Shown here: piece after piece, positions 1 to 64,000 of the stretch | Layout of the letters: every line of letters starts with the position of its first letter | Position numbering within the stretch: position 1 is the stretch's first letter | Assembly (NCBI GenBank): GCA_903936705.1 | Contig: CAIZWN010000015.1 | Span: 124,001 to 188,000 of the forward strand | DNA length: 64,000 bases | Source: an uncultured Myxococcales bacterium | GTDB lineage: Bacteria; Myxococcota_A; UBA9042; DTJE01 | Direction: 5' to 3' | Notes under the pieces: model-generated | The model's input: the letters and a program-made list of their open reading frames with translations, nothing else | Databases searched by the model: none | Told to the model about the DNA's origin: nothing | Translations under genes and position numbers: made by a program

Positions 1-1389
1 GCCAGCCTGCTCCTCCAGAAAGGCGCCGGTTCCAGCAGCACAGGCCCGGTTCATCTGAAAGCGGGCGACACGTCCGCCGTGCAGCGAGATGTATTTCGCG
101 TCCTGGCCGCCGATCTCGAAGATCGTGTCGGTGTCGGGAGCGAAGTGGACGGTCGAACGTGCCTGGGCCGTAATCTCGTCCACCACATCGTCGGCGCCGC
201 TGAGATTCTGAGCAAGATGTCTTCCGGATCCAGTTGTTACGCATCGGGAAATGGTCATGCCTGACGGGGTCTGCCGGCGAATATCCTCAAGAACCGCACG
301 CACCGCATCGACAGGCCGACCGGCGGTGGGAAGGTAGGCCGAGGCGACCAGGCGATGATTGCCGTCAATGACGACTGCCTTTGTGCTGACCGAGCCGCAG
401 TCGAGGCCCAGGAATGCGTTTTCGGTTGTCTCCCGTGCCGAGGCTGGCTGAACGACCACGGGGCAAGAAGGGGCGACAAGGGGTTTCAGGCATGAGGGGC
501 GCTGGTCGATTGTCCCCTGCGACGGCACAAGGGCGGCAAGGGCTGCCAGCGCGACCGGTTTCGCAAAGGGATTCTCGCGGGCGACAAGAGCACCGCCCAA
601 GGCGCCCATCACCCTGTGCAGGCGAGGAACCACCAGGTCGCTGTCGCCCAATTGGAGGATCTCGCGCAGCGCGCGAACCACGCCAGGATTCGAGGCGACA
701 CCACCCTGAAAGAGGATCGGCGGCTTCGGAGCACGACCGTGGCACAGGCTCGCCAGATACGTACGGACCAGGGCAAAGCACAGTCCGGCGATGATCTCGT
801 CCGGAGGGCAGGCCCGTTGCTGTAGGTGGATCATGTCTGTCTTGGCGAACACCGAGCAACGGCCAGCCATTCGCGCTGGCCTGCGGGCAGAACCGGCAGA
901 AGCGCCGAATGCCTCGATAGACAAGCCCAGCCTCTCGGACATCTGGTCCAGAAACGCGCCTGTGCCCGCGGCGCAAAGTTCGTTGAAGGCATGTTCGTCC
1001 ACGAATGGGCGTCCCGCTTCGTTCCGGCCGATACGAATGAACTTCGAGTCCTGACCGCCAATCTCGACGACACTATTGACGTCCGGATGCAGGGTCCACG
1101 CCGCCTGCGCGTGAGCCACAATCTCGTTGATGGTCGCACACCCAAGCGACCCTGCCAGCAGTTCCTTCCCCGAGCCGGTGACTGCCGCCCCCGCAACTTC
1201 CATTCCGGCGGGGAGGCTGGAAAGCGCCTCTTGAAAGAGCCCGATTACAGCCTGGATTGGCTTGCCGTGCGTGCGACGATATGCATCGAATCGGACATCG
1301 CCACCTTCGGTCAGAACCACCATCTTGACACTGACCGAACCGATGTCGATGCCAAGCGTGTCCAATCGGGCCTCCGGGATTTCAACCAT
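1..1389 (-). CDS. 2-hydroxyacyl-CoA dehydratase activase, tandem BadF/BadG domains (3' part outside window)
   Basis: ATP-driven electron-donating activator family (BadF/BadG/BcrA/BcrD; HgdC-like) that primes 2-hydroxyacyl-CoA dehydratases or benzoyl-CoA-type reductases. The frame is open from the ATG at 1389 down to base 1, so the C-terminal part lies left of the window. Domain 1 has the phosphate-binding DIGSVSVK (about residues 15-22), GGQDSKF (111-117) and the iron-sulfur cysteine motif CAAGTGAFL (Cys139). Domain 2 repeats the set: DCGSVSTK, GGQDAKY, then CAAGTGAFL a few residues before the edge. Each copy keeps the cysteine that in HgdC dimers ligates a bridging [4Fe-4S] cluster. Tandem activase domains are typical of very long proteins that continue into DUF2229 and HgdB-like regions, so the missing part may carry these (inference). 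No strong ribosome-binding site precedes the ATG. Confidence 0.88.
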   Translation of the reverse strand, partial: MVEIPEARLDTLGIDIGSVSVKMVVLTEGGDVRFDAYRRTHGKPIQAVIGLFQEALSSLPAGMEVAGAAVTGSGKELLAGSLGCATINEIVAHAQAAWTLHPDVNSVVEIGGQDSKFIRIGRNEAGRPFVDEHAFNELCAAGTGAFLDQMSERLGLSIEAFGASAGSARRPARMAGRCSVFAKTDMIHLQQRACPPDEIIAGLCFALVRTYLASLCHGRAPKPPILFQGGVASNPGVVRALREILQLGDSDLVVPRLHRVMGALGGALVARENPFAKPVALAALAALVPSQGTIDQRPSCLKPLVAPSCPVVVQPASARETTENAFLGLDCGSVSTKAVVIDGNHRLVASAYLPTAGRPVDAVRAVLEDIRRQTPSGMTISRCVTTGSGRHLAQNLSGADDVVDEITAQARSTVHFAPDTDTIFEIGGQDAKYISLHGGRVARFQMNRACAAGTGAFLEEQAG

Positions 1390-1561
1390 GCTACCTGCAG
1401 GAAAGTGTCGGAGCAAGACAGGGAAAGGAATTCGGGATGCTGGACGCCGAATTCCGGATTCGGGTTGAACCGGGAACAAGAGGGCGATGTGCCCTTGGGA
1501 AATTGATCCTTTCTGCCGACCGGACGTACAATCCCAGCGGCTTCCCAGGGTGGACTGTCGG

Positions 1562-2140
1562 ATGAATTCCTTCGTACGAAATACCGGCCCCATGGCTACA
1601 AGCGGACTAATGGTGGCGATGGGAGTCCTGCTGGCTGCTGCCAGTGCTTCGGCTCAATCAGGGGCGGTTGTCGCGGTGTTTGACGTTGATGCGCGGGATA
1701 TCGACCTTCCGGCGCCTACGCTGGATGCCATGGCCGATTACATCTGCAAATCGTTGACTACGGCGGGGTTTCAGGTGATCCCGCGCCAGGTTCTGGCCCG
1801 CACGATTGCCGCCCGCAAGGGTCCCAAGAAGGACGGGTGCAAGGATCTGAACTGTCAAATGGATGCGGCGCGACGGGCGAAGGCTGAAAAGTCGTTGTCG
1901 ATCCGTGTGGTCAAGGTTGGCGAGACCTGTCGATTTCTGGTCACGCTTTACGACATCGGCAGCCAGGCCAGCGAGGCTGCAGGAATGGCGGCAGGTGGAT
2001 GCCTGGAAGAGGATGTCATCACGATGATTGACGGAGCCGTCGGCCAGTTGCGCGCTGCGGTCCCGGCGGCCGCTGGGCCTGAGGTGCCTGGTCAAAGCGG
2101 TCCGTCAGGGTCGGCAAGCGGGCTGCAGGTGATCGAGTAG
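1562..2140 (+). CDS. Exported protein of unknown function, CsgG/TolB-N-like pattern
   Basis: 192-residue protein with an N-terminal signal sequence ending near the ASAQ-SG motif. The mature part begins with a strand-rich VVAVFDVDARD stretch, then a helix and a GFQVIPR motif. A Cys-containing segment GCKDLNC and a VVKVG...FLVTLYDI stretch follow. This order resembles the periplasmic nucleotide-binding-like domains of FlgO/CsgG/TolB-N type proteins that are common in deltaproteobacteria; the match is by pattern only. I chose the ATG at 1562, after a GGGTGGA element, because it places the hydrophobic signal correctly. An ATG at 1592 is also possible. The C-terminus is Gly/Ser/Pro-rich and probably disordered. 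Function unknown. Confidence 0.6.
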   Translation: MNSFVRNTGPMATSGLMVAMGVLLAAASASAQSGAVVAVFDVDARDIDLPAPTLDAMADYICKSLTTAGFQVIPRQVLARTIAARKGPKKDGCKDLNCQMDAARRAKAEKSLSIRVVKVGETCRFLVTLYDIGSQASEAAGMAAGGCLEEDVITMIDGAVGQLRAAVPAAAGPEVPGQSGPSGSASGLQVIE

Positions 2141-2179
2141 GGTTCATCGCTGCCTTGTTTACTGGTCTTCCTCTTCCAT

Positions 2180-4276
2180 TTGGGGGCAAGCATTACGGCA
2201 AGCGGAGGCCTATTTCGACGCGATTTTCGGGGGACCTGGGCCCCGCTTATCGGGGCATGTTTGTTCGTCATTTTCATGCTCCCGTACCTGGCCAAGGCGG
2301 CGCCTCCCGGTTCAACCCTCGTGATTCCCGTGAGCCTTGAACCTGTATTTAGCGACGTGCTTACCCTTCCCACGGATGTACTACCGGACGGTTTAACTGC
2401 TGCCAAGCCGTCCATCTCGATCGGAAGGCAGGAAGTCTGGGCTCGATACATCCTGGACGGCAGGCCGGTATCGGTACTGCTGACAAGGCGGATCGGTGAC
2501 TGCCAGCCCGGGATCTCGTCCCGCGATTTTTGCGTGATCGCCGACGGAGGGCATGAGGCAGGTCCCTGTTTGGCAACCACAATCGCTGCTCGCCTGGATG
2601 CCGTGCAAGCCGCGTTCTGGGTTTCTGTCGTACCGGCGGCGATTCAACCGGTTCATTCGAGCTCCGAGCACCAGGGCAGGATCATCCCGTGGTTTCAGGT
2701 GGCCGGTCTTTTCTGGCTGGTACTGGCAACAATCCTGGTTGTCGTGTTCGTACGTCGATTGCTGAACGACGGCTTTGACGCCTGGTTCATTGATTTGATC
2801 CTTGTGGCTTCATCGCTGGTCGTTCGGCTCCTGGCCGCGACCTGGGGTCCAGGAGACATTTTCATGAACCTCAGCAACGTCTTCTACGGCCAGGAAAACC
2901 TGCGCTACGGAGCCGGAGCCGACCCGATTCTTGTTCCCCTTGTTCGCCTGCTGGCCGGAGACGACCGAACGGTGATTGCCTTCAACCTGGCGGTGGGCTC
3001 ACTGTGCCCGTCCCTGTTTCTTGCGTTCCTCAGACGAATCGACTTTTCCGAGGAACGCACACGGGTGGCGGCAGCCGTCATGCTTGCCTTCCTCCCACTG
3101 CCAGTGAGATTCGCCGGAGAATGCAACCGTCAGGCGCTGGTCCTGTTCCTGGGTCTGGCTGCATTGTGGGGACTGGGTGGGATACGGCGCGATGCCAGGT
3201 TTACCGGGTTTGCGACGGCGGTTGCGGGGGCCTCGCTGGCTTTCATGACCAGGCCCGAAGGCTCCCTCATACTGATTCTCCTGGGTCTATTGGCCGCTGC
3301 CTTGGCCTGGAAAAGAGGCACGTGGTGGCCGATCCTGGCCTTCGCAACTGCTGCGGCCATCTTCATCGTCTACTACCTGGACTTCCATGCCGGAAATTCC
3401 ACTTCACAAACGTACGTGTCCCGCACGCCCGTCGCGATTCGTCTTGCCTTTCTGGCTAGTCCCACGGCCCAGACGTGGCTGGACCCCAGGTTCACGCCCA
3501 TGATCGTCATCATGACGATGGCAATCGGGATTCGGGATTCTTTTCGGGAGGATTGCTCGGTCGGCACCTGGGCAGTTTTTTCGTTGATCGGACTGGGGTT
3601 CATGTATGTCGTCATGCCCGGCAGCCCGGGCGGTGCGATCCAGCTTGCCCACGCACGCTATCAGACGCTGTCGGCGATTCCCATGATCCTGCTGGCCGCC
3701 CGAGGTTCGACCGGACTTCTGGGACTGCCGTTTTGCCATCTTGCACCTCGAATCAGGGTCGGCCGCTGCCTGCTTGGGGCAACAGCCCTGCTGAGCCTTG
3801 TCGTGTCGTCGAAGGCCGTACTGGGACCAACCGATGTGGATTTCGAATATCTGGCCCTCCGGGAGTGGGTCGCCGACCTTCCAAGGAACTCGGAAATTCA
3901 CCAGGTCTATGGAACGGGCAAGTTCCGGCACGTAGAGGACTTGTCCCTGCGATCGCCAGACTACCTGTCCAGGATACTTCACCGACCGGACGTTACCTGG
4001 CTGGAGTGGCCTTACGAAAGCGGGAATCCCGAAAACCCCAGGTTCTTTCTGTTGCCTGCCGCCTGCACGGAGGCCAGGGTGGATGTGGACTCCGCGATGC
4101 GATTTGCCGAGTTTCTGGACGCTTGCAAGAGCGGACTTGCCGCGGCCAACCCGACGCCCTTCCGCCTTGCCAGATTCCCGTTCAGAAGATTCATGGACGC
4201 ACGCACAGGCAACGGGTCGATTACGGTGGGCCTGTACCCGCTTTCCCTCACCGATCGGTCAGGCAAGCCCGACTAG
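2180..4276 (+). CDS. Polytopic membrane protein, GT-C glycosyltransferase-like
   Basis: About 698 residues. One N-terminal membrane segment (about 22-40) leads into a roughly 130-residue soluble region containing two CxxG/C-type cysteine stretches. Ten or so transmembrane helices follow from about residue 175 to 545, and a soluble tail of about 150 residues ends the protein. The helix-rich core, with the pattern FAGECNRQALVLF after a luminal-type loop, resembles GT-C fold enzymes (PMT/ArnT/oligosaccharyltransferase-like) that use polyprenyl-phosphate sugars. No DD or ExD catalytic motif is clear, so the assignment rests on topology. The start is uncertain: the frame opens with TTG at 2180 without a good ribosome-binding site, and the first in-frame ATG is at 2279, inside the first membrane segment. 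Confidence 0.5.
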   Translation: MGASITASGGLFRRDFRGTWAPLIGACLFVIFMLPYLAKAAPPGSTLVIPVSLEPVFSDVLTLPTDVLPDGLTAAKPSISIGRQEVWARYILDGRPVSVLLTRRIGDCQPGISSRDFCVIADGGHEAGPCLATTIAARLDAVQAAFWVSVVPAAIQPVHSSSEHQGRIIPWFQVAGLFWLVLATILVVVFVRRLLNDGFDAWFIDLILVASSLVVRLLAATWGPGDIFMNLSNVFYGQENLRYGAGADPILVPLVRLLAGDDRTVIAFNLAVGSLCPSLFLAFLRRIDFSEERTRVAAAVMLAFLPLPVRFAGECNRQALVLFLGLAALWGLGGIRRDARFTGFATAVAGASLAFMTRPEGSLILILLGLLAAALAWKRGTWWPILAFATAAAIFIVYYLDFHAGNSTSQTYVSRTPVAIRLAFLASPTAQTWLDPRFTPMIVIMTMAIGIRDSFREDCSVGTWAVFSLIGLGFMYVVMPGSPGGAIQLAHARYQTLSAIPMILLAARGSTGLLGLPFCHLAPRIRVGRCLLGATALLSLVVSSKAVLGPTDVDFEYLALREWVADLPRNSEIHQVYGTGKFRHVEDLSLRSPDYLSRILHRPDVTWLEWPYESGNPENPRFFLLPAACTEARVDVDSAMRFAEFLDACKSGLAAANPTPFRLARFPFRRFMDARTGNGSITVGLYPLSLTDRSGKPD

Positions 4277-4301
4277 GCGCACCTTCGAAATCCGGCGTCG
4301 A

Positions 4302-4322
4302 CGGGGGAAATGCCCCGCTTTT
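4302..4322 (+). terminator. Possible intrinsic terminator after the GT-C-like gene
   Basis: A 5-bp GC stem (CGGGG at 4302-4306, CCCCG at 4313-4317) with a six-base loop is followed by CTTTT. It lies between two convergent genes. The stem is short and the T-run modest. Confidence 0.35.
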
Positions 4323-6952
4323 CAGGACCGCCTGAAGATCATTGCAAACCCGGCCAGCAAGGCTCCCAGGGCACAGCAGCACCAGGCAAACAGGTCCCCG
4401 AAACGAAGATAAAGCGTCTGCTCGGTCATCAGGGCCGCGTCAGTCGTGAATGTTTCGGCACCCTCAATGGACGTCTGGTGCAGAATGCGCCCTACAGGAT
4501 CAACCGCCACCGAAACGCCCGTGTTCGTCGAGCGAATGAAGAACCGGCGGTGCTCTATCGCCCGGAAAGCAGCCAACTGCATGTGCAAGTACGGCTCCTC
4601 GGTCTTTCCGAACCAGGCGTCGTTCGTCAGGTTTACCAGGATGTTGGGATTCTGCTGAGCGACCTTCCGCGTGAATGACGGAATGATGCCTTCGTAGCAG
4701 ACCAGGACACCAAGGCGCGCCGGACCGCTGTTAAGCACAGCCACGTCCTCACCCGGCGTGACATCCCCGGCCTCGGGCAACCATTTGCGCAGGAACGGGA
4801 AGGTGCCCGCAAGGGGAAGGTATTCGCCGAACAGCAGCAGAAAATTCTTGTCGTAGCGACCCAGAACCTGGCCGCTGCCCGACATCAGAAGCGACGAATT
4901 GTAGTCCAGCGACCGTTCGGGGTCTTCCGGGTTCGGACCCGAGGTCAAGACCCCCATCAGCAACGGTGTCGTGAAACCACGCAAGGCTGCGTTGCGATCG
5001 GGGTTGGGAGTCTTGGCGTCGGCATCCGCCGCCTTGTCCAGCCCGGTTTCGATCTGGGATGCCGGAAGAGGGGCATCGGACACATAGAGGTGCCGGATGT
5101 CCCGTGGCAGCGGGTAGCCATCGTCGTACGGCAGGAATGCCAGGGCAGCAACCTCGCCCTCGGCCCCCGGAAGCGACGTGACGGTTTCGTTCGACAGGAT
5201 GGCGAGCGTTCCGCTGCGGCCGGAAGCCATGGCCCGGCCCGATCCATCGCCGGCTACGGCCAGGAAGTCTTTCAGAATCCTGTTCGTCACCTTCCTGCAG
5301 ACGTCGGTGCATGCCACCACGACTCCGCCGTCACCAGCGGCCCATGTAGTTGTTCCAGACGCAACCCCCCGCAGGGTGCCCGGGACCGGCTGCTCGCGAG
5401 TCACCTTGCCGTCGTGTGCAACGCGCAGCACGGTTCCGCCGTCGCCAACGGCCACTACGCCACCCTTCAAAGACCACGAACACGCCAGCAGGTTCGCGCC
5501 ACCCGGCTCGGCAAGGCTCTTGACGCCGTGCTGGTCGTAGGACGCCAGAAAGCCACCGTCGCCGCAAACCAGGAATCCGCCTTTTGCGATTGAAGCGACT
5601 CCGCGCAAGGTCACGGTAGTGCCGAGATCCACGGCCTTCCATGAACCGCCAGAACGCCAAAGCGCCACGCCCTGCGCTCCGACGGCCAGGGCGGCAGTCC
5701 CGTCAGGCTTGACCGCTACGGCGAGGAGATCGCGATCGGTCCCGGTGAGCTCGCGCTTGAAGACGTTGCCATCGAAAGTATAGGCGGCGCCCCGGGGGCC
5801 CACCGCCAGCAGACCGCCTTTCTCGAGCGCTGCGATGGCCCTCAATCCCGACGCCTTCGACTCGGCGGCCCCCGCGTCATCCACCTTCCTGGCGCTGGCG
5901 TCCGAGGCTCGCCACATGCGGCCATCAGCGGAGACTGCGGCCGCAATATCGTCTGTCGCTCGCCACAGGACATTCGTCATAGGCATGTACGACGACTCCG
6001 GCCAAACGATCAGGTCGGGCTTGTCGGTCTTTTCCAGATTTGCCGAAAGTATCTGGTGCTTGAGGAGGTTGCGATACAGCATCCGGATCTGCTCCTCGAC
6101 CGGCAGCGGAATGCCATCGCTGCCTCGGGCCTCCTTTTCCCAGATGCCGACGTCGGCCTCGACAACGCCGACCTTGAAATGAGGCGCGGCTGCGACGGCA
6201 GCGTCAACCTGCTGCATCCGCCAGGCGCCGTACCCAAGATCAGCGGCCAGCGCCAGAGTAGCGGGGATGACGACCTCCCACGGAAACCTTCTGCTTTCAA
6301 TCCGGGCAACGATCACTTCGGCGATACCGCCGTTGACCAGCACCATCAGGAAAGTCAGCCCCCCGACGCCGACGATGTCCACGATCTGGATCGCAAGGGG
6401 AAAGTGCAGTTGGCCGTTCCCGAAATACCATGGAAACAGGAACGGGATGACGTGCTCGACTCCGGTCACGAAGATCGGGAATACCAGGCCCCAGGCAAGA
6501 AATCGCCAGCGACTGGTTACAGTCGCGCACAGGCCCGCAGCAAAGGCGAACGACAGACCTTGGTACATTGCCATCAGGAATGATATCGACCACGATGGCG
6601 CTGGCGCCATGTGACCGAAATTCTGCAACAAATCGGCGATCCAGTGAAACCCCCCGAAGTTGGTCACGACGCCCGCAACGTACCCTAGGCCAAAACCTCC
6701 GCGAAAGGTCCGGCCGCGAACCGCAATCAGCAGAGGCACCAGCGAAAACCACTGAAGCGGGAAAATATCGAAGGTGGGAAATGACAGGAAGACCATGCAG
6801 CCCGAGAGCACCGCCAACGGGATGCCTATGGCAAGGTGTGTGCGTGGCGCGCCCCCGCCTTTGCCCTTGCCTGATTTTCGGCCTGACGGGGGTTTTGGCC
6901 CGGTCTTGCGAACATCTGGAGCATCTCCCTTGTCTTTTCGCTGGTCTGCCAT
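4322..6952 (-). CDS. lnt: Apolipoprotein N-acyltransferase with a beta-propeller inserted in the nitrilase domain
   Basis: Lnt transfers the third acyl chain from phospholipid to the N-terminal cysteine of diacylglyceryl-lipoproteins on the periplasmic face of the inner membrane. Start ATG at 6952 is set by a GGGAGGTGAC element and sits one base after the upstream DUF167 stop, so translation is probably coupled. Order: a basic disordered leader (1-38), about seven membrane helices (40-245), the nitrilase domain and a last helix (about 855-872). Catalytic residues by family alignment are Glu319 (WPESS), Lys702 (YDKNFLLLFGEYLP) and Cys752 (CYEGI). The protein has 876 residues against about 500 in the family. 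The surplus lies between Glu319 and Lys702: from about 330 to 600 are six or seven repeats of the form VGDGGTVLR, CGDGGFLAS, AGDGGVVVA, like a Ycf48/BNR-type beta-propeller. The catalytic triad is intact, so the enzyme is probably active. Confidence 0.9.
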   Translation of the reverse strand: MADQRKDKGDAPDVRKTGPKPPSGRKSGKGKGGGAPRTHLAIGIPLAVLSGCMVFLSFPTFDIFPLQWFSLVPLLIAVRGRTFRGGFGLGYVAGVVTNFGGFHWIADLLQNFGHMAPAPSWSISFLMAMYQGLSFAFAAGLCATVTSRWRFLAWGLVFPIFVTGVEHVIPFLFPWYFGNGQLHFPLAIQIVDIVGVGGLTFLMVLVNGGIAEVIVARIESRRFPWEVVIPATLALAADLGYGAWRMQQVDAAVAAAPHFKVGVVEADVGIWEKEARGSDGIPLPVEEQIRMLYRNLLKHQILSANLEKTDKPDLIVWPESSYMPMTNVLWRATDDIAAAVSADGRMWRASDASARKVDDAGAAESKASGLRAIAALEKGGLLAVGPRGAAYTFDGNVFKRELTGTDRDLLAVAVKPDGTAALAVGAQGVALWRSGGSWKAVDLGTTVTLRGVASIAKGGFLVCGDGGFLASYDQHGVKSLAEPGGANLLACSWSLKGGVVAVGDGGTVLRVAHDGKVTREQPVPGTLRGVASGTTTWAAGDGGVVVACTDVCRKVTNRILKDFLAVAGDGSGRAMASGRSGTLAILSNETVTSLPGAEGEVAALAFLPYDDGYPLPRDIRHLYVSDAPLPASQIETGLDKAADADAKTPNPDRNAALRGFTTPLLMGVLTSGPNPEDPERSLDYNSSLLMSGSGQVLGRYDKNFLLLFGEYLPLAGTFPFLRKWLPEAGDVTPGEDVAVLNSGPARLGVLVCYEGIIPSFTRKVAQQNPNILVNLTNDAWFGKTEEPYLHMQLAAFRAIEHRRFFIRSTNTGVSVAVDPVGRILHQTSIEGAETFTTDAALMTEQTLYLRFGDLFAWCCCALGALLAGFAMIFRRS

Positions 6953-6953
6953 G

Positions 6954-7265
6954 TCACCTCCCGGTGGAGTCGTCCAGGTCAAGTGCCAGGGCGACCCGGC
7001 ACGACGCCAGGGTAGCACCCCTCAGGAAAACGGTCTTGTGACGGCTGTGCGCGCCCTTCAGGATTTCGGCAGCCGATGTCCTGAGGCCCGTCGCGGCGGC
7101 AATGGTCGAAAGTACCTGGGCTGTTGCCGCCCCCCCCTCGGGGGCCGCCGTAACCTCGATCCGAAGACGGCCTCCCGATACGCCCGCGACCCTGCATCGG
7201 CCGGCCCGGGGGCGCACTGACACTTCCGCCACCACGCCATCGGGCCGTTCTGACAGCACGTCCAC
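6954..7265 (-). CDS. DUF167/YggU-family protein
   Basis: Small conserved protein of about 103 residues with the DUF167 pattern: VRPRAGR, a basic turn, then AAPEGGAATAQVL, and GAHSRHK before a final strand. The family has no settled biochemical function. I prefer the GTG at 7265, four bases after a GGAGAGG element, because it gives the usual family length. An ATG at 7310 would add 15 residues. Its TGA ends one base before the ATG of lnt, so the two form a tight, probably translationally coupled unit. Confidence 0.8.
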   Translation of the reverse strand: MDVLSERPDGVVAEVSVRPRAGRCRVAGVSGGRLRIEVTAAPEGGAATAQVLSTIAAATGLRTSAAEILKGAHSRHKTVFLRGATLASCRVALALDLDDSTGR

Positions 7266-7377
7266 GTATCCTCTCCGGATGACCGCAGAAAACGGGCCTG
7301 AACCCTGCATTGGATGCGACCCATGCGATAATACACCAGCGCCGGTGTCGGGATGCAGCTGGTGACGGCCAGGATGA

Positions 7378-7406
7378 TTGACACTGACGGGGGCGGATGA
7401 TACCAA
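7378..7406 (+). promoter_or_regulatory. Candidate sigma70-type promoter for the HEAT-like lipoprotein gene
   Basis: TTGACA (7378-7383), a 17-bp spacer and TACCAA (7401-7406) preceded by TGA, giving an extended -10. The ATG is 30 bases downstream. The -10 is weak. On the other strand a TATTAT box (7333-7328) could serve the yggU-lnt unit. Confidence 0.4.
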
Positions 7407-7435
7407 AAGATCGGCAATCGAACCGGAGGCATTGA

Positions 7436-8833
7436 ATGTCCAGACGGCTGTGGCTGATTCCCATCGTGTTTGCCGTCGCGTGCGGTACAAAACCGGGTCC
7501 GGGGAACTTCGCAAAGTATGCCACCAGCGACGCCGGTCAAAAGCGCCTGATGGCCTATGTTGCGACCAAGGACAACCCTTTTGAGGCCCGTGTAGATGCC
7601 GTCGTAGCGGTGACCGAGGCCGGATTTCCGGGAAAGGTTCGCGGCATGATGGATGTCGTGCCCGACCGGGAGGCGCTGGCCGAGCGTGTCGCAACCGTAC
7701 TGGCGGAACGGCTGGCAAAGGCTGGCGATGCCCCTGCTGCCGTGGCGCCGCTGCGTGAAGCTGTTCTGGTCGCGCTGGGATACGTCCCGGAGGCGCGCAA
7801 GGCCCCCATTCAAAAGATGGTTGCCGACTGGGCTTTCGGCAATCTGACGCTGGATTCGTCGGCCGCCGAAGTCCAGAAACAGATCGAGCCTCGAATCGAA
7901 CCGATGCAGGTCCAGGTTCTTGGGGCAGCTGGAACTGCAGGGGCTGCCATCCTGGTAAGGAACGGGTTCGACGTCGTCCGGATGGCGCGCTACGTCCTTT
8001 CTGTTCCCGACCCGGCGGCCCACCTGCGCTTGCTGGATGCATTCAAACGCCTTCTGGCCACTCCTGACATGGCGATTCCTTTGCCGTACCTGGAACTTGT
8101 CGGAAAGATCAAGGATTCGCGAGCAGTGACTTATCTGTTGGATCTGTCGCTTGATTCGAACCAGGAATCTGATGTCCGCGGGGCTGCGTTCAACGAGGCC
8201 GGGCGCCTTATGGACGATCCGACGATTCGCGCCGGGGATCTGGAAGGTATTCTGGCACGGCTTGACCGTCTGATGGTTTCCGGTGATCCGGACGATCGCT
8301 GGAGCGGCGCCAACTACCTGGTTCTGGTGCAGGGTCTTGAGGCGATGCCGCGGCTGATGGCCGGCCTGAAGGACGACGCCAGCTATCCGAACGCGACCGA
8401 GGATCCAATGAAGTCCATGGTCGATTTCTGCAAAACGGCGCTGCTGAAGACAGTAAAAGCACCTGCGGTCTGGCCGGCCATCGAACGTCTGTTGAAGAGC
8501 CGCAACCGCGTGCATCAAGCCCTGGGCGTCATATGTGCCAAGGCGTCCGAGGATCCGACCAAGGCGTCCCTTGTAGCGCCTCTTTCCGGATCAAGAACCG
8601 ACCTGTTCCAGGTACTCGGCTCAAAGATGACGCTTGGAACCCTGGCAACAAACGCGAAAGACGGCTTGCAGATGTACGGTGAAGTGGCCGCAGATCTCGC
8701 TGCAAATCGCATGGACGAGGCTGATGCCAAACTGCTGCGGTTCGCAATCCTGGTGGACCTGACCGAGACCGGACGCAACTACCGCAAGGCCGTTGCCGAG
8801 CGCTTCAAGGCAGACCGCAAGCCAGCCGAGTAG
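7436..8833 (+). CDS. Putative lipoprotein with HEAT-like helical repeats
   Basis: 465 residues. The ATG follows CGGAGG at six bases. A short hydrophobic leader ends in VFAVAC at about residue 16, a fair but not ideal lipobox, so lipid attachment is likely rather than certain. The rest is almost entirely helical, with repeated pairs such as DAFKRLLA, AVTYLLDLSLD, RGAAFNEAGRLMDD and AIERLLKSR, as in HEAT/armadillo scoring proteins. No catalytic motif was seen. It is followed after 6 bases by the flippase gene, and the pair probably form an operon. Function unknown; a protein-binding scaffold is the simplest reading. Confidence 0.6.
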   Translation: MSRRLWLIPIVFAVACGTKPGPGNFAKYATSDAGQKRLMAYVATKDNPFEARVDAVVAVTEAGFPGKVRGMMDVVPDREALAERVATVLAERLAKAGDAPAAVAPLREAVLVALGYVPEARKAPIQKMVADWAFGNLTLDSSAAEVQKQIEPRIEPMQVQVLGAAGTAGAAILVRNGFDVVRMARYVLSVPDPAAHLRLLDAFKRLLATPDMAIPLPYLELVGKIKDSRAVTYLLDLSLDSNQESDVRGAAFNEAGRLMDDPTIRAGDLEGILARLDRLMVSGDPDDRWSGANYLVLVQGLEAMPRLMAGLKDDASYPNATEDPMKSMVDFCKTALLKTVKAPAVWPAIERLLKSRNRVHQALGVICAKASEDPTKASLVAPLSGSRTDLFQVLGSKMTLGTLATNAKDGLQMYGEVAADLAANRMDEADAKLLRFAILVDLTETGRNYRKAVAERFKADRKPAE

Positions 8834-8839
8834 GAGCCA

Positions 8840-10363
8840 GTGGATCGACCTGATTCAGCACCCGGTGACCTCCGGGAGGCCGGGCGCGGCTTCCTGCTGA
8901 TTACCGGGGCCAAGGCGTGGTTCCTGATAACCGCGACATTCACGTCGCTGGCATTTCCCAGGCTATTCGGGGACGCGGCGGCCTTCGGGCAGTTTCGAGT
9001 TGTTTCCGGCGTTCTCAATGTCTTGACGATGGTCGTTGTAACGGCGTCCGTGCAGGCAGTGGCACGCATGTCAGCCGACGCCGGGGCCAACGTCAGCGGC
9101 GTGCTGCGCACGGCAGTAAAGGTTCAGGCCGCGGTCTTCGGCCCGGTGTTTCTGGCGATGCTGCTTGGGTCGGGTGTTCTGGCCTCCGAGTTCCTGCATG
9201 ACGAGGCTTTGGCGCTTCCGCTGGCCGTGTCCTCAGTCGTCATACTCGCGTATGCCTTCTACAGCGTCCTTGTCGGCGTACTTAACGGCACGCGACGTTT
9301 CGGGCGTCAGGCTGGCCTGGACGTTGCTTTCTCGACTTTGAAAACCGGGCTGATGGTGGCCGCAGTTGTAGCCACAGGATCCGTGACCTGGGCCTTCGGG
9401 GCATTTGCAACGACGGCCGTTGTGGTTCTGATTCTGGCGATTCCGGTAGCCGTGGCGGCCTTGCAGGCGGATGCGGTCGGCCGGGGCACAGAGACATCAT
9501 CACGGGCCTATCTGCGATACCTCTTGCCACTGGCTCTTTACGCCCTGTTCCTGAACCTGCTGCTGCAGGCGGATGTCGTGGCATTGAAGGCGATCCTTGG
9601 AGGCAGGGCGGGCGAGGGAGCTGCCGAGGCTGCTTCGGCCGTGGCCGGTGTCTACGGTGCAGCCCGCAACGTCTCGCTGCTGCCATACCAGGCAGTAATC
9701 TCCCTGACGTTCGTCGTCTTTCCCTTGGTATCCCGAGCTACGAGTCGTGGAGATCGAGTCACGGCGAGTGCCGCGGCGTCAGGTGCGATTCGCCTGGCTG
9801 CGGTGCTGTCCTGGTTGGCTGTCGGGCTGTTGGGTGCTGCGCCCGAAGGCCTGCTGTCAATCCTCTTCGGGCAGGACTACGCAGGAGGCGGTCAGGTACT
9901 GGTGCCTCTGCTGGCTGCCGGGGCCATGATGGCAGGCACGTATGTCGGAAACGCCGTGCTGGCCTCGGCCGGCCGACCGGCAGCACCGCTATGGGCCGGG
10001 TTGGCATCGCTCGCCGTGCTGGCGGGAGGTCTGTGGGTAGCTCTGGCCGGAGTCGAAGGTGAGGCAGCCGCCATGTCTGGCGCGGCATGGGCGACGCTGG
10101 CTGCAGCGGCAACCGGATTTGTCGTCAACGGTGCGCTGGTGGCCGCGACGTTCGGCGAAGCCCCATGGCTGAAGACGACGCTACTCGCAGCCGTCGGTGC
10201 AATTGCGGGTCTGGCAGCGTCGACGGCACTGCCGGATACAATCTCGCCGGCGATTCACACGACTATATCCGGGGCGGTTTTTCTGGTGGTTCTGGTTGCG
10301 ACAGGTGGCATTGGACCTGAGGATGGTCGACGCGTCCTAGGCATGGTCTCCCGGCGACGCTGA
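8840..10363 (+). CDS. Polysaccharide flippase-like membrane protein (MOP superfamily)
   Basis: 507 residues with about 14 hydrophobic segments spread evenly over the whole length, the topology of Wzx/RfbX-type lipid-linked oligosaccharide flippases of the MOP superfamily. The N-terminal pattern (FLLITGAKAWF, then PRLFG...FGQFRV) resembles Polysacc_synt proteins more than MurJ. The start is a GTG at 8840 directly after TAGGAG, which includes the stop codon of the previous gene. No glycosyltransferase or Wzy gene is adjacent, so the substrate cannot be guessed. Confidence 0.68.
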   Translation: MDRPDSAPGDLREAGRGFLLITGAKAWFLITATFTSLAFPRLFGDAAAFGQFRVVSGVLNVLTMVVVTASVQAVARMSADAGANVSGVLRTAVKVQAAVFGPVFLAMLLGSGVLASEFLHDEALALPLAVSSVVILAYAFYSVLVGVLNGTRRFGRQAGLDVAFSTLKTGLMVAAVVATGSVTWAFGAFATTAVVVLILAIPVAVAALQADAVGRGTETSSRAYLRYLLPLALYALFLNLLLQADVVALKAILGGRAGEGAAEAASAVAGVYGAARNVSLLPYQAVISLTFVVFPLVSRATSRGDRVTASAAASGAIRLAAVLSWLAVGLLGAAPEGLLSILFGQDYAGGGQVLVPLLAAGAMMAGTYVGNAVLASAGRPAAPLWAGLASLAVLAGGLWVALAGVEGEAAAMSGAAWATLAAAATGFVVNGALVAATFGEAPWLKTTLLAAVGAIAGLAASTALPDTISPAIHTTISGAVFLVVLVATGGIGPEDGRRVLGMVSRRR

Positions 10364-10398
10364 GGCGGGAATCGTCGGGCCTGCGTTCAGGTAATGGT

Positions 10399-11139
10399 TC
10401 ACGGATATTGCACTTCCTTCAGGAACAGCCCCTTGCCCGGCGCTGTCATCCCACCTTGCTGACGGTCGCCATGCTTCAGCAGTTCGGTAATCCACGACGG
10501 AGGATGATTGCAGCGACCCACGTCAACAAGCGTACCAGCGATGATGCGGACCATGTTCCGCAGGAAACCGCCGCCCTCGACCTCAATTGCGATGATTCCA
10601 GGTCTTTCTTCAACCACTGTAACACTGCGTAGCGTTCGGACGGGCGATGCCGCGCTGCATTGGGAGGACCGGAAGGCCGAGAAGTCGTGTTCGCCAGGCA
10701 GAAGAAGGGCAGCCTCGCGCATGAGGTCAAGCCTCAGGGGCACAGGTACGTGCCATGCGGTGCGCCGTTCCATTGGCAGGGCTACTCGCCCGCACTGGAC
10801 ACGGTACACATATGTCTTGCCGATGGCCGAGAAACGAGCGTTGAAATCCAGGTCCATATCCACAGCCGAAAGAACACGCAGGTCATGCGGCAGTTTCGAA
10901 TTAAGGCCCAGCACGAACGCCTTGAGTGGAAGCGTCGTATCCAGCCGGAATGACACTGGCATTGCCATGGCGTGCACCCCGGAATCGGTGCGCGATGACG
11001 AATGCAGGATGACATGCTCGCCAGTCAGCGTCTTCAGTGCCTTTGCCAGATCGCCCTGAACGCTCCGCGCGTTGTCCTGGTACTGCCACCCGCTGAAATC
11101 GGTTCCATCGAACTGGAGGATCAGCCTCAGGTTTCTCAT
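10399..11139 (-). CDS. truA: tRNA pseudouridine synthase A
   Basis: Converts uridines 38-40 of the tRNA anticodon arm to pseudouridine. The 246-residue protein starts with MRNLRLILQFDGTDFSGW, the usual TruA N-terminus. It carries SSRTDSGVHA with the catalytic Asp52, and later GGGFLRNMVRIIAGTL and GLFLKEVQYP at the C-terminus. The ATG at 11139 lies four bases after the stop of the VWA protein gene, so it is the last gene of that operon. An upstream in-frame start at 11181 would overlap that gene and extend beyond the conserved N-terminus. Confidence 0.92.
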   Translation of the reverse strand: MRNLRLILQFDGTDFSGWQYQDNARSVQGDLAKALKTLTGEHVILHSSSRTDSGVHAMAMPVSFRLDTTLPLKAFVLGLNSKLPHDLRVLSAVDMDLDFNARFSAIGKTYVYRVQCGRVALPMERRTAWHVPVPLRLDLMREAALLLPGEHDFSAFRSSQCSAASPVRTLRSVTVVEERPGIIAIEVEGGGFLRNMVRIIAGTLVDVGRCNHPPSWITELLKHGDRQQGGMTAPGKGLFLKEVQYP

Positions 11140-11143
11140 CGCA

Positions 11144-13396
11144 TCACGTATATCCGATCTTGCGTTCCACGTACCACTCAAGCCCCAGCACTCCCAGAAT
11201 CACAAGAAACACGATCGGAAGGTTCCACAGTGGCTCGTCGGCAGACACCCCAACACGGGCCACAATCTCGGGACGAAAGGGCAGCGACTCGACCGATGGA
11301 AGATCCTGGCCTGCAAGTCGGCCCTTCGAGGCGGTCGCGAAAATAGCCAGGTGTCTGAGGGGCGGTTCTGCGACGCCGACCTCGGCCGGCAAAGGCCCGA
11401 CCGCGAACATGTCCTCGGCAACGAGAGGAGCTTCGAACAGGGAGGTGGAAGCCACGGCGCGCCAGACACCTGGGCCGGTTGGTTGCAGGGTTGCGCGTGC
11501 ATTTCCATCCTCATCAACGGCCACCTCCCGCGACAACCCTGGAGGCTCGAACGCGCCATCGGGACGGCGCTTCTGCAACGTGATCTCCACGGTCTTGATT
11601 CCGGCAGCAGCACGGATTGACGCGGTGACCTTGCGTCCCGGAAGCGCCTGCGAAGGCTGTATTGAAACCTGTAGAGACGATCCTGACGGGTCTTTCGTCA
11701 GGTAGGCCAACATGCCGTCCATCACCTTCCGGTAGGTAGGGTTCGCGAACGGATCGAATGACCAACGCCAAAGTGTGTCTGTCAGCAGCACACCGGTTCG
11801 ACCTTCGCCCAAGGTTGCGACAACCAGCACAGGCGGACGGCCCGCCGAGGCCATTGGAACATCGGGAGATGCCCTCAAGAGGGTCAAGGCTGCAGGGGTT
11901 GTACCGCCAACCATGTTCAGGGCCGTAAGGGCAGGCGTTGCTGCAAGCATCTGCGTCAGGCGAGGGTCGGACAGGGACGGGTGCCGCCTGCCCTCGGGAG
12001 TGGCCTCGACTGGAAAGGACCCCTCGGACATGCCAATGCCGGCAATTCGGGCAGGCAGCACTGGAAGCAGCGATTCAAGATGTGTCGGCCAAGGGCCCTG
12101 GGCCCCAAGGACCTTTGAACCACCCACGAGAAGGAACGCGCCGCCGCGACGCACGTATTTATTCAGCGATTCCGCGAATCTGGCTCGATCGGGGTGAGGG
12201 ATCTCGTAGTCCTGCAGCAAGACAAGGTCGAACCCCTCGACACGAGTAACGAAGATCTCCTCGGCCGGGAACGGAACCAGCGTCGTGTCAGCCTCGGATT
12301 CCTGCCTTGGCTCGTCATCCCTCAGCGTATGGAATGAGACCAGTTCAACGTCCTTGCGTTGCTTCAGATACTCCCTCAGGAAGCGTTCGTCCCAGCTGGC
12401 GTGCCCGGCTACATGCAGAATCCTCAGGGTGTCGCGTACGACCATCGCCGGGATCGAACGAAGGTTGTTTGCAAGTGACAGCTCGCCAGGCAGCGGTTCC
12501 ACGGCCACCTGGTACACATGATGGCCGGGTGACAGCGGCAGGAAATCCAGTCGGGCCAAGATTTCAGAGGATTGTTTCAGAATCGCGACGTCAGTCCGAG
12601 CAAGCGTCTGGCCGCCCTCCGACAGAGTCACGGTCACCGTGCCCCCATCGACACCCACAACCTGCAGCTCAACCTCCACACGGGCCAGGTTGCGAGTCAA
12701 CAGATACTCAAGACCCTGAACACGGCTAATAGAGACGTCCCGCAAGGGCGACGCCTGCGTGGGAGCAATAGCCACGACCGGTCCCGGCAGGCCTTCGGCA
12801 ATCGCTCGTCCTGCCGGCAACAGGTTGCCCGACGGGTCAAAGAGTCCGGCCAGTGTCGCGGTATCGACACCGTCCGAAAGCACCAGAAAGCCGCCAAGAT
12901 CCCCGGGAGGGAACCGCCGGGAAACATCGCGCAGCGCTCCCAGAACATCCGTTGTTCCCGATGTCGGATCCAGAGGGGACATCAACGCCGACCGATCTAT
13001 GGCACGGACGTGTTCGCCGAAAGCAAAGTAGGACACCTCGTGCCGACGCTCCAGCTCATCGAACCAATTGGCGCGGTCGGTGAACAGGCGGGACATCTGT
13101 TCGGCCCGGGTAGCTCCCTGGAATCCGAGAACGGCCATGCTGACCGACTCGTCAACCAGAACAGGAACAACGGAACGCCGTCGGACGATCTCCTCGTACC
13201 GCAGACTAGGCTGCAGGTATCCTCCCAGCACGCCAAGAAGAGCAACCAGGCGCAGCAGCATCAGGACAACCCGGTCACGTCGTTCCAGCGAGCCGCGAAC
13301 CCGCCATACGTACAACAGCAGCCCGGAAGCAGCCAGCACCGAGACTATGGCAATGGTCCAGGGCGTGTGCCCTGGTATGTGGATCGTTTGATCCAT
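11144..13396 (-). CDS. VWA / glutamine-amidotransferase-like membrane protein
   Basis: 750 residues. Two membrane segments lie near the N-terminus (about 14-30 and 44-62) and one at the C-terminus (about 725-742), leaving a large periplasmic region. A von Willebrand A-type region starts at about residue 77 with VLVDESVSM, a variant of the DxSxS metal site, and continues with VLSDGVD. Residues about 325-560 look like the class I glutamine-amidotransferase-like fold found in BatA-type proteins (ILHVAG, a LLQDYE strand, GGAFLLVGG). Such genes usually sit with DUF4159 genes, and here one lies directly upstream, 14 bases away. The molecular role of these Bat/aerotolerance-like proteins is not settled. 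Confidence 0.7.
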   Translation of the reverse strand: MDQTIHIPGHTPWTIAIVSVLAASGLLLYVWRVRGSLERRDRVVLMLLRLVALLGVLGGYLQPSLRYEEIVRRRSVVPVLVDESVSMAVLGFQGATRAEQMSRLFTDRANWFDELERRHEVSYFAFGEHVRAIDRSALMSPLDPTSGTTDVLGALRDVSRRFPPGDLGGFLVLSDGVDTATLAGLFDPSGNLLPAGRAIAEGLPGPVVAIAPTQASPLRDVSISRVQGLEYLLTRNLARVEVELQVVGVDGGTVTVTLSEGGQTLARTDVAILKQSSEILARLDFLPLSPGHHVYQVAVEPLPGELSLANNLRSIPAMVVRDTLRILHVAGHASWDERFLREYLKQRKDVELVSFHTLRDDEPRQESEADTTLVPFPAEEIFVTRVEGFDLVLLQDYEIPHPDRARFAESLNKYVRRGGAFLLVGGSKVLGAQGPWPTHLESLLPVLPARIAGIGMSEGSFPVEATPEGRRHPSLSDPRLTQMLAATPALTALNMVGGTTPAALTLLRASPDVPMASAGRPPVLVVATLGEGRTGVLLTDTLWRWSFDPFANPTYRKVMDGMLAYLTKDPSGSSLQVSIQPSQALPGRKVTASIRAAAGIKTVEITLQKRRPDGAFEPPGLSREVAVDEDGNARATLQPTGPGVWRAVASTSLFEAPLVAEDMFAVGPLPAEVGVAEPPLRHLAIFATASKGRLAGQDLPSVESLPFRPEIVARVGVSADEPLWNLPIVFLVILGVLGLEWYVERKIGYT

Positions 13397-13410
13397 CCGA
13401 GTTCATCCTT

Positions 13411-14322
13411 TCAGCGTTCCTGAAGATCCTCCGGTCGGAGCCTCCGGCGCTGCATCAGGTACTGGACATGCGCCTGTTCGTCCTTGTAATCGAGGAGCAA
13501 TGCGTACATCACCAGATTGACGCCAAGCCGGATTGCCTCCTCCCGCTGGGCCGGACCTCCGGGGACGGCCTCGAATTCCCACACGCCATAGCCGTCCCTG
13601 GACCACGCTCCGGCAAGATCATTCTGCGAATATACAAGGGCAAGGCGGCCGTCCAGTTCAACACCTTCCAGGTAGGGACACACTGCCTTGCGACCCCAGG
13701 CGGATGTCAGCCGGTAGAACGAGCGAAACAGGACGTGGCGGGATTGGATCGCTCGCATGTCCGCCCCTGGCAGGGCACGGCGCAATTCGGCCCGAAAACG
13801 ACGGTCGAACGCAGAGTAATCCGAACCTTCACCCGCATTATCGACCAGCAGGAAGCCTCCGCTGCCCAGGAAGGTTCGCAAATGGTTGCGCTCGATGTCG
13901 GTCAGGGCCGGAAAGGCTCCATTTCCTACCCATAGGAGGAACGGCTGGTCGAATACGTCACGGGACCCCAGCGCCACGACAATGCGGTCCAGCTTGACGT
14001 CCACTGCCGTGCGGAAACGGACCTCCTGACCCAGTACAAACGAGGCATTCGGCCGGCACGGCGGCTGGTCTCCGACCGTAACCTGGGCAACCCGAAAGCG
14101 ATTCAATTCCGAAGCAGATGCTCGGCGGGTTTCGCCAAAAAGGACAGAGGCAAGAAACGTTGCGATCCCACCCAGGAAGGCTCGTCGCGAAAGTCCGCTG
14201 ACAATTCCACTGCCAAATGGTTCAGGTTCGCCGAAAACAGGCTGCCTCGCTGGCTTTGATGGGTGAGGAGGAAGACGACTGTTCACCTTCGGAATACCGC
14301 TGGGGTTCGTGAGCCGGACCAC
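13411..14322 (-). CDS. DUF4159-family exported protein with a Tat-like signal
   Basis: About 303 residues. A twin-arginine signal SRRAFLGG with a hydrophobic run follows an unusually long N-terminal leader, suggesting a later start (an in-frame GTG at 14286 is an alternative). The mature part shows the DUF4159 pattern: a strand ending in GNGAFPALTDIE, then LRTFLGSGGFLLVDN, GADMRAI, and a late GVWEFEAVPGG. DUF4159 proteins accompany VWA/BatA-like genes, as here. A TAGAAT box at 14334-14329 would make a transcript starting near 14322, which also argues for the shorter form. Confidence 0.68.
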   Translation of the reverse strand: MVRLTNPSGIPKVNSRLPPHPSKPARQPVFGEPEPFGSGIVSGLSRRAFLGGIATFLASVLFGETRRASASELNRFRVAQVTVGDQPPCRPNASFVLGQEVRFRTAVDVKLDRIVVALGSRDVFDQPFLLWVGNGAFPALTDIERNHLRTFLGSGGFLLVDNAGEGSDYSAFDRRFRAELRRALPGADMRAIQSRHVLFRSFYRLTSAWGRKAVCPYLEGVELDGRLALVYSQNDLAGAWSRDGYGVWEFEAVPGGPAQREEAIRLGVNLVMYALLLDYKDEQAHVQYLMQRRRLRPEDLQER

Positions 14323-14348
14323 CGGAGGATTCTACACCATTCGAGCTG

Positions 14349-14377
14349 TTGCGGGTGGGGGTGGGCTTTGAGACAAT
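14349..14377 (+). promoter_or_regulatory. Weak candidate promoter of the mevalonate operon
   Basis: TTGCGG (14349-14354), a 17-bp spacer and GACAAT (14372-14377), 34 bases before the fni ATG. Three and four matches to the consensus hexamers respectively. Confidence 0.28.
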
Positions 14378-14411
14378 GGGTCCCTGTCGGCGGTCATCGG
14401 GAGTTGCAGCC

Positions 14412-15482
14412 ATGGACGACACGGGTCGTCGCAAATCGGATCACATTCGGATCTGCCTGGAGGAGGAGGTCGAGGTCGGGAGGGATCCCGGCTGGGCCGA
14501 CTACCGCTTCGACCACCAGGCGTTGCCGGAGATCAAGCTGGACGAGGTGAACCCGGCGACAGAACTGCTGGGGCGGCGCCTGGCGTGGCCCTTCCTGACC
14601 GGGGCAATGACCGGAGGGACCAAGCAGGCCTGGCAATTGAATGCCCTCCTGGCCGTGGGTGCCGAAGCGTGCGGTTGCGGCATGGTTCTGGGGTCGTTGC
14701 GACCTGCTCTCGAGGATGCGTCGGCCTTGGCATCTTTCGATGTTCGTCACGTGGCTCCATGCCTGCCGTTGCTGCTGGGGAACATAGGGGCTGCACAACT
14801 TGCAGTTGCGGGGATCGAGACGCGAATTCTGGGTCTGTGCCTGCGGCTGAGGCTGGATGGCATCATCGTCCATCTGAACCCCCTGCAGGAGGCACTGCAA
14901 CCCGAGGGCGATCGCGACTGGCGAGGCTTGCGGTCGAGGATTGCAGAGCTGCGCATCGCCATGGCCCGCGAAGGCATGGCACTAGGCATCAAGGAGGTTG
15001 GGTCTGGCATCTCACGATCTACGGCGCGGTGGATTGGCGGGTTGCGCCCCGACCTCGTCGAGACCGCGGGGCTTGGGGGCACGTCCTGGGCGAGAATCGA
15101 GGGATTACGTTCGCCCGACGACACGGGAAGCCGGGTTGCCCGGACGTTTGAAACGTGGGGGCACCCGTCTGTCGAGTCTCTGGCCTCTCTGCGCAAGGCC
15201 GCACCGGGCATTCCTGCCGTGGCTTCAGGAGGATTGCGGACGGGGCTGGACCTTGCAATAGCCCTGCGCCTTGGAGCATCCGCCGGGGCTATGGCCCTGC
15301 CGCTGCTGCGCGCCGCCGTCGCCAGCGAGGCGGCGCTGGCCTCATTGATGAACGCGTTGCGCAAGGAACTTTGCCTGGCGATGTTTGTCACCGGCAGCCG
15401 CACGTTGGGGGATCTTCGCCGGGCGCCGATTCGGGGGCCGGATGGCAAGCGAATACCTTTCCCCCGCGGTTTTGCGGCATGA
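14412..15482 (+). CDS. fni: Type 2 isopentenyl-diphosphate delta-isomerase
   Basis: FMN-dependent isomerase interconverting IPP and DMAPP. 356 residues, starting MDDTGRRKSDHIRICL. Family motifs include TGAMTGGT (FMN binding), HLNPLQEALQPEGDRDW (the HxNxxQE catalytic region), IKEVGSGIS, GLGGTSWARIE and PAVASGGLRTGLD. It opens a five-gene operon; its TGA overlaps the ATG of the next gene, HMG-CoA reductase (ATGA). An upstream in-frame start at 14349 would add 21 residues without homologous character. Confidence 0.92.
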   Translation: MDDTGRRKSDHIRICLEEEVEVGRDPGWADYRFDHQALPEIKLDEVNPATELLGRRLAWPFLTGAMTGGTKQAWQLNALLAVGAEACGCGMVLGSLRPALEDASALASFDVRHVAPCLPLLLGNIGAAQLAVAGIETRILGLCLRLRLDGIIVHLNPLQEALQPEGDRDWRGLRSRIAELRIAMAREGMALGIKEVGSGISRSTARWIGGLRPDLVETAGLGGTSWARIEGLRSPDDTGSRVARTFETWGHPSVESLASLRKAAPGIPAVASGGLRTGLDLAIALRLGASAGAMALPLLRAAVASEAALASLMNALRKELCLAMFVTGSRTLGDLRRAPIRGPDGKRIPFPRGFAA

Positions 15483-16786
15483 ACAGTCGGATTCCCGGCT
15501 TCGGACGTCTTGATCCTGACCGTCGCCGCTTGGTCATCGAGGAACGCCTTGGTCTGGAGGCTGGCGCCCTGGCGGCTTACGCTGATGTAAGGCCTGCTGA
15601 TATGAGTCTCCTGGGCCTGCGTTCGGAGTGCGTGATCGGGTCGCTTATATTGCCATTGTCGGTGGCCCCGAACTTTCGTGTGGACGACGAGGACACGCTC
15701 GTGCCGATGGTCACCGAGGAGCCCTCGGTGGTGGCAGCCGCATCGCGCGGAGGCCTGTTGCTGCGGGAAGGCGTCGGGATCCAGACCTTGGTACCACCGC
15801 GACGAATCGCGGGGCAAGTGCAGTTGTCGGAAGTACCAGCCGATGACCGAGAGGCCGCAATCCGCGCGATCGAGGCCTGCTGCGAAGAATTCTCGCTTGC
15901 CGCCAGGAACGCGCACCAGGCATGGGCCGGTGGTGGCGGAGATCTTACAGGCATCAAGGTGTACGAGGTCGAAAGCGACCTGGTGGTCCTGCTGACAATC
16001 GATCCCGGCAAGTCGATGGGCGCAAACCTTGTGACCGACATTTGCGAACGTCTGGCCTTGCGCCTGGAGGAACTGTCGGGAGGACTGGCAGGTTTGCGCA
16101 TAGTGACCAACGCATGCGAAGGCCCACCGGTACTGGCCACGGGAATGGTCGAGGTTCGGCGCCTTCACAAGGACCGTGCAAGGGCTGACGCCATCGCCCG
16201 TGGGGTCGAGGCGGCTTCGAGTCTTGCCCAGTCGGACACCAGACGTGCCGTGACCCACAACAAGGGAATATTCAACGGGATTGACGCTGTACTGATGGCA
16301 TGCGGCCAGGACTTCCGTGCCGTGGAAGCCGCCGGGCATGCGTTTGCCGCCTCCAGCGGTCGATACGGTCCATTGGCAGTCTGGCGCCTCGAGGGCGAAG
16401 TGTTGACGGGGCGCCTGGAAATCCCGATGGCCGTGGGAACAGTTGGCGGAGCCGTCGAGGGACGCGATGCAGTCCGTCTGGCGTTCCGAGTGCTGGGAAT
16501 AGAGTCTTCTCGCGACCCCGTGAGGTTGGCGGCCGTGACGGCGGCGTGCGGCCTGGCACAGAATCTGGCTGCGCTGACGTCACTGGCGGGAGACGGCCTG
16601 CTGAAGGGTCACATGCAACTGCACGCCCGTAACATGGCCTTGGATGCGGGCGCAACGCCGGCAGAAGTGGATGCTTTGACCCTGATCTTGCGCGATGAAG
16701 GAGGAGGCGTGGACCGGGCGCGCGTGTCTTCTGCGCTGGCATCGATCCGTAGTGGAAACAGAAGGCGTGACGGCCAGGAGGTGTGA
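15479..16786 (+). CDS. mvaA: Hydroxymethylglutaryl-CoA reductase, class II type
   Basis: Reduces HMG-CoA to mevalonate, or runs in reverse in degradative relatives. 435 residues with class II features: Glu80/81 in TEEPSVVAAAS, DPGKSMGAN with Asp175, HNKGIFNGIDAV with Lys262 and LKGHMQLHARN with His378, which together make the Glu-Asp-Lys-His catalytic set. The start overlaps the fni stop as ATGA. Placement inside a complete mevalonate cluster indicates a biosynthetic role despite the class II type. Cofactor preference (NADH or NADPH) cannot be read from the sequence. Confidence 0.93.
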   Translation: MNSRIPGFGRLDPDRRRLVIEERLGLEAGALAAYADVRPADMSLLGLRSECVIGSLILPLSVAPNFRVDDEDTLVPMVTEEPSVVAAASRGGLLLREGVGIQTLVPPRRIAGQVQLSEVPADDREAAIRAIEACCEEFSLAARNAHQAWAGGGGDLTGIKVYEVESDLVVLLTIDPGKSMGANLVTDICERLALRLEELSGGLAGLRIVTNACEGPPVLATGMVEVRRLHKDRARADAIARGVEAASSLAQSDTRRAVTHNKGIFNGIDAVLMACGQDFRAVEAAGHAFAASSGRYGPLAVWRLEGEVLTGRLEIPMAVGTVGGAVEGRDAVRLAFRVLGIESSRDPVRLAAVTAACGLAQNLAALTSLAGDGLLKGHMQLHARNMALDAGATPAEVDALTLILRDEGGGVDRARVSSALASIRSGNRRRDGQEV

Positions 16787-16792
16787 AAGGCC

Positions 16793-17707
16793 GTGCCAGA
16801 GTTCTGTGGAAAACTCACGCTGTGCGGCGAGCACTTCGTGCTTTTCGGGGCACCAGCTGTGGCATTACCATGGAGCGGAGGAACCCTTCGACTGCGCGCC
16901 CATCGGGAACAACAAGAATGCATCGACCAGAAGATCGACCCCCGCTTGCTGGAAGCTTGGAACGTTGCCCTTGGCCTGGCTGGCCTGCCGGCGGCTGCTA
17001 CGTTTCCCTTCGTTATTGACTCCACGATCCCGGTGGGGGCTGGATTCGGATCCAGTGCCGCCTTGTCGGTTGCCCTGGTTGCCGCGTCGACGCAACAGGC
17101 TGGAAAGGCGGTGTCTGATGTTGAAAATATCGCGGCTTCCACGCAAGTCGAGGCTGTTTTCCACGGCAGATCCAGCGGACTGGACCCTGCGGCCGTGCTC
17201 CTGCGTCGTCCCGTGCTGCGCGAGGCAGGCGGCTCGCTGAAGCCTCTGTCGTGGCGGCTTTCATGCCCCGACATCGTGCTGGCAATGGCCGCCGGGGAAC
17301 GACAGACTGCCGAGGCCGTCGAACGCTCAAGAAGTTTTGCCTCGACCAGGTCAGGGCGGTTTCATGAATTGATGGATGAAGCCGGTGCGCTGGTGCTTGA
17401 GGCAGCATCGCTGATGGAGTGCGCGGAGGTACCCGGCACCGAGGAAAGACTTGGAGTCCTGCTGACCCGAAACCACGCAATGCTGTGGGAACTGGGCGTT
17501 TCATCGGACGCACTCGATCGTCTGGTGGATGCGGCGCTGTCGGGCGGCGCAATGGGAGCGAAGCTTTGCGGTGCTGGTCTGGGAGGGGCTGTCCTGGCGC
17601 TCCCACGACCCGGAGAAAGCGGGAAGGTAGAGGAGGCCATGAAGCGGGCCGGGGCCAAACGGGTCATGACCTGGCACGTGTCGGACACATGGGGGATCAG
17701 GGAATGA
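16793..17707 (+). CDS. mvk: Mevalonate kinase (GHMP kinase family)
   Basis: Phosphorylates mevalonate to 5-phosphomevalonate. 304 residues with the three GHMP motifs: GEHFVLFGAPAVAL near the N-terminus, PVGAGFGSSAALSVAL (ATP loop) at about residue 77, and KLCGAGLGGAVLAL near the C-terminus. The start is a GTG, with AGGAGGTG eleven bases upstream overlapping the mvaA stop. Its TGA overlaps the mvaD ATG. The choice between mevalonate and phosphomevalonate kinase for the two GHMP genes rests on the GEH motif here, typical of mevalonate kinases, and on the lack of it in the other. Confidence 0.85.
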   Translation: MPEFCGKLTLCGEHFVLFGAPAVALPWSGGTLRLRAHREQQECIDQKIDPRLLEAWNVALGLAGLPAAATFPFVIDSTIPVGAGFGSSAALSVALVAASTQQAGKAVSDVENIAASTQVEAVFHGRSSGLDPAAVLLRRPVLREAGGSLKPLSWRLSCPDIVLAMAAGERQTAEAVERSRSFASTRSGRFHELMDEAGALVLEAASLMECAEVPGTEERLGVLLTRNHAMLWELGVSSDALDRLVDAALSGGAMGAKLCGAGLGGAVLALPRPGESGKVEEAMKRAGAKRVMTWHVSDTWGIRE

Positions 17708-18672
17708 TTTGCGCAACCAGGGCCTGGGCACCGGTCAACCTTGCCCTGGTCAAGTACTGGGGAAAGCGCGACAGCATCCTTAATCTTCCTGCCACATCAA
17801 GCCTGTCAGCCACTATGAATTCACTGGGTTCCATCGCCGAGGTGTCGCGATCGAACAAGGACACCGTGGATGTCCAGGGAGATCCGGCGCGAGCTCTCCG
17901 GGTGATCGAGGCCGCCCGATCTTTGTCCGGCAATCGCGAAGCCATGAGGGTCCAGGTGTCTAACACGGTTCCGACGGCAGTCGGTCTGGCTTCATCGGCA
18001 TCCTCCATGGCCGCGCTGACCATGGCACTGGCGACGGCTCTGGGCTTCGCCAAACTGCGTAACCAGGTCGAACGCATCGCTCGTCTTGGCAGCGGATCTG
18101 CAGTCCGTTCCCTTCACGGAGGCTACGTTCGGTGGGACGCAGGTTTGGACCCTGAAGGATCAGACTGTCTGGCATCGCCGGTCTTTTCCTCGTCCCATCT
18201 TCCCCTTGCAATTCGAGTGGCTGTCATCTCCCGGGCTCGGAAATCGGTTCCATCCGGGGAGGCCATGGAACGTTGCAGGACCACCTCGCCTGAATACCCC
18301 GGTTTCCTGCGCGACAATCCTGCCGCGATGGCGCTGGCGTTGTCTGCCCTTGAAGCCAGGGACGTGGTTGCCCTTGGCCAGGTGGCCGAAGATCAATCGA
18401 TGCGACTTCACTCTGTTCTTGCGACCGCCGATCCCCCGATTGATCTGCTGCTGCCGACTTCACACGCAGTGATTCAGGCGGTTCGGCGTCTGAGGGAAGA
18501 TGGGGTGCCTTGCTTCTTCACGATGGATGCCGGTTCCAGCGTGATAGTGTTTACCGACGAAGCGTTTGCGACTGCCGTCGAAGGTGTTCTAGCCCGGATT
18601 CCCGGCGTGCTGCAAGTCCTGTCGGACCAGGTTGGCGAGACCGGAGCGACCGTCATCGGGGGCAATACATGA
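17704..18672 (+). CDS. mvaD: Diphosphomevalonate decarboxylase
   Basis: ATP-dependent decarboxylation of 5-diphosphomevalonate to IPP. 322 residues with WAPVNLALVKYWGKRD at the N-terminus, LPATSSLSATM, the ATP loop in PTAVGLASSASSMAAL, GSGSAVRSLHGGYVRW (catalytic Ser/Arg region) and FFTMDAGSSVIVF with the expected catalytic aspartate. Both ends overlap neighbours by four bases (ATGA), indicating coupled translation in the operon. Confidence 0.93.
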   Translation: MICATRAWAPVNLALVKYWGKRDSILNLPATSSLSATMNSLGSIAEVSRSNKDTVDVQGDPARALRVIEAARSLSGNREAMRVQVSNTVPTAVGLASSASSMAALTMALATALGFAKLRNQVERIARLGSGSAVRSLHGGYVRWDAGLDPEGSDCLASPVFSSSHLPLAIRVAVISRARKSVPSGEAMERCRTTSPEYPGFLRDNPAAMALALSALEARDVVALGQVAEDQSMRLHSVLATADPPIDLLLPTSHAVIQAVRRLREDGVPCFFTMDAGSSVIVFTDEAFATAVEGVLARIPGVLQVLSDQVGETGATVIGGNT

Positions 18673-19616
18673 CCCGGATTTCTGCGCCGGGAAAACTTGT
18701 TGTGGCCGGGGCCTTCGTGGTCCTGGATGGCGCACCTGCAATAGGGGTCGCGGTGGCGCCCCGACTGGTCTTGTCTTTGTCCCAGGCCGACAGGAATTCG
18801 TGGCCCATCGAAGATCCTTATGCCAGGGCTGCAATTCAGGTATCTGGTCTCGACCCTGATAATCCTCCGCATCTGGCAATCAGTGCAGAGTTCCCGGAGG
18901 CTGTCACGGGCTGGAGCCTGGGATCCAGTGCTGCTTACGTCACGGCGCTGGTTGCGGGTCTTACCACATGGTCGGGAAGACCATTGCTCGGGCATGCATT
19001 GTCCGAAGCTGCCCGCACGGCCCACCGACGGGCACAGGGGGATATTGGCAGCGGGCTGGACGTCGCCTGCTGTGCCCTTGGCGGAACGGTGTTGTTCGCT
19101 TCTGTCGATGCAGGCGGGCTTGCCGATGCGTGCCCATACGCATGGCCCGACGATATAGGGGTCGTGATTGCGAAATCGCCCGTAGCCGATACAACCATTG
19201 ACCGGGTGCAACGATTTCTCAGGGAGCGGCGATCAGGCGCTGATCAGGCGCGCAGCCGTCTGGTTGATGCGATTCGGGTCGCTCAGGCAGCCCTGGTTCA
19301 GGGAGAACGGGCCATCGTGAATGAAGTACTCATGTCGATGGAAGAAGTCTCGGTCCGTGAAGCGGAATGGACCGCGTCGGAAATACCCGGCATGGAACCG
19401 GTAGTGCTGCATGCCGTCAAGTCGGCCGTTGCGACAGCTGGGCTGGGACGGGATGTTGTAGTCAAATCGCTGGGTGCCGGAGACGCAGTTGGCATGTTCT
19501 TCGACCGACGGAACGTTGCTGAATCGACACTGCTGCAAGTTCTTGGTACGGCAAATATTCAGGCTCGCGTCGTTCATGCCGGTTCGCTCGGGACTCGCGT
19601 CGAGTGCTACCTCTGA
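18669..19616 (+). CDS. Phosphomevalonate kinase (GHMP kinase family)
   Basis: Phosphorylates 5-phosphomevalonate to the diphosphate. 315 residues beginning MTRISAPGKLVVAGAFVVLDG, then GWSLGSSAAYVTALVAG (ATP loop), a GSGLDVACCALGG segment and the closing motif KSLGAGDAVGMFF. The SAPGKL...GAFVVLDG opening matches the bacterial and eukaryotic ERG8-like phosphomevalonate kinases. Its ATG overlaps the mvaD TGA. It is the last gene of the operon and is convergent with the HMG-CoA synthase gene 27 bases away. Confidence 0.85.
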   Translation: MTRISAPGKLVVAGAFVVLDGAPAIGVAVAPRLVLSLSQADRNSWPIEDPYARAAIQVSGLDPDNPPHLAISAEFPEAVTGWSLGSSAAYVTALVAGLTTWSGRPLLGHALSEAARTAHRRAQGDIGSGLDVACCALGGTVLFASVDAGGLADACPYAWPDDIGVVIAKSPVADTTIDRVQRFLRERRSGADQARSRLVDAIRVAQAALVQGERAIVNEVLMSMEEVSVREAEWTASEIPGMEPVVLHAVKSAVATAGLGRDVVVKSLGAGDAVGMFFDRRNVAESTLLQVLGTANIQARVVHAGSLGTRVECYL

Positions 19617-19643
19617 CAGCGCAATCGACAAGCTGGATGCCAA

Positions 19644-21113
19644 TCATTGCACGCCCGTTGGATCGTATCTGTAGTGCTCGACACCGGCATCTGACCCCGG
19701 GCCTTGACCCCACCCGACACGATCCACGGCGAAGCCATCCGACGTTCGGTCAAGCAGATGGGCTACCGGGCGACCATCGTGAAGCGCCTCGTAAGATGGG
19801 TGGTCAAGGTTCACGGCACCAGCCATCACATTGTCGAAGCATGTCCCAAGCGCGGCTTCACGCCACCCCTCGGCAACTTGCAACAGCGATGCTTCAGCCG
19901 CGTTGCCGCTTCCGTAACCTACGGCAAGGATGCTGGCGCCGGCCAGCTGCATCCCTCCTGCCGCCGCGTCCTCAAGTCCGGCGGCCATCCATGCCAGAAT
20001 CGAGGCGGCGTAAAGGTTGCCGCACTCTGCCATCCGTGACTCACCCAGGCCCATAAGTCGCTCGGCCTCGTTGCGAAAGCTTTCGTGATCCTTCAGGACA
20101 CGGCAGGCTGAGGCCACGGCAGGCCATGCGTACGTATCATTTTTCCCAGGGTTCGAGCCGTGCTCCAACTCGCTGCGAACCTTGTCGGGTTCGACCCCGG
20201 CCATTGCGCAAATCGCCGTCAGGCCAGGGGCGAACTTCTCGGAGTCGGCCATGGCTCGAAGACGCAGCAGGGCCAGCGCGTCCCTCGGCATCTTGCGAAA
20301 GGGCCGATGGAAAAAGGCCTTCGACGAAGTCGCCAGAATGCCGCCAACATCGGTCCCCAAGCGCACGGCAAGTGATTCAACCGCACGCAGAGTCTCGTCC
20401 AGATAGCATGCCGCCGAATACGGGCCGTTAAAAACAGGGCACTCGTCCGGCATATTGGAGCGGCCCGGCTCGCTGCCGATGAAATGCCGCAGAACCGGCT
20501 TGCGAAAATCGTTCCCCCTGAAAACCGAGGTGCCTGCCGAGGCATCAAGGTCAATCAGCAGAAGGCGCGGATCCTCCTCAAGAAGGACAGCAACAGCTCC
20601 GGCTCCCTGCGTGTGTTCACCGGTGCTATCCCGGCGATATTGCGCCACGTCGGAAGCCACGATGATGGCCTGACGACCCCGGCCGTCCCAAGCAAGCCAC
20701 CGGACAGCTGCCTTCAGCGCATATATCCCGGCGAGACAAGCCTGCTTGATCTCGGGCACCTCGCAGTCCCTTGCAAGCAAGGCACGCCCCTCGGCGCAAA
20801 GAGCCTGGTCGACCATACCCTTTACGATCACGGCACCAACGGCCCCATCGCGCGATGATTCTGTGGCAAGAGCCAGGAAACCGACGCGGGCAGGATCGAC
20901 GCACCCTGACCGCACCAGCCTCATCACTGCAGCCGCGGCCATCGTGTAGGCATCCTCGCGTGGGCCAGGCAGTCTGAAACCACTACCGGTAACGGCAGCA
21001 ATCTTCTGCCAGTCATGACCTCTCCATTGGCACCAGGTCCGCAAATCCAGTCTAAGAGCGGGAACAAACGGGGCAAAGGCCGAGATGCCAACAGTTCGGT
21101 TTCCGGGGAACAT
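19644..21113 (-). CDS. Hydroxymethylglutaryl-CoA synthase
   Basis: Condenses acetyl-CoA with acetoacetyl-CoA to HMG-CoA, the entry to the mevalonate pathway. The ATG at 21113 follows GGAGGGTCG. The 489-residue protein has the thiolase-fold catalytic set: Glu85 in ATESSRDGA, the acyl-enzyme Cys126 in EIKQACLAG and His269 in AFFHRPF. It also has the C-terminal half pattern MAECGNLYAAS and GYGSGNAAE. It is somewhat longer than typical bacterial HMGS (about 390-450). It lies tail to tail with the other five pathway genes, so it must be expressed separately from them. Confidence 0.88.
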   Translation of the reverse strand: MFPGNRTVGISAFAPFVPALRLDLRTWCQWRGHDWQKIAAVTGSGFRLPGPREDAYTMAAAAVMRLVRSGCVDPARVGFLALATESSRDGAVGAVIVKGMVDQALCAEGRALLARDCEVPEIKQACLAGIYALKAAVRWLAWDGRGRQAIIVASDVAQYRRDSTGEHTQGAGAVAVLLEEDPRLLLIDLDASAGTSVFRGNDFRKPVLRHFIGSEPGRSNMPDECPVFNGPYSAACYLDETLRAVESLAVRLGTDVGGILATSSKAFFHRPFRKMPRDALALLRLRAMADSEKFAPGLTAICAMAGVEPDKVRSELEHGSNPGKNDTYAWPAVASACRVLKDHESFRNEAERLMGLGESRMAECGNLYAASILAWMAAGLEDAAAGGMQLAGASILAVGYGSGNAAEASLLQVAEGWREAALGTCFDNVMAGAVNLDHPSYEALHDGRPVAHLLDRTSDGFAVDRVGWGQGPGSDAGVEHYRYDPTGVQ

Positions 21114-21253
21114 CGACCCTCCGGTGGGACACAATCGGGCTTGATCGCGAGGCGTAGTATCGGGTGATCCAGGCCAGTTCGCAATCACTCAAGACCGACA
21201 CTGGCCCGCTGGAATGACGTTCTGGCAAGTACTGAAGGACGTTGGAGCTGTTC

Positions 21254-21283
21254 TTGGTTTCGTCGCAACACGAGTGCTACAAT
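21254..21283 (+). promoter_or_regulatory. Candidate extended -10 promoter
   Basis: TTGGTT (21254-21259), an 18-bp spacer and TGCTACAAT, where TACAAT (21278-21283) is an extended -10. It lies 60 bases upstream of the next + strand gene. Confidence 0.45.
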
Positions 21284-21343
21284 TGGGCGGCTGCCGGAAA
21301 GCACTACGCTTACCGGTAGTTTCTCGGGATTAAGGAAGCCGCA

Positions 21344-21976
21344 ATGACACGTGGAAGTTTTGTCGCTCGTGGCAGAAGCCTTATTCTTATCATGATGTTA
21401 CTGTCCATTCCGGCCCGGACGTCAGCCCGGGACGATTGTGCCCAAAAGGTGATGGAAGGATACCTGAGCGAATTGCCTGGTTGGACAATAGAGGCGCTTG
21501 AGAGCGGCGAAGACGGAGTCAAAGTAGTCAGTACGCAGAATGGCGATCCCAGATTCCTTATGCTGGGACTGGCTCTCGAAGGTGATCGACTGTACACCTT
21601 CGTATCGACCCGAGGGTTATCCCAGGAATCGACGGTACCGCCCGAAGTAACGGAAAAACTCGAGTCGATCTGGGACCGGTTCTGGAAAGACCCGGCAGTC
21701 AAGGACTGCCCCGCGTTCACGGTCACTGCGGCGCCACTGGGTGACAATGTTTACAAGCGAATGGAAACCATGGTGCGCGATTTGGAAACAGGGATTTACG
21801 CCAAAGCGGACGAAATATCTCTGGCCGCGCTTTTGATACCGATCGTATGTGTTCTGATCGTCCTTTCCGTCCTGATATGGTTCGTGGTACGGCGGCGCAG
21901 GCAGAAAAAATCGACAGTCTCCAGGACTGCCGTTCCTGAAGTTCCAGGTGACGACGAAATCAACCCAGCCCCTTAA
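21344..21976 (+). CDS. Exported single-pass membrane protein of unknown function
   Basis: 210 residues: signal sequence (about 12-28, ending ARTSA-RD), an extracytoplasmic domain of roughly 125 residues with two cysteines (CAQK and DCPAF) that could form a disulfide, a strong transmembrane helix (about 166-183), then a short basic and Ser/Pro-rich cytoplasmic tail. AAGGA precedes the ATG. No family recognised. It stands alone between two minus-strand genes. Confidence 0.6.
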   Translation: MTRGSFVARGRSLILIMMLLSIPARTSARDDCAQKVMEGYLSELPGWTIEALESGEDGVKVVSTQNGDPRFLMLGLALEGDRLYTFVSTRGLSQESTVPPEVTEKLESIWDRFWKDPAVKDCPAFTVTAAPLGDNVYKRMETMVRDLETGIYAKADEISLAALLIPIVCVLIVLSVLIWFVVRRRRQKKSTVSRTAVPEVPGDDEINPAP

Positions 21977-22026
21977 GAACCCATTTTTCCCGGCTTGACT
22001 AGTTGAAAGCGGACTGAATGCGCCTG

Positions 22027-22434
22027 TCAGGCAGCGGCAGGGCGCGACAGGATCGGAGAATAGGCGTTGGCCTGCGCCATTTCGTTCTGGCTGAGGATGC
22101 CACGCGGCATCTCCTTCACCTCGACGCGAGTGGCGCCAAACGCCGACTTTACAAATTCGAAGGCCCGCCAGGTGTCGACGCTGGTTCCGCATGTGAACAG
22201 GTCGACAGCCGCGTACCCATATTCGGGCCAAGTATGTACGGCAAGGTGGGATTCGGCGATCACGACCACTGAGGTCACGCCGTAAGGACTGAAGTTGAAC
22301 CCGGTACGACTGATAATGGTGGCCCCCGCGACCTCGCACGCCTGTTCCAGTGCGCGCAACACTACATCGGGGTTGTTCAGATCCGCAGTACAGCCGTGAA
22401 AGTCGGCTACGAGATGACGACCGAGCGCGTTCAA
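22027..22434 (-). CDS. speD: S-adenosylmethionine decarboxylase proenzyme
   Basis: Pyruvoyl enzyme making decarboxylated AdoMet, the aminopropyl donor for spermidine. 135 residues, the short prokaryotic class 1B form. Self-cleavage is expected between Glu61 and Ser62 (AESHLAVHTWPEYGY), with Ser62 becoming the pyruvoyl group; His67 and Cys82 (LFTCGT) match the conserved catalytic pair. The start is TTG at 22434, seven bases after AGGAGG. An in-frame TAG (22440-22438) lies two codons upstream, so no longer protein is possible. No spermidine synthase gene is nearby. Confidence 0.93.
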   Translation of the reverse strand: MNALGRHLVADFHGCTADLNNPDVVLRALEQACEVAGATIISRTGFNFSPYGVTSVVVIAESHLAVHTWPEYGYAAVDLFTCGTSVDTWRAFEFVKSAFGATRVEVKEMPRGILSQNEMAQANAYSPILSRPAAA

Positions 22435-22529
22435 TTGCTACCCTCCTCATGACACGAGGCCGGGCAACAGCGCCCGACCCCAGCTACATAACCCACCTCC
22501 CCAGCCGAACGATGCGTCCGGCCACACAT
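22431..22529 (-). CDS. Possible 32-codon leader ORF overlapping the speD start
   Basis: Starts ATG at 22529 with only a weak ribosome-binding site, and its TGA (22433-22431) overlaps the speD TTG as TTGA. The peptide begins MCGRTHRS and has a Cys-Cys pair near its middle. It contains the speD Shine-Dalgarno site, so its translation could affect speD initiation. No homologue is recognised, and chance is a real possibility. Confidence 0.25.
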   Translation of the reverse strand: MCGRTHRSAGEVGYVAGVGRCCPASCHEEGSN

Positions 22530-22560
22530 CCCGGGGCCCACCCGGGCAATTCAGGCGGGG

Positions 22561-22589
22561 ATTGTCAGGAATCTTGACCGGAAAGTCAA
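22561..22589 (-). promoter_or_regulatory. speD promoter with an inverted repeat over the -35
   Basis: Reading the minus strand, TTGACT (22589-22584), a 17-bp spacer and GACAAT (22566-22561). The -35 is one arm of the inverted repeat TTGAC/GTCAA (22574-22578 and 22585-22589), a possible operator. The leader to the speD TTG is about 120 bases. Confidence 0.5.
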
Positions 22590-22646
22590 GGGGTTTTCGG
22601 AATTTCGGAATGTGGGGACTGGAATAGGGGCGGCGGAGTCGGGCAC

Positions 22647-24224
22647 TCAGTGGCGGGTATGGGTGCTGCGTAGGCATATCAAGCAAGCGACAACAAGAAA
22701 TACCAGGAAAAGGACCGTGGGGAATGCGACTGGCCAACCGGCCGGGTTTGCGAGAAGTGCCGCACCGGAACACCCGCCGCCCGACTTGCCGGCCGGACAC
22801 CAGTCTCCTTCACAGGCAACGATATCCACGCTCGAACCTGTTCCTTCCGGAAGCACGTCACGACCGACCATGGCATCACGATCGCTCGTACCCTCGGAAC
22901 CGATCCCATCGGGGCCGCTTTCGATCGGATAGCATCTTGCGTGAACCTTCGGGTCTGGTTTCTTGCACTCGTATCCTTCCAGGCAATCGGAGGTCTTGGC
23001 ACAGTCGGATCCCATGGTCCATACAGTGCCCTTCTCGCCAACCATGACCGCCTGATACCAGCCGTTGAATCTGGCCATCAACGGACGAAAGTCGCCCGCT
23101 GGTCCCTGGCCGCTCCCGGTGATATCCATGGTGATCTCGCCGAAGTCGGGCTTGTCCCAGGTGGCGCCGCCGTCACTGGTGGTCATGTCAACAAGTTTGT
23201 ATATCGGCGTGGGGCTCCCCTGCCCACTGGAGGTTGTCAAACCTGTGTCAGCCGCACCCGACAAGCGCCCATGGTGACCATCGTCCGACCAGTACATGCC
23301 GGCCGCGTAGGACATGTTTATTGGCACTTTCATCATGAAATTCAGCGTCCCTACACGAACGTCCAGGTCCAGATTGCGCCAGGTCAGGCCGCCATCCTCG
23401 GTGCGAGAAAGCATCAGGTCCTTTGGCTGCTGCTTTTCTGTGTCGAAGATGGACTGGACCAGCCATCCCGTAGCGCCTCCAGGCAGGAAGAACATGGGGC
23501 ACGAAACCCGCCCGCCCTTCCCGTCCGCACTCTCGTCGGGCACAAACCTGTGCAGGACGTTCCATGATGCGCCGCCGTCGGACGTCCCCAGAACAACGTT
23601 TTCACCGTACGACGTAACGTCCTGCATCGTCTGATCGTCCTGCGTTGTGACTCGGACCCCGCCGGCAGCCCAGCCGCGCAGCGAATCGACGAATTGCACG
23701 CACCCGATGTTTGCCGTGGTCCCGGTTTCGACCTTGGTCCAGGTTGCACCACCGTCGGTGGTTCGCCATGCCCCACCGTCACTGCCGACCGCTACGCCAG
23801 TGTCCTCGTCAAGGCGTTCAATGGCGTTGATCAACCCATCTTCGGCAAGGACGGCCTTCTTGAAGGTCGTCCCGTCAGTAGTGCGCCATACATCCCCACC
23901 CATGGCCGCCCAGCCGACGTTCAACGCCACAAAGGAAAGGTCCATCACAGGGGATGAGCCAAACCCACCGGCGGTGTTGATCGTCAAGGGCTGCGTCATC
24001 TTGCCGCCATCCTGCGTTCGGTAGAGGACGGTCGAAAGCATCGGAAAACCGGAGCTCTGATCGATGCGCATTCCTCCGATCACGAACTGCTGGTCCGTCA
24101 GAACGTCAACCGAAAACAGGTTATCGTCCTTGTTGGTCGGCTGATCCAACGCCTTCCACTGCGCCGTTGCTGGAATTGCGGCAAGGGTCGTCGCAAGGAC
24201 CAGGGTGAATGCAGACGTGCGCAT
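22647..24224 (-). CDS. Secreted BNR/Ycf48-like beta-propeller protein with MYXO-CTERM-like tail
   Basis: 525 residues. The signal peptide ends ATAQ-WK. The body (about 30-420) is a run of Asp-box/BNR-type blades, recognisable as repeated forms of TTDGG, RTEDGG and TSDGGA followed by TW and a strand, as in Ycf48-like propellers. A Cys-rich segment comes next (SDCAKTSDCLEGYECKK). The C-terminus is GGGCS (Cys485), a short spacer, a hydrophobic helix and a basic end, matching the myxobacterial MYXO-CTERM sorting tail used for surface anchoring. The ATG follows GGGAGG at five bases. Ligand and function are unknown. Confidence 0.72.
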   Translation of the reverse strand: MRTSAFTLVLATTLAAIPATAQWKALDQPTNKDDNLFSVDVLTDQQFVIGGMRIDQSSGFPMLSTVLYRTQDGGKMTQPLTINTAGGFGSSPVMDLSFVALNVGWAAMGGDVWRTTDGTTFKKAVLAEDGLINAIERLDEDTGVAVGSDGGAWRTTDGGATWTKVETGTTANIGCVQFVDSLRGWAAGGVRVTTQDDQTMQDVTSYGENVVLGTSDGGASWNVLHRFVPDESADGKGGRVSCPMFFLPGGATGWLVQSIFDTEKQQPKDLMLSRTEDGGLTWRNLDLDVRVGTLNFMMKVPINMSYAAGMYWSDDGHHGRLSGAADTGLTTSSGQGSPTPIYKLVDMTTSDGGATWDKPDFGEITMDITGSGQGPAGDFRPLMARFNGWYQAVMVGEKGTVWTMGSDCAKTSDCLEGYECKKPDPKVHARCYPIESGPDGIGSEGTSDRDAMVGRDVLPEGTGSSVDIVACEGDWCPAGKSGGGCSGAALLANPAGWPVAFPTVLFLVFLVVACLICLRSTHTRH

Positions 24225-24352
24225 TGAAACCTCCCTCCAGAGACTGACGAATCCTACCAGAGCCGGTCAAGTTGATGTGCGAATTCGAAGTTTCCCGGCC
24301 ACTTGGATCCTGGTGACACGGACAAGTCGAGGAACTCACCAGGGAACTGGGG

Positions 24353-24358
24353 TATAAT
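24353..24358 (+). promoter_or_regulatory. Perfect TATAAT -10 box upstream of leuS
   Basis: TATAAT 55 bases before the leuS ATG. No recognisable -35 hexamer lies at the right distance, so the site is only suggested. Confidence 0.35.
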
Positions 24359-24412
24359 CCCGCCCGCGCCGGGCCCGGATCGGCCAAGGCGGAGTCCACT
24401 TGAGAGGCGACA

Positions 24413-26836
24413 ATGGCCGGCGAAGAAAGCACTTACGACATTCATGCAGTCGAACAGAAGTGGCAGGACTATTGGCTGCGCGACAACACGTTCCGAGCGG
24501 ATGACGACAGTCCGAAGCCGAAGTTCTACGTGCTGGACATGTTCCCATATCCCTCTGGGGCCGGCCTGCATGTAGGGCACCCTGAGGGGTACACGGCCAC
24601 CGACATCGTATCGCGATACAAGTGGATGAACGGGTTCAACGTTTTGCACCCCATGGGCTGGGACTCATTCGGCCTGCCGGCAGAACAGTACGCCCTGCAA
24701 ACCGGCATTCACCCGGCGATAACGACCCGGAAGAACATCGACAATTTTCGACGCCAGATTCGTATGCTGGGCCTGGCCTACGACTGGGACCGAGAGGTTG
24801 CAACAAGCGATCCTGCGTACTACCGATGGACGCAGTGGATCTTCCTGAAGCTTTTCGAGAAAGGCCTGGCGTACCAGACGGAGATCCCGGTGAACTGGTG
24901 CCCTGAACTGGGAACCGTTCTTGCCGACGAGGAGGTAGTCGATGGCGTATCCGAACGCGGCGGATTTCCAGTCGAGCGACGTCCGATGCGTCAGTGGATG
25001 CTGCGGATAACGTTGTATGCGGACCGCCTGCTGAAGGATCTTGACGGGCTGGACTGGCCGGAACCCATCAAGGAGATGCAGCGCAACTGGATCGGCCGTT
25101 CGGAAGGCGCCGACGTTGATTTTGCAGTCGAGGGTTTGCCCGATGTCCTGCGCGTCTTCACAACACGCCCGGATACGCTGTTCGGCGTGACCTACATGGT
25201 TCTGGCACCAGAGCACCCGCTGGTCAATCGCATCACGACCTCTGGTCAGGCCGATGCCGTGCAGGGATACGTGACGGCCGCCTCCCGCATGAACGACATT
25301 TCGCGCACCGATGTTACGCGCGACAAGACCGGGGTTTTCACCGGCACGTACGCGATCAACCCGGTGAACGGGGCCCGAGTACCCATATGGGTTGCCGACT
25401 ACGTCCTAATCTCTTACGGCACTGGCGCCATCATGGCGGTCCCGGCTCATGATCAGCGCGATTTCGAATTCGCCAAGACCTTCGACCTGCCCATCATCGA
25501 GGTTGTCTCGCGTGACGCCACCCCGCACGGCGTCGGCGAGGAAGCCTTGACAATCGAGGGTGTGGCCGTGAATTCAGGCATGTTTGACGGCCTGCCCACC
25601 CGCGAGTTCAAGGCCCGGATAACCGCAGAACTCGAGTCGAAGGGAGTCGGAAAGGCGTCAGTAAAGTACCGTCTGCGAGACTGGGTATTCTCGCGCCAGC
25701 GCTATTGGGGGGAACCCTTCCCACTGGTGCACTTGCCCGACGGAACGGTTGTCGCCGTGCCGCAGTCGGACCTTCCCGTGACGTTGCCTGAGGTTGCCTC
25801 CTACAAGACCGCTGGCAGCGGCGAATCGCCTCTTGCGACGATCGAGGACTGGGTCGATGTGCAAGATCCATCCACAGGAAAGTCCCTGGGCAGGCGCGAG
25901 ACCCACACGATGCCGCAGTGGGCCGGTTCTTGCTGGTATTACCTGCGCTATATCGACCCGAAGAATCCCGACCGCCTGATAGACCCCGCCAAGGAGTCCA
26001 AATGGATGCCGGTGGATCTTTACGTCGGGGGCGCCGAACACGCAGTGCTGCACCTTCTTTACGCCCGCTTCTGGCACAAGTTCCTGTACGACGAGGGGGT
26101 CGTCAGCACTCTCGAACCTTTCCAGAAACTGGTGAACCAGGGCCTGATTCTAGGCGAGGATGGCCAGAAGATGTCGAAGTCACGCGGCAACGTCGTCAAC
26201 CCTGACGAGGTGGTTGCCGTTTTCGGTGCCGACGCGATGCGGGTATACGAGATGTTCATGGGGCCACTGGAAGTCGTGAAGCCCTGGAATACGCAAGGTA
26301 TCGTGGGTTGCCGCCGCTTCCTGGACCGTATCTGGCGCCTGTGTGATGGGCCGGTCTCGGACGACCCCGCGCCACTGCACGTGCGCCGGATGTTGCACAA
26401 GACGATTCGAAAGGTCACGCAGGACATCGACCGCATGCGGTTCAATACGGCAATTGCCCAGATGATGACCCTGTTGAACGAGATATCAAAAGAGACCATC
26501 AGATACCGTGAGGTGCTTGAAGCGCTGGTGCTGCTGGTGTCGCCTTATGCTCCTCACGTTGGCGAGGAACTGTGGGAGCGGCTGGGTCATGAACCATCGA
26601 TTATTCATGCCCCCTGGCCAACGTTTGACCCGGCGCTGTGTGTCGAGGATGAGGTCAAGATCGTCTTCCAGGTCAACGGCAAGCTTCGGGACGATACGAT
26701 GGTTGCAATCGATACGTCCGACGAGGAATTGGAACGGATGGCGCTGGAAAGCGACAAGGTGCTGCGTCACCTGGAGGGAAGACCGATTCGCAAGGTCATC
26801 GTGGTTCGCAACCGCCTGGTCAACATCGTAGGCTGA
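24413..26836 (+). CDS. leuS: Leucyl-tRNA synthetase
   Basis: Class Ia synthetase charging tRNA-Leu, in the cytoplasm. 807 residues, close to the bacterial norm. HIGH-type motif HVGH (53-56) in the Rossmann fold; a CP1 editing domain from about 220 to 420 with [21 protein letters not shown] and [12 protein letters not shown]; the KMSKS loop at 586-590; and an anticodon-binding helical domain at the C-terminus. The ATG follows GAGAGGCG. It stands alone on the + strand, divergent from the BNR protein gene. Confidence 0.97.
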
Positions 26837-26950
26837 CGACCTTGGCGCAGTCGATGGCCCGATATGATGGCCTGTGGTTTCCACCACCTGGCGAACGGCC
26901 TGGAACCGGTCGAATGTTCGTCGCGCAACGAGCCTGGATAGGAGGTCCAA

Positions 26951-27892
26951 ATGGTAATCGACCTGCATGTAGTGGTCCCTGGAGGCGGCGATTCTGCTTC
27001 ACTGGATCGACTGTTGGACGCGAGTATCGAGGCTGGTCTTGACGGAATCTGCCTGCTGGGGCCCGGAACGCCTCCACCGGTCGAAGCCGCCCGTGGTGGA
27101 CGGTTTGCCGGCCGGATTTCACTGTATTTCGGAATCGAATTCCCGCTCGAACGCGGGCGCCTGCTGTGGATTCCCGAGAATCCAGATTCCCTCGCCGGCG
27201 GCGAGTGGCGCACGGTGGCGGGGGATCAACCGACCGGCGCATCCGTCATGGCCGTTCGTGAACGTTGCGGCGGTGTGATAGTGGCAGCCCATCCGTATGA
27301 GCGTCTCGCTGGACCGGCCCTGCTGGATGCGGTGTACGGGCTTAGAGGGATCGATGGTGTGATTGCTGCAACGGCGCCGCTGGACCGAGTCCGTAACAAG
27401 ATGGCCATCGAGGCGGCGCAGCGAATGAACCTGGCAGTCCTCGGCGGATCGGGATCAGCGGCAGGGCCGGCTGAGGTTGGTGTGGCTGCCACGCTCTTTC
27501 CTGTGAAACTGTCCGATCAGGCTTCCCTGGTTGCTGCGATTCGACGCAAGGACGCATGGACCATCGAGATGCTGTCGCGGCCCGATCAGATGGAGCCTGA
27601 AGAGGAGACGTCCGGCGAACGGGATCGCGAATCAGGACGCGGAAGCGGACGCAGCGGGCGAGGCCCTCGGGGGGCCTACGGTCCTGGCGACCGTCACCGC
27701 GGACCCCCGGAAAATGCCCACCAAAGGCAGACCATCGAAACCGATGCCAACCGCCGAACTGCGCCTGCCGATGAACGTTCTGCCGAGCAAGGAGCCCACC
27801 GTCGGCGACGTCGCAGGGGTGGAGGGCCGCATGGCTCGGGTGAAAGTGGCGGCGGTGATAATCGCCCCGGTCCGGACGGGGGCGCAGCATGA
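26951..27892 (+). CDS. Degenerate PHP-domain protein with a long Arg/Gly-rich tail
   Basis: 313 residues; the ATG follows AGGAGGTCC. Residues 1-210 resemble a PHP metal-dependent phosphoesterase: DLH at 4-6, GIE with Glu63, and VAAHPYE with His114. Canonical ligands are missing: DLHxH is DLHVV here, the usual central DH pair is absent, and the closing G-D-x-H is GGSGS. Catalysis is therefore doubtful. From about 215 to the end the protein is charged and low in complexity, rich in Arg, Gly, Glu and Pro with a run of six arginines, and probably disordered and nucleic-acid- or membrane-binding (inference). Its TGA overlaps the ATG of the glycosyltransferase gene. Confidence 0.6.
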   Translation: MVIDLHVVVPGGGDSASLDRLLDASIEAGLDGICLLGPGTPPPVEAARGGRFAGRISLYFGIEFPLERGRLLWIPENPDSLAGGEWRTVAGDQPTGASVMAVRERCGGVIVAAHPYERLAGPALLDAVYGLRGIDGVIAATAPLDRVRNKMAIEAAQRMNLAVLGGSGSAAGPAEVGVAATLFPVKLSDQASLVAAIRRKDAWTIEMLSRPDQMEPEEETSGERDRESGRGSGRSGRGPRGAYGPGDRHRGPPENAHQRQTIETDANRRTAPADERSAEQGAHRRRRRRGGGPHGSGESGGGDNRPGPDGGAA

Positions 27893-29349
27893 AGACGCTC
27901 TCGATTGTCATCCCCATCTACAACGAACGGCGCACACTGCTGGCGCTGCTGGCAAGGGTCCTGCGCGTGGACCTGGGCACGATGCGCAAGCAACTGGTCA
28001 TGGTCGATGATTGTTCCACCGACGGAACGCGAGATCTGGTCGGCCGGATCCAGGATGAGTGGAAGGGCCTGATGGCAGCCCAGGGTGTGCCCAGAAAACG
28101 ACTGGACCAGGCCAGCGTGAAATGCCTTTTCCATCCCGTCAACCGCGGCAAGGGAGCTGCCCTGCGAACAGGCATGGAAGGAGCAACCGGGGACATCATT
28201 CTGATACAGGATGCCGATCTCGAATACGACCCGGAAGACTACCCCCGCCTGCTGGCCCCCATCCTTGACGGGCGAGCTGACGTGGTCTACGGCTCCAGGT
28301 TTGCCGGGGAGACCCGACGGGTACATCTGTTCTGGCATTCGATGGGTAACCAGTTTCTCACGTTCATGTCGAACGCCTTCACGAACTTGAACCTCACCGA
28401 CATGGAGACCTGCTACAAGGCGTTCCGAGCCGAGGTCATCCAGGGGCTGAAACTGACGTCCGAGCGATTCGGAATCGAGCCCGAAATCACCGCCAAGGTC
28501 GCGAAGATGCGCTACCGTGTGTACGAGGTTCCCATCACCTACAACGGACGCTCCTATGCTGAGGGCAAGAAAATTGGTGCCAAGGATGGCTTTGAGGCAC
28601 TCTGGTGCATAGTCAAATACTCGTGGTTCGACAGCGACTACGTCAAGGGAGATATCCTTGAAGAGACGTTGTCGAAGATGAACTCCCTGGAGCGATTCAA
28701 CCGCCACGTTTTCGGCACGATTGCCCCGTTCCTGGGCAGCGCCATTCTCGAGGTCGGGGCCGGAACAGGCAACATAACTCGTTTCCTGATGAGCAAGGCC
28801 GACGTCACGGCCACCGATCGCAACCCCGCAAGTATCGAACTTCTTGGCGAGCAGTTCGCCGAGCATGACGGGTTCAAGGCGCGCTTGTGGGACATGGTTC
28901 AGGATCCTCCGGCGGACCTCATCGAAGCTGGGTACGACACGGTCGTTTGCCTGAACGTGCTGGAACACGTCGAGGACCATGATGCCGCCCTGCGCAACAT
29001 GCAGGCGATTCTCAGGAAGTCCGGCGGGCGCCTGATCCTTCTGGTGCCGGCCTACGAGGCCCTCTTCTCGGGGTTGGACCGCAGTCTTGGCCATCATCGC
29101 AGGTACGAACTGGGGGACCTGCTTGGTCGCGTCGAGGCAGCCGGTTTCGACGTGGAAAAGCACTTCCGCTTCAACCTGGTCGGCCTGCTGGGGTGGGCTC
29201 TTAATGGCCGGGTGCTGGGGCGGAATCGCCTGCCGTCCGGGCAACTCGGCGCATACGAATTGATTGCCCCGCTGACATTGCCCATCGAAAAGCGCCTGAA
29301 CCTGCCGGTCGGCTTGTCGCTGATCGTGGTGGCCCGGGCACGAACCTGA
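27889..29349 (+). CDS. Glycosyltransferase family 2 / SAM-dependent methyltransferase fusion
   Basis: 486 residues in two catalytic modules. Residues 1-245 are a GT2 domain like dolichyl-phosphate mannose synthases: SIVIPIYNE, VDDCSTDGT (about 39-47), DAD (108-110, metal/nucleotide-sugar site) and VYGSRF. Residues about 265-486 are a class I methyltransferase with EVGAGTGN (288-295), an acidic ADVTATDRN second strand and VCLNVLEHVED. No membrane helices are seen beyond one weak hydrophobic stretch near the C-terminus. GT2-methyltransferase fusions occur in several phyla and are usually tied to polyprenyl-linked sugars or surface glycans. The acceptor is unknown. Start overlaps the previous gene as ATGA. 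Confidence 0.8.
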   Translation: MKTLSIVIPIYNERRTLLALLARVLRVDLGTMRKQLVMVDDCSTDGTRDLVGRIQDEWKGLMAAQGVPRKRLDQASVKCLFHPVNRGKGAALRTGMEGATGDIILIQDADLEYDPEDYPRLLAPILDGRADVVYGSRFAGETRRVHLFWHSMGNQFLTFMSNAFTNLNLTDMETCYKAFRAEVIQGLKLTSERFGIEPEITAKVAKMRYRVYEVPITYNGRSYAEGKKIGAKDGFEALWCIVKYSWFDSDYVKGDILEETLSKMNSLERFNRHVFGTIAPFLGSAILEVGAGTGNITRFLMSKADVTATDRNPASIELLGEQFAEHDGFKARLWDMVQDPPADLIEAGYDTVVCLNVLEHVEDHDAALRNMQAILRKSGGRLILLVPAYEALFSGLDRSLGHHRRYELGDLLGRVEAAGFDVEKHFRFNLVGLLGWALNGRVLGRNRLPSGQLGAYELIAPLTLPIEKRLNLPVGLSLIVVARART

Positions 29350-29367
29350 ATCAGCCGGAGGGCCTTC

Positions 29368-29793
29368 ATGGACACGAGTCAAGGGAATACCGTGATGACT
29401 TCAGGTGATGCCGTGATCCGCGTGCGCATGAGCCATGCCGATGCGCATTACGGTGGCTTTCTGGTCGATGGAGCCAGGATGCTGGCCCTGTTCGGTGATG
29501 TGGCGACCGAGTTGCTGATTCGCCTTGATGGTGACGAGGGCCTTTTCAAGGCGTACGACTCGGTCGAGTTCATGGCACCGGTATTCGCCGGTGACTACGT
29601 GGAGGCCCGCGGGCGAATCGTCCACGTCGGTAGGACCTCCCGGAAAATGGAGTTCACGGTTTGCAAGGTCATCGCCTCGTCTCGTGATGCAGGCAGCCCC
29701 TCGCAAGCGGACGTCCTGGACCCGCCCATCCTGGTTTGTCGCGCATCCGGGACGTGTGTAACTCCGATCGGGCTTCAGCGAAAAAGGGGTTAG
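29368..29793 (+). CDS. kal: 3-aminobutyryl-CoA ammonia-lyase
   Basis: Hot-dog fold enzyme of lysine fermentation that eliminates ammonia from L-3-aminobutyryl-CoA to give crotonyl-CoA. 141 residues; the core carries the family signature [36 protein letters not shown] and a [16 protein letters not shown] stretch. GGAGGG precedes the ATG by five bases; a second ATG at 29395 is nearer the family start. Four bases separate it from kce, whose product supplies its substrate, so the two form an operon. Confidence 0.85.
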
Positions 29794-29797
29794 CCGC

Positions 29798-30631
29798 ATG
29801 GACCGGAAAGCTCCTCTCGTACTTACGGCCGCCATCTGCGGCGCCGAGGTCACCAGAGATCAAAGCCCCGCGGTTCCATACACCGCAATCGAGCTTGCCG
29901 AGGAATCCGCTCGCTGCTTTGCCGAGGGGGCCCGGGTCATCCATCTGCACGTGCGCAGGCCGGACGGTTCTCCAACCCAGGACCGCGAGACTTTCAGGGC
30001 GGCCATCCTGGCCATCCGTTCGAAAGTTCCAGAAGTCATCATTCAGGTCTCCACGGGCGGGGCGGTTGGCATGACGGTGGACCAGCGGACCGAGCCGCTT
30101 GAGCTTGATCCGGAGTTCTGCACACTGACCACCGGCACGTGCAATTTCGGGAACGAGGTGTTCTCTAATCCTTTTCCTGTAATCGAGGCCATAGCAGCCA
30201 GGGCCAGAAAGCACGCTGTTCGGATGGAAATCGAGGCGTTCGATGCTGGTTTCATCGACAACGCGTTGGCGTTGCACCGCAAGGGCCTGATTCCAGACCC
30301 GCTGCACTTCGACTTCGTGCTGGGGGTTCCCGGTGCGATGATCGGGACCGAGGACCGACTTGATTTCATGAGATCCACGATTCCTGCCGCAGCAACCTGG
30401 ATGGTGGCAGGCGTCGGGCGGTACGAACTTCCGCTTGCGAAGGCGGCCATAGAACGCGGCGGCCATGTCAGAGTGGGGCTCGAGGACAACCTGTTCCTGT
30501 CGAAGGGTGTGCTGGCAAAGGGATCCTGGGAACTGGTCCGTGCTGCCGCTGATCTGGCGCGGGAATCCGACCGCTCCCTGGCCACCCCGGAAGAGGCCAG
30601 GAGAATCCTGTCAGTACCGATGAGAGCCTGA
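29798..30631 (+). CDS. kce: 3-keto-5-aminohexanoate cleavage enzyme (BKACE, DUF849)
   Basis: Zn-dependent TIM-barrel enzyme that exchanges 3-oxo-5-aminohexanoate with acetyl-CoA to give acetoacetate and 3-aminobutyryl-CoA. 277 residues with the BKACE pattern: VIHLHVR (Zn-binding histidines), QVSTGGAVGM, a TLTTGTCNFGNEVFSN stretch, EIEAFDAGFI, and GVGRYELPLAKAAIE with GGHVRVGLEDN near the C-terminus. The neighbouring ammonia-lyase makes lysine degradation the likely pathway among BKACE options. Remaining lysine-fermentation genes (kamA, kamDE, kdd) are not in the window. Confidence 0.88.
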   Translation: MDRKAPLVLTAAICGAEVTRDQSPAVPYTAIELAEESARCFAEGARVIHLHVRRPDGSPTQDRETFRAAILAIRSKVPEVIIQVSTGGAVGMTVDQRTEPLELDPEFCTLTTGTCNFGNEVFSNPFPVIEAIAARARKHAVRMEIEAFDAGFIDNALALHRKGLIPDPLHFDFVLGVPGAMIGTEDRLDFMRSTIPAAATWMVAGVGRYELPLAKAAIERGGHVRVGLEDNLFLSKGVLAKGSWELVRAAADLARESDRSLATPEEARRILSVPMRA

Positions 30632-30677
30632 TTCCTACCTGATCATTGGTGCGAGTAAACGGTACCGATGATGCAAC

Positions 30678-31853
30678 TCAGCCGCGCCGTCGGCGCCAAA
30701 CGAACGTCAATGCCAGCAGCAGGGAAGACAGGAGGAAGGAATCAGTGGCAGGGCGTGCCGTTCCAGCCGAGCACCCGGACGCAATTTTCGGGAGCGGGCC
30801 ACCAACGTCGTCAGGGATTGCATCAGGAAGGTCAACCGACGACTGGTCCATCAAGGTCGCCGTGTCCAGTCCGGCTCGCTCCGACAGGCCATCCGAAGCG
30901 CCTCCCTGATCCTTCGAAGGCAGGTCCTTGGACGTGGTCCCATCCAGCACCCCCAGCCAGTCCTGCGAACCAGTGTCAGCAACGGTCGGCACGTCTGCCT
31001 CTACTGATTCGCTGACATCGGCTGCATCCGGCGCCACTTCCGGCACCGGGTCAGATACTTCGGGGGGAATGCAGTCGGGGGCACATGCCCATGACGGGCC
31101 ATCCTCGTTGAGGCCGCCATCAGTCAGGGCAGTGCGCACGTGTTCGTAACACTCGTCGCACAGGAAGATTCCACCATGCTCGACGACTGTAGACACCTCG
31201 ATATTTCTGGCCCCAGTCATCACCGAACCCGACTGCGGCCAGATGATCTCGTCGTACTCGCTCCAGACGCTGGTGTATTGGACGTTCCCAGGCGTCTCGT
31301 CGCACGCGTTGATGCCGACAATCAGGTCGTTCTTCTTCCATCCGCCGTCACCGGTATCAATGCACATTTCTCGACCGGCGCAGGAAATGTTCAGAAAGTC
31401 GTCAGCACACGCGATAATCGTACCGTGCACGGCCCCGGCCAGTCCGACGTACTGGCGAACCCGGTTCATCCCGCAGCGCTGCTTCATCCAGGCCAGGACA
31501 TTCAGGCAACCGAAGCTGTGACAGACTATATCCACACGGTCAAAGTAGGTCTTCGACAGCAGGTCGTTGACCCAGGTATCGATCTCCTGAACGTGGTCCG
31601 CATTGCATCCCCTGACATCATTGAACGATGGCGTAGAGATGTACTCCTCGGGCCAGCCGTCCTCGATCAATTTCTTCTTCATGCTGGTCCAGGTGGCGGT
31701 ACCAGCATTATCCACAACGAAATACCCGTGAACCATGAGAATCGGGGTACGGCTGTAGTCCGACGTGATTGCCATGGCTGGCGGTGACACAAGGGCCACA
31801 CCTGCAGCAACGAACGTCGCGATCAGAAGGGATCGCGTGGGCATTTTAAGCAT
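30678..31853 (-). CDS. Secreted triacylglycerol lipase-like hydrolase with MYXO-CTERM-like tail
   Basis: 391 residues from the ATG at 31853 (a second ATG at 31844 is possible). Signal peptide to about residue 28 (PAMA). Alpha/beta hydrolase core: VHGYF (41-45, oxyanion), nucleophile Ser113 in VCHSFGC (a Cys-His variant of GxSxG), likely Asp201 in EYDEII and His226 in VEHGG. A long linker rich in Asp, Val, Pro and Ser (about 260-355) follows. The C-terminus is SGCS (Cys361), a hydrophobic helix and RRRRG, a MYXO-CTERM-like anchor. It lies 12 bases past the stop of the giant lipoprotein gene on the same strand. The substrate could be an ester other than triglyceride. Confidence 0.78.
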   Translation of the reverse strand: MLKMPTRSLLIATFVAAGVALVSPPAMAITSDYSRTPILMVHGYFVVDNAGTATWTSMKKKLIEDGWPEEYISTPSFNDVRGCNADHVQEIDTWVNDLLSKTYFDRVDIVCHSFGCLNVLAWMKQRCGMNRVRQYVGLAGAVHGTIIACADDFLNISCAGREMCIDTGDGGWKKNDLIVGINACDETPGNVQYTSVWSEYDEIIWPQSGSVMTGARNIEVSTVVEHGGIFLCDECYEHVRTALTDGGLNEDGPSWACAPDCIPPEVSDPVPEVAPDAADVSESVEADVPTVADTGSQDWLGVLDGTTSKDLPSKDQGGASDGLSERAGLDTATLMDQSSVDLPDAIPDDVGGPLPKIASGCSAGTARPATDSFLLSSLLLALTFVWRRRRG

Positions 31854-31864
31854 TTGAATATCCG

Positions 31865-34800
31865 CTATATTGCGGCCAGAGTGACACGGCCGTTCGATAT
31901 CTCCAGCAGGTAGTCGAGCTGGCTGCACGACGTGGAGGCCGGGAAGGTGCTGTCCCGATAGACCCTGATGAAGAAGGTCTCGCCGTTATCGCCGCAGTGG
32001 TGAACCGCGCGGGAGTCAGTGCACTGTGCAACGTTGTTACAGCAGGCACTCTCGGGCGTAAAGACCTCGGGTGGAAAGACGGGAGGAACGAGAATGTCGG
32101 TCTTGCTTTCGCATTGGCCCGACCCGCAGCAGCCCCACAAATATTCAGGAATCTCCGGAACCGGTGGCTTGGTAACGCAATCCTCCTCCTTGTCGGCCTT
32201 CCACTGGAAAACGGTGCCTCCACAGGTCGTCCCTGTGGTTGTACATCCTCCGCGCCGCACTTCCACCTTCAAGGTCCCACCAACCGGTGACTTCATCTCT
32301 ACGACAAGGTTGAACAGGTTGTGGCCAGGTGCAGCGAAGCTGCCGGAATCAACCGAGTCCATGGCCTGAACCGAGTACCAGTCCTCGTCGCTGCCTGGTA
32401 CGATGCGTCCACTTACCAGCGGCAGGGCGCCTCCCTGGTCCCACAGCGGGCCCAGCGGGATGGCATTGGAACAGGTATCTCCCTGCTGCGCCTGATCGTT
32501 CGCGTCCGCCTCGCACTCGCACCCGTTCTGCCAGAAGGGATCCACGTTATTGAACCATTGATCGCACAGATCAACATCACAGGTCGCAGTGGACCGGCAG
32601 ATTGTGGTCCCGTGTGGCACGGTCCCACAGAGGGCGGTCGGGTTCTCGTCACGTCGGCCATCGCAGTTGTTATCGATACCGTCACAAACCTCGGCAACTC
32701 CAGGGTTGATGTTCGGGTTGGCGTCCTGGCAATCGCCACTTTCTGGTGCAAGGTAGTCGCCCCTCGAAGCGCATTGGCATCTGAAGTCGCCATCGCGACC
32801 GTAACCATCCCTGTCGCCATCATAGTAATAGTTGAGGCACCCGTCCGCGCCATCGGTGTTCAAGAACCCGTCGCAGTTGTAATCAATGTTGTCGCTGTTG
32901 CAAACCTCCCGCATCGCAGGATTGACCTTGGAGTTCTCGTCATTACAGTCGCCCGGCTTTGTTGCCGTGAAGAACAAGGTGGCGTTCTCGAAGCAGAAGC
33001 ACTTTGATGACGCAGTGCCATAAGTGTCGGCGTCGCCGTCGTAGTAGTACCAGTGGCAGTTGGTGCCGTTCTCGTCGTTCTGACCATTTATGCAGTTGTC
33101 ATCGATCCCGTTGTTGCAAACCTCGGTCTTTCCCGGGTTGATGTTTGGATCGTCGTCCTTGCAATCGTTAGTGAACCTCGCCGTGTATTGGCCGCCGGCC
33201 GGGTAGCATCTGCACTCGAAGTCGCCGGTACCGTAGTTATCGACATCGGAATCGAAATAGTACCGGGTGCAATTCAGAGCGTTCAGGTCATTCTCGGAGC
33301 CGTTGCAGTTGTCGTCGCGCCCGTTGTTGCAAATTTCCTGCGCCCCTGGATTGATTGACGCATCCTTGTCGTTGCAGTCGGTACCAACCGGGGCACGCCA
33401 GTTCAAGGTGGCCTTGCACAGGCACTTCGACTGCGGAGTCCCGAATTTATCGTCGTCCTCATCGTAGTAGAAATCCTGGCAGAAGGTCCCGCCCTCCTCG
33501 TCAATAAATCCGTTGCAGTTGTCGTCGATGTTGTTTGCGCAAACCTCGCTGACAAGATTCGAGACGGCCGGATTTTCAGGTTCGCAATCGGGGTCTACAG
33601 GCGTGGGGCACTCGAAGTTGGGCTGCGGATCGCCGTCCCCGTCAATATCGCAGTCGCAGGCGTCGCCTATGTGATTACCGTCGAGATCGCTCTGACTGGA
33701 ATTGGCAATGCGAGGACAGTTGTCCAGTGGATCGGGAGTCGGGCAGGATGCGCCCAGCTTGTCGATACCGTCGTTGCCAAAACCGTCCTCGTCGATATCA
33801 CAGTCGCAGACGTCGCCAATCTGATCGAGATCCAGATCCGCCTGGTCCTGGTTCCACTTGCGCGGGCAGTTGTCCGTATCGTTGGGGATGCCGTCGCTGT
33901 CCCAGTCGTTCTTGCAGGCGTCGCCTTCCGGCCCGCCCAGGGTGATTTCCTGGCCCGGATTGGCAGTGTACGGACAGTTGTCGCACGGCGAGCACGCTGG
34001 GCAACCGGGGTTCGCGTTGAAATAGCCGTCAGAATCTATGTCGCAGTCGCAGGCGTCGCCGATCTTGTTACCGTTCGTATCCGCCTGATCGGCGTTCGGG
34101 ACGTAGATGCAGTTATCGGGAGTGACCAGCACGGCACAGCCCGGGTTGTTGTTCAGAACCTTGTCGTTGTCGATGTCGCAGTCGCAGGCATCACCTATCA
34201 GGTCCAGATCAGTGTCGGTCTGAAGCGGGTTCACTATGGTACGGCAATTATCGGGTTTTTCCGGCGTGACGCAGCCCGGGTTTCCATTGAAAACCTCGTC
34301 TCCATCGACATCGCAATCGCAGGCATCGCCCTGCAAGTCCAGGTCGGTGTCAAGCTGATCCACGTTCAGTACCAAGGGGCAGTTGTCCTTCGACAGACCT
34401 GGGTCCGGGCACTTGCCTCCCCGCATGTCCAGGTCAGCCGTATTGGGAATCCCGTCCTTGTCCGCGTCACAGTCGCAGGCGTCTCCGATCCTGTCGCCAT
34501 CGACATCGGACTGAAGCGGATTCTTTACGAACGGGCAGTTATCCAAGCCGTCAAGGATCGTGTCGTTGTCGTCGTCGTCGTCGCAGGCATCGCCCTTCTT
34601 CTGGCCCGGCAGTTCGTCCGAGTCGTCATTATTGGCCTGATCGGTGTTCCAAACGTTGGGGCAGTTGTCCAGGGCGTTCGCGACCCCGTCCCCGTCGATG
34701 TCGGGGTCAACACAGTCCATGGAGCCGTCGCTATCGGTGTCCGGGAAACCTTCGTCAGTCGTCCCATCGCAATCGTCGTCAACGCCGTTGCAGGTCGATA

Positions 34801-35857
34801 TGCCACCATCAGGGCCGTCCGCCGACGCATTGGTGCCCTGGCAGTTCTCGATGCTGCCGTTGTTGCAATACGCCTTGCCCTTGCATGAACCCCACTGATT
34901 AACCGGCAGGTCGCATTCAATGGCGGCAATCAATTCGTCGGTGGATCCGTTGCAGTTGTCGTCCTGGAGGTTGCATGACTCGGCAGACGGCGAATGTGCG
35001 GTACAAGGCTTGTCGCACGTCCTCGTGGCAACGCATTTGCCGAAAATATTCTCTGAATAGCATTCAGTCGTATATCCATCGTCCTTGAATTTCTTGGTGC
35101 ACGGGCATTCGCCGTTGGTCGGCCGGCACTGCTTGACTTCGCCACCGCTGGTTGCAACCGGCACGCAATCGAAAGTCTGCCCCTGATAGTTGGTGCAATC
35201 ACGCGAGGTTTCGCAAGGCGAACCACAGAACTTTCCGTTCTGGCCGTTGTCGATGCACAGAAAGCGTCGGTTCATGGCGCCGGTCGAAGGCACGCAGTCC
35301 TGATCGGCCTGGCACGGACGGCACAGGTTCGGGAACGGGTTGATGCAGAAGAACCGCTTTTCGATGCCGACCGATACCTGGTCGCAAGTCCAGCCCTGAG
35401 GGCAGGCAATACCCGGTCCACAAGGCTTCGAGCAGACCGCGCCATCCATGGTCGGGACGCAGAACTCCTGGTAGCAGTCGGCGAAGGTCGTGCACGGGCA
35501 CAGGAACTGTCCCGGACACCCCTCGATTATTTCCCCGTCGGTCACGTCCTCGCCACCAAGCGGATTTTCAGCAACCGGAACGTCGCCGATATCACCAGGG
35601 TCATCGATCCCATCCGAAATTCCTTCGCTGGATGTCCCATCAGTTGGGATAGTGTCCCTTGTCGTCTCGGAGTCCCGTGAGCTATCGCCGGCATCCTGGT
35701 CGGCGATAATGCCATCGGGCACCTCCGGCAGGAGATCCCTTGAAACATCGCCATTCCCCAGGTCGGTGATTGAATTTCCACCACCACCGCACGAGGTGGT
35801 CAGCGAAAGGGCAATAGCCACCAGCACCAACATGGAGGAACGAAGCTGGGTTCGCAT
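31865..35857 (-). CDS. Giant lipoprotein with thrombospondin-3-like and MopE-like metal-binding repeats
   Basis: 1330 residues; ATG at 35857 follows AGGAGG. The signal ends in LTTSC at about residue 23, a type II lipobox. An acidic Asp/Ser/Gly linker (about 30-115) leads to a Cys-rich region (about 115-290). Residues about 290-360 and 780-1090 hold MopE-type motifs of the form ENCxxxDDNCxGxxDE, known as copper/metal-binding in Methylococcus MopE. Between them (about 390-750) are around ten calcium-binding TSP3-type units such as DxDGDxxxDxxDNCP and GDACDCD. The C-terminal 200 residues look like a pre-peptidase/visual beta-sandwich (GSDEDWYSVQ). Expected location is the outer membrane surface, binding Ca or other divalent metals. 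Function unknown. Confidence 0.82.
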   Translation of the reverse strand: MRTQLRSSMLVLVAIALSLTTSCGGGGNSITDLGNGDVSRDLLPEVPDGIIADQDAGDSSRDSETTRDTIPTDGTSSEGISDGIDDPGDIGDVPVAENPLGGEDVTDGEIIEGCPGQFLCPCTTFADCYQEFCVPTMDGAVCSKPCGPGIACPQGWTCDQVSVGIEKRFFCINPFPNLCRPCQADQDCVPSTGAMNRRFLCIDNGQNGKFCGSPCETSRDCTNYQGQTFDCVPVATSGGEVKQCRPTNGECPCTKKFKDDGYTTECYSENIFGKCVATRTCDKPCTAHSPSAESCNLQDDNCNGSTDELIAAIECDLPVNQWGSCKGKAYCNNGSIENCQGTNASADGPDGGISTCNGVDDDCDGTTDEGFPDTDSDGSMDCVDPDIDGDGVANALDNCPNVWNTDQANNDDSDELPGQKKGDACDDDDDNDTILDGLDNCPFVKNPLQSDVDGDRIGDACDCDADKDGIPNTADLDMRGGKCPDPGLSKDNCPLVLNVDQLDTDLDLQGDACDCDVDGDEVFNGNPGCVTPEKPDNCRTIVNPLQTDTDLDLIGDACDCDIDNDKVLNNNPGCAVLVTPDNCIYVPNADQADTNGNKIGDACDCDIDSDGYFNANPGCPACSPCDNCPYTANPGQEITLGGPEGDACKNDWDSDGIPNDTDNCPRKWNQDQADLDLDQIGDVCDCDIDEDGFGNDGIDKLGASCPTPDPLDNCPRIANSSQSDLDGNHIGDACDCDIDGDGDPQPNFECPTPVDPDCEPENPAVSNLVSEVCANNIDDNCNGFIDEEGGTFCQDFYYDEDDDKFGTPQSKCLCKATLNWRAPVGTDCNDKDASINPGAQEICNNGRDDNCNGSENDLNALNCTRYYFDSDVDNYGTGDFECRCYPAGGQYTARFTNDCKDDDPNINPGKTEVCNNGIDDNCINGQNDENGTNCHWYYYDGDADTYGTASSKCFCFENATLFFTATKPGDCNDENSKVNPAMREVCNSDNIDYNCDGFLNTDGADGCLNYYYDGDRDGYGRDGDFRCQCASRGDYLAPESGDCQDANPNINPGVAEVCDGIDNNCDGRRDENPTALCGTVPHGTTICRSTATCDVDLCDQWFNNVDPFWQNGCECEADANDQAQQGDTCSNAIPLGPLWDQGGALPLVSGRIVPGSDEDWYSVQAMDSVDSGSFAAPGHNLFNLVVEMKSPVGGTLKVEVRRGGCTTTGTTCGGTVFQWKADKEEDCVTKPPVPEIPEYLWGCCGSGQCESKTDILVPPVFPPEVFTPESACCNNVAQCTDSRAVHHCGDNGETFFIRVYRDSTFPASTSCSQLDYLLEISNGRVTLAAI

Positions 35858-35921
35858 CAGGAGCCTCCTGTACCATTGTCTCTGACGGACTCCAACCGCC
35901 GGCCGGATGAAATCCCACGGT

Positions 35922-35950
35922 ATTGTACCCATCGATCAAAGTGAATTCAA
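35922..35950 (-). promoter_or_regulatory. Promoter of the giant MopE/TSP3 lipoprotein gene
   Basis: On the minus strand TTGAAT (35950-35945), a 17-bp spacer and TACAAT (35927-35922). The ATG follows about 65 bases further on. Good agreement with sigma70-type hexamers. Confidence 0.55.
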
Positions 35951-35994
35951 ACCCGGAATCTCTTGGATCTCTCGAATCGTTTGGAAGACGCTTA

Positions 35995-36015
35995 CCAGTC
36001 CAGGTCCCGGACTGG
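35995..36015. repeat. Perfect inverted repeat, 7-bp arms
   Basis: CCAGTCC (35995-36001) and GGACTGG (36009-36015) separated by seven bases, in the divergent intergenic region. Either a regulator-binding site or an RNA hairpin. Confidence 0.5.
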
Positions 36016-36130
36016 ATTGTCAAGGAACAGCCGCCAGGTCACTATGTCGTCCTCCCGCCGGTTTTCGTAGGCGTTCGCTTACATCCATTTCAGCCGCGGC
36101 CGATTGCGGCTGCCCGACGTTTGCATGACA

Positions 36131-36140
36131 GTGACGTCAC
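36131..36140. promoter_or_regulatory. Palindrome GTGACGTCAC, possible operator
   Basis: Perfect 10-bp palindrome of a CRE-like TGACGTCA core, 38 bases upstream of the small gene at 36179. Possible site for a dimeric regulator; nothing in the window identifies the protein. Confidence 0.35.
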
Positions 36141-36178
36141 GGACGCAGTTCGTTGGACACAACATTAAGGAGACTTCC

Positions 36179-36517
36179 ATGAACACTGCCCACAACGTGC
36201 AAAGTATCCACAACGCAGATGCCGGACGCCACGCAGCAACCGGAACGGCAACCGACGTTACGGCCATGGTCGCCGTCATCAACAAGAGCCTCGGGAGCGC
36301 CTGGTCGTTCGACCTCATTCATCACGAGATCGTTGGTGACGAAACCATCGTATTCACGAATGTCGCAATCGACGGTCGACACTGGATAGGTATTGGCAGT
36401 TCGCTAGGGAATGGCACGCTGGTCGAACGACTGAATGCTGCCACCCTCGATGCCCTTGGCCGAGCCGCGGAGTGGATGGAAATCGTTCACAAGGCAACCG
36501 CCAGACGTCCAGGCTGA
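36179..36517 (+). CDS. Small protein, possibly a minimal Rad52-like single-strand annealing domain
   Basis: 112 residues; the ATG follows AAGGAGAC at four bases, a strong site. The first 25 residues are His/Ala/Thr-rich. The rest has the order: helix with VAVINKSLGSAWSF, two strands, DETIVFTNVAIDGRHWIGIGSS, then a helix LVERLNAATLDALGRAAEWM. This recalls the Rad52/DdrA core, where a GWS turn is followed by strands, a DG...GxG turn and a long helix ending DxxKRA. The likeness is by pattern over about 70 residues and could be misleading. Otherwise unrecognised. Confidence 0.45.
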   Translation: MNTAHNVQSIHNADAGRHAATGTATDVTAMVAVINKSLGSAWSFDLIHHEIVGDETIVFTNVAIDGRHWIGIGSSLGNGTLVERLNAATLDALGRAAEWMEIVHKATARRPG

Positions 36518-36593
36518 TACGCGAGGCAGGCCAAATTCGACAACGATGTTTACAGGTGTATTCTTGGGCAAATTTTTCAAGGGAGCATGATTC

Positions 36594-38345
36594 GTGAACG
36601 TCCTGATACCAATCGCTGTCGGAGCGGCGCTGCTGTGGCTGGGCAGCCGCTTCTATGGCCGCTTCCTGGTACGACGCCTTGGCCTGGAGCCCAATAATCC
36701 AACGCCAGCGGTGACCAGGGAGGACGGCCGCGATTTCGTTCCAACCCGCACGCCGGTACTGTTCGCGCACCACTTCAGCGCGATCGCGGGCGCCGGCCCC
36801 ATCCTGGGACCGACCATCGCCTTGATGTACGGGCTGGCGCCCGGATGGATCTGGGTCATCCTGGGCGGCATCTTCTTCGGCGCTGCCCACGACCTGGTGG
36901 CTCTGGTAGCTTCGGTGCGCCAGGGCGGCCGGTCGATGGCCGAGGTGGCCCGTAATTCCCTGGGCGAAGCAGGCTTCGGCCTGTTCGTGCTGTTCACGCT
37001 GGTCATGATCGTGCTGGTCACATCGTCCTTCCTCGCCGCCACCTCGATTTCGCTGACCTCGATGTGGCCTGCCGTCGAACTGGGCCTGCGCCCTGCCGAT
37101 TCCTGGATGCGTATCGTTGATGTGGGCGGCGTACCCTACGCCGTCATCGGCGGCATAGCATCGACCTCGGTTGTCGTCATCACTCTGGCATCGCCCCTGC
37201 TGGGCTGGCTGATGTACCGCAAGGGCATGAAGACCAACAAGGCATGGGTCCTGGCCACGGTAATCTGCGCGGCTTCCATTGCGGCCGGCATCTATATGCC
37301 CATCACGTTGGACCCGAAGGTCTGGATGCTGGTGCTGTCGGTCTACGTGCTGCTGGCAGCCGGCTTGCCTGTATGGCTGATCCTGCAACCCCGCGACTTC
37401 ATAAACGTACAGATCCTCTACGTCGGCATCGGGGCCCTGGTGATTGGCCTGATTGTAGCGGGCATGGGAGGCCTGACCCTGCAGGCGCCCCTGATAGACG
37501 TGGCCCGGGGCGAATCCTCCCCAAGCCTGGGCCCGATCTGGCCGTTCCTGTTCACGACGATAGCGTGCGGCGCCATCTCGGGCTTCCACAGCCTGGTTGC
37601 CTCGGGCACCTCGTCCAAGCAGGTCCGCACCGAGGGCGACATCAAACTCATTGCCTTCGACGGCATGCTGCTGGAAAGCCTGTTGGCGCTGTGCGTACTG
37701 GTTGCCGTTGGGTCGGCGCTGTCTTTCGACGACTACGCGCGGCTGGTGCACCCGACCATCGAAGGCGCCAAGTCAAACCCGATCCTGGCATTCTCGCTTT
37801 CCGTCGGACGCCTGTGCGAGATGGCCTTTGGTATCCCGACTGCGGCCGGCACCGTTTTCGGCATCCTCCTGGTCGAAGGCTTCGTGGTGACCACGCTGGA
37901 CGCCGCGGTGCGCATCAACCGATACCTTTTCGAGGAACTGTGGCAGATCGCGTTCAGGGGAAAAGTCCCCGCGTTGCTGCGACACTACTGGTTCAATTCG
38001 GGCCTGTCGGTGCTGCTGATGCTGGGCCTGGCCTGGACGAACGCCTTCAATGCCATCTGGCCGGTGTTCGGATCGGCAAACCAGCTGCTGGCGGCGCTGG
38101 CACTGATCGCCGTATCGGCGTGGCTGATCGGACTGGGCAAGAAGCCATGGTACACACTGCTCCCGGCAGGCGTGATGCTGGTAACCACGATCGGAACGCT
38201 GTGCCTGCTGGTAGTCCGGTACGTCGAGGCCGGCCAGTGGACCCTGCTGGCGGCGGACCTGGCGTTGATGATCCTGTCGGCCGCACTCGTGGCCCTTGCC
38301 GTCCTGCGCTTTGCACGAAAGCGGCAGCCGCCAAAGGCGATCTGA
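36594..38345 (+). CDS. cstA: Carbon starvation protein CstA family transporter
   Basis: 583 residues with about 16 transmembrane helices; CstA-type carriers import peptides or pyruvate across the inner membrane. Family hallmarks: FAHHFSAIAGAGPILGP near residue 60, GAAHDLVALVASVRQGGRSM, a FHSLVASGTSSKQ loop and WPVFGSANQLLAALAL. The start is GTG at 36594 after AGGGAG at nine bases. It is shorter than E. coli CstA (about 700 residues), as in many non-enteric forms. Codon choice is strongly GC-biased, like the porin-symporter operon downstream, suggesting high expression. Confidence 0.88.
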   Translation: MNVLIPIAVGAALLWLGSRFYGRFLVRRLGLEPNNPTPAVTREDGRDFVPTRTPVLFAHHFSAIAGAGPILGPTIALMYGLAPGWIWVILGGIFFGAAHDLVALVASVRQGGRSMAEVARNSLGEAGFGLFVLFTLVMIVLVTSSFLAATSISLTSMWPAVELGLRPADSWMRIVDVGGVPYAVIGGIASTSVVVITLASPLLGWLMYRKGMKTNKAWVLATVICAASIAAGIYMPITLDPKVWMLVLSVYVLLAAGLPVWLILQPRDFINVQILYVGIGALVIGLIVAGMGGLTLQAPLIDVARGESSPSLGPIWPFLFTTIACGAISGFHSLVASGTSSKQVRTEGDIKLIAFDGMLLESLLALCVLVAVGSALSFDDYARLVHPTIEGAKSNPILAFSLSVGRLCEMAFGIPTAAGTVFGILLVEGFVVTTLDAAVRINRYLFEELWQIAFRGKVPALLRHYWFNSGLSVLLMLGLAWTNAFNAIWPVFGSANQLLAALALIAVSAWLIGLGKKPWYTLLPAGVMLVTTIGTLCLLVVRYVEAGQWTLLAADLALMILSAALVALAVLRFARKRQPPKAI

Positions 38346-38492
38346 CCTCCACTTCGCACAGAAGCAGGGCGACCGCCAAGATATGTGGCGCCAGGGGCCT
38401 GGCATTGAAATGGACAAGGATATTGTCACCAGACCGAGGGTATTGGTCATTGCCAACGACAGGGCCGGTCTGGCACAACAGGTGTAACGAAA

Positions 38493-38522
38493 TTGACACC
38501 CCTTCCCGGTCATCGGTAGGAT
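38493..38522 (+). promoter_or_regulatory. Promoter of the FliA-type sigma factor gene
   Basis: Consensus TTGACA (38493-38498), an 18-bp spacer and TAGGAT (38517-38522), 21 bases before the GTG. The best-matching promoter in the window. Confidence 0.6.
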
Positions 38523-38543
38523 CGGCCTCTAACGGAGGCTTCT

Positions 38544-39245
38544 GTGACGCAGCTTGATGTCTCCAGGTTCCTGCCGCTGGTAAGAACCGTTGCAACGCGA
38601 ATGGCTGCACGGCTGCCGCGCAATCTCGATATAGACGATCTGATAGGGGCCGGGGTGCTTGGTTTGCTGAACGCGGCTCGCCAGTTCGATGAGGAAAAGG
38701 GTGTTCCATTCGACCGGTACGCCGAGATTCGAATTCGCGGGGCAATCCTTGACGAACTGAGAGCCCTGGACCAGACACCTCGTTCGATCCGGAGGCAGTC
38801 GGGGGAGGTTGCCGGCGTCGTTCGAACGCTGACGTCCGTTCTGGGGCGCGCTCCGCATCCCGATGAGGTCGCCACAGGTCTCGGAGTGACAATCGACCGC
38901 TATCACCAGATGGTGACGCGCATCTCGCCGGTGATCGTCCTTGGCTTTGACGACATCGGTCTTGTAAACGACGACGAGAAGCGGGACATAATCCAGTATC
39001 TGAGGGATCCCGGCGCAGTCGATCCCACTGCCGAGACCGGCTTCAGAGAAGCTGCCGAGCGCCTCGCCGCAGCATTGGAACATCTTACCGACCGGCAGCG
39101 GCAGGTGGTCACCTTCTACTACTACGAAGGGATGAATTTCAAGGAAATTGCCGACCTGCTTGGCGTCACCGAGGGACGCATCTCCCAGTTACACACCGCG
39201 TCCATGGCCCGCTTGAAAATCATCCTCAAAAACTCGGACGGGTGA
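38544..39245 (+). CDS. RNA polymerase sigma factor, FliA/WhiG-like
   Basis: 233 residues with sigma70 regions 2, 3 and 4: RNLDIDDLIGAGVLGLLNAARQFD (region 2, shown here as the run from Asn26), FDRYAEIRIRGAILDELR, a short region 3 with PHPDEVATGLG, and region 4 with LTDRQRQVVTFYYYEG and the helix-turn-helix FKEIADLLGVTEGRISQLH. This is the flagellar/sporulation sigma28 subgroup. The GTG start follows GGAGG at five bases. No flagellar, chemotaxis or anti-sigma gene is next to it; it lies between cstA and a glycan-utilisation operon, so its regulon is open. Confidence 0.88.
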   Translation: MTQLDVSRFLPLVRTVATRMAARLPRNLDIDDLIGAGVLGLLNAARQFDEEKGVPFDRYAEIRIRGAILDELRALDQTPRSIRRQSGEVAGVVRTLTSVLGRAPHPDEVATGLGVTIDRYHQMVTRISPVIVLGFDDIGLVNDDEKRDIIQYLRDPGAVDPTAETGFREAAERLAAALEHLTDRQRQVVTFYYYEGMNFKEIADLLGVTEGRISQLHTASMARLKIILKNSDG

Positions 39246-39414
39246 CTAATGCTTTCGGGCCAGGATATGGCAATCCCAGATCGATCGGTTGCCGACCAGG
39301 GACAGAAAGCCTTCCCGAATTCATAAGCTGGTTCGGACTGCTGATTCCAATGAAACTACCTACTAGGATTGTGATCGACGAACGTTGTACCATCGGCCGG
39401 CTGGGAGGTGGCCT

Positions 39415-39429
39415 GGGCGTGAAACGCCC
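39415..39429 (+). other. Hairpin upstream of the porin gene
   Basis: GGGCGT (39415-39420), loop GAA, ACGCCC (39424-39429), followed by TTTA. It could be a weak terminator of the sigma gene or a leader hairpin of the porin operon, whose ATG is 43 bases on. Confidence 0.35.
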
Positions 39430-39472
39430 TTTACGGTTCCAGCCCGAAGGACGCACTATGGGGGGCTGATAC

Positions 39473-41029
39473 ATGAAGACGATCATTGACGAGATCCGGG
39501 TCGGCAGTTGCGCGGTGTTGACGACCTTGCTGCTGCTTGGGGTTCCCGCCAGGGGGCAGGAATTGCCGCCGGCAACGGCCCTGGATTCCGCTGCCAAGGT
39601 GAAGGCCCTGGAGGAAGCGGTCAAGGCGCTTCAGGGCGAGATGGCTTCCTTGAAGGCGGTGGCCGAGACCAGCACCAAGGCGAAGGCCGAAGCGGCGCCC
39701 GTCGAACCCAAGTCCGAGGCGCTTGGCGTGGACGGCAGCAGGCGTAAGCTGCCGATGTTCGAGGCCCACGGCCAGTTGCACAACCTGCTGATCTTCCGGA
39801 ACGACACCGACTTCGACAGACGAAAGCCGCTTTACAACGAGAACGGCCAGACGTCGGGAACCTTCGCGACGGTGTTCGCCCCGACGCTGCAGTGGAACCT
39901 GACCGACAAGGTTCACGTGTTCTACGAGGCCGAGATCGGGCTGAACTACTGGAGCAAGAACAACCCGGACCAGGAGAATGCCCTGTCGAAGGACATCTTC
40001 ATCCTGAAGCACAGGCAGATATACGCGGAAGGCGAACTGGCGAACGGACGGTTCGGGTTCAAGGTCGGCTACCAGTACTTTACCGACACGACCGCGCTGT
40101 TCCTGGGACACTGGATTGGCGCGGCGCAGGTGTGGCATTCGTGGGCAAAGGGCCAGAAAATGGGGCTGTACTTCGGGATGATTCCAGATTCGACCTACGA
40201 GGGACTGGACATCACGATGAACAACTTCCGCCATGACATCTTCACCTTCGGCGGACGAACCGATCTGACCTTTGGAAAGCAATGGAATTTGAACGTCGGC
40301 GTTCATGCGCTGTATGACACTCACGTGGTCGATCGGACCCGTTGGCTGGTTGCGCCGAACCTGCACCTGGAGGGCCGGTCGGACTGGCTGGCTAACAACT
40401 CGGTGAAGGTGTCGGGGGCGCTTGACGGCGTGGTGCAGTGCGGCAAGTCGAACAACAGCGCCCTGGACGGCAGGGACCAGCATCTGTTGGCATGGGCCGC
40501 GCAGGGTAACGTGAAGGTCGAAACAAAGCCTGTGGCTCTTTCGGTGAACGTGCTGGCACTGTCGCCGGATGACGCCTACCAGGGAAACAGCAAGGAAGGG
40601 GCTTTCTTCTACTCGTCCAAATCAACCTCGCCCACCGTGTACTTCACCGAGGACGAGACCAGAAACTGGTACGACCAGCTTGATCGGCGCATGGGTCGCT
40701 TCGACGGCGGGTTCTACCAGCACCGGGCCGGCCTGATGCTGTCGGACCTCAAGCTGACCTTGCAGGTAGTGCCCTGGTTCCGTCCCAGCATCATCGTGGG
40801 ATACGGCATCGTACTGCAGCCCAAGAACGCCCTGGGCGAGCGCAACCTGGGCTTCGAGGGCAACATTGACCTGGCCTTCCTGTGGACCAAGCACCTGGTG
40901 GCGCGCGTGATGTTCGGCGGCATGCAGCCTGGCAAGGCGGCTGGCGCGCTGCTGAACCAGATCGCGCCCCAGGAAAAGAAGACCGATGGGATGTGGTGGA
41001 CCGAGGCGGGCCTGTCGGTGATCTTCTGA
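39473..41029 (+). CDS. Outer-membrane beta-barrel (porin-like) protein with coiled-coil N-terminus
   Basis: 518 residues. The signal peptide ends near PARG-QE. A helical coiled-coil segment (about 40-72; repeated KALEEAVKALQGEM type) is typical of porins that trimerise or bind peptidoglycan. From about 95 to the end come alternating amphipathic strands (LQWNLTDKVHVFYEAEIG, GRFGFKVGYQYF, MGLYFGMI, WNLNVGVHAL), and the last residue is Phe after LSVI, a classic outer-membrane insertion signal. It opens an operon with a GH5 lipoprotein and an SSS symporter, so it is probably the outer-membrane pore for their substrate. Confidence 0.7.
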   Translation: MKTIIDEIRVGSCAVLTTLLLLGVPARGQELPPATALDSAAKVKALEEAVKALQGEMASLKAVAETSTKAKAEAAPVEPKSEALGVDGSRRKLPMFEAHGQLHNLLIFRNDTDFDRRKPLYNENGQTSGTFATVFAPTLQWNLTDKVHVFYEAEIGLNYWSKNNPDQENALSKDIFILKHRQIYAEGELANGRFGFKVGYQYFTDTTALFLGHWIGAAQVWHSWAKGQKMGLYFGMIPDSTYEGLDITMNNFRHDIFTFGGRTDLTFGKQWNLNVGVHALYDTHVVDRTRWLVAPNLHLEGRSDWLANNSVKVSGALDGVVQCGKSNNSALDGRDQHLLAWAAQGNVKVETKPVALSVNVLALSPDDAYQGNSKEGAFFYSSKSTSPTVYFTEDETRNWYDQLDRRMGRFDGGFYQHRAGLMLSDLKLTLQVVPWFRPSIIVGYGIVLQPKNALGERNLGFEGNIDLAFLWTKHLVARVMFGGMQPGKAAGALLNQIAPQEKKTDGMWWTEAGLSVIF

Positions 41030-41054
41030 CCGGCGAATACAGCAGGGGGATCAA

Positions 41055-43718
41055 ATGAGAATCCTGAACATGATTCTAACGGCCTCGCTGGTCGTGGCGG
41101 TCGGTATTCTAGGTTGCGACGGCGGTGTTCCATCACGGGCTCCCCTTCCGTCATCGCGCGTGACAACGGACCTTACTCACCTGAAGGACAGCCAGGGGCG
41201 TTACGTCTTTTTGCACGGCGTGAACCTGTCCGGAAGCACCAAGGTGCCAAAGTCAGTCGATGGCAAGGAATTGAAGCCGACTGACCTGGCCATCCCCTAC
41301 AACAACGGTGATCCGTCCTACGTTGGCAAACCGTGGGATGACACGGGCTGCACGTTCGACGCGACCGGGAGCTACAACCCGGCGTCCGAGGCGGTCTGCG
41401 AGCCGGCCAGGGAAATCATCAAACTGCGAGGCGTCGGCTTCAACGTCTTTCGCTTCCTGCTGAACTGGGAAGGGATCGAGCACGAAGGCCCCGGGTTATA
41501 CGACTACGATTACCTGAATTCCATCGCGCGACAGGTCAAGATCGCCGAACACTACGGCGTCTACATCCTGCTGGACATGCACCAGGACTCGTACAGCCGC
41601 CACCTGGTGGCAATGTACAACGAGAAACCGTCCTACAAGGACGAGAACGGCAACACGGTATACCCCCCGCGCGGTTCCATCGAGAACATGATCCTGTCGC
41701 TGGTGCCGCCTTACACCGACGCCGTGCGCGGCGAAGGCGCCCCAAGGTGGGCCGTCGAGAAATGCCTGTTCGAAAAGCACATGGACGCTGAAACCTGGGG
41801 AACCCCTCGCTTGATCAGCGGGATCACCGATCCAAACGTCAACTTGTCGAATATCATCGACTTGCTGACGAAGCTGCTGGGCGAAGGCGGAGGCGGAGGC
41901 CCGGCAATCCCGCCGTGGGTCACCGAACTGCTGACCAAGGTACCGAACCCGGCCGTTCCGGTCACCGACACATCGGACCTGCTGCCCTTCACTAACTGGG
42001 GCGTGATGTCGATGACATCAATCGACACGGCGCGCAACTTCGCATGCCTGCTGTCGGGATTCTTCGGCGCCGACGACCCCTACAAGCGCGGTGGCGCCTA
42101 CAAGGATCATTTTGTCAAAGACGGCAACGGGACGCAGGTCCCGGTCTCTACGTACTTGCAGGCGGCCTACGCTAAAATGTGGCGCCAGGTAGTCATCTCG
42201 CTGAAGGCGAACAACGGCGGCAAGGTTCCGGCCAACGTCATCGGGTACGACATCATCAACGAACCGAACGGCAACTTCATCACGATGACGGCTGCGGCGG
42301 CGATCTTCAGCACCGGTTTCTACCAGTCGGCGCAGGACACGCTGGTAAACCTGCTGGGCAAGGAAACGGGCGCGCAAATCTTCGACACGTTGACCGCGCT
42401 GCGCCTGCTGCCAATCCTGCCAGCGAAACCTGTCGAGCCGATCGATCCAGGCACGGGGGCCACTGCCGACGAGAAGGCCTTATACGACCAGGCCAAGGCC
42501 GACTACCCGGCGGCAAAGACGGCGTACGACGCAGAGATCGAGACCGTCAAGCACGACTGGGGCTTCCAGTACACGGACCTCTTCGGCGTCGTCGGCCTGA
42601 ACACCGGCTACGACCGGAACTACATGTCGCCGTTCTACGAAGTGGTCGGGCGCGAGATCTTCGAGGAGGATCGCGATGCCGTGATCTGGTTCGAGCCGGC
42701 GATGAGCATCTCGTCGCTGATCAGCACCTCCGGCGGCATGTGGGACACCGGCATGACAAAGCCCCACATCTGCAGATGCGAGGAACCTGGATCTGCCATG
42801 GAAAACAAGTCCGTCGACTGCGACGACACCTCCTGCAAGGTGATCAATCAGGCTGACACAATCTACGAACCTCACTTCTACGCCGACATCTACCCATTCA
42901 TAGGCTTCAACCAGCCGTCCCGCGACTTCACGACCGAGGAAGTCAAGTACCGCGACTACGACAGCGGCCTGCAGGGCAACCTGAACATCGTCACGTGGAA
43001 CCTCGAGAACGTTCCGGCCGTCTATGGCGAGTTCGGCACCTACTACAACTTCGGCGGCATCGAGAAGTCGTTCAAGGAGGACTTCGAGGTGTCCTCCCAG
43101 ATCCTGGACAACTACTACGAGTCGCTGGAGCGCATGTTCATGCACCGGATCTTGTGGTGCTACACCCCGGACAACGACCCTCGTTACGGCGACTGGTGGA
43201 ACAAGGAGGACTTCAGCATCTGGAAGGGCTGGAAGGACGCCGACCTCGACATGGACCGTGACATCGGTCTGGCCAAGCCAGTCGTGACGACCACCGCGAA
43301 GGCCATTGCGGAAGGAACTTTCCGCTGCGAGAAGGCGTGGTCGCGCCCCTACCCGCGATTCATGGCCGGCAAGCCCGTGTCGCTGCACTTTTTCAGCCCC
43401 TACCACTACTTCGACCCGGATAAGGGCGAGGTGCCACCCGAGCGCGAATTCGAATTGGTGTACGAGGCCCGCGAGACCAGCGCGCCCACCGAGATCTTCG
43501 TTCCGGCAATCCAGTACCCCGACAGCGAAGGCTTCTACGTGTGGCTGTCCGACGGATACGCGTCCTGGGATCCGGCGACTCGCGTCCTTTACCACTACCC
43601 GGTCAACGATGAACCTGGCGCGCGGCACTGGATCCGCATTCTGCCGCCGTTGTCCGAACGGCCCTCGACTGGCTGGCAGTACTACATCCGCGGTTCCGAG
43701 GTAGTAGCCAGAAACTGA
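41055..43718 (+). CDS. Lipoprotein glycoside hydrolase family 5, endoglycoceramidase-like
   Basis: 887 residues. The leader ends in ILGC (Cys21), so the enzyme is probably membrane-anchored. GH5 core: FLHGVNLSG near 53-60, FNVFRFLLNWEG, YILLDMHQDSY (170-180), the acid/base Glu403 in INEPNG, a YEPHFY motif (604-609) and the nucleophile Glu659 in YGEFG. The DMHQDSY and GEFG context matches endoglycoceramidases, which release oligosaccharide from ceramide. A large insertion (about 225-360) and another (about 425-505, charged helix) separate core motifs. A C-terminal beta domain (about 775-880) is as in EGCase II. Flanked by porin and symporter genes, it probably releases a sugar for import. The real substrate could be another glycoside. 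Confidence 0.78.
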   Translation: MRILNMILTASLVVAVGILGCDGGVPSRAPLPSSRVTTDLTHLKDSQGRYVFLHGVNLSGSTKVPKSVDGKELKPTDLAIPYNNGDPSYVGKPWDDTGCTFDATGSYNPASEAVCEPAREIIKLRGVGFNVFRFLLNWEGIEHEGPGLYDYDYLNSIARQVKIAEHYGVYILLDMHQDSYSRHLVAMYNEKPSYKDENGNTVYPPRGSIENMILSLVPPYTDAVRGEGAPRWAVEKCLFEKHMDAETWGTPRLISGITDPNVNLSNIIDLLTKLLGEGGGGGPAIPPWVTELLTKVPNPAVPVTDTSDLLPFTNWGVMSMTSIDTARNFACLLSGFFGADDPYKRGGAYKDHFVKDGNGTQVPVSTYLQAAYAKMWRQVVISLKANNGGKVPANVIGYDIINEPNGNFITMTAAAAIFSTGFYQSAQDTLVNLLGKETGAQIFDTLTALRLLPILPAKPVEPIDPGTGATADEKALYDQAKADYPAAKTAYDAEIETVKHDWGFQYTDLFGVVGLNTGYDRNYMSPFYEVVGREIFEEDRDAVIWFEPAMSISSLISTSGGMWDTGMTKPHICRCEEPGSAMENKSVDCDDTSCKVINQADTIYEPHFYADIYPFIGFNQPSRDFTTEEVKYRDYDSGLQGNLNIVTWNLENVPAVYGEFGTYYNFGGIEKSFKEDFEVSSQILDNYYESLERMFMHRILWCYTPDNDPRYGDWWNKEDFSIWKGWKDADLDMDRDIGLAKPVVTTTAKAIAEGTFRCEKAWSRPYPRFMAGKPVSLHFFSPYHYFDPDKGEVPPEREFELVYEARETSAPTEIFVPAIQYPDSEGFYVWLSDGYASWDPATRVLYHYPVNDEPGARHWIRILPPLSERPSTGWQYYIRGSEVVARN

Positions 43719-43761
43719 CACTGACCCGACCGCCAGGGCCCAACGTCTTCAGGAGGTACCC

Positions 43762-45441
43762 ATGGCCACGATCGAACTGGCAGTCCTAGACTGGGCGATC
43801 ATCGTCTTGTACTTCGTAGCGATCATCGGGATCGGCCTGTACCTGCGGAAGTTCACCAAGACTGGTGACGACTTCTTCATGGGCGGGCGCAAGAATTCTT
43901 CATGGGTGGCAGGCCTCGCCTTCCTGTCGGCGAACCTCGGCGCCCTGGAAATCCTTGGCTGGACCGGCGGCACGATGAAGTACGGCATGTTCGTGTCGCA
44001 CTTCTACTGGCTGGGAGCCATTCCCGCGATGCTGTTCCTGGGCCTGTACATGATGCCTTTCTACTACAGCAGCAAGATCCACTCGGTCCCAGGCTACCTG
44101 AAACTTCGTTTCGACGAGCGTACCCGGCTGCTGAACGCCATAACGTTCGCGGTCATGACGCTGCTGATGTCGGGCATCAATCTGTACCTGATGGCACTGG
44201 TGTTCAAGGTCCTGCTGGGCTGGGACTGGCATCTCAGCATGTGGGTGTCGGCGGCTGCCATCGGCTGCTATATCACGCTGGGCGGCTTGATGAGCGCGAT
44301 CTTTACCGAGATCGTGCAGTTCTTCCTGATCTGGGCCGGCCTGTTCCTGGTGTCGATCCTTGGTGTGATGGAGTTCGGCGGCATCGCCAACGTCATGCAG
44401 GGCCTGCCGCCCACCATGACCTCCTTGTGGGCAACGACTGGAGACGCCAGCAGCAACGCCATGGGCGTGACGTGGCTGGGGCTGGTGATGGGACTGGGGT
44501 TCGTTCTGTCGTTCGGCTACTGGACCACCGACTTCCTGGTGGTGCAGCGGGCGTTCTCGTCGAAGGATTTGCGCAGCGCGCGCCTGACGCCGATCACGGC
44601 CTCGTTCTTCAAGATGGCCCTGCCCTTCATCGTCGTGGTCGCCGGCATGGTGGCCTTCAAGCTGGTGATGGACCCGGCCAGCGGGTTCAAGCTGCCACCC
44701 GACCCGTCCGACCCCAGCAAGCTGTGGAACGACGCGGCACTGCCGCTGCTGATTGTGCGCTACTACCCTGTGGGCCTGGTGGGCCTGGGGATCACCGCGC
44801 TGCTGGCTGGTTTCATGGCCGGTCAGGCAGGCAACGTATCGGCATTCAACACAGTCTGGACCTACGACATCTACAAGGCCGTAATCAACAAGAAGGCCAC
44901 CGACGAGCACCTGGTGTGGATGGGCCGCATGACCACAATCGTCGGCGTCCTGCTGTCGGTCGCAACAGCGTACCTGGCGATGCAGTTCAACACCATCATG
45001 GATTACATCCAGGCCATCTTCAGCTGGGTCAACGCGCCGCTGTTCGCCACGATGTTGCTGGGCATGTTCTGGAAGCGGACCACCTCGGCCGGCGCCTTCT
45101 GGGGCTTGCTGGCAGGCATGATTGCTTCGTTCGCCATCTTCATGGGCTTCCGATTCAATGCCATCGGTCCCGAACTGGCCCAGGTATTGACTTTCAGCCC
45201 TGCGCCATCGGACATGACGCGAAACCTTTGGCAGGCCTCGTGGGCGTGGGTCGTATGCTTCGGCGTGACCATACTCATCAGCCTGTTCACCACGCCGAAG
45301 TCCGACGCCGAACTGGAAGGCCTGGTCAAGGGCCTGACCACGAAGGTCGAAGAGGGAAAGGTCGGGCTGCTGGGTCGCCCGGGGTTCTGGGCGGCGGTGG
45401 CACTGATCGTCGTGATCGCGTTGAACGCGTACTTCTGGTGA
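43762..45441 (+). CDS. Sodium/solute symporter (SSS family)
   Basis: 559 residues, about 14 transmembrane helices, of the SSS (SGLT-like) family. Recognised by the opening DWAIIVLYFVAIIGIG with FFMGGR at about residue 36, GWTGGTMKYG, SVPGYLKLRFDERTR and GQAGNVSAFNTVWTYDIYK with FMAGQ on helix 8. AGGAGGTACCC precedes the ATG. Together with the upstream porin and lipoprotein hydrolase it forms a sugar-release and import chain; the substrate is inferred to be a sugar but not shown. Confidence 0.88.
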   Translation: MATIELAVLDWAIIVLYFVAIIGIGLYLRKFTKTGDDFFMGGRKNSSWVAGLAFLSANLGALEILGWTGGTMKYGMFVSHFYWLGAIPAMLFLGLYMMPFYYSSKIHSVPGYLKLRFDERTRLLNAITFAVMTLLMSGINLYLMALVFKVLLGWDWHLSMWVSAAAIGCYITLGGLMSAIFTEIVQFFLIWAGLFLVSILGVMEFGGIANVMQGLPPTMTSLWATTGDASSNAMGVTWLGLVMGLGFVLSFGYWTTDFLVVQRAFSSKDLRSARLTPITASFFKMALPFIVVVAGMVAFKLVMDPASGFKLPPDPSDPSKLWNDAALPLLIVRYYPVGLVGLGITALLAGFMAGQAGNVSAFNTVWTYDIYKAVINKKATDEHLVWMGRMTTIVGVLLSVATAYLAMQFNTIMDYIQAIFSWVNAPLFATMLLGMFWKRTTSAGAFWGLLAGMIASFAIFMGFRFNAIGPELAQVLTFSPAPSDMTRNLWQASWAWVVCFGVTILISLFTTPKSDAELEGLVKGLTTKVEEGKVGLLGRPGFWAAVALIVVIALNAYFW

Positions 45442-45453
45442 CGGAGGTGTTTC

Positions 45454-45672
45454 ATGTCGCAGGACAGTGAGGGCCGTGATCCCCTGCCGATCTGGTTCTT
45501 CGTCGGCGTGATCCTGGCGGTCTACGGCGTGCTTGTCATCGCTGGCAACTTCATGACGTCCCGTCCGACGATCCTTGCGGAGACCCGGCCCGGCCTGTGG
45601 TGGGGCTCCCTGATGGTGGTGGCCGGCGGGATCTTCACGGCCATCGGGGTCGTGTCCCACAGGAAGGGGTGA
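45454..45672 (+). CDS. Small two-helix membrane protein next to the symporter
   Basis: 72 residues with two hydrophobic helices (about 13-31 and 49-66) joined by a short polar loop. CGGAGGTG precedes the ATG by four bases. It is 12 bases from the symporter stop and 4 bases before the cupin gene, so it is in the operon. Small membrane partners often accompany SSS transporters (for example DUF485/DUF4212 types), but this one was not matched to a named family. Confidence 0.6.
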   Translation: MSQDSEGRDPLPIWFFVGVILAVYGVLVIAGNFMTSRPTILAETRPGLWWGSLMVVAGGIFTAIGVVSHRKG

Positions 45673-45676
45673 CTTC

Positions 45677-46078
45677 ATGAGGTTCGTCGAGACGCGACCT
45701 CCAAGTTTTCCCCAGGCGCCAGTCGATGTTCTGCTTCAGCCCATCCCCGGCGAGCGGTGGCAGGTGCTGTGCGGAGATGCGGGACATTGGCGTGTGGGGA
45801 TCTACAGCCCACCCGAGGCATGCATCGCCGACTGTGGTGAACTTGAGCGCCATGACTGCCCAGAACTGTTCCTTCTGCTGTCCGGACACGTGACGCTGGT
45901 CCTTTCTGACGGGACTTGCGGCGTACGGGAACTGCCGCTGCAAACGGGACAGCCGGTACTTGTCGAAACTCCCCATACCGCCTACTGCCCGGACGGGCCC
46001 CATTCCGGAACCTGCTTCGTGGTCGAACGTGATGCGTTTGACACCGAGTACCGGCGACCGGCTGACTGGGGACAATAG
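45677..46078 (+). CDS. Cupin-like small protein
   Basis: 133 residues of alternating strands consistent with a single cupin barrel. ERHDCPELFLLLSGHVTLVL resembles the first cupin motif, and LQTGQPVLVETPHTAYCPDGP the second. Metal ligands are partly unusual: a His in the first motif and one in the second, where two each are common. It is last in the porin-symporter operon. Possible roles are sugar isomerisation or regulation; not determinable here. Confidence 0.55.
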   Translation: MRFVETRPPSFPQAPVDVLLQPIPGERWQVLCGDAGHWRVGIYSPPEACIADCGELERHDCPELFLLLSGHVTLVLSDGTCGVRELPLQTGQPVLVETPHTAYCPDGPHSGTCFVVERDAFDTEYRRPADWGQ

Positions 46079-46103
46079 AAAGCCGGTAGATTAATCCGAA
46101 GTT

Positions 46104-46120
46104 TGGCGAACAGATCGCCA
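46104..46120. repeat. Hairpin between convergent genes
   Basis: TGGCGA (46104-46109), loop ACAGA, TCGCCA (46115-46120), in the gap after the cupin gene. No T-run follows, so terminator function is uncertain. Confidence 0.3.
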
Positions 46121-46249
46121 CCTGAGCCAATCCCGGCGTGGGTAAAGTCGCAATGCGCGTGCGAAAGGTAGTCATGTAAGCGACCCACAAATATCTTGAC
46201 AAGGCTGAGGGCCCCAAGTGAGGTCGGCGATCGCCAAACCGAAGGCAAG

Positions 46250-49200
46250 TCAGCAACCAGGTTCACGGATGTGGACGCAATAGAAATTATTACAATAATC
46301 GAAGGTACAGGGGTCAGAGTCCACACAATCGGAATTGACGTTACAAGCTGAACAGGTAGGTCCTGCTACGTTCTCGCACAACTGAGACACCGTATTACAC
46401 CGATCCGCGGAGCAACCATTTCCATCGTCGCAACCATTTGCAACTACGACACATGCTCCTGTCCCTTGTTGGCTGCAAAATTCGTATCCACAGCCTAGAA
46501 TCGGTCCCGCGCACTTGTCAGAAACGCTACATGCACCAGTCACTGTGTCGCAAACGTCGATCGTACACAAGTCTCCGTCGTTGCAGTCCGAATCCAGGAT
46601 GCAGCAGCCTGGGATCGCCGAGAACACGCAGCGATGCGTCGACTGGTTACAGGTATCAGAAGTACAGATATTGGTATCGACGCAATCCAAACTGTCCCTG
46701 CAGCAATCGCCACCTGCAATCGGGCTGAAGCGGCAGACATTCATGGCCAGGTCGCAGGAATCGGAGGTGCAAATGTCGTTGTCGTTGCAAGAGGGCTTTG
46801 CCTGGCTGCAGCAATTGGCAATGGCAACGTGCTTGCACTGAGAGGTACCCAGGTCACACGAGTCAGTGGTACACGGGTCACCGTCATCACACGTTTGGTT
46901 GGCCAGGTTGCAGCACTCGGGAATGTTGTCATGCACGCATTGTGAGGCAACCAGGTTGCACGAGTCGGTGGTACACGAGTTGCTGTCGTTACACGTTTGG
47001 TGGGCCAGGTTGCAACACTCGGGAATGTTGTCGTGCACGCATTGCAAGGCAGCCACGTTGCAGCTGTCGGACGTGCATGAATTGGCATCGTCGCAGTTGA
47101 GGTCGTGATCACTGCAACAACCCGAAATGATCTGCACTGGCAGACACGCTCCCGTTACGGAATTGCAACCATTGACGGTACATGGATTTCCGTCATCGCA
47201 ATCCTCCGCTGGGTAGGAACAGGCCCCGGTCAATTGATTGCAGACGGTCCTTGTACAATTTATGGTCGATGGCGTGCAGGTTGGTTTGACATCACAGGTT
47301 CCTGTTGACTGGTTGCAAGATGCGCTGAAGCACAAGTCATTCGAATAGCCGCAGTCAACAGGTGTGTACACGCATTCGCCGCTGGCCGGGTCGCACTTGT
47401 CCTGTGTGCAGGGCTTGTTGTCGTTGCAGGGCTTCAACACATTCGAGCATGCCCCGGTGTTGATGTTGCAAGAGTCGATGGTGCAGAGCTCGCCGTCGTC
47501 GCAAGCAGCGGCATGGGTACAAACGCCGGTGCCCGGAGTGCAGGCATCCCTGGTGCAAATATTGTTGTCCGAGCAGTCCTTTGGAATTGCAACGCACCCT
47601 CCGGCCGAGGCTGAACAAACTGCCGCAAGACAGGGATCGGCAGGCGCCTGGCAAGAAATCGGCTCGAATTTACATCCCGTGACCGTGTTGCATGAATCAC
47701 TGGTGCACAGGTTGTTGTCGTCGCACGCGATATCGACATACTGGCATTGACCGCTGGCAGGGTCGCACGAATCGGCGGTGCACGCATTGGAGTCGCCACA
47801 AACCTTGGCGGTGTAGCTGCAGCGACGCGTCGCAAGGACGCACGTGTCGACGGTGCAAGGATCGGGGTCTCCGCAGTCGGCGTCCTTCAGGCAATCGCAC
47901 TTCGAGCCACCCGTGTACGTGTGCACACATTGACCATTCGACTGGTTGCAGGAGTCCAGCGTGCATGGGTCGCCATCGTCGCAATTCTTGGGAGTCCACT
48001 GGCACCCTGGCAACAACGGGTTGCACCAGTCCAAAGTGCAAAGGTCGCCATCGCCGGCGCAAGCCACGGCGGCATGAGCACAGGCCCCCGTCAACATTAC
48101 GCAGGTGTCGGTAGTGCAGGCATTTTGATCGTCACAGGTGTTGGCCGGAAAGGCACACGTCGTGGTAACCGGGTCGCAAACGCCCCGATGGCAAAGATCC
48201 GGCGAAACACAGTCTGAATTGAAATTGCAGTGAGTTCCGCAGCCCGCCACCGGCACGTGCAGACAACTGCCGGTCGAAGCCTCGCAGGAATCCGTGGTGC
48301 ATGCGTTCCCGTCATCACATGAACGCTCGGTGGACTTGCATTGACCGGACAATGGGTCGCACCAGTCGATGGTACAGGGCAGCCCGTCGTTGCAAACCCT
48401 CAGCACGTATTCGCACTCGCCCGTCGCCAACGGACATTGCTCGGACGAGCAGGGATTTCCGTCGTCGCAGTTCTTGGGGGTGTAGTGACACAAATTGTTC
48501 GCACGATCACATGTATCAACCGTGCATGGGTTGTTATCCGTGCAATCCCAGGCCGTCATGCAGAAACATCCAGGAACATTCCTGGCCGTGTGCACACAGG
48601 CCCCGGAGGTCAAATCGCACGAGTCCAGGGTGCACGCATCCCCATCATCGGCGCAAACGACCGGTTCGTGCTGGCAAAGTCCAGTGCCAGCCTCGCACGA
48701 ATCAACCGTACACTTGTTGCCGTCGCTGCAATCCTTCGGGGGGTGCAGACAGGTATTGGTGGTCTTGTCACAAGCATCCGCAGTGCATGGATCGCTGTCG
48801 ATACAGTCGGGTCGCAGAGTGCTGCCGCACAGCCCGGTTGCGAGGTCACACGAATCTACCGTGCAGGAATTGTCATCGCTGCAATTCTTCTGCACGTTCT
48901 TGCACTGCTGCGCTTCCAGATCGCACGAGTCCACCGTGCACCGGTTGTTATCGTTGCAAGAATGCGGTGAGTACAGGCATCCGGAAAGGCTGTTGCACTT
49001 GTCGTCGGTACAGAAATTGTTGTCACCACAGTCCCGAGGGGCATGGGTGCATCCCTTGGCGGGGTCGCAACCGTCAACGGTGCAAAGGTCACTGTCATCA
49101 CAGTTCACCGGCCGGAAAAGGCATGTTCCATCCGCGCGGTTGCACGAGTCCAATGTACAAAGGTCGTTGTCATTGCAGATCTTGTCGTGATGCGTAACGT

Positions 49201-50542
49201 TGCCCGACAATGGATCACAGATATCGTCGGTGCACGGGTTGGCATCGCTGATGCCCTTGGGTTCAAAAACACATTCCCCGTTCGTCGGACTACAGCCATC
49301 AATCGTGCACGCGTCGTCGTCGTTGCAACCCTTGGGTGCATTGACGCATCCGATCCTGGTGTTGCACGAGTCGTCCGTACACAGGTTCCCATCGCTGCAG
49401 TTGGCAGGGGGATTCTTGCACGAACTGGTCAACTCGTCACAGATGTCATCGGTGCAGGGATTCAGGTCCCCGCAATCCCTGGGCTGGTACTTGCACTGGC
49501 CTGAAGACGCAATGCAGGTCCCGACGGAACAGAAGCCGAATTCGTTGCAAAGCTTCGGGGAATGGATGCAATCGCCATTGACCAGATTGCAGGTATCAAT
49601 AGTGCAGGGCAGTTTGTCGTCGCAATTCCTGGGCGTCAGCACACACTTACCGCTGGCTGGACTGCACGCATCGGTCTCGCAAAGCGTGCTGCCGGGACAG
49701 GATTTGGGAGTGTGTTTGCAGTCACCGGTCGACTTGTCGCAAGAATCCAGCGTGCAGCGATTACCGTCGTCGCAGGACTTGGCTACGCTGACGCACTGGC
49801 CGGACACGCGATCACAAAAATCGACAGTACAGGCGTCGTTATCGTCGCAATCCATAGGGATATAGTCGCAGAATCCCTGAACGCACTGATCGGAAGTACA
49901 GAGATTCGAGTCGTTGCACTTCTGCTGCTGGTCGACGGTGCAAGTCCTGCAACCCGAGGCCACGTCGAAAATACACCAGCCAGTAGTCGGATCGCATCGG
50001 TCCTCGGTGCAGATGTCCTTGTCATCACAAACGATTTCGGTATGAACGCAAAGTCCTGATGCCATATTACAGGCATCATCGGTACAGGGATTGTTATCCT
50101 GGCAATCCGAGGACCTGCTGCAGGTCTTGGGGACATCGACAACCGGGACGTCCTGACCCGCCGGAATATCTGTCCCGTGAACATCGACGATATCGGACGG
50201 GGACACTCCATCATCCAAAGACGTTACGGAGTCATCAGTGATTTCAATTTGCGGAACGTCAAGTTCGTTGACGTCCACCGAGACGCTGTCGTCGCGACCG
50301 GGATCCCGCGAGGCGTCATCACGACCTACGACAGCATCCAAGTCAGTCTGAACATCAAGGATCCCGTCATCGACCACGGATGCATCGACGTCGGTCAGGT
50401 CCTCGACGTCCGCTCCCAGATCTTCTTCGTAAAGATCGTCCCACGGATTTCCCGGTTTTGCCTTGCTGCATCCAGCAGCCATTGAAAGCACAACCGCAAG
50501 CAGCACGACCTGGCCCTTTCGGAACCTTGCGACCAACTTCAT
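46250..50542 (-). CDS. Giant Cys-repeat lipoprotein (CxDxNxCTxDxC repeats)
   Basis: 1430 residues. The leader ends in MAAGC (about Cys25), a lipobox. An acidic Asp/Val-rich linker (about 35-140) is followed by several dozen tandem units of about 25-34 residues of the form C-(D)-D-x-N-x-C-T-x-D-x-C-(D)-x-x-x-G-x-C. These are similar to the slime-mould CTDC (Dicty) repeat known in myxobacterial surface proteins, and each carries about six cysteines and several Asp likely to bind Ca. The protein ends directly after a repeat with no anchoring helix. GGAAGGCAG precedes the ATG. Probably an extended, disulfide-rich surface fibre. Confidence 0.78.
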   Translation of the reverse strand: MKLVARFRKGQVVLLAVVLSMAAGCSKAKPGNPWDDLYEEDLGADVEDLTDVDASVVDDGILDVQTDLDAVVGRDDASRDPGRDDSVSVDVNELDVPQIEITDDSVTSLDDGVSPSDIVDVHGTDIPAGQDVPVVDVPKTCSRSSDCQDNNPCTDDACNMASGLCVHTEIVCDDKDICTEDRCDPTTGWCIFDVASGCRTCTVDQQQKCNDSNLCTSDQCVQGFCDYIPMDCDDNDACTVDFCDRVSGQCVSVAKSCDDGNRCTLDSCDKSTGDCKHTPKSCPGSTLCETDACSPASGKCVLTPRNCDDKLPCTIDTCNLVNGDCIHSPKLCNEFGFCSVGTCIASSGQCKYQPRDCGDLNPCTDDICDELTSSCKNPPANCSDGNLCTDDSCNTRIGCVNAPKGCNDDDACTIDGCSPTNGECVFEPKGISDANPCTDDICDPLSGNVTHHDKICNDNDLCTLDSCNRADGTCLFRPVNCDDSDLCTVDGCDPAKGCTHAPRDCGDNNFCTDDKCNSLSGCLYSPHSCNDNNRCTVDSCDLEAQQCKNVQKNCSDDNSCTVDSCDLATGLCGSTLRPDCIDSDPCTADACDKTTNTCLHPPKDCSDGNKCTVDSCEAGTGLCQHEPVVCADDGDACTLDSCDLTSGACVHTARNVPGCFCMTAWDCTDNNPCTVDTCDRANNLCHYTPKNCDDGNPCSSEQCPLATGECEYVLRVCNDGLPCTIDWCDPLSGQCKSTERSCDDGNACTTDSCEASTGSCLHVPVAGCGTHCNFNSDCVSPDLCHRGVCDPVTTTCAFPANTCDDQNACTTDTCVMLTGACAHAAVACAGDGDLCTLDWCNPLLPGCQWTPKNCDDGDPCTLDSCNQSNGQCVHTYTGGSKCDCLKDADCGDPDPCTVDTCVLATRRCSYTAKVCGDSNACTADSCDPASGQCQYVDIACDDNNLCTSDSCNTVTGCKFEPISCQAPADPCLAAVCSASAGGCVAIPKDCSDNNICTRDACTPGTGVCTHAAACDDGELCTIDSCNINTGACSNVLKPCNDNKPCTQDKCDPASGECVYTPVDCGYSNDLCFSASCNQSTGTCDVKPTCTPSTINCTRTVCNQLTGACSYPAEDCDDGNPCTVNGCNSVTGACLPVQIISGCCSDHDLNCDDANSCTSDSCNVAALQCVHDNIPECCNLAHQTCNDSNSCTTDSCNLVASQCVHDNIPECCNLANQTCDDGDPCTTDSCDLGTSQCKHVAIANCCSQAKPSCNDNDICTSDSCDLAMNVCRFSPIAGGDCCRDSLDCVDTNICTSDTCNQSTHRCVFSAIPGCCILDSDCNDGDLCTIDVCDTVTGACSVSDKCAGPILGCGYEFCSQQGTGACVVVANGCDDGNGCSADRCNTVSQLCENVAGPTCSACNVNSDCVDSDPCTFDYCNNFYCVHIREPGC
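46889..47092 (-). repeat. Recent tandem duplication of a 102-bp unit inside the Cys-repeat gene
   Basis: Two direct copies, from 46889 and from 46991, spaced exactly 102 bp (34 codons). The first 47 bases of each copy differ at only a few positions, and the encoded unit includes CVHDNIPECCNLA twice. This is much closer than other repeats of the gene. Confidence 0.65.
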
Positions 50543-50647
50543 CTGCCTTCCCTCGGAAAGGTGGGGGACCCAACACCTGATTCTATCGGAAGCGCGACCC
50601 GGATACCAAGCAGATCCTCATGTTCTGAAATATGTTTGCCTGGCGAG

Positions 50648-50676
50648 AATCTACCCTAAACGATGCACGCTTTCAA
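50648..50676 (-). promoter_or_regulatory. Promoter of the giant Cys-repeat lipoprotein gene
   Basis: On the minus strand TTGAAA (50676-50671), a 17-bp spacer and TAGATT (50653-50648); the ATG is about 105 bases on. An opposing TTGACG (50677-50682) with TACAGA (50701-50706) might drive the epimerase gene, back to back with it. Confidence 0.42.
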
Positions 50677-50784
50677 TTGACGCCGGGCAGTGGGGGCCTG
50701 TACAGAAACAACTGCTTCATACCGAGAGCGGTGAGGCGCAAGAATGTCCACCGACGGGGAACCATCTGTTCCAGGGAGGCAGAC

Positions 50785-51747
50785 ATGCCGTTCACTTGCG
50801 AATCCATTGTTGGCACCGGAATTGACACGGTTGCGGGCCCAGGGCTGTCGATGTCAGTTCGTCGCTGCGGTGCAGAACTGGTGTCATTGATTTGGCAGGA
50901 CCCCCATCACGGCCCGGTCCCTCTGCTGTGGCGCGACGGCCTGGCCGAGGATCCGCCTCGCTACTGGAAAAGCCATGCGCCAATCCTGTTTCCTATTGTT
51001 GGAGGCCTGCACGACAACTCCTCGAAGACTACGGCCGGAGATGTCGTCAACTTCAACGGATTGCACGGCTTCGTACGACACAATGACCTCGAGAAGGTTC
51101 ACGCCGGCCCCTCGGAAGATGGATTCGAACTGAAATACCGGTTGACGGCCAACCCGACCACCAGGGCAATGTACCCATGGGAATTCGGGTTCGAGGTCTC
51201 GTATACCCTGCGAACGGACCGATTGGACTTGACCCTTGCGGTCGAAAACCGCGACTCACGGCCGATGCCCTATCAGCTTGGCTGGCACCCGGGATTTCGC
51301 ACACCGTTCCTGGCCGGCTCGAGAGAGAAGAAAGAGTGCCACGTGCGCCTTCCTGCATGTGGGTTTGATCGCCTGTTGAACGACGAAAGATGTTTCCTGA
51401 CCGGACAGCGGGTACCAATGGACGGTTCCGGAGATTTCCAATTCAGCGAACTGGGTTTGGACCTGACGTACATGTTCGATCTTGCCGCCATTCCGCAGGC
51501 CCGTCGCAGCGTCTCGCTGCTGGACCCGGACGAATCATTCGGGGTCCGCGTCGCCTTCCCGGACTTCCCGCACCTGGGCCTTTGGTCGGATGCCGGTGCG
51601 CCTTTCGTGTGCATCGAGCCTTGGCAGGGCATGGACGATCACGTAAGCCAGGAGCCATTTGATCGAAAGCTGGGGATAGTCATCCTGCCGCCGGGTGGTC
51701 GCGACGAAAGACGCTGTTCCATTGAGGTCCTGTCACACCCATCGTGA
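50785..51747 (+). CDS. Aldose 1-epimerase family protein
   Basis: Galactose-mutarotase-like beta-sandwich enzyme, 320 residues. The start ATG follows GGGAGGCAGAC, and the internal sequence fits the family: AELVSLIW, PILFPIVGGL, GLHGFVRHNDL, GWHPGFRTPF (His in the active site) and FVCIEPWQGMDD with the catalytic Glu near the C-terminus. It may act on hexose-6-phosphate or free sugars; the variant PILFPIVG...HGFVR favours the YeaD/LacX-like (aldose 1-epimerase-related) subgroup. Confidence 0.85.
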   Translation: MPFTCESIVGTGIDTVAGPGLSMSVRRCGAELVSLIWQDPHHGPVPLLWRDGLAEDPPRYWKSHAPILFPIVGGLHDNSSKTTAGDVVNFNGLHGFVRHNDLEKVHAGPSEDGFELKYRLTANPTTRAMYPWEFGFEVSYTLRTDRLDLTLAVENRDSRPMPYQLGWHPGFRTPFLAGSREKKECHVRLPACGFDRLLNDERCFLTGQRVPMDGSGDFQFSELGLDLTYMFDLAAIPQARRSVSLLDPDESFGVRVAFPDFPHLGLWSDAGAPFVCIEPWQGMDDHVSQEPFDRKLGIVILPPGGRDERRCSIEVLSHPS

Positions 51748-51759
51748 CGATGTCTGGAC

Positions 51760-53511
51760 TCAGGAATCGCCCCCGGTTTCGGGACAATCCTCCGCCTTTG
51801 ACTCCCATAACATCTTGATTTGTTTGAGAATTCCCGGCGCAACCTCCAGTTCTCGCATTCGAACAAGCATTCCCTCCTGCCTACCTGCAGAAACGCAAGG
51901 ATGCCCGGAAAAACCAAAATTCCATTGGCTGAGGCGCTCGATGTCACTTTCGTCCCACAGCATGCCCCCCCTCTGAGCGGCATCCAGAACGGCCATTCCC
52001 AGCCAGGGAGCTGGATCGTTCGGCACAAGTTCGATCGCGCGCTGAAGGTGCTGACTTGCGGCGGCCAGCGCCTCGCGCGGATCCGGATGGCGCACCGAGG
52101 CGGCAATCCGCCAATTCGCTGCTGCGACGTGCGCGCTGGCCTGTACTTCCAGGCTGCACACCAGGGTCTGACAAGGATCCTCTGATGCGTCAAAGGCGCG
52201 AATCGGGGGCTGCCGGAAAACCCTGGTCACCGCCTGGGCGTAAGAGTCGGCCATTAGACGATAGCCCCGAAGGGATGGATGGTGCCCGTCCGAGAACAAT
52301 TCGTTTCCCGGGATACCGTCCGGTGAGGCCGCGCGAAAACGACGATCTGTGTCCACCAACGGCACCCGATACTCGTTTGCCAGCCTCCGGATCAGGTCGT
52401 TCTGAGCTGCGCTGGCACGCCCAAAGCGGGTTCTGAGGTCGATGTCGATCGCCCGATCGTAAAGTTCGGCGGCCTCTCGTACCAGGCCGGCACGATGGAG
52501 GCACCCGGCCGCGCGAAAAGCCAGCAAGGCACCAAGCCCATCATCTGAACTGTTCTTCAGATAGGCCGCTGATGCCTCCTCCAGTCGCCCTTCATCCTCC
52601 AGCGCACGCCCCGCCGCCAGCACCATACGGGCCGAACCTGGATCGATGTCCAACGGAACGGTTGGCTCCATACCCGAATGATTCGATGGTGCCGTCGAAA
52701 GAAGAGGCACCAGTCCGGCACCCAGAGCCGTCTTGATTACTCGGCGAAGGCATGTCTCGCTTCGCGAAAACTGATTGATAGGGTCCAAGGCGGGGGGAAA
52801 GACCAAGCGCCATTCACGGACTGCGGCAGAGACGTTCTCTATTTCGTCAAGAAGGCCTGATGGGCCAGACGATCCGGGAAAAACCCGGCCCTCGTTATGA
52901 CCGGCGTACACCATCAGAACTCCAGGGATTCCAGGGTCCCGGCCTGCGACGGCCCTTTCCAGCAGGACCGATTCTGAACAAACCGACCATCCATGACGGG
53001 CGATGTTCCGGATCTCGATCGGGCGAGCCCCGATCCATCCATCAAACACGGACGAAAGGAAGGCCGGCGGCGAAAATCGAGGTGGATACGGCGCACCTTG
53101 CATCGTGGAACCACCGACTGCGAAGATCTGGAAGGTTTCATCGTTGAACGATGGGACAAGCAGCCAACGGGACACCCGAATCCCGCCTTCGGCAAGAAGG
53201 GCCACGCCCGGAAAACCCAGCAGAATTAGAAGTATGCCAGCCAGGTACTTCCTGCGAAGCACCGATCCAATGATTCCGCCCAGGACGAATACAAGAGCCA
53301 GCACCACTATGAACGCCAAGGCGATGGAAATATCCGGACCGCCGAAAGGCACATGAGCTTTCGTCGGAACCTCTGAAATCCTCCCATCCGACATCGATGA
53401 CAATTCCGGGGTCCTGTTGGGAACAGATGAGGATGCAAGCGAACCTGTGGCCGGCACCGTGCAAAGCAACAGCCCCGCCAGCAGCAATGCTCGCTGTCCG
53501 AAAACGGTCAT
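51760..53511 (-). CDS. Membrane-anchored SGNH/GDSL hydrolase with TPR-like helices
   Basis: 583 residues. A signal-like hydrophobic segment lies at the N-terminus, with two further membrane helices at about 62-82 and 88-108. The extracytoplasmic hydrolase has block I GGSTMQG with Ser135, block III in YAGHNE with Asn206, and block V DGHHPS with Asp408 and His411. Between blocks III and V lies a helical TPR-like stretch (about 290-360), and a second helical stretch after the catalytic end (about 455-510). SGNH enzymes of this kind often deacetylate surface glycans, but the acceptor here is unknown. Confidence 0.72.
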   Translation of the reverse strand: MTVFGQRALLLAGLLLCTVPATGSLASSSVPNRTPELSSMSDGRISEVPTKAHVPFGGPDISIALAFIVVLALVFVLGGIIGSVLRRKYLAGILLILLGFPGVALLAEGGIRVSRWLLVPSFNDETFQIFAVGGSTMQGAPYPPRFSPPAFLSSVFDGWIGARPIEIRNIARHGWSVCSESVLLERAVAGRDPGIPGVLMVYAGHNEGRVFPGSSGPSGLLDEIENVSAAVREWRLVFPPALDPINQFSRSETCLRRVIKTALGAGLVPLLSTAPSNHSGMEPTVPLDIDPGSARMVLAAGRALEDEGRLEEASAAYLKNSSDDGLGALLAFRAAGCLHRAGLVREAAELYDRAIDIDLRTRFGRASAAQNDLIRRLANEYRVPLVDTDRRFRAASPDGIPGNELFSDGHHPSLRGYRLMADSYAQAVTRVFRQPPIRAFDASEDPCQTLVCSLEVQASAHVAAANWRIAASVRHPDPREALAAASQHLQRAIELVPNDPAPWLGMAVLDAAQRGGMLWDESDIERLSQWNFGFSGHPCVSAGRQEGMLVRMRELEVAPGILKQIKMLWESKAEDCPETGGDS

Positions 53512-53536
53512 ATTGCCAGCCGCACGCCCCGCATCA

Positions 53537-55072
53537 TCATTGGACGAAAAGCTTATCCGATTCGAAGGAGGGGGCTGTCGTAAGGTTCAGGCCCAGCCTT
53601 CGAAGAGCCTTCTGGTCCGCCGGGGAGGCCATATGGGTAAGGTGGACCTCGCATCCGTGCAGATCCGGAATACGATCCATGGCCAGTTTCGCCGTCGGGT
53701 TCGTGCCTGACGAGATGCCAACGGCAATCAGCGTTTCCTCGAGGTCAAGGGACGGCGACTCCCTGCCGTAGGCGACACGCTTCACCTCTGCAATGGCGTC
53801 GAAGACCGTAGGACTTAGAAGATCCAGACCCGCCGGCAGGCCGGCGCGATGCTTGATGGCGTTAAGTACCAATGCCGAAGCCGCATGCATCCGGGGGGAA
53901 TTGCAGGCGGTGACCATGGTCCCATCTGGCAGTTGCAGGGCCGCGCCCACGAACACGCCACGATGGCCCTTTCCAGGTCGTTCCATGACGGCCGCAGCAA
54001 TATCGCGCGCCGGCTTCACTACTGGCCGATCCTCGGGGCCGGCATCAAGCTCCTCCATCAGGATCTCGATCCGACGCACCGATTCTGCGTCCACCTGCCC
54101 GAGGGCGTGCTCGCATGCGTACCGGTAGAATCGCCTTACGATCTCCTGGCGCGCTGCCTGACGGGCAGCCTCGTCATCGATTATTGCGAATCCGGCGCGG
54201 TTGACCCCCATGTCCGTCGGGGACCGGTAGACATCCTTCTGACCACTGATTCGCTGGAGTATTCGTCGCAGCAACGGAAACGCCTCGACATCCCTGTTGT
54301 AGTTGATCGACGGCACGCCGTAAGCCTCGAGGTGGAACGGGTCAATCAGATTCACGTCACGCAACTCGGCCGTTGCCGCCTCGTAGGCGACGTTGACAGG
54401 GTGCCGCAAGGGCAGGCTCCAGATCGGGAATGTCTCGAATTTGGCGTAACCGGCCCTGATGCCACGGCGGTGCTCGTGGTAGACCTGCGAGAGGCAGGTG
54501 GCCAGTTTACCGCTGTTTGGACCAGGGGCGGTCACGACCACAAGGGGGCGCGATGTCTCGACGTAGGGATTGGACCCGTAGCCTTCGTCGCTGACCGTGC
54601 GATCAACGTCCACGGCGTAGCCCGGGATCGAACGATGGGTGTACACACGAACGTCGCGCCGCTCGAGCTGGTTTCGAAAGGTATTTGCCGAGGGCTGGTC
54701 GGCATACCGGGTAATGATCACCGCCCGAACGGGAAGATCGCGTTCGCGCAGGTCGTCAATCAATTTCAGGACATCCGAATCGTAGGGAATCCCGAAGTCC
54801 GCGCGCACCTTCCGTCGCTCGATGTCACCCGCGTGGATGCAGACCACGATTTCCGCCTTGTCCTTCAGGCGCTGCAGCAAACGCATCTTGACGTTGGGAT
54901 CGAAGCCAGGAAGGACGCGAGCCGCGTGGTAATCGAAGATCAGCTTGCCGCCGAACTCCAGGTAGAGCTTGTTGTCGAATCGTTCGACGCGTTCGAGGAT
55001 CGCGGCGGTCTGCTCTTCCAGATACTTTTCGTTGTCGAACGCACGAGGACCATGAACAACCGGACCGAACAT
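53537..55072 (-). CDS. DUF1846 family protein
   Basis: 511 residues, close to the family length. DUF1846 proteins are two-domain enzymes of uncertain role. Recognised by the start ...FDNEKYLEEQ, LYLEFGGKLIFDYHAARVLPGFDP, HAGDIERRK, VVVTAPGPNSGKLATCLSQVYHE with a P-loop-like GxxSGK at about 183-190, and C-terminal GISSGTNPTAK. ATG at 55072 follows GGGGTGAGGC. It is in a run of minus-strand genes with the SGNH hydrolase. Confidence 0.88.
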   Translation of the reverse strand: MFGPVVHGPRAFDNEKYLEEQTAAILERVERFDNKLYLEFGGKLIFDYHAARVLPGFDPNVKMRLLQRLKDKAEIVVCIHAGDIERRKVRADFGIPYDSDVLKLIDDLRERDLPVRAVIITRYADQPSANTFRNQLERRDVRVYTHRSIPGYAVDVDRTVSDEGYGSNPYVETSRPLVVVTAPGPNSGKLATCLSQVYHEHRRGIRAGYAKFETFPIWSLPLRHPVNVAYEAATAELRDVNLIDPFHLEAYGVPSINYNRDVEAFPLLRRILQRISGQKDVYRSPTDMGVNRAGFAIIDDEAARQAARQEIVRRFYRYACEHALGQVDAESVRRIEILMEELDAGPEDRPVVKPARDIAAAVMERPGKGHRGVFVGAALQLPDGTMVTACNSPRMHAASALVLNAIKHRAGLPAGLDLLSPTVFDAIAEVKRVAYGRESPSLDLEETLIAVGISSGTNPTAKLAMDRIPDLHGCEVHLTHMASPADQKALRRLGLNLTTAPSFESDKLFVQ

Positions 55073-55220
55073 GCCTCACCCCTGAAGTCACCTACTGCGG
55101 TTCTACACGGCCAGGACAAAGGGCTCAAGAGGCAGACGCAATAATTGGCACCAACGTCCATTTTCAAGCTGAGGCCGCTGATTGATTCCCCCAAGATTAC
55201 TACTTGACCCAGCGCAGTCC

Positions 55221-56300
55221 CTAGAAAAGACCATTGACCTGGGGACCAATCAACCGTCGCAAGGAACCGTTTGTCATGGAGGAACGAAGAGCTGCATCTT
55301 CCCGACCGGCAGCGACAACGTCCAATGCGTAAAGCACGGCGCCAAGTACCGGGTGATATTCGATTATGGATGGAACCGCATTCGGGAAAACGGCCTGGGT
55401 CTCCAGAATGATGGCGCGGGCAAAGTTGTCAGCCTCGGCCTTCATCAACACCGTGCCGCCCAGGACCAGCGGGAAGGATTCTTCGCGGCCGAACAGTCGG
55501 TGCGCCGCCGCCACGGATTGGCGACCAAGGCCCTGACCAACATCCTCAAGAATTCGCCGCGCAATGATGTCGCCAGTCCGGGCGGCCTCGAAGACCAGCG
55601 GAGCAAGATCGCACAACCGAGGAGGCACGGCCTCGGGATCGTCAGAAGGGGGCAGCGCACCGGGAATCGCGAAGTCCAGAACGTCCTCGATCCCGGAAAG
55701 TCCAGTCACGCCGAGAATCAAATCGGTGATGGACGTCTTCCAGCCACGACCGTCCCTGGCCCGACCGGCGGCACGCAGCCCCTCAAGGGCGATCTCGCCG
55801 GCGCCACCTCCGTCACCTAGTTCGTGTGTGATTCCGCCTATCTGGATACGCCGACCGTTACGGCCCACGCCCACGCAGTTGCCACCGGTACCCGACGACA
55901 CCGCAATCCCTATCCCGTCATCAGTTCCAGCCCTAAGGACCAGGAAGGCGTCGTTCAAAACGATCCTGCCCGCCCCCGGAATCACCGTTGCAATGCTTCC
56001 AGTTGCCGAAACAATTCCGGCAGTGACCCGTTCAAGAACCTCGAAGTCCCTGGGACGATCGTGACCAGTCAGGCCGAACCCGAAGCCAGCAACTGCGAAA
56101 CCATGGTCGCGTGCCGCCTCGGCCAGGGGATGCGTCACACGCAGCAAAGCCTGCCGGGCTCCTTCCTCGCCGAAGGTCTGCCAGTTGGATGAGGTGGTCC
56201 TTGCATGAGCGACCATCCTGCCATCCAGAGAAACCAGCACAGCCGCCGTCTTTGTGTTCCCGCCGTCCACGCCGATGACCGCCTGCCGCAACGCCTCCAT
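55221..56300 (-). CDS. BadF/BadG-type kinase, probably N-acetylglucosamine kinase-like
   Basis: 359 residues of the actin-like ATPase fold: GVDGGNTKTAAVLV near residue 9 (phosphate 1), an adenosine-binding SSGTGGNCVGVGRNGR (residue about 132), GITHELGDGGGAGEIALEGL and a late LGGTVLMKA. Family members phosphorylate GlcNAc or other hexosamines. It has no iron-sulfur CAAGTG motif, so it is not an activase like the protein at the left edge. GGGAGGGTGTA precedes the ATG. Confidence 0.83.
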   Translation of the reverse strand: MEALRQAVIGVDGGNTKTAAVLVSLDGRMVAHARTTSSNWQTFGEEGARQALLRVTHPLAEAARDHGFAVAGFGFGLTGHDRPRDFEVLERVTAGIVSATGSIATVIPGAGRIVLNDAFLVLRAGTDDGIGIAVSSGTGGNCVGVGRNGRRIQIGGITHELGDGGGAGEIALEGLRAAGRARDGRGWKTSITDLILGVTGLSGIEDVLDFAIPGALPPSDDPEAVPPRLCDLAPLVFEAARTGDIIARRILEDVGQGLGRQSVAAAHRLFGREESFPLVLGGTVLMKAEADNFARAIILETQAVFPNAVPSIIEYHPVLGAVLYALDVVAAGREDAALRSSMTNGSLRRLIGPQVNGLF

Positions 56301-56346
56301 TACACCCTCCCGCCGGGATTACGCATCGCGTCACCCAGCTCGCCCT

Positions 56347-57474
56347 CTATTCGTCAAACCGGGGGACCTTGGCAACCGGCACCAGGACGCCGCCCCGACG
56401 AACCCGGAATTCGTCCCCTCCAACGTACATCTTCGACAAGAACGCCGAGGCAATAAAAGCCGACGACGATACGATATCCCTGAATGGTGCCAGAAGGGTG
56501 GCAATAACAGCGGATCCAACCCCGCATGTGGACCGGCCCCAGGTCAACGCCGTCAGCATCCTGGAGACCCATGCCGCAAGAACCACGCTGGCTGTCAGAC
56601 GAACATGCGTCCCGCTCGACATCATCGTGCAGATTGCGACAGGGAGGGCCAGGAGTGCAGCCAGGACCCATAACATCCCCAGGGGACAGGCTCGCCAAAG
56701 GACTCGAAGGGAATCTCTGGTCCACAGTCTTTCGCAACCCGGATGCAGCGCCGACGGCACAGGCACCAGCACCGCCTGCCTGTCACTGCACAAGGCTGCC
56801 GAGTGGGCCAACGTAGGCCGATGCAACGCCAGCGAATCCTGGCCAATCGCGTCCCATGCCGACCTTGTGCCGGCCGAAAGCAGGGCGGGCAAACCTGCGG
56901 CACCGCATGCTGCTGCCGTCATCGGAGCCATGTCGGTCGCAACACCTGACCAAACGCCCCCGATAAAGGTCCCGCCAGTTCCCTTGACGGGAACGGCGGC
57001 CACCCATCGCGGACCAGAATCCATCGGGCAAGACAGCAAACGAGCCAGATCACGCGCGGTCGGCCTGGTCGCCACATCCACCAGAGCCACCACGTCGGAA
57101 TCATGATCCAACGCGGCCTCGATAGCGAACCTCGGCATCGACACCTCTCGCGAGGAAGGCGTCACGCTTATTGCACTGACATCCAATCCAGGAGCAACTC
57201 GAAGCGCTTCTTCGGCCAGCCGCGCACCGGATACCTCACCCGTTTGACAGCCAATCCGCAAGGCCATGGGACCAGCATATGCTGTTGCCGCAAGGGATCT
57301 GGCCATTGCACGACCAGGCTCCCCCCCTCTTGGAACGGCCACCACCACGAGGACGGATCTGCCAGGAATCCCATTCCTCACGACACGCCGCCCGCGCACC
57401 CACGACATTGAAGTCCGGACGGACAAAATGACCGAAGCCCCGAGAAGCCCCAGCGCTGGAAGGACATCGAGCAT
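56347..57474 (-). CDS. Membrane protein, weakly similar to GT21/HpnI-like glycosyltransferases
   Basis: 375 residues from the ATG at 57474 (a longer form from 57651 is less likely, as it runs toward the divergent gene). One N-terminal helix, a soluble middle of about 200 residues, then three or four C-terminal helices and a basic end. The order of a strand-rich Rossmann-like middle (VVVAVPRGGEPG, ALVDVATRPTARDL) and APFRDIVSSSAFIASAF at the C-terminal helices recalls ceramide-glucosyltransferase-like GT2 enzymes. The DxD and QxxRW catalytic motifs are not seen, so activity is doubtful. Confidence 0.45.
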   Translation of the reverse strand: MLDVLPALGLLGASVILSVRTSMSWVRGRRVVRNGIPGRSVLVVVAVPRGGEPGRAMARSLAATAYAGPMALRIGCQTGEVSGARLAEEALRVAPGLDVSAISVTPSSREVSMPRFAIEAALDHDSDVVALVDVATRPTARDLARLLSCPMDSGPRWVAAVPVKGTGGTFIGGVWSGVATDMAPMTAAACGAAGLPALLSAGTRSAWDAIGQDSLALHRPTLAHSAALCSDRQAVLVPVPSALHPGCERLWTRDSLRVLWRACPLGMLWVLAALLALPVAICTMMSSGTHVRLTASVVLAAWVSRMLTALTWGRSTCGVGSAVIATLLAPFRDIVSSSAFIASAFLSKMYVGGDEFRVRRGGVLVPVAKVPRFDE

Positions 57475-57668
57475 GGCGGGATTCTGCCCGCGGACCGATG
57501 CCGGGTCAATTCCGCCGAAAGGCAGTGGTCGCACGCATCGAGGCGTTTCGAATGGATCCTTCTCGGTGAACCCGGCCGTGGACTTGGAAGAAGGCCCGGC
57601 AATGTGAGTGTGATAACATCGCTGACCGAATCGGCGCATTGCGCCGCTCATGTTTCGACAGGAGCCCC

Positions 57669-58658
57669 ATGGCTGAAGTTTCTCCCTCCAGGCGTGGCCC
57701 CGATGCCCGCCATGAACGCTCCATGATGCGAGCCCTCTCGGCGATGGTTCCGACCGTGATCTTCGTCGGGATTGCGATCACCGGCTGGATGACCACGAGG
57801 GCTGCACGGGTGGCCACAACCTACGCATCGCTCAACCCGGTCAGCGACCGGGAACTATGGCAGCGTATCTGCGAAGGAACGGCTACTGCCGAGGAGCTTG
57901 AATCATCAGGAGCCATGGGTTCCCCACTGGCTGCTGAAACACTGTACCTGCCGCCGCCGGTGGTCCTCAGAATCCTGTCGTTGGGCCATCCATCAGCTGT
58001 TGCCGACCTGCTGTTCGTCAGGGTTCACTCATACTTTCTGTCTCATTTCTTTGCCGATCGACGTTTCGAATGGCTGGACGCGTACATCTCGGCAATAGTC
58101 GCGCTGGATCCTGATAACCCCAAGGTCTATCTGTGGGCTGCACAGGTCCTCAAGATGAGCCAGATGCTTGACGATGGGGTAATACTCCATGCAAACCGAT
58201 TCTTGTCGGACGGCATCGAACGCTTTCCGAACGACTGGCGCCTGCGAATCGATCTGGGTTTCAACCTGTTCTTTGAACTGAAGGGTGCAAACGACGAGGA
58301 AAAAGCCGCCAACCATCTGGCAGCAAGGGACCACTTTGCAGCGGCGCTAAGTCTTCCGGGATCACCACTCGACCCTAACTTCGTCGCTGAACTTTTCGAG
58401 CGAAAGAACCAGGGCGAGCTGGCGACCACCTATGCGCTGCAAAAATACTACGAGGCATCCCCGGCCCAGCGGACCCAACTGCTGCGCCGTATCGGGGCTT
58501 TGTCGGAAGTCCTGGCAAAGGGGCTCAAGGACGAGGAGGCCCGTTGGCGTGCTGACTGGCCCTTCCTGCCGATAGCGCTGTTCTCGCTGGTGGACGAAGG
58601 GGCGGGCGGCGAAATTCAACGTGGCGGAACCAGGATTTCACGAGGAGGCACTCCTTGA
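57669..58658 (+). CDS. TPR-like single-pass membrane protein, first gene of an operon
   Basis: 329 residues; CAGGAG precedes the ATG by four bases. A membrane helix lies at about 22-40, followed by an all-helical extracytoplasmic region with TPR-like pairs (VALDPDNPKVYLWAAQVLKMS; FPNDWRLRIDLGFNLFF; AARDHFAAALSLPGSPLDP). This is typical of proteins found beside ABC exporters and surface-assembly genes. Its TGA overlaps the TTG start of the epimerase gene. Function unknown; a scaffold for the operon's products is a guess. Confidence 0.62.
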   Translation: MAEVSPSRRGPDARHERSMMRALSAMVPTVIFVGIAITGWMTTRAARVATTYASLNPVSDRELWQRICEGTATAEELESSGAMGSPLAAETLYLPPPVVLRILSLGHPSAVADLLFVRVHSYFLSHFFADRRFEWLDAYISAIVALDPDNPKVYLWAAQVLKMSQMLDDGVILHANRFLSDGIERFPNDWRLRIDLGFNLFFELKGANDEEKAANHLAARDHFAAALSLPGSPLDPNFVAELFERKNQGELATTYALQKYYEASPAQRTQLLRRIGALSEVLAKGLKDEEARWRADWPFLPIALFSLVDEGAGGEIQRGGTRISRGGTP

Positions 58659-59614
58659 AAAGCGGCGGACGGATACTGATAACGGGCGGCGCCGGTTTCA
58701 TCGGCTCGTCACTGGCCAGACGCCTGCTGGAACACAGCGACAGCGACGTCGTATTGCTGGACAATCTGCATCGCAACGCCCTCAAGGACAGCCCGCTTCT
58801 GTCGTCCCCAAGAGTGACGATGATCACCGGCGACGTGCTGGACCGGGAAACCGTCAAGCAGGCCGTCAGCAATTGCACCGAAGTGGTCCATATGGCGGCT
58901 ATTGCCGGGGTCGATACCGTTATGCGGTCGCCTGTCCTCACGATGCGCGTCGCATTGCAGGGGACTTTGAACGTCCTTGAGGCCGCGTTCGAGGAAAGCA
59001 GAATCCGCCGCTTTGTCGATTTCTCTACATCCGAGGTGTTCGGTCGCTACGCCTACAAGGTTACGGAGGGCGACCAGAACCAGCTGGGAGCCGTGGGAGA
59101 AGCACGCTGGACCTACGCCGTCAGCAAGCTTGCAACCGAACACCTTGCGCTGTCATACCACCGGCAGCACGGTTTTCCGGCCTGCTCCATCCGCCCTTTC
59201 AACATCTTCGGGCCGGCACAGGTCGGCGAAGGTGCCGTCCACCATTTCATCGTACGGGCGCTGGCGGGGGACGTTTTGCGCGTCCACAACGATGGTGCCC
59301 AGATCCGATCGTGGTGCTACATCGACGACATCGTTGACGGTATCATGCTTGTTCTGGACCGGGACGAGGCGGTTGGAGAATCCTTCAATATCGGCAATCC
59401 ACGCAGCACGTTGACCATCTACAATCTGGCCCGCGAGGTGGTCAGGCTGGCCGGTTCATCGTCACCGATCGAGATGGTCCTATGGCCCTACGCCGACGTC
59501 GAATTAAGGATTCCCGACGTCGGCAAGGCGCGCCGACTGCTGGGCTTCGAACCAAAGATCGACCTGGAGGAAGGTCTCCTGCGAACTATCGCGTGGTACC
59601 GGGAGCGTCAATGA
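58655..59614 (+). CDS. NAD-dependent nucleotide-sugar epimerase/dehydratase
   Basis: Extended short-chain dehydrogenase, 319 residues. NAD-binding GGAGFIG (11-17), the FSTSEVFG region with Ser/Thr (124-126), and catalytic Tyr154-x-x-x-Lys158 (YAVSK). C-terminal elements RPFNIFGPAQ, CYIDDIVDGI and FNIGNP match UDP-hexose epimerases/dehydratases. The TTG start follows GAGGAGG. The next gene is an aminotransferase, so the pair probably make an amino-sugar nucleotide. The exact sugar cannot be read. Confidence 0.83.
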   Translation: MKSGGRILITGGAGFIGSSLARRLLEHSDSDVVLLDNLHRNALKDSPLLSSPRVTMITGDVLDRETVKQAVSNCTEVVHMAAIAGVDTVMRSPVLTMRVALQGTLNVLEAAFEESRIRRFVDFSTSEVFGRYAYKVTEGDQNQLGAVGEARWTYAVSKLATEHLALSYHRQHGFPACSIRPFNIFGPAQVGEGAVHHFIVRALAGDVLRVHNDGAQIRSWCYIDDIVDGIMLVLDRDEAVGESFNIGNPRSTLTIYNLAREVVRLAGSSSPIEMVLWPYADVELRIPDVGKARRLLGFEPKIDLEEGLLRTIAWYRERQ

Positions 59615-60726
59615 TGGAAAATGACCGTTTCATTCCCCTGGCAAGGCCTTATGTCGGCTCCGAGGAGCTGGATGCCGTGCGCCGAGTGCTGGCATCGCGA
59701 CATCTGGCCCAGGGACCAGAGGTAGCAGCCCTCGAGGTCGAGGTGTCGGCGATCCTGGACGGAGCCGGGGTGGTTGCTGTGTCAAGCGGAGGTGCCGCGC
59801 TGCTGGCCGCGCTGACGGCCTTGGAAATCGGACCTGGTGCCGAGGTCGTGGTCCCCGTTTTTGCATTCCCGGCTGCTGCACAGGCAACCTTCTTCCTGGG
59901 CGCGGTTCCCGTGCCTGCCGACGTCGATCCGGACACGATGGCTGTTACGGCAGGCACCATTGAACGAGTGTTGACCCCTCGCACCCGCGCCGTTGTCGTC
60001 GTGCACGCATTCGGAATCCCGGCCTGCATCGAGGACATTGCTGCATTGTGTCGATCCCGGGGTTTGCGCCTGATCGAGGATGCCGCATGTTCCCTTGGTG
60101 GCAAAACCTGGACCGGGGCCCCGTCGGGAACGATCGCTGATATTGGCTGCTTCTCGATGCATCCGCGAAAGCCTGCGACATCGGGAGAGGGCGGGCTGCT
60201 GACTGCGCGCGATCCAACTATCCTCGCCAGGTTGCGCAGGTTCCGGGACTATGGACGAACTGGTGGCGGCCCAGGAGACGCCTTCGGGGAGATCGGCCTG
60301 AATCTCCGCCTTGGCGACGTACCCGCCGCCATAGGCAGGGTACAGATCGGCCGGCTTAAGGGTTCCATCCGCCTGCGTGGTTTGCTGGCTGATCGCTACC
60401 GCAGGCAATTCGACTCGAAACCAGGGATGTCCGTGCCCTCAGGCTATCTGCGCCCCGGTCAGACGTGGCAGACCTTCGTCGTACGCCTCGACCGGCCGGC
60501 AGACCAGGTACGCCGGTCGCTGGCTGACGACGGTATCCAGGCGGGCGTTACCGCCCATGCCCTGACCAGCCAGACCTTCTTCCGGCACAGGTGTCCCGAC
60601 GTACCGGCTTGTCCGGTTGGCGAGGACCTTGCCATGACCACACTGGCGCTGCCGTTGTTTGACGAGATGACGAGGGCGCAGGTCGATCGCGTCGGAGATC
60701 GCCTGTTGGCGCTGCTTGCAGATTGA
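59611..60726 (+). CDS. DegT/DnrJ/EryC1/StrS-family sugar aminotransferase
   Basis: PLP enzyme adding an amino group to a nucleotide-keto-sugar, 371 residues. The PLP lysine is Lys187 in SMHPRKPATSGEGG, with LIEDAACSLGG upstream and DYGRTGG downstream. The start codon overlaps the epimerase stop (ATGA); a second ATG at 59614 gives one residue less. Forty bases separate it from the ABC gene. It probably acts on the epimerase product. Confidence 0.86.
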   Translation: MMENDRFIPLARPYVGSEELDAVRRVLASRHLAQGPEVAALEVEVSAILDGAGVVAVSSGGAALLAALTALEIGPGAEVVVPVFAFPAAAQATFFLGAVPVPADVDPDTMAVTAGTIERVLTPRTRAVVVVHAFGIPACIEDIAALCRSRGLRLIEDAACSLGGKTWTGAPSGTIADIGCFSMHPRKPATSGEGGLLTARDPTILARLRRFRDYGRTGGGPGDAFGEIGLNLRLGDVPAAIGRVQIGRLKGSIRLRGLLADRYRRQFDSKPGMSVPSGYLRPGQTWQTFVVRLDRPADQVRRSLADDGIQAGVTAHALTSQTFFRHRCPDVPACPVGEDLAMTTLALPLFDEMTRAQVDRVGDRLLALLAD

Positions 60727-60766
60727 CCGACTATTGCCGGGGCTGCGTTTGCCCCTGGGAGGCTTC

Positions 60767-61714
60767 GTGGATGACGTGATTGTCGTGGATGGCCTTCGAA
60801 AGGTCTTCCGCACTCCGTTTCGACGGCGCCGGGTAGAGGCCGTCAAGGGAGTGACGTTCTCGGTTCGTCGTGGCGAGATCTTCGGCTTCCTGGGGCCGAA
60901 CGGCGCTGGCAAGACGACCACTCTGAAGATGCTGGTAGGACTTATTCGTCCGTCGGCGGGGCGGGCCAGCCTGCTTGGGGGAGATCCTGGCGCAATCGAA
61001 GTCATGTCCCGAGTCGGATTTCTTCCCGAGCAACCCTATTTTTACGACTATCTGAAACCTACCGAATTGATGGACATTTTCGGACGAATTTTCGGGATTC
61101 CCAAGGCCGAGAGACGACGACGGATCGACATGCTCCTGGACCGTGTCGGCCTGGCTGACTCGAAGAACAGGATTCTAAGAAAATTCTCGAAGGGCATGCT
61201 GCAACGGGTCGGCATCGCCCAGGCCCTGCTGAACGACCCCGAGTTGGTTCTGCTGGACGAGCCGATGTCGGGACTGGACCCGGTTGGACGACGAGAGATC
61301 ATCGACCTCATAGCCGAACTGAAGAGCCAGGGAAAAACAGTGTTCTTCAGCAGTCATATCCTGGCCGATATTGAGCGTCTTTGCGACCGCGTCGTAATTT
61401 TGCACAAGGGGGTCGTCGAACACGCCGGCACGATCCAGGAGTTGCTGGCCTCGGGCGACCGGAAGGAGATCCTCGTGTCCGGCAGCTTCCCTGGCGACTG
61501 GGCAAGACTGCCAGGCATTCATGGCATCGACCGAATGGGCCCCCAGGTAACCCGCCTCCTTGTCGAAAGCGGATTTGCCAACGACATCCTTCGCGCACTG
61601 CTGGATGCACGCATGGAGATTCTACAGGTGGCCGACAGACGCATCTCGCTGGAAGAACTGTTCGTACGGACTGCTGGAGTCGGGCCAGTTGGGGCCAAGG
61701 AGGTGACCTCATGA
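60767..61714 (+). CDS. ABC transporter ATP-binding protein
   Basis: 315 residues. Walker A GPNGAGKTT (43-51), signature FSKGM (140-144, in place of LSGGQ), Walker B LVLLDEP (160-166), H-loop in SSHIL. The C-terminal 90 residues are an extra domain as in CcmA/NodI/YadG exporters. The start is GTG after GGGAGG at four bases. Paired with the adjoining ABC-2 permease; substrate unknown. Confidence 0.9.
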   Translation: MDDVIVVDGLRKVFRTPFRRRRVEAVKGVTFSVRRGEIFGFLGPNGAGKTTTLKMLVGLIRPSAGRASLLGGDPGAIEVMSRVGFLPEQPYFYDYLKPTELMDIFGRIFGIPKAERRRRIDMLLDRVGLADSKNRILRKFSKGMLQRVGIAQALLNDPELVLLDEPMSGLDPVGRREIIDLIAELKSQGKTVFFSSHILADIERLCDRVVILHKGVVEHAGTIQELLASGDRKEILVSGSFPGDWARLPGIHGIDRMGPQVTRLLVESGFANDILRALLDARMEILQVADRRISLEELFVRTAGVGPVGAKEVTS

Positions 61715-62517
61715 AGGATCTCCTTGGCATTCCACGGCGAATCGCCGCTATTTCGCGCAACACATTCATCGAGGCGGCTCGCAACCGCGCCTTCGTAGGC
61801 CTGGGAATCGCGGCAATGGGTCTGGTGGCATCATCCATGGCCGTTTCCAGCCTGGCAATCGCCGACCAGATGGCACGGGTTCTTATTGATTTCGGACTCT
61901 TCGCCATTTCGCTGCTGGAGGTGGTGATTGCTGTCACGATGGGCGTGATCCTGGTCTACAAGGAAGTGGACAAGAAAACATTCTATCTGGTCCTTTCAAA
62001 ACCGATTCGCCGGTCGGAGGTGCTGGCTGGCAAGTTTTTCGGCCTCGTCGGAGTTCTGGCCATTGCGGTCCTGCTGATGACAGTCGCCTGGGTGGGTTCC
62101 CTGATCCTGCGTTCGGTGCCGCTGAAGCCAGACATGCCTCAGGCGCTGGTGCTTGCCTGGCTCCAGGCGGTTCTGATCACCTCTGTAGCCCTGTTTTTCA
62201 GTTCGTTCTCCAGTCCTATTCTGTCAGGGGTTTTCACCCTTGGTGTGTACCTTGCGGGCAGTTCGGTTCCAGTGCTGAACGACCTGCTGTCCCTGAAGAA
62301 AGGGGCGCTGGCAAGCAGCGAGGCTGCGCGATTCGTCGCCCAGACGGCCACCGCCGTCCTCCCTGATCTCTCGATCTTCAACGTAGGAAAGGAACTGATC
62401 CTCGGCATTCCGATTTCCTGGGGTTATGTCGGTGCCGCAGGAGCGTACTGTCTTGGATGGTGTCTTTTGTTCTTCGGCCTCGCATGCCTGATCTTCGAAC
62501 GGAGGGACTTCGCGTGA
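61711..62517 (+). CDS. ABC-2 type transporter permease
   Basis: 268 residues with six transmembrane helices and an internal basic loop (VYKEVDKKTFYLVLSKPIRRSEVLAGKFF), the feature of ABC-2 permeases that couple to ATPases like the one upstream. AAGGAGGTGACCTC precedes the ATG, which overlaps the upstream TGA. Its own stop overlaps the GTG of the next gene, so all are coupled. Confidence 0.86.
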   Translation: MKDLLGIPRRIAAISRNTFIEAARNRAFVGLGIAAMGLVASSMAVSSLAIADQMARVLIDFGLFAISLLEVVIAVTMGVILVYKEVDKKTFYLVLSKPIRRSEVLAGKFFGLVGVLAIAVLLMTVAWVGSLILRSVPLKPDMPQALVLAWLQAVLITSVALFFSSFSSPILSGVFTLGVYLAGSSVPVLNDLLSLKKGALASSEAARFVAQTATAVLPDLSIFNVGKELILGIPISWGYVGAAGAYCLGWCLLFFGLACLIFERRDFA

Positions 62518-63158
62518 CGGCCGGATTCCCACGGGTGTTCACGGTCGTTTCCCTGGCCACGATTGTCGTTACGGCCGTCGTGGCAACACGCGTTGCCGTC
62601 TCGGGGCGGGATGATCTGGCCACGGCGATTGCTTGCCAACAGGCGGATCTGCCGGCGACAGCGATCGATTTTGCCGCAAGGGCCGCCAGGTGGTATCTGC
62701 CTTTGGCTGGGGTATCCAGACCGGCGCGCGAACTCCTTCGGGACCTGGCCAAGGAAGCTGGGGCCGTCGGAAATCCCGGACTGGAGTTGCAGGCCTGGCA
62801 GGAGTTGCGAGGTGCCATTCGTTCGACCCGCTGGATGATAACCCCCGACACGGATCTCCTTGATGAAGCCGATGCCTCCATTGCACGGGGACTTGCGGCG
62901 ATCGACCGACTTCCAGACGGGCGCGCAGGCCTGGACGAGGCCGGCCATCTGGCGTTTCTGAAACGTGACTCCATGCCGAGGAACGGACCCTCGGCTGCTG
63001 CTGTCATCCTGTTTGTTGCCTGGCTATCGGTCACAGCCGCTGGAGCCTTTCGAAGCGTCACGCCGGAAGGCCGCTTGCGAGGAGGCGCAATCCTGTTCTG
63101 GGGATTGGGATCATTGACCCTTCTTGCCGGCTGGCTGATCGCGTTGTCCCTCGCCTGA
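62514..63158 (+). CDS. Membrane protein of unknown function, last gene of the ABC operon
   Basis: 214 residues from the GTG at 62514 (GGAGGG seven bases upstream), overlapping the permease stop as GTGA. A hydrophobic N-terminal segment is followed by a helical middle (about 45-150; TPR-like pairs possible) and two helices near the C-terminus. The final 48 bases overlap the 3' end of the opposing parB gene. No family recognised. Its fixed place suggests it belongs to the exporter. Confidence 0.6.
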   Translation: MTAGFPRVFTVVSLATIVVTAVVATRVAVSGRDDLATAIACQQADLPATAIDFAARAARWYLPLAGVSRPARELLRDLAKEAGAVGNPGLELQAWQELRGAIRSTRWMITPDTDLLDEADASIARGLAAIDRLPDGRAGLDEAGHLAFLKRDSMPRNGPSAAAVILFVAWLSVTAAGAFRSVTPEGRLRGGAILFWGLGSLTLLAGWLIALSLA

Positions 63159-64000
63159 GGTTCCCAGCAACCGCTCGCGCAGACGGGAAAATTCCGCCAG
63201 ACTGCCGAATGACAGACGCACCTGCCCTCGATTTCCCTTGTAGGAAACAACTACTGGAATCCCAAGGGCAGCCTCCAACTGATCGCGAGCCCCTAGAAAA
63301 TATCCAGCCAGAGCCGACTCGGACGGCGGCCTGCGGGGAACAACCCCCTGCCGCCTACGTCTGACCTGAGCCTCGACCTGGCGAACGCTCAGCCCCTCGG
63401 CCATCGCTATTCGCAGCAGATCCGCCTGACCAGCTTCATCCAGCGGAAGCAGCGCCCTGGCAAATCCCTCGGAGATCTCGCCTGACTCCAATGCATCCAT
63501 GACCGGCCGAGAACATTTCAGGATCCGAAGACTGTTCGAAACAGTCGTCCGGTTCTTGCCCACGCGCTTCGCCACGTCCTCCTGAGTCATACCGTGCTCG
63601 CGCACCAGCCTGTCGAATGCCCGCGCCTGCTCAACCGGGTCAAGATCCTCCCGCTGCAGGTTTTCTACCAGAGCCAGCAGAAAGGCATCCTTGGAGGTCG
63701 CCTGGCGCACAACCACAGGCACGGCGGCGAGCCCGGCCAGACGCGCCGCACGCAGACGCCGCTCGCCCGCGATCAGACGGAATCGTTCGCCATTCCGGCT
63801 CACCAACAAGGGCTGCAACACCCCCGATTCACGAATTGATGCCGACAGCTCAGCCAGCGCCTCATCCTTGAACACTCGCCTCGGCTGGTCAGGAAGCGCA
63901 TCAATCCGATCGACTGGACACTCGACCACGTATGGACGTTCTCCTCCGGACATGGTCGATGCCGGAAAGAGGGCTGACAATCCCTTGCCTAGCGCCGGCC
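63111..64000 (-). CDS. parB: ParB chromosome-partitioning protein (5' end outside window)
   Basis: CTP-dependent DNA-sliding clamp that loads at parS sites and acts with ParA in chromosome segregation. The frame stays open to the right edge and reads LGKGLSALF just before it, the usual ParB N-terminus, so the true start lies just beyond. Box II is GERRLRAARLAG; the helix-turn-helix is EDVAKRVGKNRTTVSNSLRIL; about 296 codons are seen plus a stop at 63111. Its last 48 bases overlap the convergent membrane-protein gene. parA and gid genes would be expected to the right. Confidence 0.93.
   Translation of the reverse strand, partial: PALGKGLSALFPASTMSGGERPYVVECPVDRIDALPDQPRRVFKDEALAELSASIRESGVLQPLLVSRNGERFRLIAGERRLRAARLAGLAAVPVVVRQATSKDAFLLALVENLQREDLDPVEQARAFDRLVREHGMTQEDVAKRVGKNRTTVSNSLRILKCSRPVMDALESGEISEGFARALLPLDEAGQADLLRIAMAEGLSVRQVEAQVRRRRQGVVPRRPPSESALAGYFLGARDQLEAALGIPVVVSYKGNRGQVRLSFGSLAEFSRLRERLLGTSGEGQRDQPAGKKGQ

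Follow-up and report, generated by a model that had tools for sequence, protein, structure and literature searches.

E. coli cannot live without apolipoprotein N-acyltransferase (Lnt), and the enzyme is regarded as uniform, with nearly any lipoprotein as its substrate. The 64,000-nucleotide stretch of DNA analysed here (the window), from an uncultured member of the Myxococcota, encodes an Lnt that departs from this picture: about 310 extra residues lie between its catalytic glutamate and lysine, and an earlier note made from the sequence had read the insert as a seven-blade-like propeller. We asked whether this protein, here called Lnt2, is still an N-acyltransferase, what the extra domain is and where it sits, how widely it occurs, and what it may do.

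Lnt2 and its catalytic residues

The 876-residue protein matches the curated equivalog model TIGR00546 in two stretches (E 5.7e-66, 223 bits, cut-off 132.9), and both LNT_N and CN_hydrolase of Pfam match it, its N-terminal part being the LNT_N membrane domain and its C-terminal part the latter half of the nitrilase domain (Table 1). Its start codon is the ATG at 6952 on the minus strand, and full-length homologues occur in about 40 genomes. The membrane domain of Lnt comprises eight helices fused to a periplasmic nitrilase domain; our AlphaFold2 model and its Foldseek matches to Lnt structures give the same fusion for Lnt2, judged by the helices overall and not by a one-by-one count.

In an alignment of 24 homologues, E319, K702, G709, E710, C752, Y753, E754, W780 and F781 are invariant (24 of 24). 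These residues are the counterparts of the E. coli triad and of G342, E343, Y388, E389, W415 and F416, the majority of which the E. coli enzyme requires for activity (PMC5500890), and they include those that mark a protein as an Lnt, namely the Glu-Lys-Cys triad and the equivalents of E343, Y388, E389 and F416. The earlier note had placed the insert between the catalytic Glu and Lys with all three catalytic residues kept, and the alignment agrees: E319, K702 and C752 are all retained, with a Glu-to-Lys distance of 383 residues as against 68 in E. coli (E267 to K335) and about 60-80 in ordinary Lnt. Gly145, in the L1 loop, is an essential residue of the E. coli enzyme. Lnt2 has no counterpart of it, its alignment to PDB Lnt showing a three-residue gap before FPW; the residue is equally missing from ordinary Lnt of Myxococcota, L178 and L049 among them, so we regard its absence as a lineage trait and not as a defining feature. 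Overall, the 876-residue protein is a true member of the apolipoprotein N-acyltransferase family with its catalytic set intact.

The gene lies directly downstream of a YggU gene, which also adjoins lnt at three other loci (L154, L155 and L156). A comparison of neighbourhoods revealed no constant partner gene beside lnt, the upstream genes varying by lineage. We therefore rejected neighbouring genes as a clue to function, since the upstream gene may be YggU, a YegS/diacylglycerol-kinase-type gene or a small lipoprotein-like gene depending on the lineage. The YegS-type gene lies directly upstream of lnt in several lineages, overlapping it or nearly so (L159:4815-5765, L171:3741-4688, L175:2223-3326). 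Elsewhere on the minus strand, the window encodes a 1430-residue protein with 15 Dicty_CTDC repeats (46250-50542) and a 1355-residue protein with thrombospondin type 3 and MopE metal-binding motifs (31865-35932).

Table 1. Features of the propeller-bearing lnt gene and its upstream neighbour, in window coordinates
Feature	Position	Strand	Basis
YggU/DUF167 gene	6954..7310	-	Pfam DUF167 E 5e-16; stop one base before the lnt ATG
lnt gene, propeller form (Lnt2), 876 aa	4322..6952	-	ORF; TIGR00546; LNT_N and CN_hydrolase; homologues
Membrane domain (LNT_N), residues 40-256	6185..6835	-	Pfam LNT_N at residues 52-210; helices in AlphaFold2 model
Catalytic Glu319 (E. coli E267), WPES motif	5996..5998	-	invariant column
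Predicted seven-bladed beta-propeller insert, residues ~337-606	5135..5944	-	AlphaFold2 (pLDDT mostly 83-96); Foldseek 7bid; profile matches
Cys548 and Cys552, blade 6, possible periplasmic disulfide	5297..5311	-	cysteines invariant in nine family members; disulfide putative
Predicted velcro strand, residues 601-606, completing blade 1 (residues 337-356)	5135..5152	-	strand order in model; pairing taken from order
Linker, residues 607-660 (54 residues; YPLPRD..YVSDAPLP..DRNAALRGF)	4973..5134	-	alignment; common to propeller-less relatives
Catalytic Lys702 (E. coli K335)	4847..4849	-	invariant; aligned to PDB Lnt
Glu710, "fourth catalytic residue" (E. coli E343)	4823..4825	-	invariant; E. coli role from PMC5500890
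Catalytic Cys752 (E. coli C387), CYE motif	4697..4699	-	invariant C752, Y753, E754

The inserted domain and its site

The AlphaFold2 model of Lnt2, built on a 24-row alignment, has a mean pLDDT of 87 and a pTM of 0.85. Within residues 337-606 its strands fall into seven groups of four, bearing out the seven blades of the earlier note, which had proposed structure prediction and a blade count as the check. Propellers are usually closed by a velcro arrangement in which the last strand completes the first blade. The strand order in the model matches this arrangement, and the insert is predicted to be a seven-bladed propeller closed in a ring. The note's span of 5080-5965 (residues 330-624) includes this insert; the insert proper is narrower and is followed by a separate linker. 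For a two-domain protein, the pTM suggests that the relative placement of the domains is predicted with some confidence.

In a Foldseek search of the model against the PDB, the top entries were Lnt crystal structures (5vrg, TMt 0.81), followed by designed propellers of seven blades (7bid, TMt 0.79, rmsd 3.2). A profile built from 23 inserts matched designed propellers (E down to 7e-22), PkwA (5e-15) and Ycf48 chains (~1e-12), the designed WD-type propellers outscoring the Ycf48 chains. Pfam PSII_BNR (PF14870) matches four of the 23 inserts (best E 1.1e-7), the window's own insert taken alone falling below significance against it. The likeness to Ycf48/BNR blades that the note had seen is in this way supported by profile similarity. 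In blade 6, the pair C548/C552 would fit an oxidising environment such as the periplasm.

The chain departs from the core fold immediately behind the strand whose end carries the catalytic Glu, and rejoins it ahead of the following helix. In E. coli Lnt, arm 5, defined in a figure legend as the loop from beta-1 to alpha-2, is among the loops that are ringed around Cys387 and form the substrate funnel (PMC5500888). We take arm 5 to be the loop after E267, which would make it the host of the propeller. A diacylated lipoprotein has to insert its N-terminus, its mature part remaining outside (PMC5500888), and the opening by which the substrate peptide exits is formed by arms 3 and 7 (PMC10313180). 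The earlier note expected the domain at the active site, on the periplasmic face, and the insertion point in arm 5 supports a placement next to the active site on that face. The note's wording, that the propeller would sit over the active site, is supported only approximately, by the attachment of the domain to arm 5 of the funnel rim (PMC5500888).

Other Lnt vary at the same position. Propeller-less relatives share a conserved linker (PS.APL...DR.A..RGF.TPLLFG), with Glu-to-Lys spacings of 92 to 199, and Lnt of a sister family, f41 (L166, L167, L193, L194, L195, L196, L197), carry at the arm-5 site a domain of about 100 residues with three predicted helices and no propeller. Since this helical domain occupies the propeller's site, arm 5 is a place where domains get added, an insertion hotspot in the Lnt of Myxococcota. 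The helical inserts of the f41 Lnt and of L171 (f42) have conserved cysteines and a CPF/CPY motif.

Distribution, copy number and descent

Our search for the propeller Lnt covered the phylum Myxococcota, with 52 genomes of the window's uncultured class and 232 of other classes. The earlier note had suggested looking for the same insertion in other Myxococcota Lnt; we found it in 46 of the 52 class genomes and, among the matches listed, in none of the 232 sampled from other classes. The 46 include four genomes in which the gene is split over two contigs (G005, G021, G030, G046) and one in which it is cut by a contig end (G036). Chance, an assembly artefact or a chimera is ruled out by the recurrence of the same insert at the same place in 46 genomes. 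One insert (L019, G007:C107, in G007) is shortened to 198 residues, too few for seven blades, to be explained by true loss of sequence between blades or by collapse in the assembly. The note knew of no described function for such an Lnt, and our literature search found no paper joining Lnt with a propeller or a domain insertion; as far as searched, the architecture is undescribed.

The note had treated Lnt2 as the Lnt gene of its genome; this needs correction, as the genome also has a plain Lnt (Lnt1) at G000:C8:69489-70691, in a 548-codon frame. Plain full-length Lnt1 occurs in about 40 of the 52 class genomes, and most class genomes pair a propeller Lnt with a plain one. This pairing favours a reading in which the propeller form has left housekeeping N-acylation and specialised, serving some lipoproteins only or another acceptor, while Lnt1 does the general work. 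Against it, G013, G020, G027 and G028 hold the propeller form alone above the cut-off, as do G030 and G035, and core trees group the propeller form with the ordinary Myxococcota Lnt, leaving Lnt1 as a separate, divergent line. We regard specialisation as possible but doubtful. The tree position suggests that Lnt2 belongs to the lineage whose members act as the principal apolipoprotein N-acyltransferase of Myxococcota.

Several of the propeller-only genomes are nearly complete (G013 96%, G020 94%, G028 90%), absence from an incomplete assembly being a weak kind of evidence, and these three keep Lgt-like, LspA and LolA matches. Since near-complete genomes hold the propeller form alone, the propeller Lnt is probably a working N-acyltransferase; if bacteria of this type N-acylate their lipoproteins at all, the propeller enzyme would be the one to do so. 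Five genomes (G000, G004, G013, G016, G020) have three to five Lgt-like matches each, some of which may be pieces of one gene, and in the same five the LspA matches lie inside open frames of 312-426 residues, about twice the usual size. In family f19 (G058, G067, G110, G121, G174 and others), Lnt matches are absent or very weak, single-contig genomes included.

Within the window's family, two propeller-less copies, L164 (G004:C18) and L165 (G010:C138), are nested among propeller forms. A tree test rejected a strict propeller-only clade (p 0.0001), which indicates that these copies lost the propeller; a single gain followed by losses was not rejected (AU p 0.25), and the tree leaves a single gain or several gains undecided. 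Plain Lnt1 was not found in either G004 or G010, the two bearers of the propeller-less duplicate, as if one plain enzyme must be kept. For G004, the specialisation reading would see in this duplicate a retained pair of plain and propeller enzymes. A third genome, G016, has a propeller-less Lnt2. These cases show that the domain is dispensable, a point against the binding role favoured below.

The loss in L164 and L165 and the absence in G016, together with the helical domain of f41 and the shorter linkers elsewhere that show arm 5 accepting varied inserts, are what one would expect of a tolerated insertion whose role is structural only, either to steady arm 5 or to keep the enzyme at a distance from peptidoglycan, and not that of a specific binder. 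We consider this distinctly unlikely, as the domain is kept in 46 of 52 genomes over deep divergence with a dN/dS below 1, and charged residues on its surface are invariant in the family. In the window's genus, the insert has a dN/dS of 0.20-0.30, compared with 0.13-0.19 in the membrane domain; between L011 and L012, which are further apart, that of the insert reaches 0.53, which points to looser constraint there. Identity to L006 is 65% in the insert as against 76-83% in the catalytic core, so the insert evolves somewhat faster. Taken together, these ratios indicate that the propeller is under purifying selection.

Composition gives no sign of a recent foreign origin of the insert (GC3 is 0.75 in the insert and 0.73 in the remainder of the gene). 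The same genome encodes further propeller proteins, secreted or lipoprotein-like, whose blades are of the insert's type (C83:186192-187847 and others); they are a possible source of the insert.

Possible roles and known counterparts

The reading we favour, and hold with slightly more belief than doubt, is that Lnt2 is a true Lnt that performs normal ping-pong N-acylation, with its funnel-rim propeller acting as a protein-binding platform that would most plausibly hold or screen the mature part of lipoproteins. Arm 5 would owe its size to a seven-bladed propeller resembling those in the genome's own secreted lipoproteins, and the enzyme would run the usual two half-reactions. The propeller would lie at the periplasmic rim of the funnel, presumably oriented near the exit of the substrate polypeptide, and would there bind a protein. 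Because the lipoprotein keeps its N-terminus inside and its mature part outside, a propeller at the rim is well placed to hold or screen the substrate; as a first choice, it may do so for diacylated lipoproteins in the second half-reaction, by analogy with Ycf48, a seven-bladed propeller that binds newly made D1 (PMC10403576).

The most conserved charged residues of the propeller lie on blades 2-3 (R387, R400, E401, D406, R407 and R433, invariant in the family). This charged patch is its most conserved surface and would suit a fixed partner better than many substrates. It bears on the main rival to our reading, in which the propeller leaves the substrate untouched and instead docks a partner in the periplasm or inner membrane, such as LolCDE, a chaperone or an envelope complex, and so couples N-acylation to the next step. 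Propellers are common as scaffolds, and LolA is present in propeller-only genomes (G013, G020, G028), both of which fit docking, while the lack of a conserved neighbour gene as partner speaks against it; we would not expect docking to prove right, though it deserves serious weight. Specialisation of one of the two Lnt comes next among the rivals. Beta-propellers bind many things, so the likeness to Ycf48 does not fix the ligand. Given that the form is conserved across the class and is the only Lnt detected in some genomes, its propeller probably engages protein partners or substrates as the third fatty acid is attached to lipoproteins.

The holding or screening that we favour could also be carried further: the propeller might make N-acylation selective, admitting or holding only some diacylated lipoproteins, so that the pair of Lnt sets which become triacylated and enter the Lol route. 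We think this unlikely. The note had proposed that the domain could select lipoprotein substrates or sense unfolded ones, with a possible link to the giant lipoproteins of this genome; these would be candidate roles. If a class-wide protein-binding domain does sit in the active-site rim, it would be natural evidence that the mature part of a lipoprotein, or a partner, can matter at N-acylation. Removing the insert offers a ready-made test of the propeller's role, and arm 5, as a site where domains are added, is useful for studying differences in lipoprotein maturation and sorting in Myxococcota.

The propeller Lnt is a variant of a known enzyme rather than a separate kind of system, and it is real and widespread in one class. 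Compared with the Lnt of E. coli and P. aeruginosa (TIGR00546; PDB 5vrg, 5n6h, 5n6m), it has the same membrane and nitrilase-like domains, triad, equivalents of E343, Y388, E389 and W415-F416 and overall fold, and differs in the 270-residue propeller and extended linker of arm 5. The f41 Lnt, of the same clade, differs in the smaller, helical nature of its arm-5 domain. The propeller of the same genome at G000:C83:186192-187847 shares the insert's blade type and has a lipoprotein-like signal, but has more blades and no enzyme. Ycf48/HCF136 (PF14870, PSII_BNR) resembles the insert in its seven blades, in profile and, by analogy, as a protein-binding domain on the outer side of the membrane; Ycf48 is a free lipoprotein that binds D1, whereas the Lnt2 propeller lies inside an enzyme. 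The Ppm1-type fused or paralogous Lnt of mycobacteria are known cases of Lnt with another domain or with paralogues. In the Ppm1-type fusion the extra domain is a glycosyltransferase at one end of the protein, not an insert in the rim of the active site.

Follow-up and report, generated by a model that had tools for sequence, protein, structure and literature searches.

A conserved operon around a lipoprotein GH5 glycosidase in uncultured Myxococcota: a candidate locus for scavenging galactose from galactosyl lipids

The closest described relatives of the glycosidase studied here are the fungal sterylglucosidases Sgl1 (7LPO) and SglA (8EXD). In the excerpted text of PMC8497620 the glucose in Sgl1 is held by Lys47, His142, Asn269, Glu270, Trp570 and Glu587 with Glu520 as the nucleophile; a wall made by Trp584 leaves room for one sugar, whereas EGCase II is without such a Trp and open for several sugars. 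The endoglycoceramidases EGCase II (2OSX) and EGC I (5CCU) and the endogalactoceramidase (6JYZ) belong to the same clan. GH5_12 is divided into a fungal clade and a clade dominated by bacterial enzymes and also includes a flavonoid glucosidase, as stated in the excerpt of PMC3526467, so that clan membership does not prove a lipid substrate. For sugar uptake and use, vSGLT, SGLT1 and the Leloir operons (galE-galT-galK) are the known systems to compare. Sulfoquinovose loci, which serve the sugar of the plant sulfolipid with another enzyme family, resemble the locus described here in idea only, as they too combine a glycosidase with transport for a thylakoid-lipid head group. Galactolipids count as the most abundant of all membrane lipids on Earth. 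In the open-access literature, with most subscription papers outside the scope, we found no locus by which bacteria would use galactolipid sugar, no endoglycoceramidase from myxobacteria, no bacterial GH5_12 enzyme acting on a glycolipid and no bacterial galactolipid glycosidase accompanied by a galactokinase. The combination of galactolipid and Myxococcota returned unrelated work only, judged by title and start of the abstract; MGDG galactosidase returned plant work, judged by title, and bacterial degradation of thylakoid galactolipid returned sulfoquinovose work.

We analysed a stretch of 64,000 nucleotides from an uncultured Myxococcales bacterium (GCA_903936705.1, contig CAIZWN010000015.1, positions 124,001 to 188,000), hereafter the window; coordinates refer to the window unless a locus (L) or contig (C) is named. 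All in all we lean slightly towards reading its central operon as a galactose-scavenging locus, in which galactose would be freed from a galactosyl lipid by a GH5 glycosidase and imported through a porin and an SGLT-like transporter. Genes for an outer-membrane barrel, the GH5 protein, a sodium/solute symporter (SSS), a 72-aa protein and a cupin-like protein lie on the plus strand at 39473–46078 with intergenic gaps of 25, 43, 12 and 4 bp, as a reading of this DNA made without database searches (the sequence-only reading) had it with five genes in line and short gaps between them. A purine-rich stretch is seen by eye ahead of each of the five gene starts. The extent of 39473–46078 given in that reading holds for these five genes and is too short for the unit as a whole, to which a sigma factor gene at 38544–39245 also belongs. 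Two very long lipoprotein-like genes on the minus strand frame the operon: the product of the one at 46250–50542 has 1430 aa with 25 stretches of Dicty_CTDC repeats (PF00526), the one at 31865–35932 encodes 1355 aa and is rich in Cys/Asp repeats by eye, with relatives upstream in L039–L042.

A pattern-based scan of genome contigs gave a set of 14 close-relative loci (L039–L052), in which gene starts were placed with a home-made codon model and are approximate. This set overlaps with a set of 282 genomes of the phylum (L039 is the contig of genome G001 by coordinates), and counts from the two are not additive. By tblastn the barrel gene adjoins the GH5 gene in 13 of the 14 loci, the contig of L046 stopping inside GH5. 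The SSS gene is present in nine, always together with the 72-aa gene, and the cupin-like gene in six of these nine. Since gene order and presence are kept in relatives, the arrangement is more than chance. No lipid-handling gene was found to be conserved as a fixed part of the operon across the loci scanned.

The gene at the head of the operon (38544–39245, plus strand) encodes an RNA polymerase sigma factor of the FliA/WhiG family with 233 aa (TIGR02479, 217.8 bits over a cut-off of 189.6). Orthologues with 60–84% identity lie upstream in seven of the 14 related loci (L039–L043, L045, L046). The distance to the next gene is 227 bp in the window and less than 60 bp, with approximate starts, in L041, L042, L045 and L046. 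The sigma factor is probably an operon-specific regulator. A weak candidate for a sigma-70-type promoter of the sigma gene (TTGACA, 18 nt, TAGGAT; 38493–38522, plus strand) agrees with the consensus at 10 of 12 positions; the consensus scan found two sites against a mean of 2.1 in shuffled sequences, and TTGACAC is seen by eye at a roughly equal place in L039 and L040. A FliA-type promoter near the sigma and barrel genes was sought with one simple pattern and dropped, there being no match in eight loci. A sigma factor 43% identical to that of the window (L080:10579–11526) is encoded next to the GH5 and barrel genes of a different family, which suggests that the association with the regulator is older. 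Directly upstream of the sigma gene the window carries a gene for a CstA-family transporter (36594–38345); no such gene was found beside the operon in the related loci scanned for the sigma factor.

The GH5 gene (41055–43718, plus strand) encodes a lipoprotein glycosidase of 887 aa, placed in the sterylglucosidase/endoglycoceramidase clan by Pfam, profile and Foldseek searches. It matches Cellulase (5.6e-13) and Glyco_hydro_5_C (3.3e-10) in Pfam and carries the motifs DMHQD at residue 174, NEP at 402 and GEFG at 658. Its lipobox Cys21 (codon 41115–41117, plus strand) is a Cys in 41 of 41 family members; the lipoprotein GH5 with DMHQDSY and GEFG motifs named in the sequence-only reading was thus found. 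At lipobox position +2, 28 of the 41 members have G, A or S, and the window protein has Asp. In E. coli, lipoproteins with Asp at +2 stay in the inner membrane, which speaks against an outer-membrane place of the enzyme; the host may follow another rule. The insertions described before as large and charged are indeed large, yet not specially charged, DEKR amounting to 20% in residues 184–360 and 19% in residues 408–515 against 22% in the whole protein.

Searching the PDB with a profile of 35 members gave SglA at 6.6e-54, Sgl1 at 1.7e-44 and EGCase II at 3.5e-27, followed by 6JYZ and 5CCU of the same clan at about 5e-21, while other GH5 enzymes came at 5.8e-16 or worse. An ordinary cellulase was rejected on these values. 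The structural model of the protein (mean pLDDT 83) behaves alike in Foldseek: Sgl1 (4.4e-25) and SglA (4.0e-24) are best, endoglycoceramidases range from 1.7e-18 to 2.2e-12 and other glycosidases lie at 2e-5 and worse. The clan had therefore been named rightly before, well ahead of ordinary GH5 in both profile and fold. Aligned with VIA, the model reaches Z 29.4 and 2.8 A with SglA over 522 residues at 23% identity, and Z 28.9 and 3.0 A with EGCase II over 425 residues, a tie by Z. The protein is thus closest to Sgl1 and SglA in sequence profile and fold, with SglA and EGCase II tied by VIA Z. It shares with the two fungal enzymes the fold, the size class with large core insertions and eight active-site residues including the Trp wall, and differs from them in being a bacterial lipoprotein encoded in an operon with a porin, a transporter and, in relatives, galactose genes. 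With EGCase II, EGC I and the endogalactoceramidase it has clan, fold, the two catalytic glutamates and a DMHQD-type motif in common; their chains of 476–500 aa compare with 887 aa here.

HMMER alignments place Sgl1 residues K47, H142, N269, E270, E520, W570, W584 and E587 at K63, H176, N402, E403, E659, W701, W715 and E718 of the window protein. All eight are invariant in the 41 members except W715, which is Trp in 40 and Tyr in one; at the place of Sgl1 Asp144, 32 members carry Asp and nine carry Asn. Glu403 (NEP; Sgl1 Glu270; codon 42261–42263, plus strand) is the predicted acid/base and Glu659 (GEFG; Sgl1 Glu520, EGCase II Glu351; codon 43029–43031, plus strand) the predicted nucleophile, both by alignment and both kept in 41 of 41 members; the enzyme would use them in a retaining mechanism. 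Trp715 (codon 43197–43199, plus strand) is matched to Sgl1 Trp584 by alignment alone. As this Trp wall is kept in 40 of the 41 members, the family should take one sugar per cut, in contrast to the open site of EGCase II described in the excerpt of PMC8497620. This bears on the proposal, made from the letters of the window, that the enzyme is an endoglycoceramidase freeing oligosaccharides from glycosphingolipids, which we consider very unlikely. Common clan membership and the tie by VIA Z speak for it, as does the endoglycoceramidase model NF051847, the sole NCBIfam match with the E limit set at 0.1. However, this match scores 50.2 bits against a cut-off of 700 (the model is one of endoglycoceramidase I, and a distant EGCase might fall short too), the one-sugar Trp is kept almost throughout, and SglA aligns over 522 residues compared with 425 for EGCase II. 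The endoglycoceramidase assignment is thus not supported.

The residues kept in the active site are those of a glucosidase and none of them singles out galactose. The enzyme could be one for a glucosyl lipid such as a steryl glucoside or glucosylceramide, with glucose being imported and the galactose link being incidental or serving another enzyme. The top profile and Foldseek matches to sterylglucosidases and the eight of eight Sgl1 residues agree with such a role, as do SGLT1 as the second PDB match of the transporter and ceramidase-like genes 1.4–3.2 kb from paralogues in L055, L056 and L093. We nevertheless regard it as distinctly unlikely, since galactose genes are joined to the GH5 or transporter gene in five family-level groups and in varied orders, compared with none of 37 other GH5 matches, as set out below.

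As to the rarity claimed for endoglycoceramidase in the sequence-only reading, the count made here covers the present GH5 family, which occurs in 30 of the 282 genomes of the phylum. In a tree its 41 members group together (96/99) against three GH5 sequences of related genomes; these outgroups are long-branched, of which the tree itself warns, and the tree serves for grouping and for the spread over clades. Label counts on the tree were uninformative, with two changes and 500 of 500 shuffles as low. The genome of the window holds two more family members of about 1006 and 969 aa around a 547-aa GH5 of another kind (L053, C5:331000–350900); no barrel or transporter of the operon families was found in these 20 kb. 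In two genomes belonging to the genus of the window, genes for neutral ceramidases (L056:3796–5505, L055:1856–3325 and L093:4110–5579) lie at 1.4–3.2 kb from paralogues of the GH5 gene. That of L056 matches PF04734 at 3.2e-96, and those of L055 and L093 are 33% identical to it. These neighbours possibly mark a glycosphingolipid branch of the family. A ceramidase as fixed partner was rejected, as it occurs near paralogues in these three loci only and, over the loci scanned, was not found close to the GH5 of the operon. A match to Fe-ADH_2, which we take to be glycerol-1-phosphate-dehydrogenase-like, also recurs near GH5 paralogues (L048:3–791, L054:4587–5621, L063:12936–13982).

The gene preceding GH5 (39473–41029, plus strand) encodes an outer-membrane beta-barrel of 518 aa, a putative sugar porin according to its AlphaFold2 model and Foldseek. 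Pfam and NCBIfam scans gave no significant match. The model, of moderate confidence (mean pLDDT 70), shows 18 strands preceded by a long N-terminal helix, in line with the outer-membrane barrel assigned from the sequence before. Foldseek returned AlgE as the best match (2.7e-15), then MOMP, OprD/Occ porins and chitoporins. The likeness to AlgE, OprD/Occ and chitoporins suits a channel that passes small polar solutes and not lipid. The barrel of the lipid channel FadL has 14 strands. A FadL-like channel was ruled out on the 18-strand model, whose confidence is middling, and on the matches to AlgE, MOMP, OprD/Occ and chitoporins. The barrel gene adjoins GH5 for 31 of the 41 family members; it was not found in the examined flank for nine, and the contig ends for one.

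The SGLT-like transporter (43762–45441, plus strand) has 559 aa and belongs to the sodium/solute symporter family, with Pfam SSF at 2.2e-52 and TIGR00813 at 230.4 bits over a cut-off of 184, so that the SSS symporter named earlier was confirmed. Its top PDB matches are vSGLT (2e-47) and SGLT1 (6.3e-47). We compared it with the galactose-site and sodium-site residues of vSGLT given in the excerpt of PMC4270436, counting positions by hand on the alignment. N58, K284, Q417 and Y253 correspond to vSGLT N64, K294, Q428 and Y263 and are kept, whereas E68, Q69, E88 and N260 of vSGLT are replaced by L62, E63, Y82 and S250, and the sodium-site serines S364/S365 by A353/G354 in 11 of 11 orthologues. All these residues, kept and changed alike, are invariant across the 11 orthologues. 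From this comparison sugar and ion cannot be read, and sodium coupling appears to be in doubt. The transporter gene further differs from those of vSGLT and SGLT1 in that a 72-aa gene comes after it. Orthologues occur in 19 of the 282 genomes, 18 of which carry the GH5 family; the sole genome without it holds a distant orthologue with 52% identity (G112:C25:22085–23680, L075). The conserved porin and transporter thus accompany GH5 across relatives, as the import chain of the sequence-only reading would have it. SSF transporters outside the orthologue group are also found beside galK, namely in G018, G031, G153, G188 and G270.

The 72-aa putative membrane protein (by eye; 45454–45672, plus strand) gave no significant match in family scans. 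Its gene follows SSS in nine of the nine SSS-bearing loci among L039–L052; after the SSS of L078 it was not found by tblastn. W14, F15, G18, W49, W50 and G51 are invariant in 12 sequences, and the protein is possibly a subunit of the transporter. The cupin-like protein of 133 aa (45677–46078, plus strand) is encoded between the 72-aa gene and the galactokinase gene in relatives. It is 60–87% identical in six relatives with H59, C61, E63, H100 and H109 being invariant. The gene announced before as a cupin is therefore in place; its fold has one weak match (TIGR03037, E 0.0049, 16.9 bits against a cut-off of 145.95).

The sugar is pointed to by the neighbouring genes, which the sequence-only reading did not bring in. 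A galactokinase gene (galK; TIGR00131 over cut-off) directly follows the cupin-like gene in L039, L041, L042 and L072, and by tblastn also in L043, L045 and L076. It is followed by a UDPGP-like gene in L039, L041, L042, L043, L072 and L076, with PF01704 confirmed for L039 and L072. Other orders are galT-galK-GH5-barrel in L060, galT-galK facing barrel-GH5 in L089, and GH5-barrel-galE-galT-galK in L081 (by NCBIfam), L082 and L083 (by tblastn), where an aldose epimerase gene (2.2e-24) adjoins galK in L083. The sugar genes of the last three loci are those of Leloir operons, from which these loci differ in that genes for a lipoprotein GH5 and a porin come first. In the family of the window itself the UDPGP-like gene comes after galK, and galT was not found in the cluster. 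The galactose-linked loci span five family-level groups (f1, f6, f11, f29, f42) and fall in two deep clades of the GH5 tree. Within L039–L052 galK is seen in only five of the 14 loci; contigs end early in L040, L046 and L047, and in the examined flanks of L044 and L048–L052 it was not found by tblastn.

Over the phylum, galK was detected in 75 of 282 genomes: 25 belong to the 30 that hold the GH5 family and 50 to the 252 that lack it; at 1e-40 it was absent from five of the 30. It lies within 4 kb of GH5 or SSS in 12 of the 25 genomes holding both, the genomes being related so that the Fisher p values overstate independence. In the remaining 13 it lies at 11 kb, at 24 kb or, for 11 genomes, on another contig, some at contig ends. 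As a control we took the 47 GH5 matches (E 1e-10) in those 25 genomes, 10 of which are this family by position. None of the 37 others, which come from 14 genomes including seven of the 12 linked ones, is on the contig of galK. These gene links support galactose well as the sugar and make it the strongest of our inferences, the activity of the GH5 protein itself being a prediction.

The genome of the window holds one galK over the cut-off outside the window (C15:193271–194392), 24 kb from SSS and in tandem with a UDPGP gene (L087, PF01704 checked). A galT-like gene lies elsewhere (100.4 against a cut-off of 102.1), and barrel and SSS orthologue are each present in a single copy. In L072 (G004) the SSS-72 aa-cupin set is joined to galK-UDPGP and the genes behind, and the latter (by eye pgk, tpiA, secG, parA and parB) are common to L072 and the window's genome. 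On account of these common genes and the junction in L072, the operon half and the galK-UDPGP half were probably adjacent in an ancestor. An aldose 1-epimerase gene (galactose-mutarotase-like; PF01263, 1.1e-17) at 50632–51747 on the plus strand, 4.5 kb downstream, is a possible satellite only.

Galactose genes beside GH5 would equally be expected if the enzyme freed galactose from a non-lipid beta-galactoside, such as an oligosaccharide, galactosyl glycerol or plant glycoside, in a galactoside-use operon that has nothing to do with lipid. The lack of a conserved lipid-handling gene in the operon and the flavonoid glucosidase listed for GH5_12 in the excerpt of PMC3526467 fit this explanation. 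It is in our view rather unlikely, as lipid glycosides are the substrates of the nearest solved relatives, whose lead over other GH5 is large in profile and fold alike, and as the lipobox Cys is present in 41 of 41 members. It is from the clan, whose solved relatives act on lipid glycosides, that we infer a lipid substrate.

For the galactose-scavenging locus we propose the following course. The GH5 lipoprotein, situated in the outer membrane, would cut a single beta-linked galactose off a galactosyl lipid, for which monogalactosyl-diacylglycerol of algal, cyanobacterial or plant membranes, or galactosylceramide, is the best guess. The 18-strand barrel would admit the freed sugar to the periplasm. 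Its uptake into the cell would fall to the SGLT-like transporter, of which the 72-aa protein may be a subunit. Galactokinase and the UTP-sugar-1-phosphate uridylyltransferase-like enzyme, encoded downstream in sister loci and 24 kb off in the window's genome, would feed the sugar to metabolism. The operon is probably turned on by the FliA/WhiG-type sigma factor encoded by its first gene.

We put forward tentatively, as a possibility that is rather less probable than not, that this is a bacterial locus for galactolipid use in uncultured Myxococcota, in which a surface GH5 of the sterylglucosidase clan removes the galactose head group of thylakoid galactolipids and which comes with a porin, a transporter, a kinase, a UDP-sugar enzyme and a sigma factor of its own. 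If true, a galactose-releasing member would join the sterylglucosidase/endoglycoceramidase clan, and a conserved operon of an uncultured group would be explained. It would also be the first bacterial locus for galactolipid use found in the literature searched, in contrast to sulfoquinovose.
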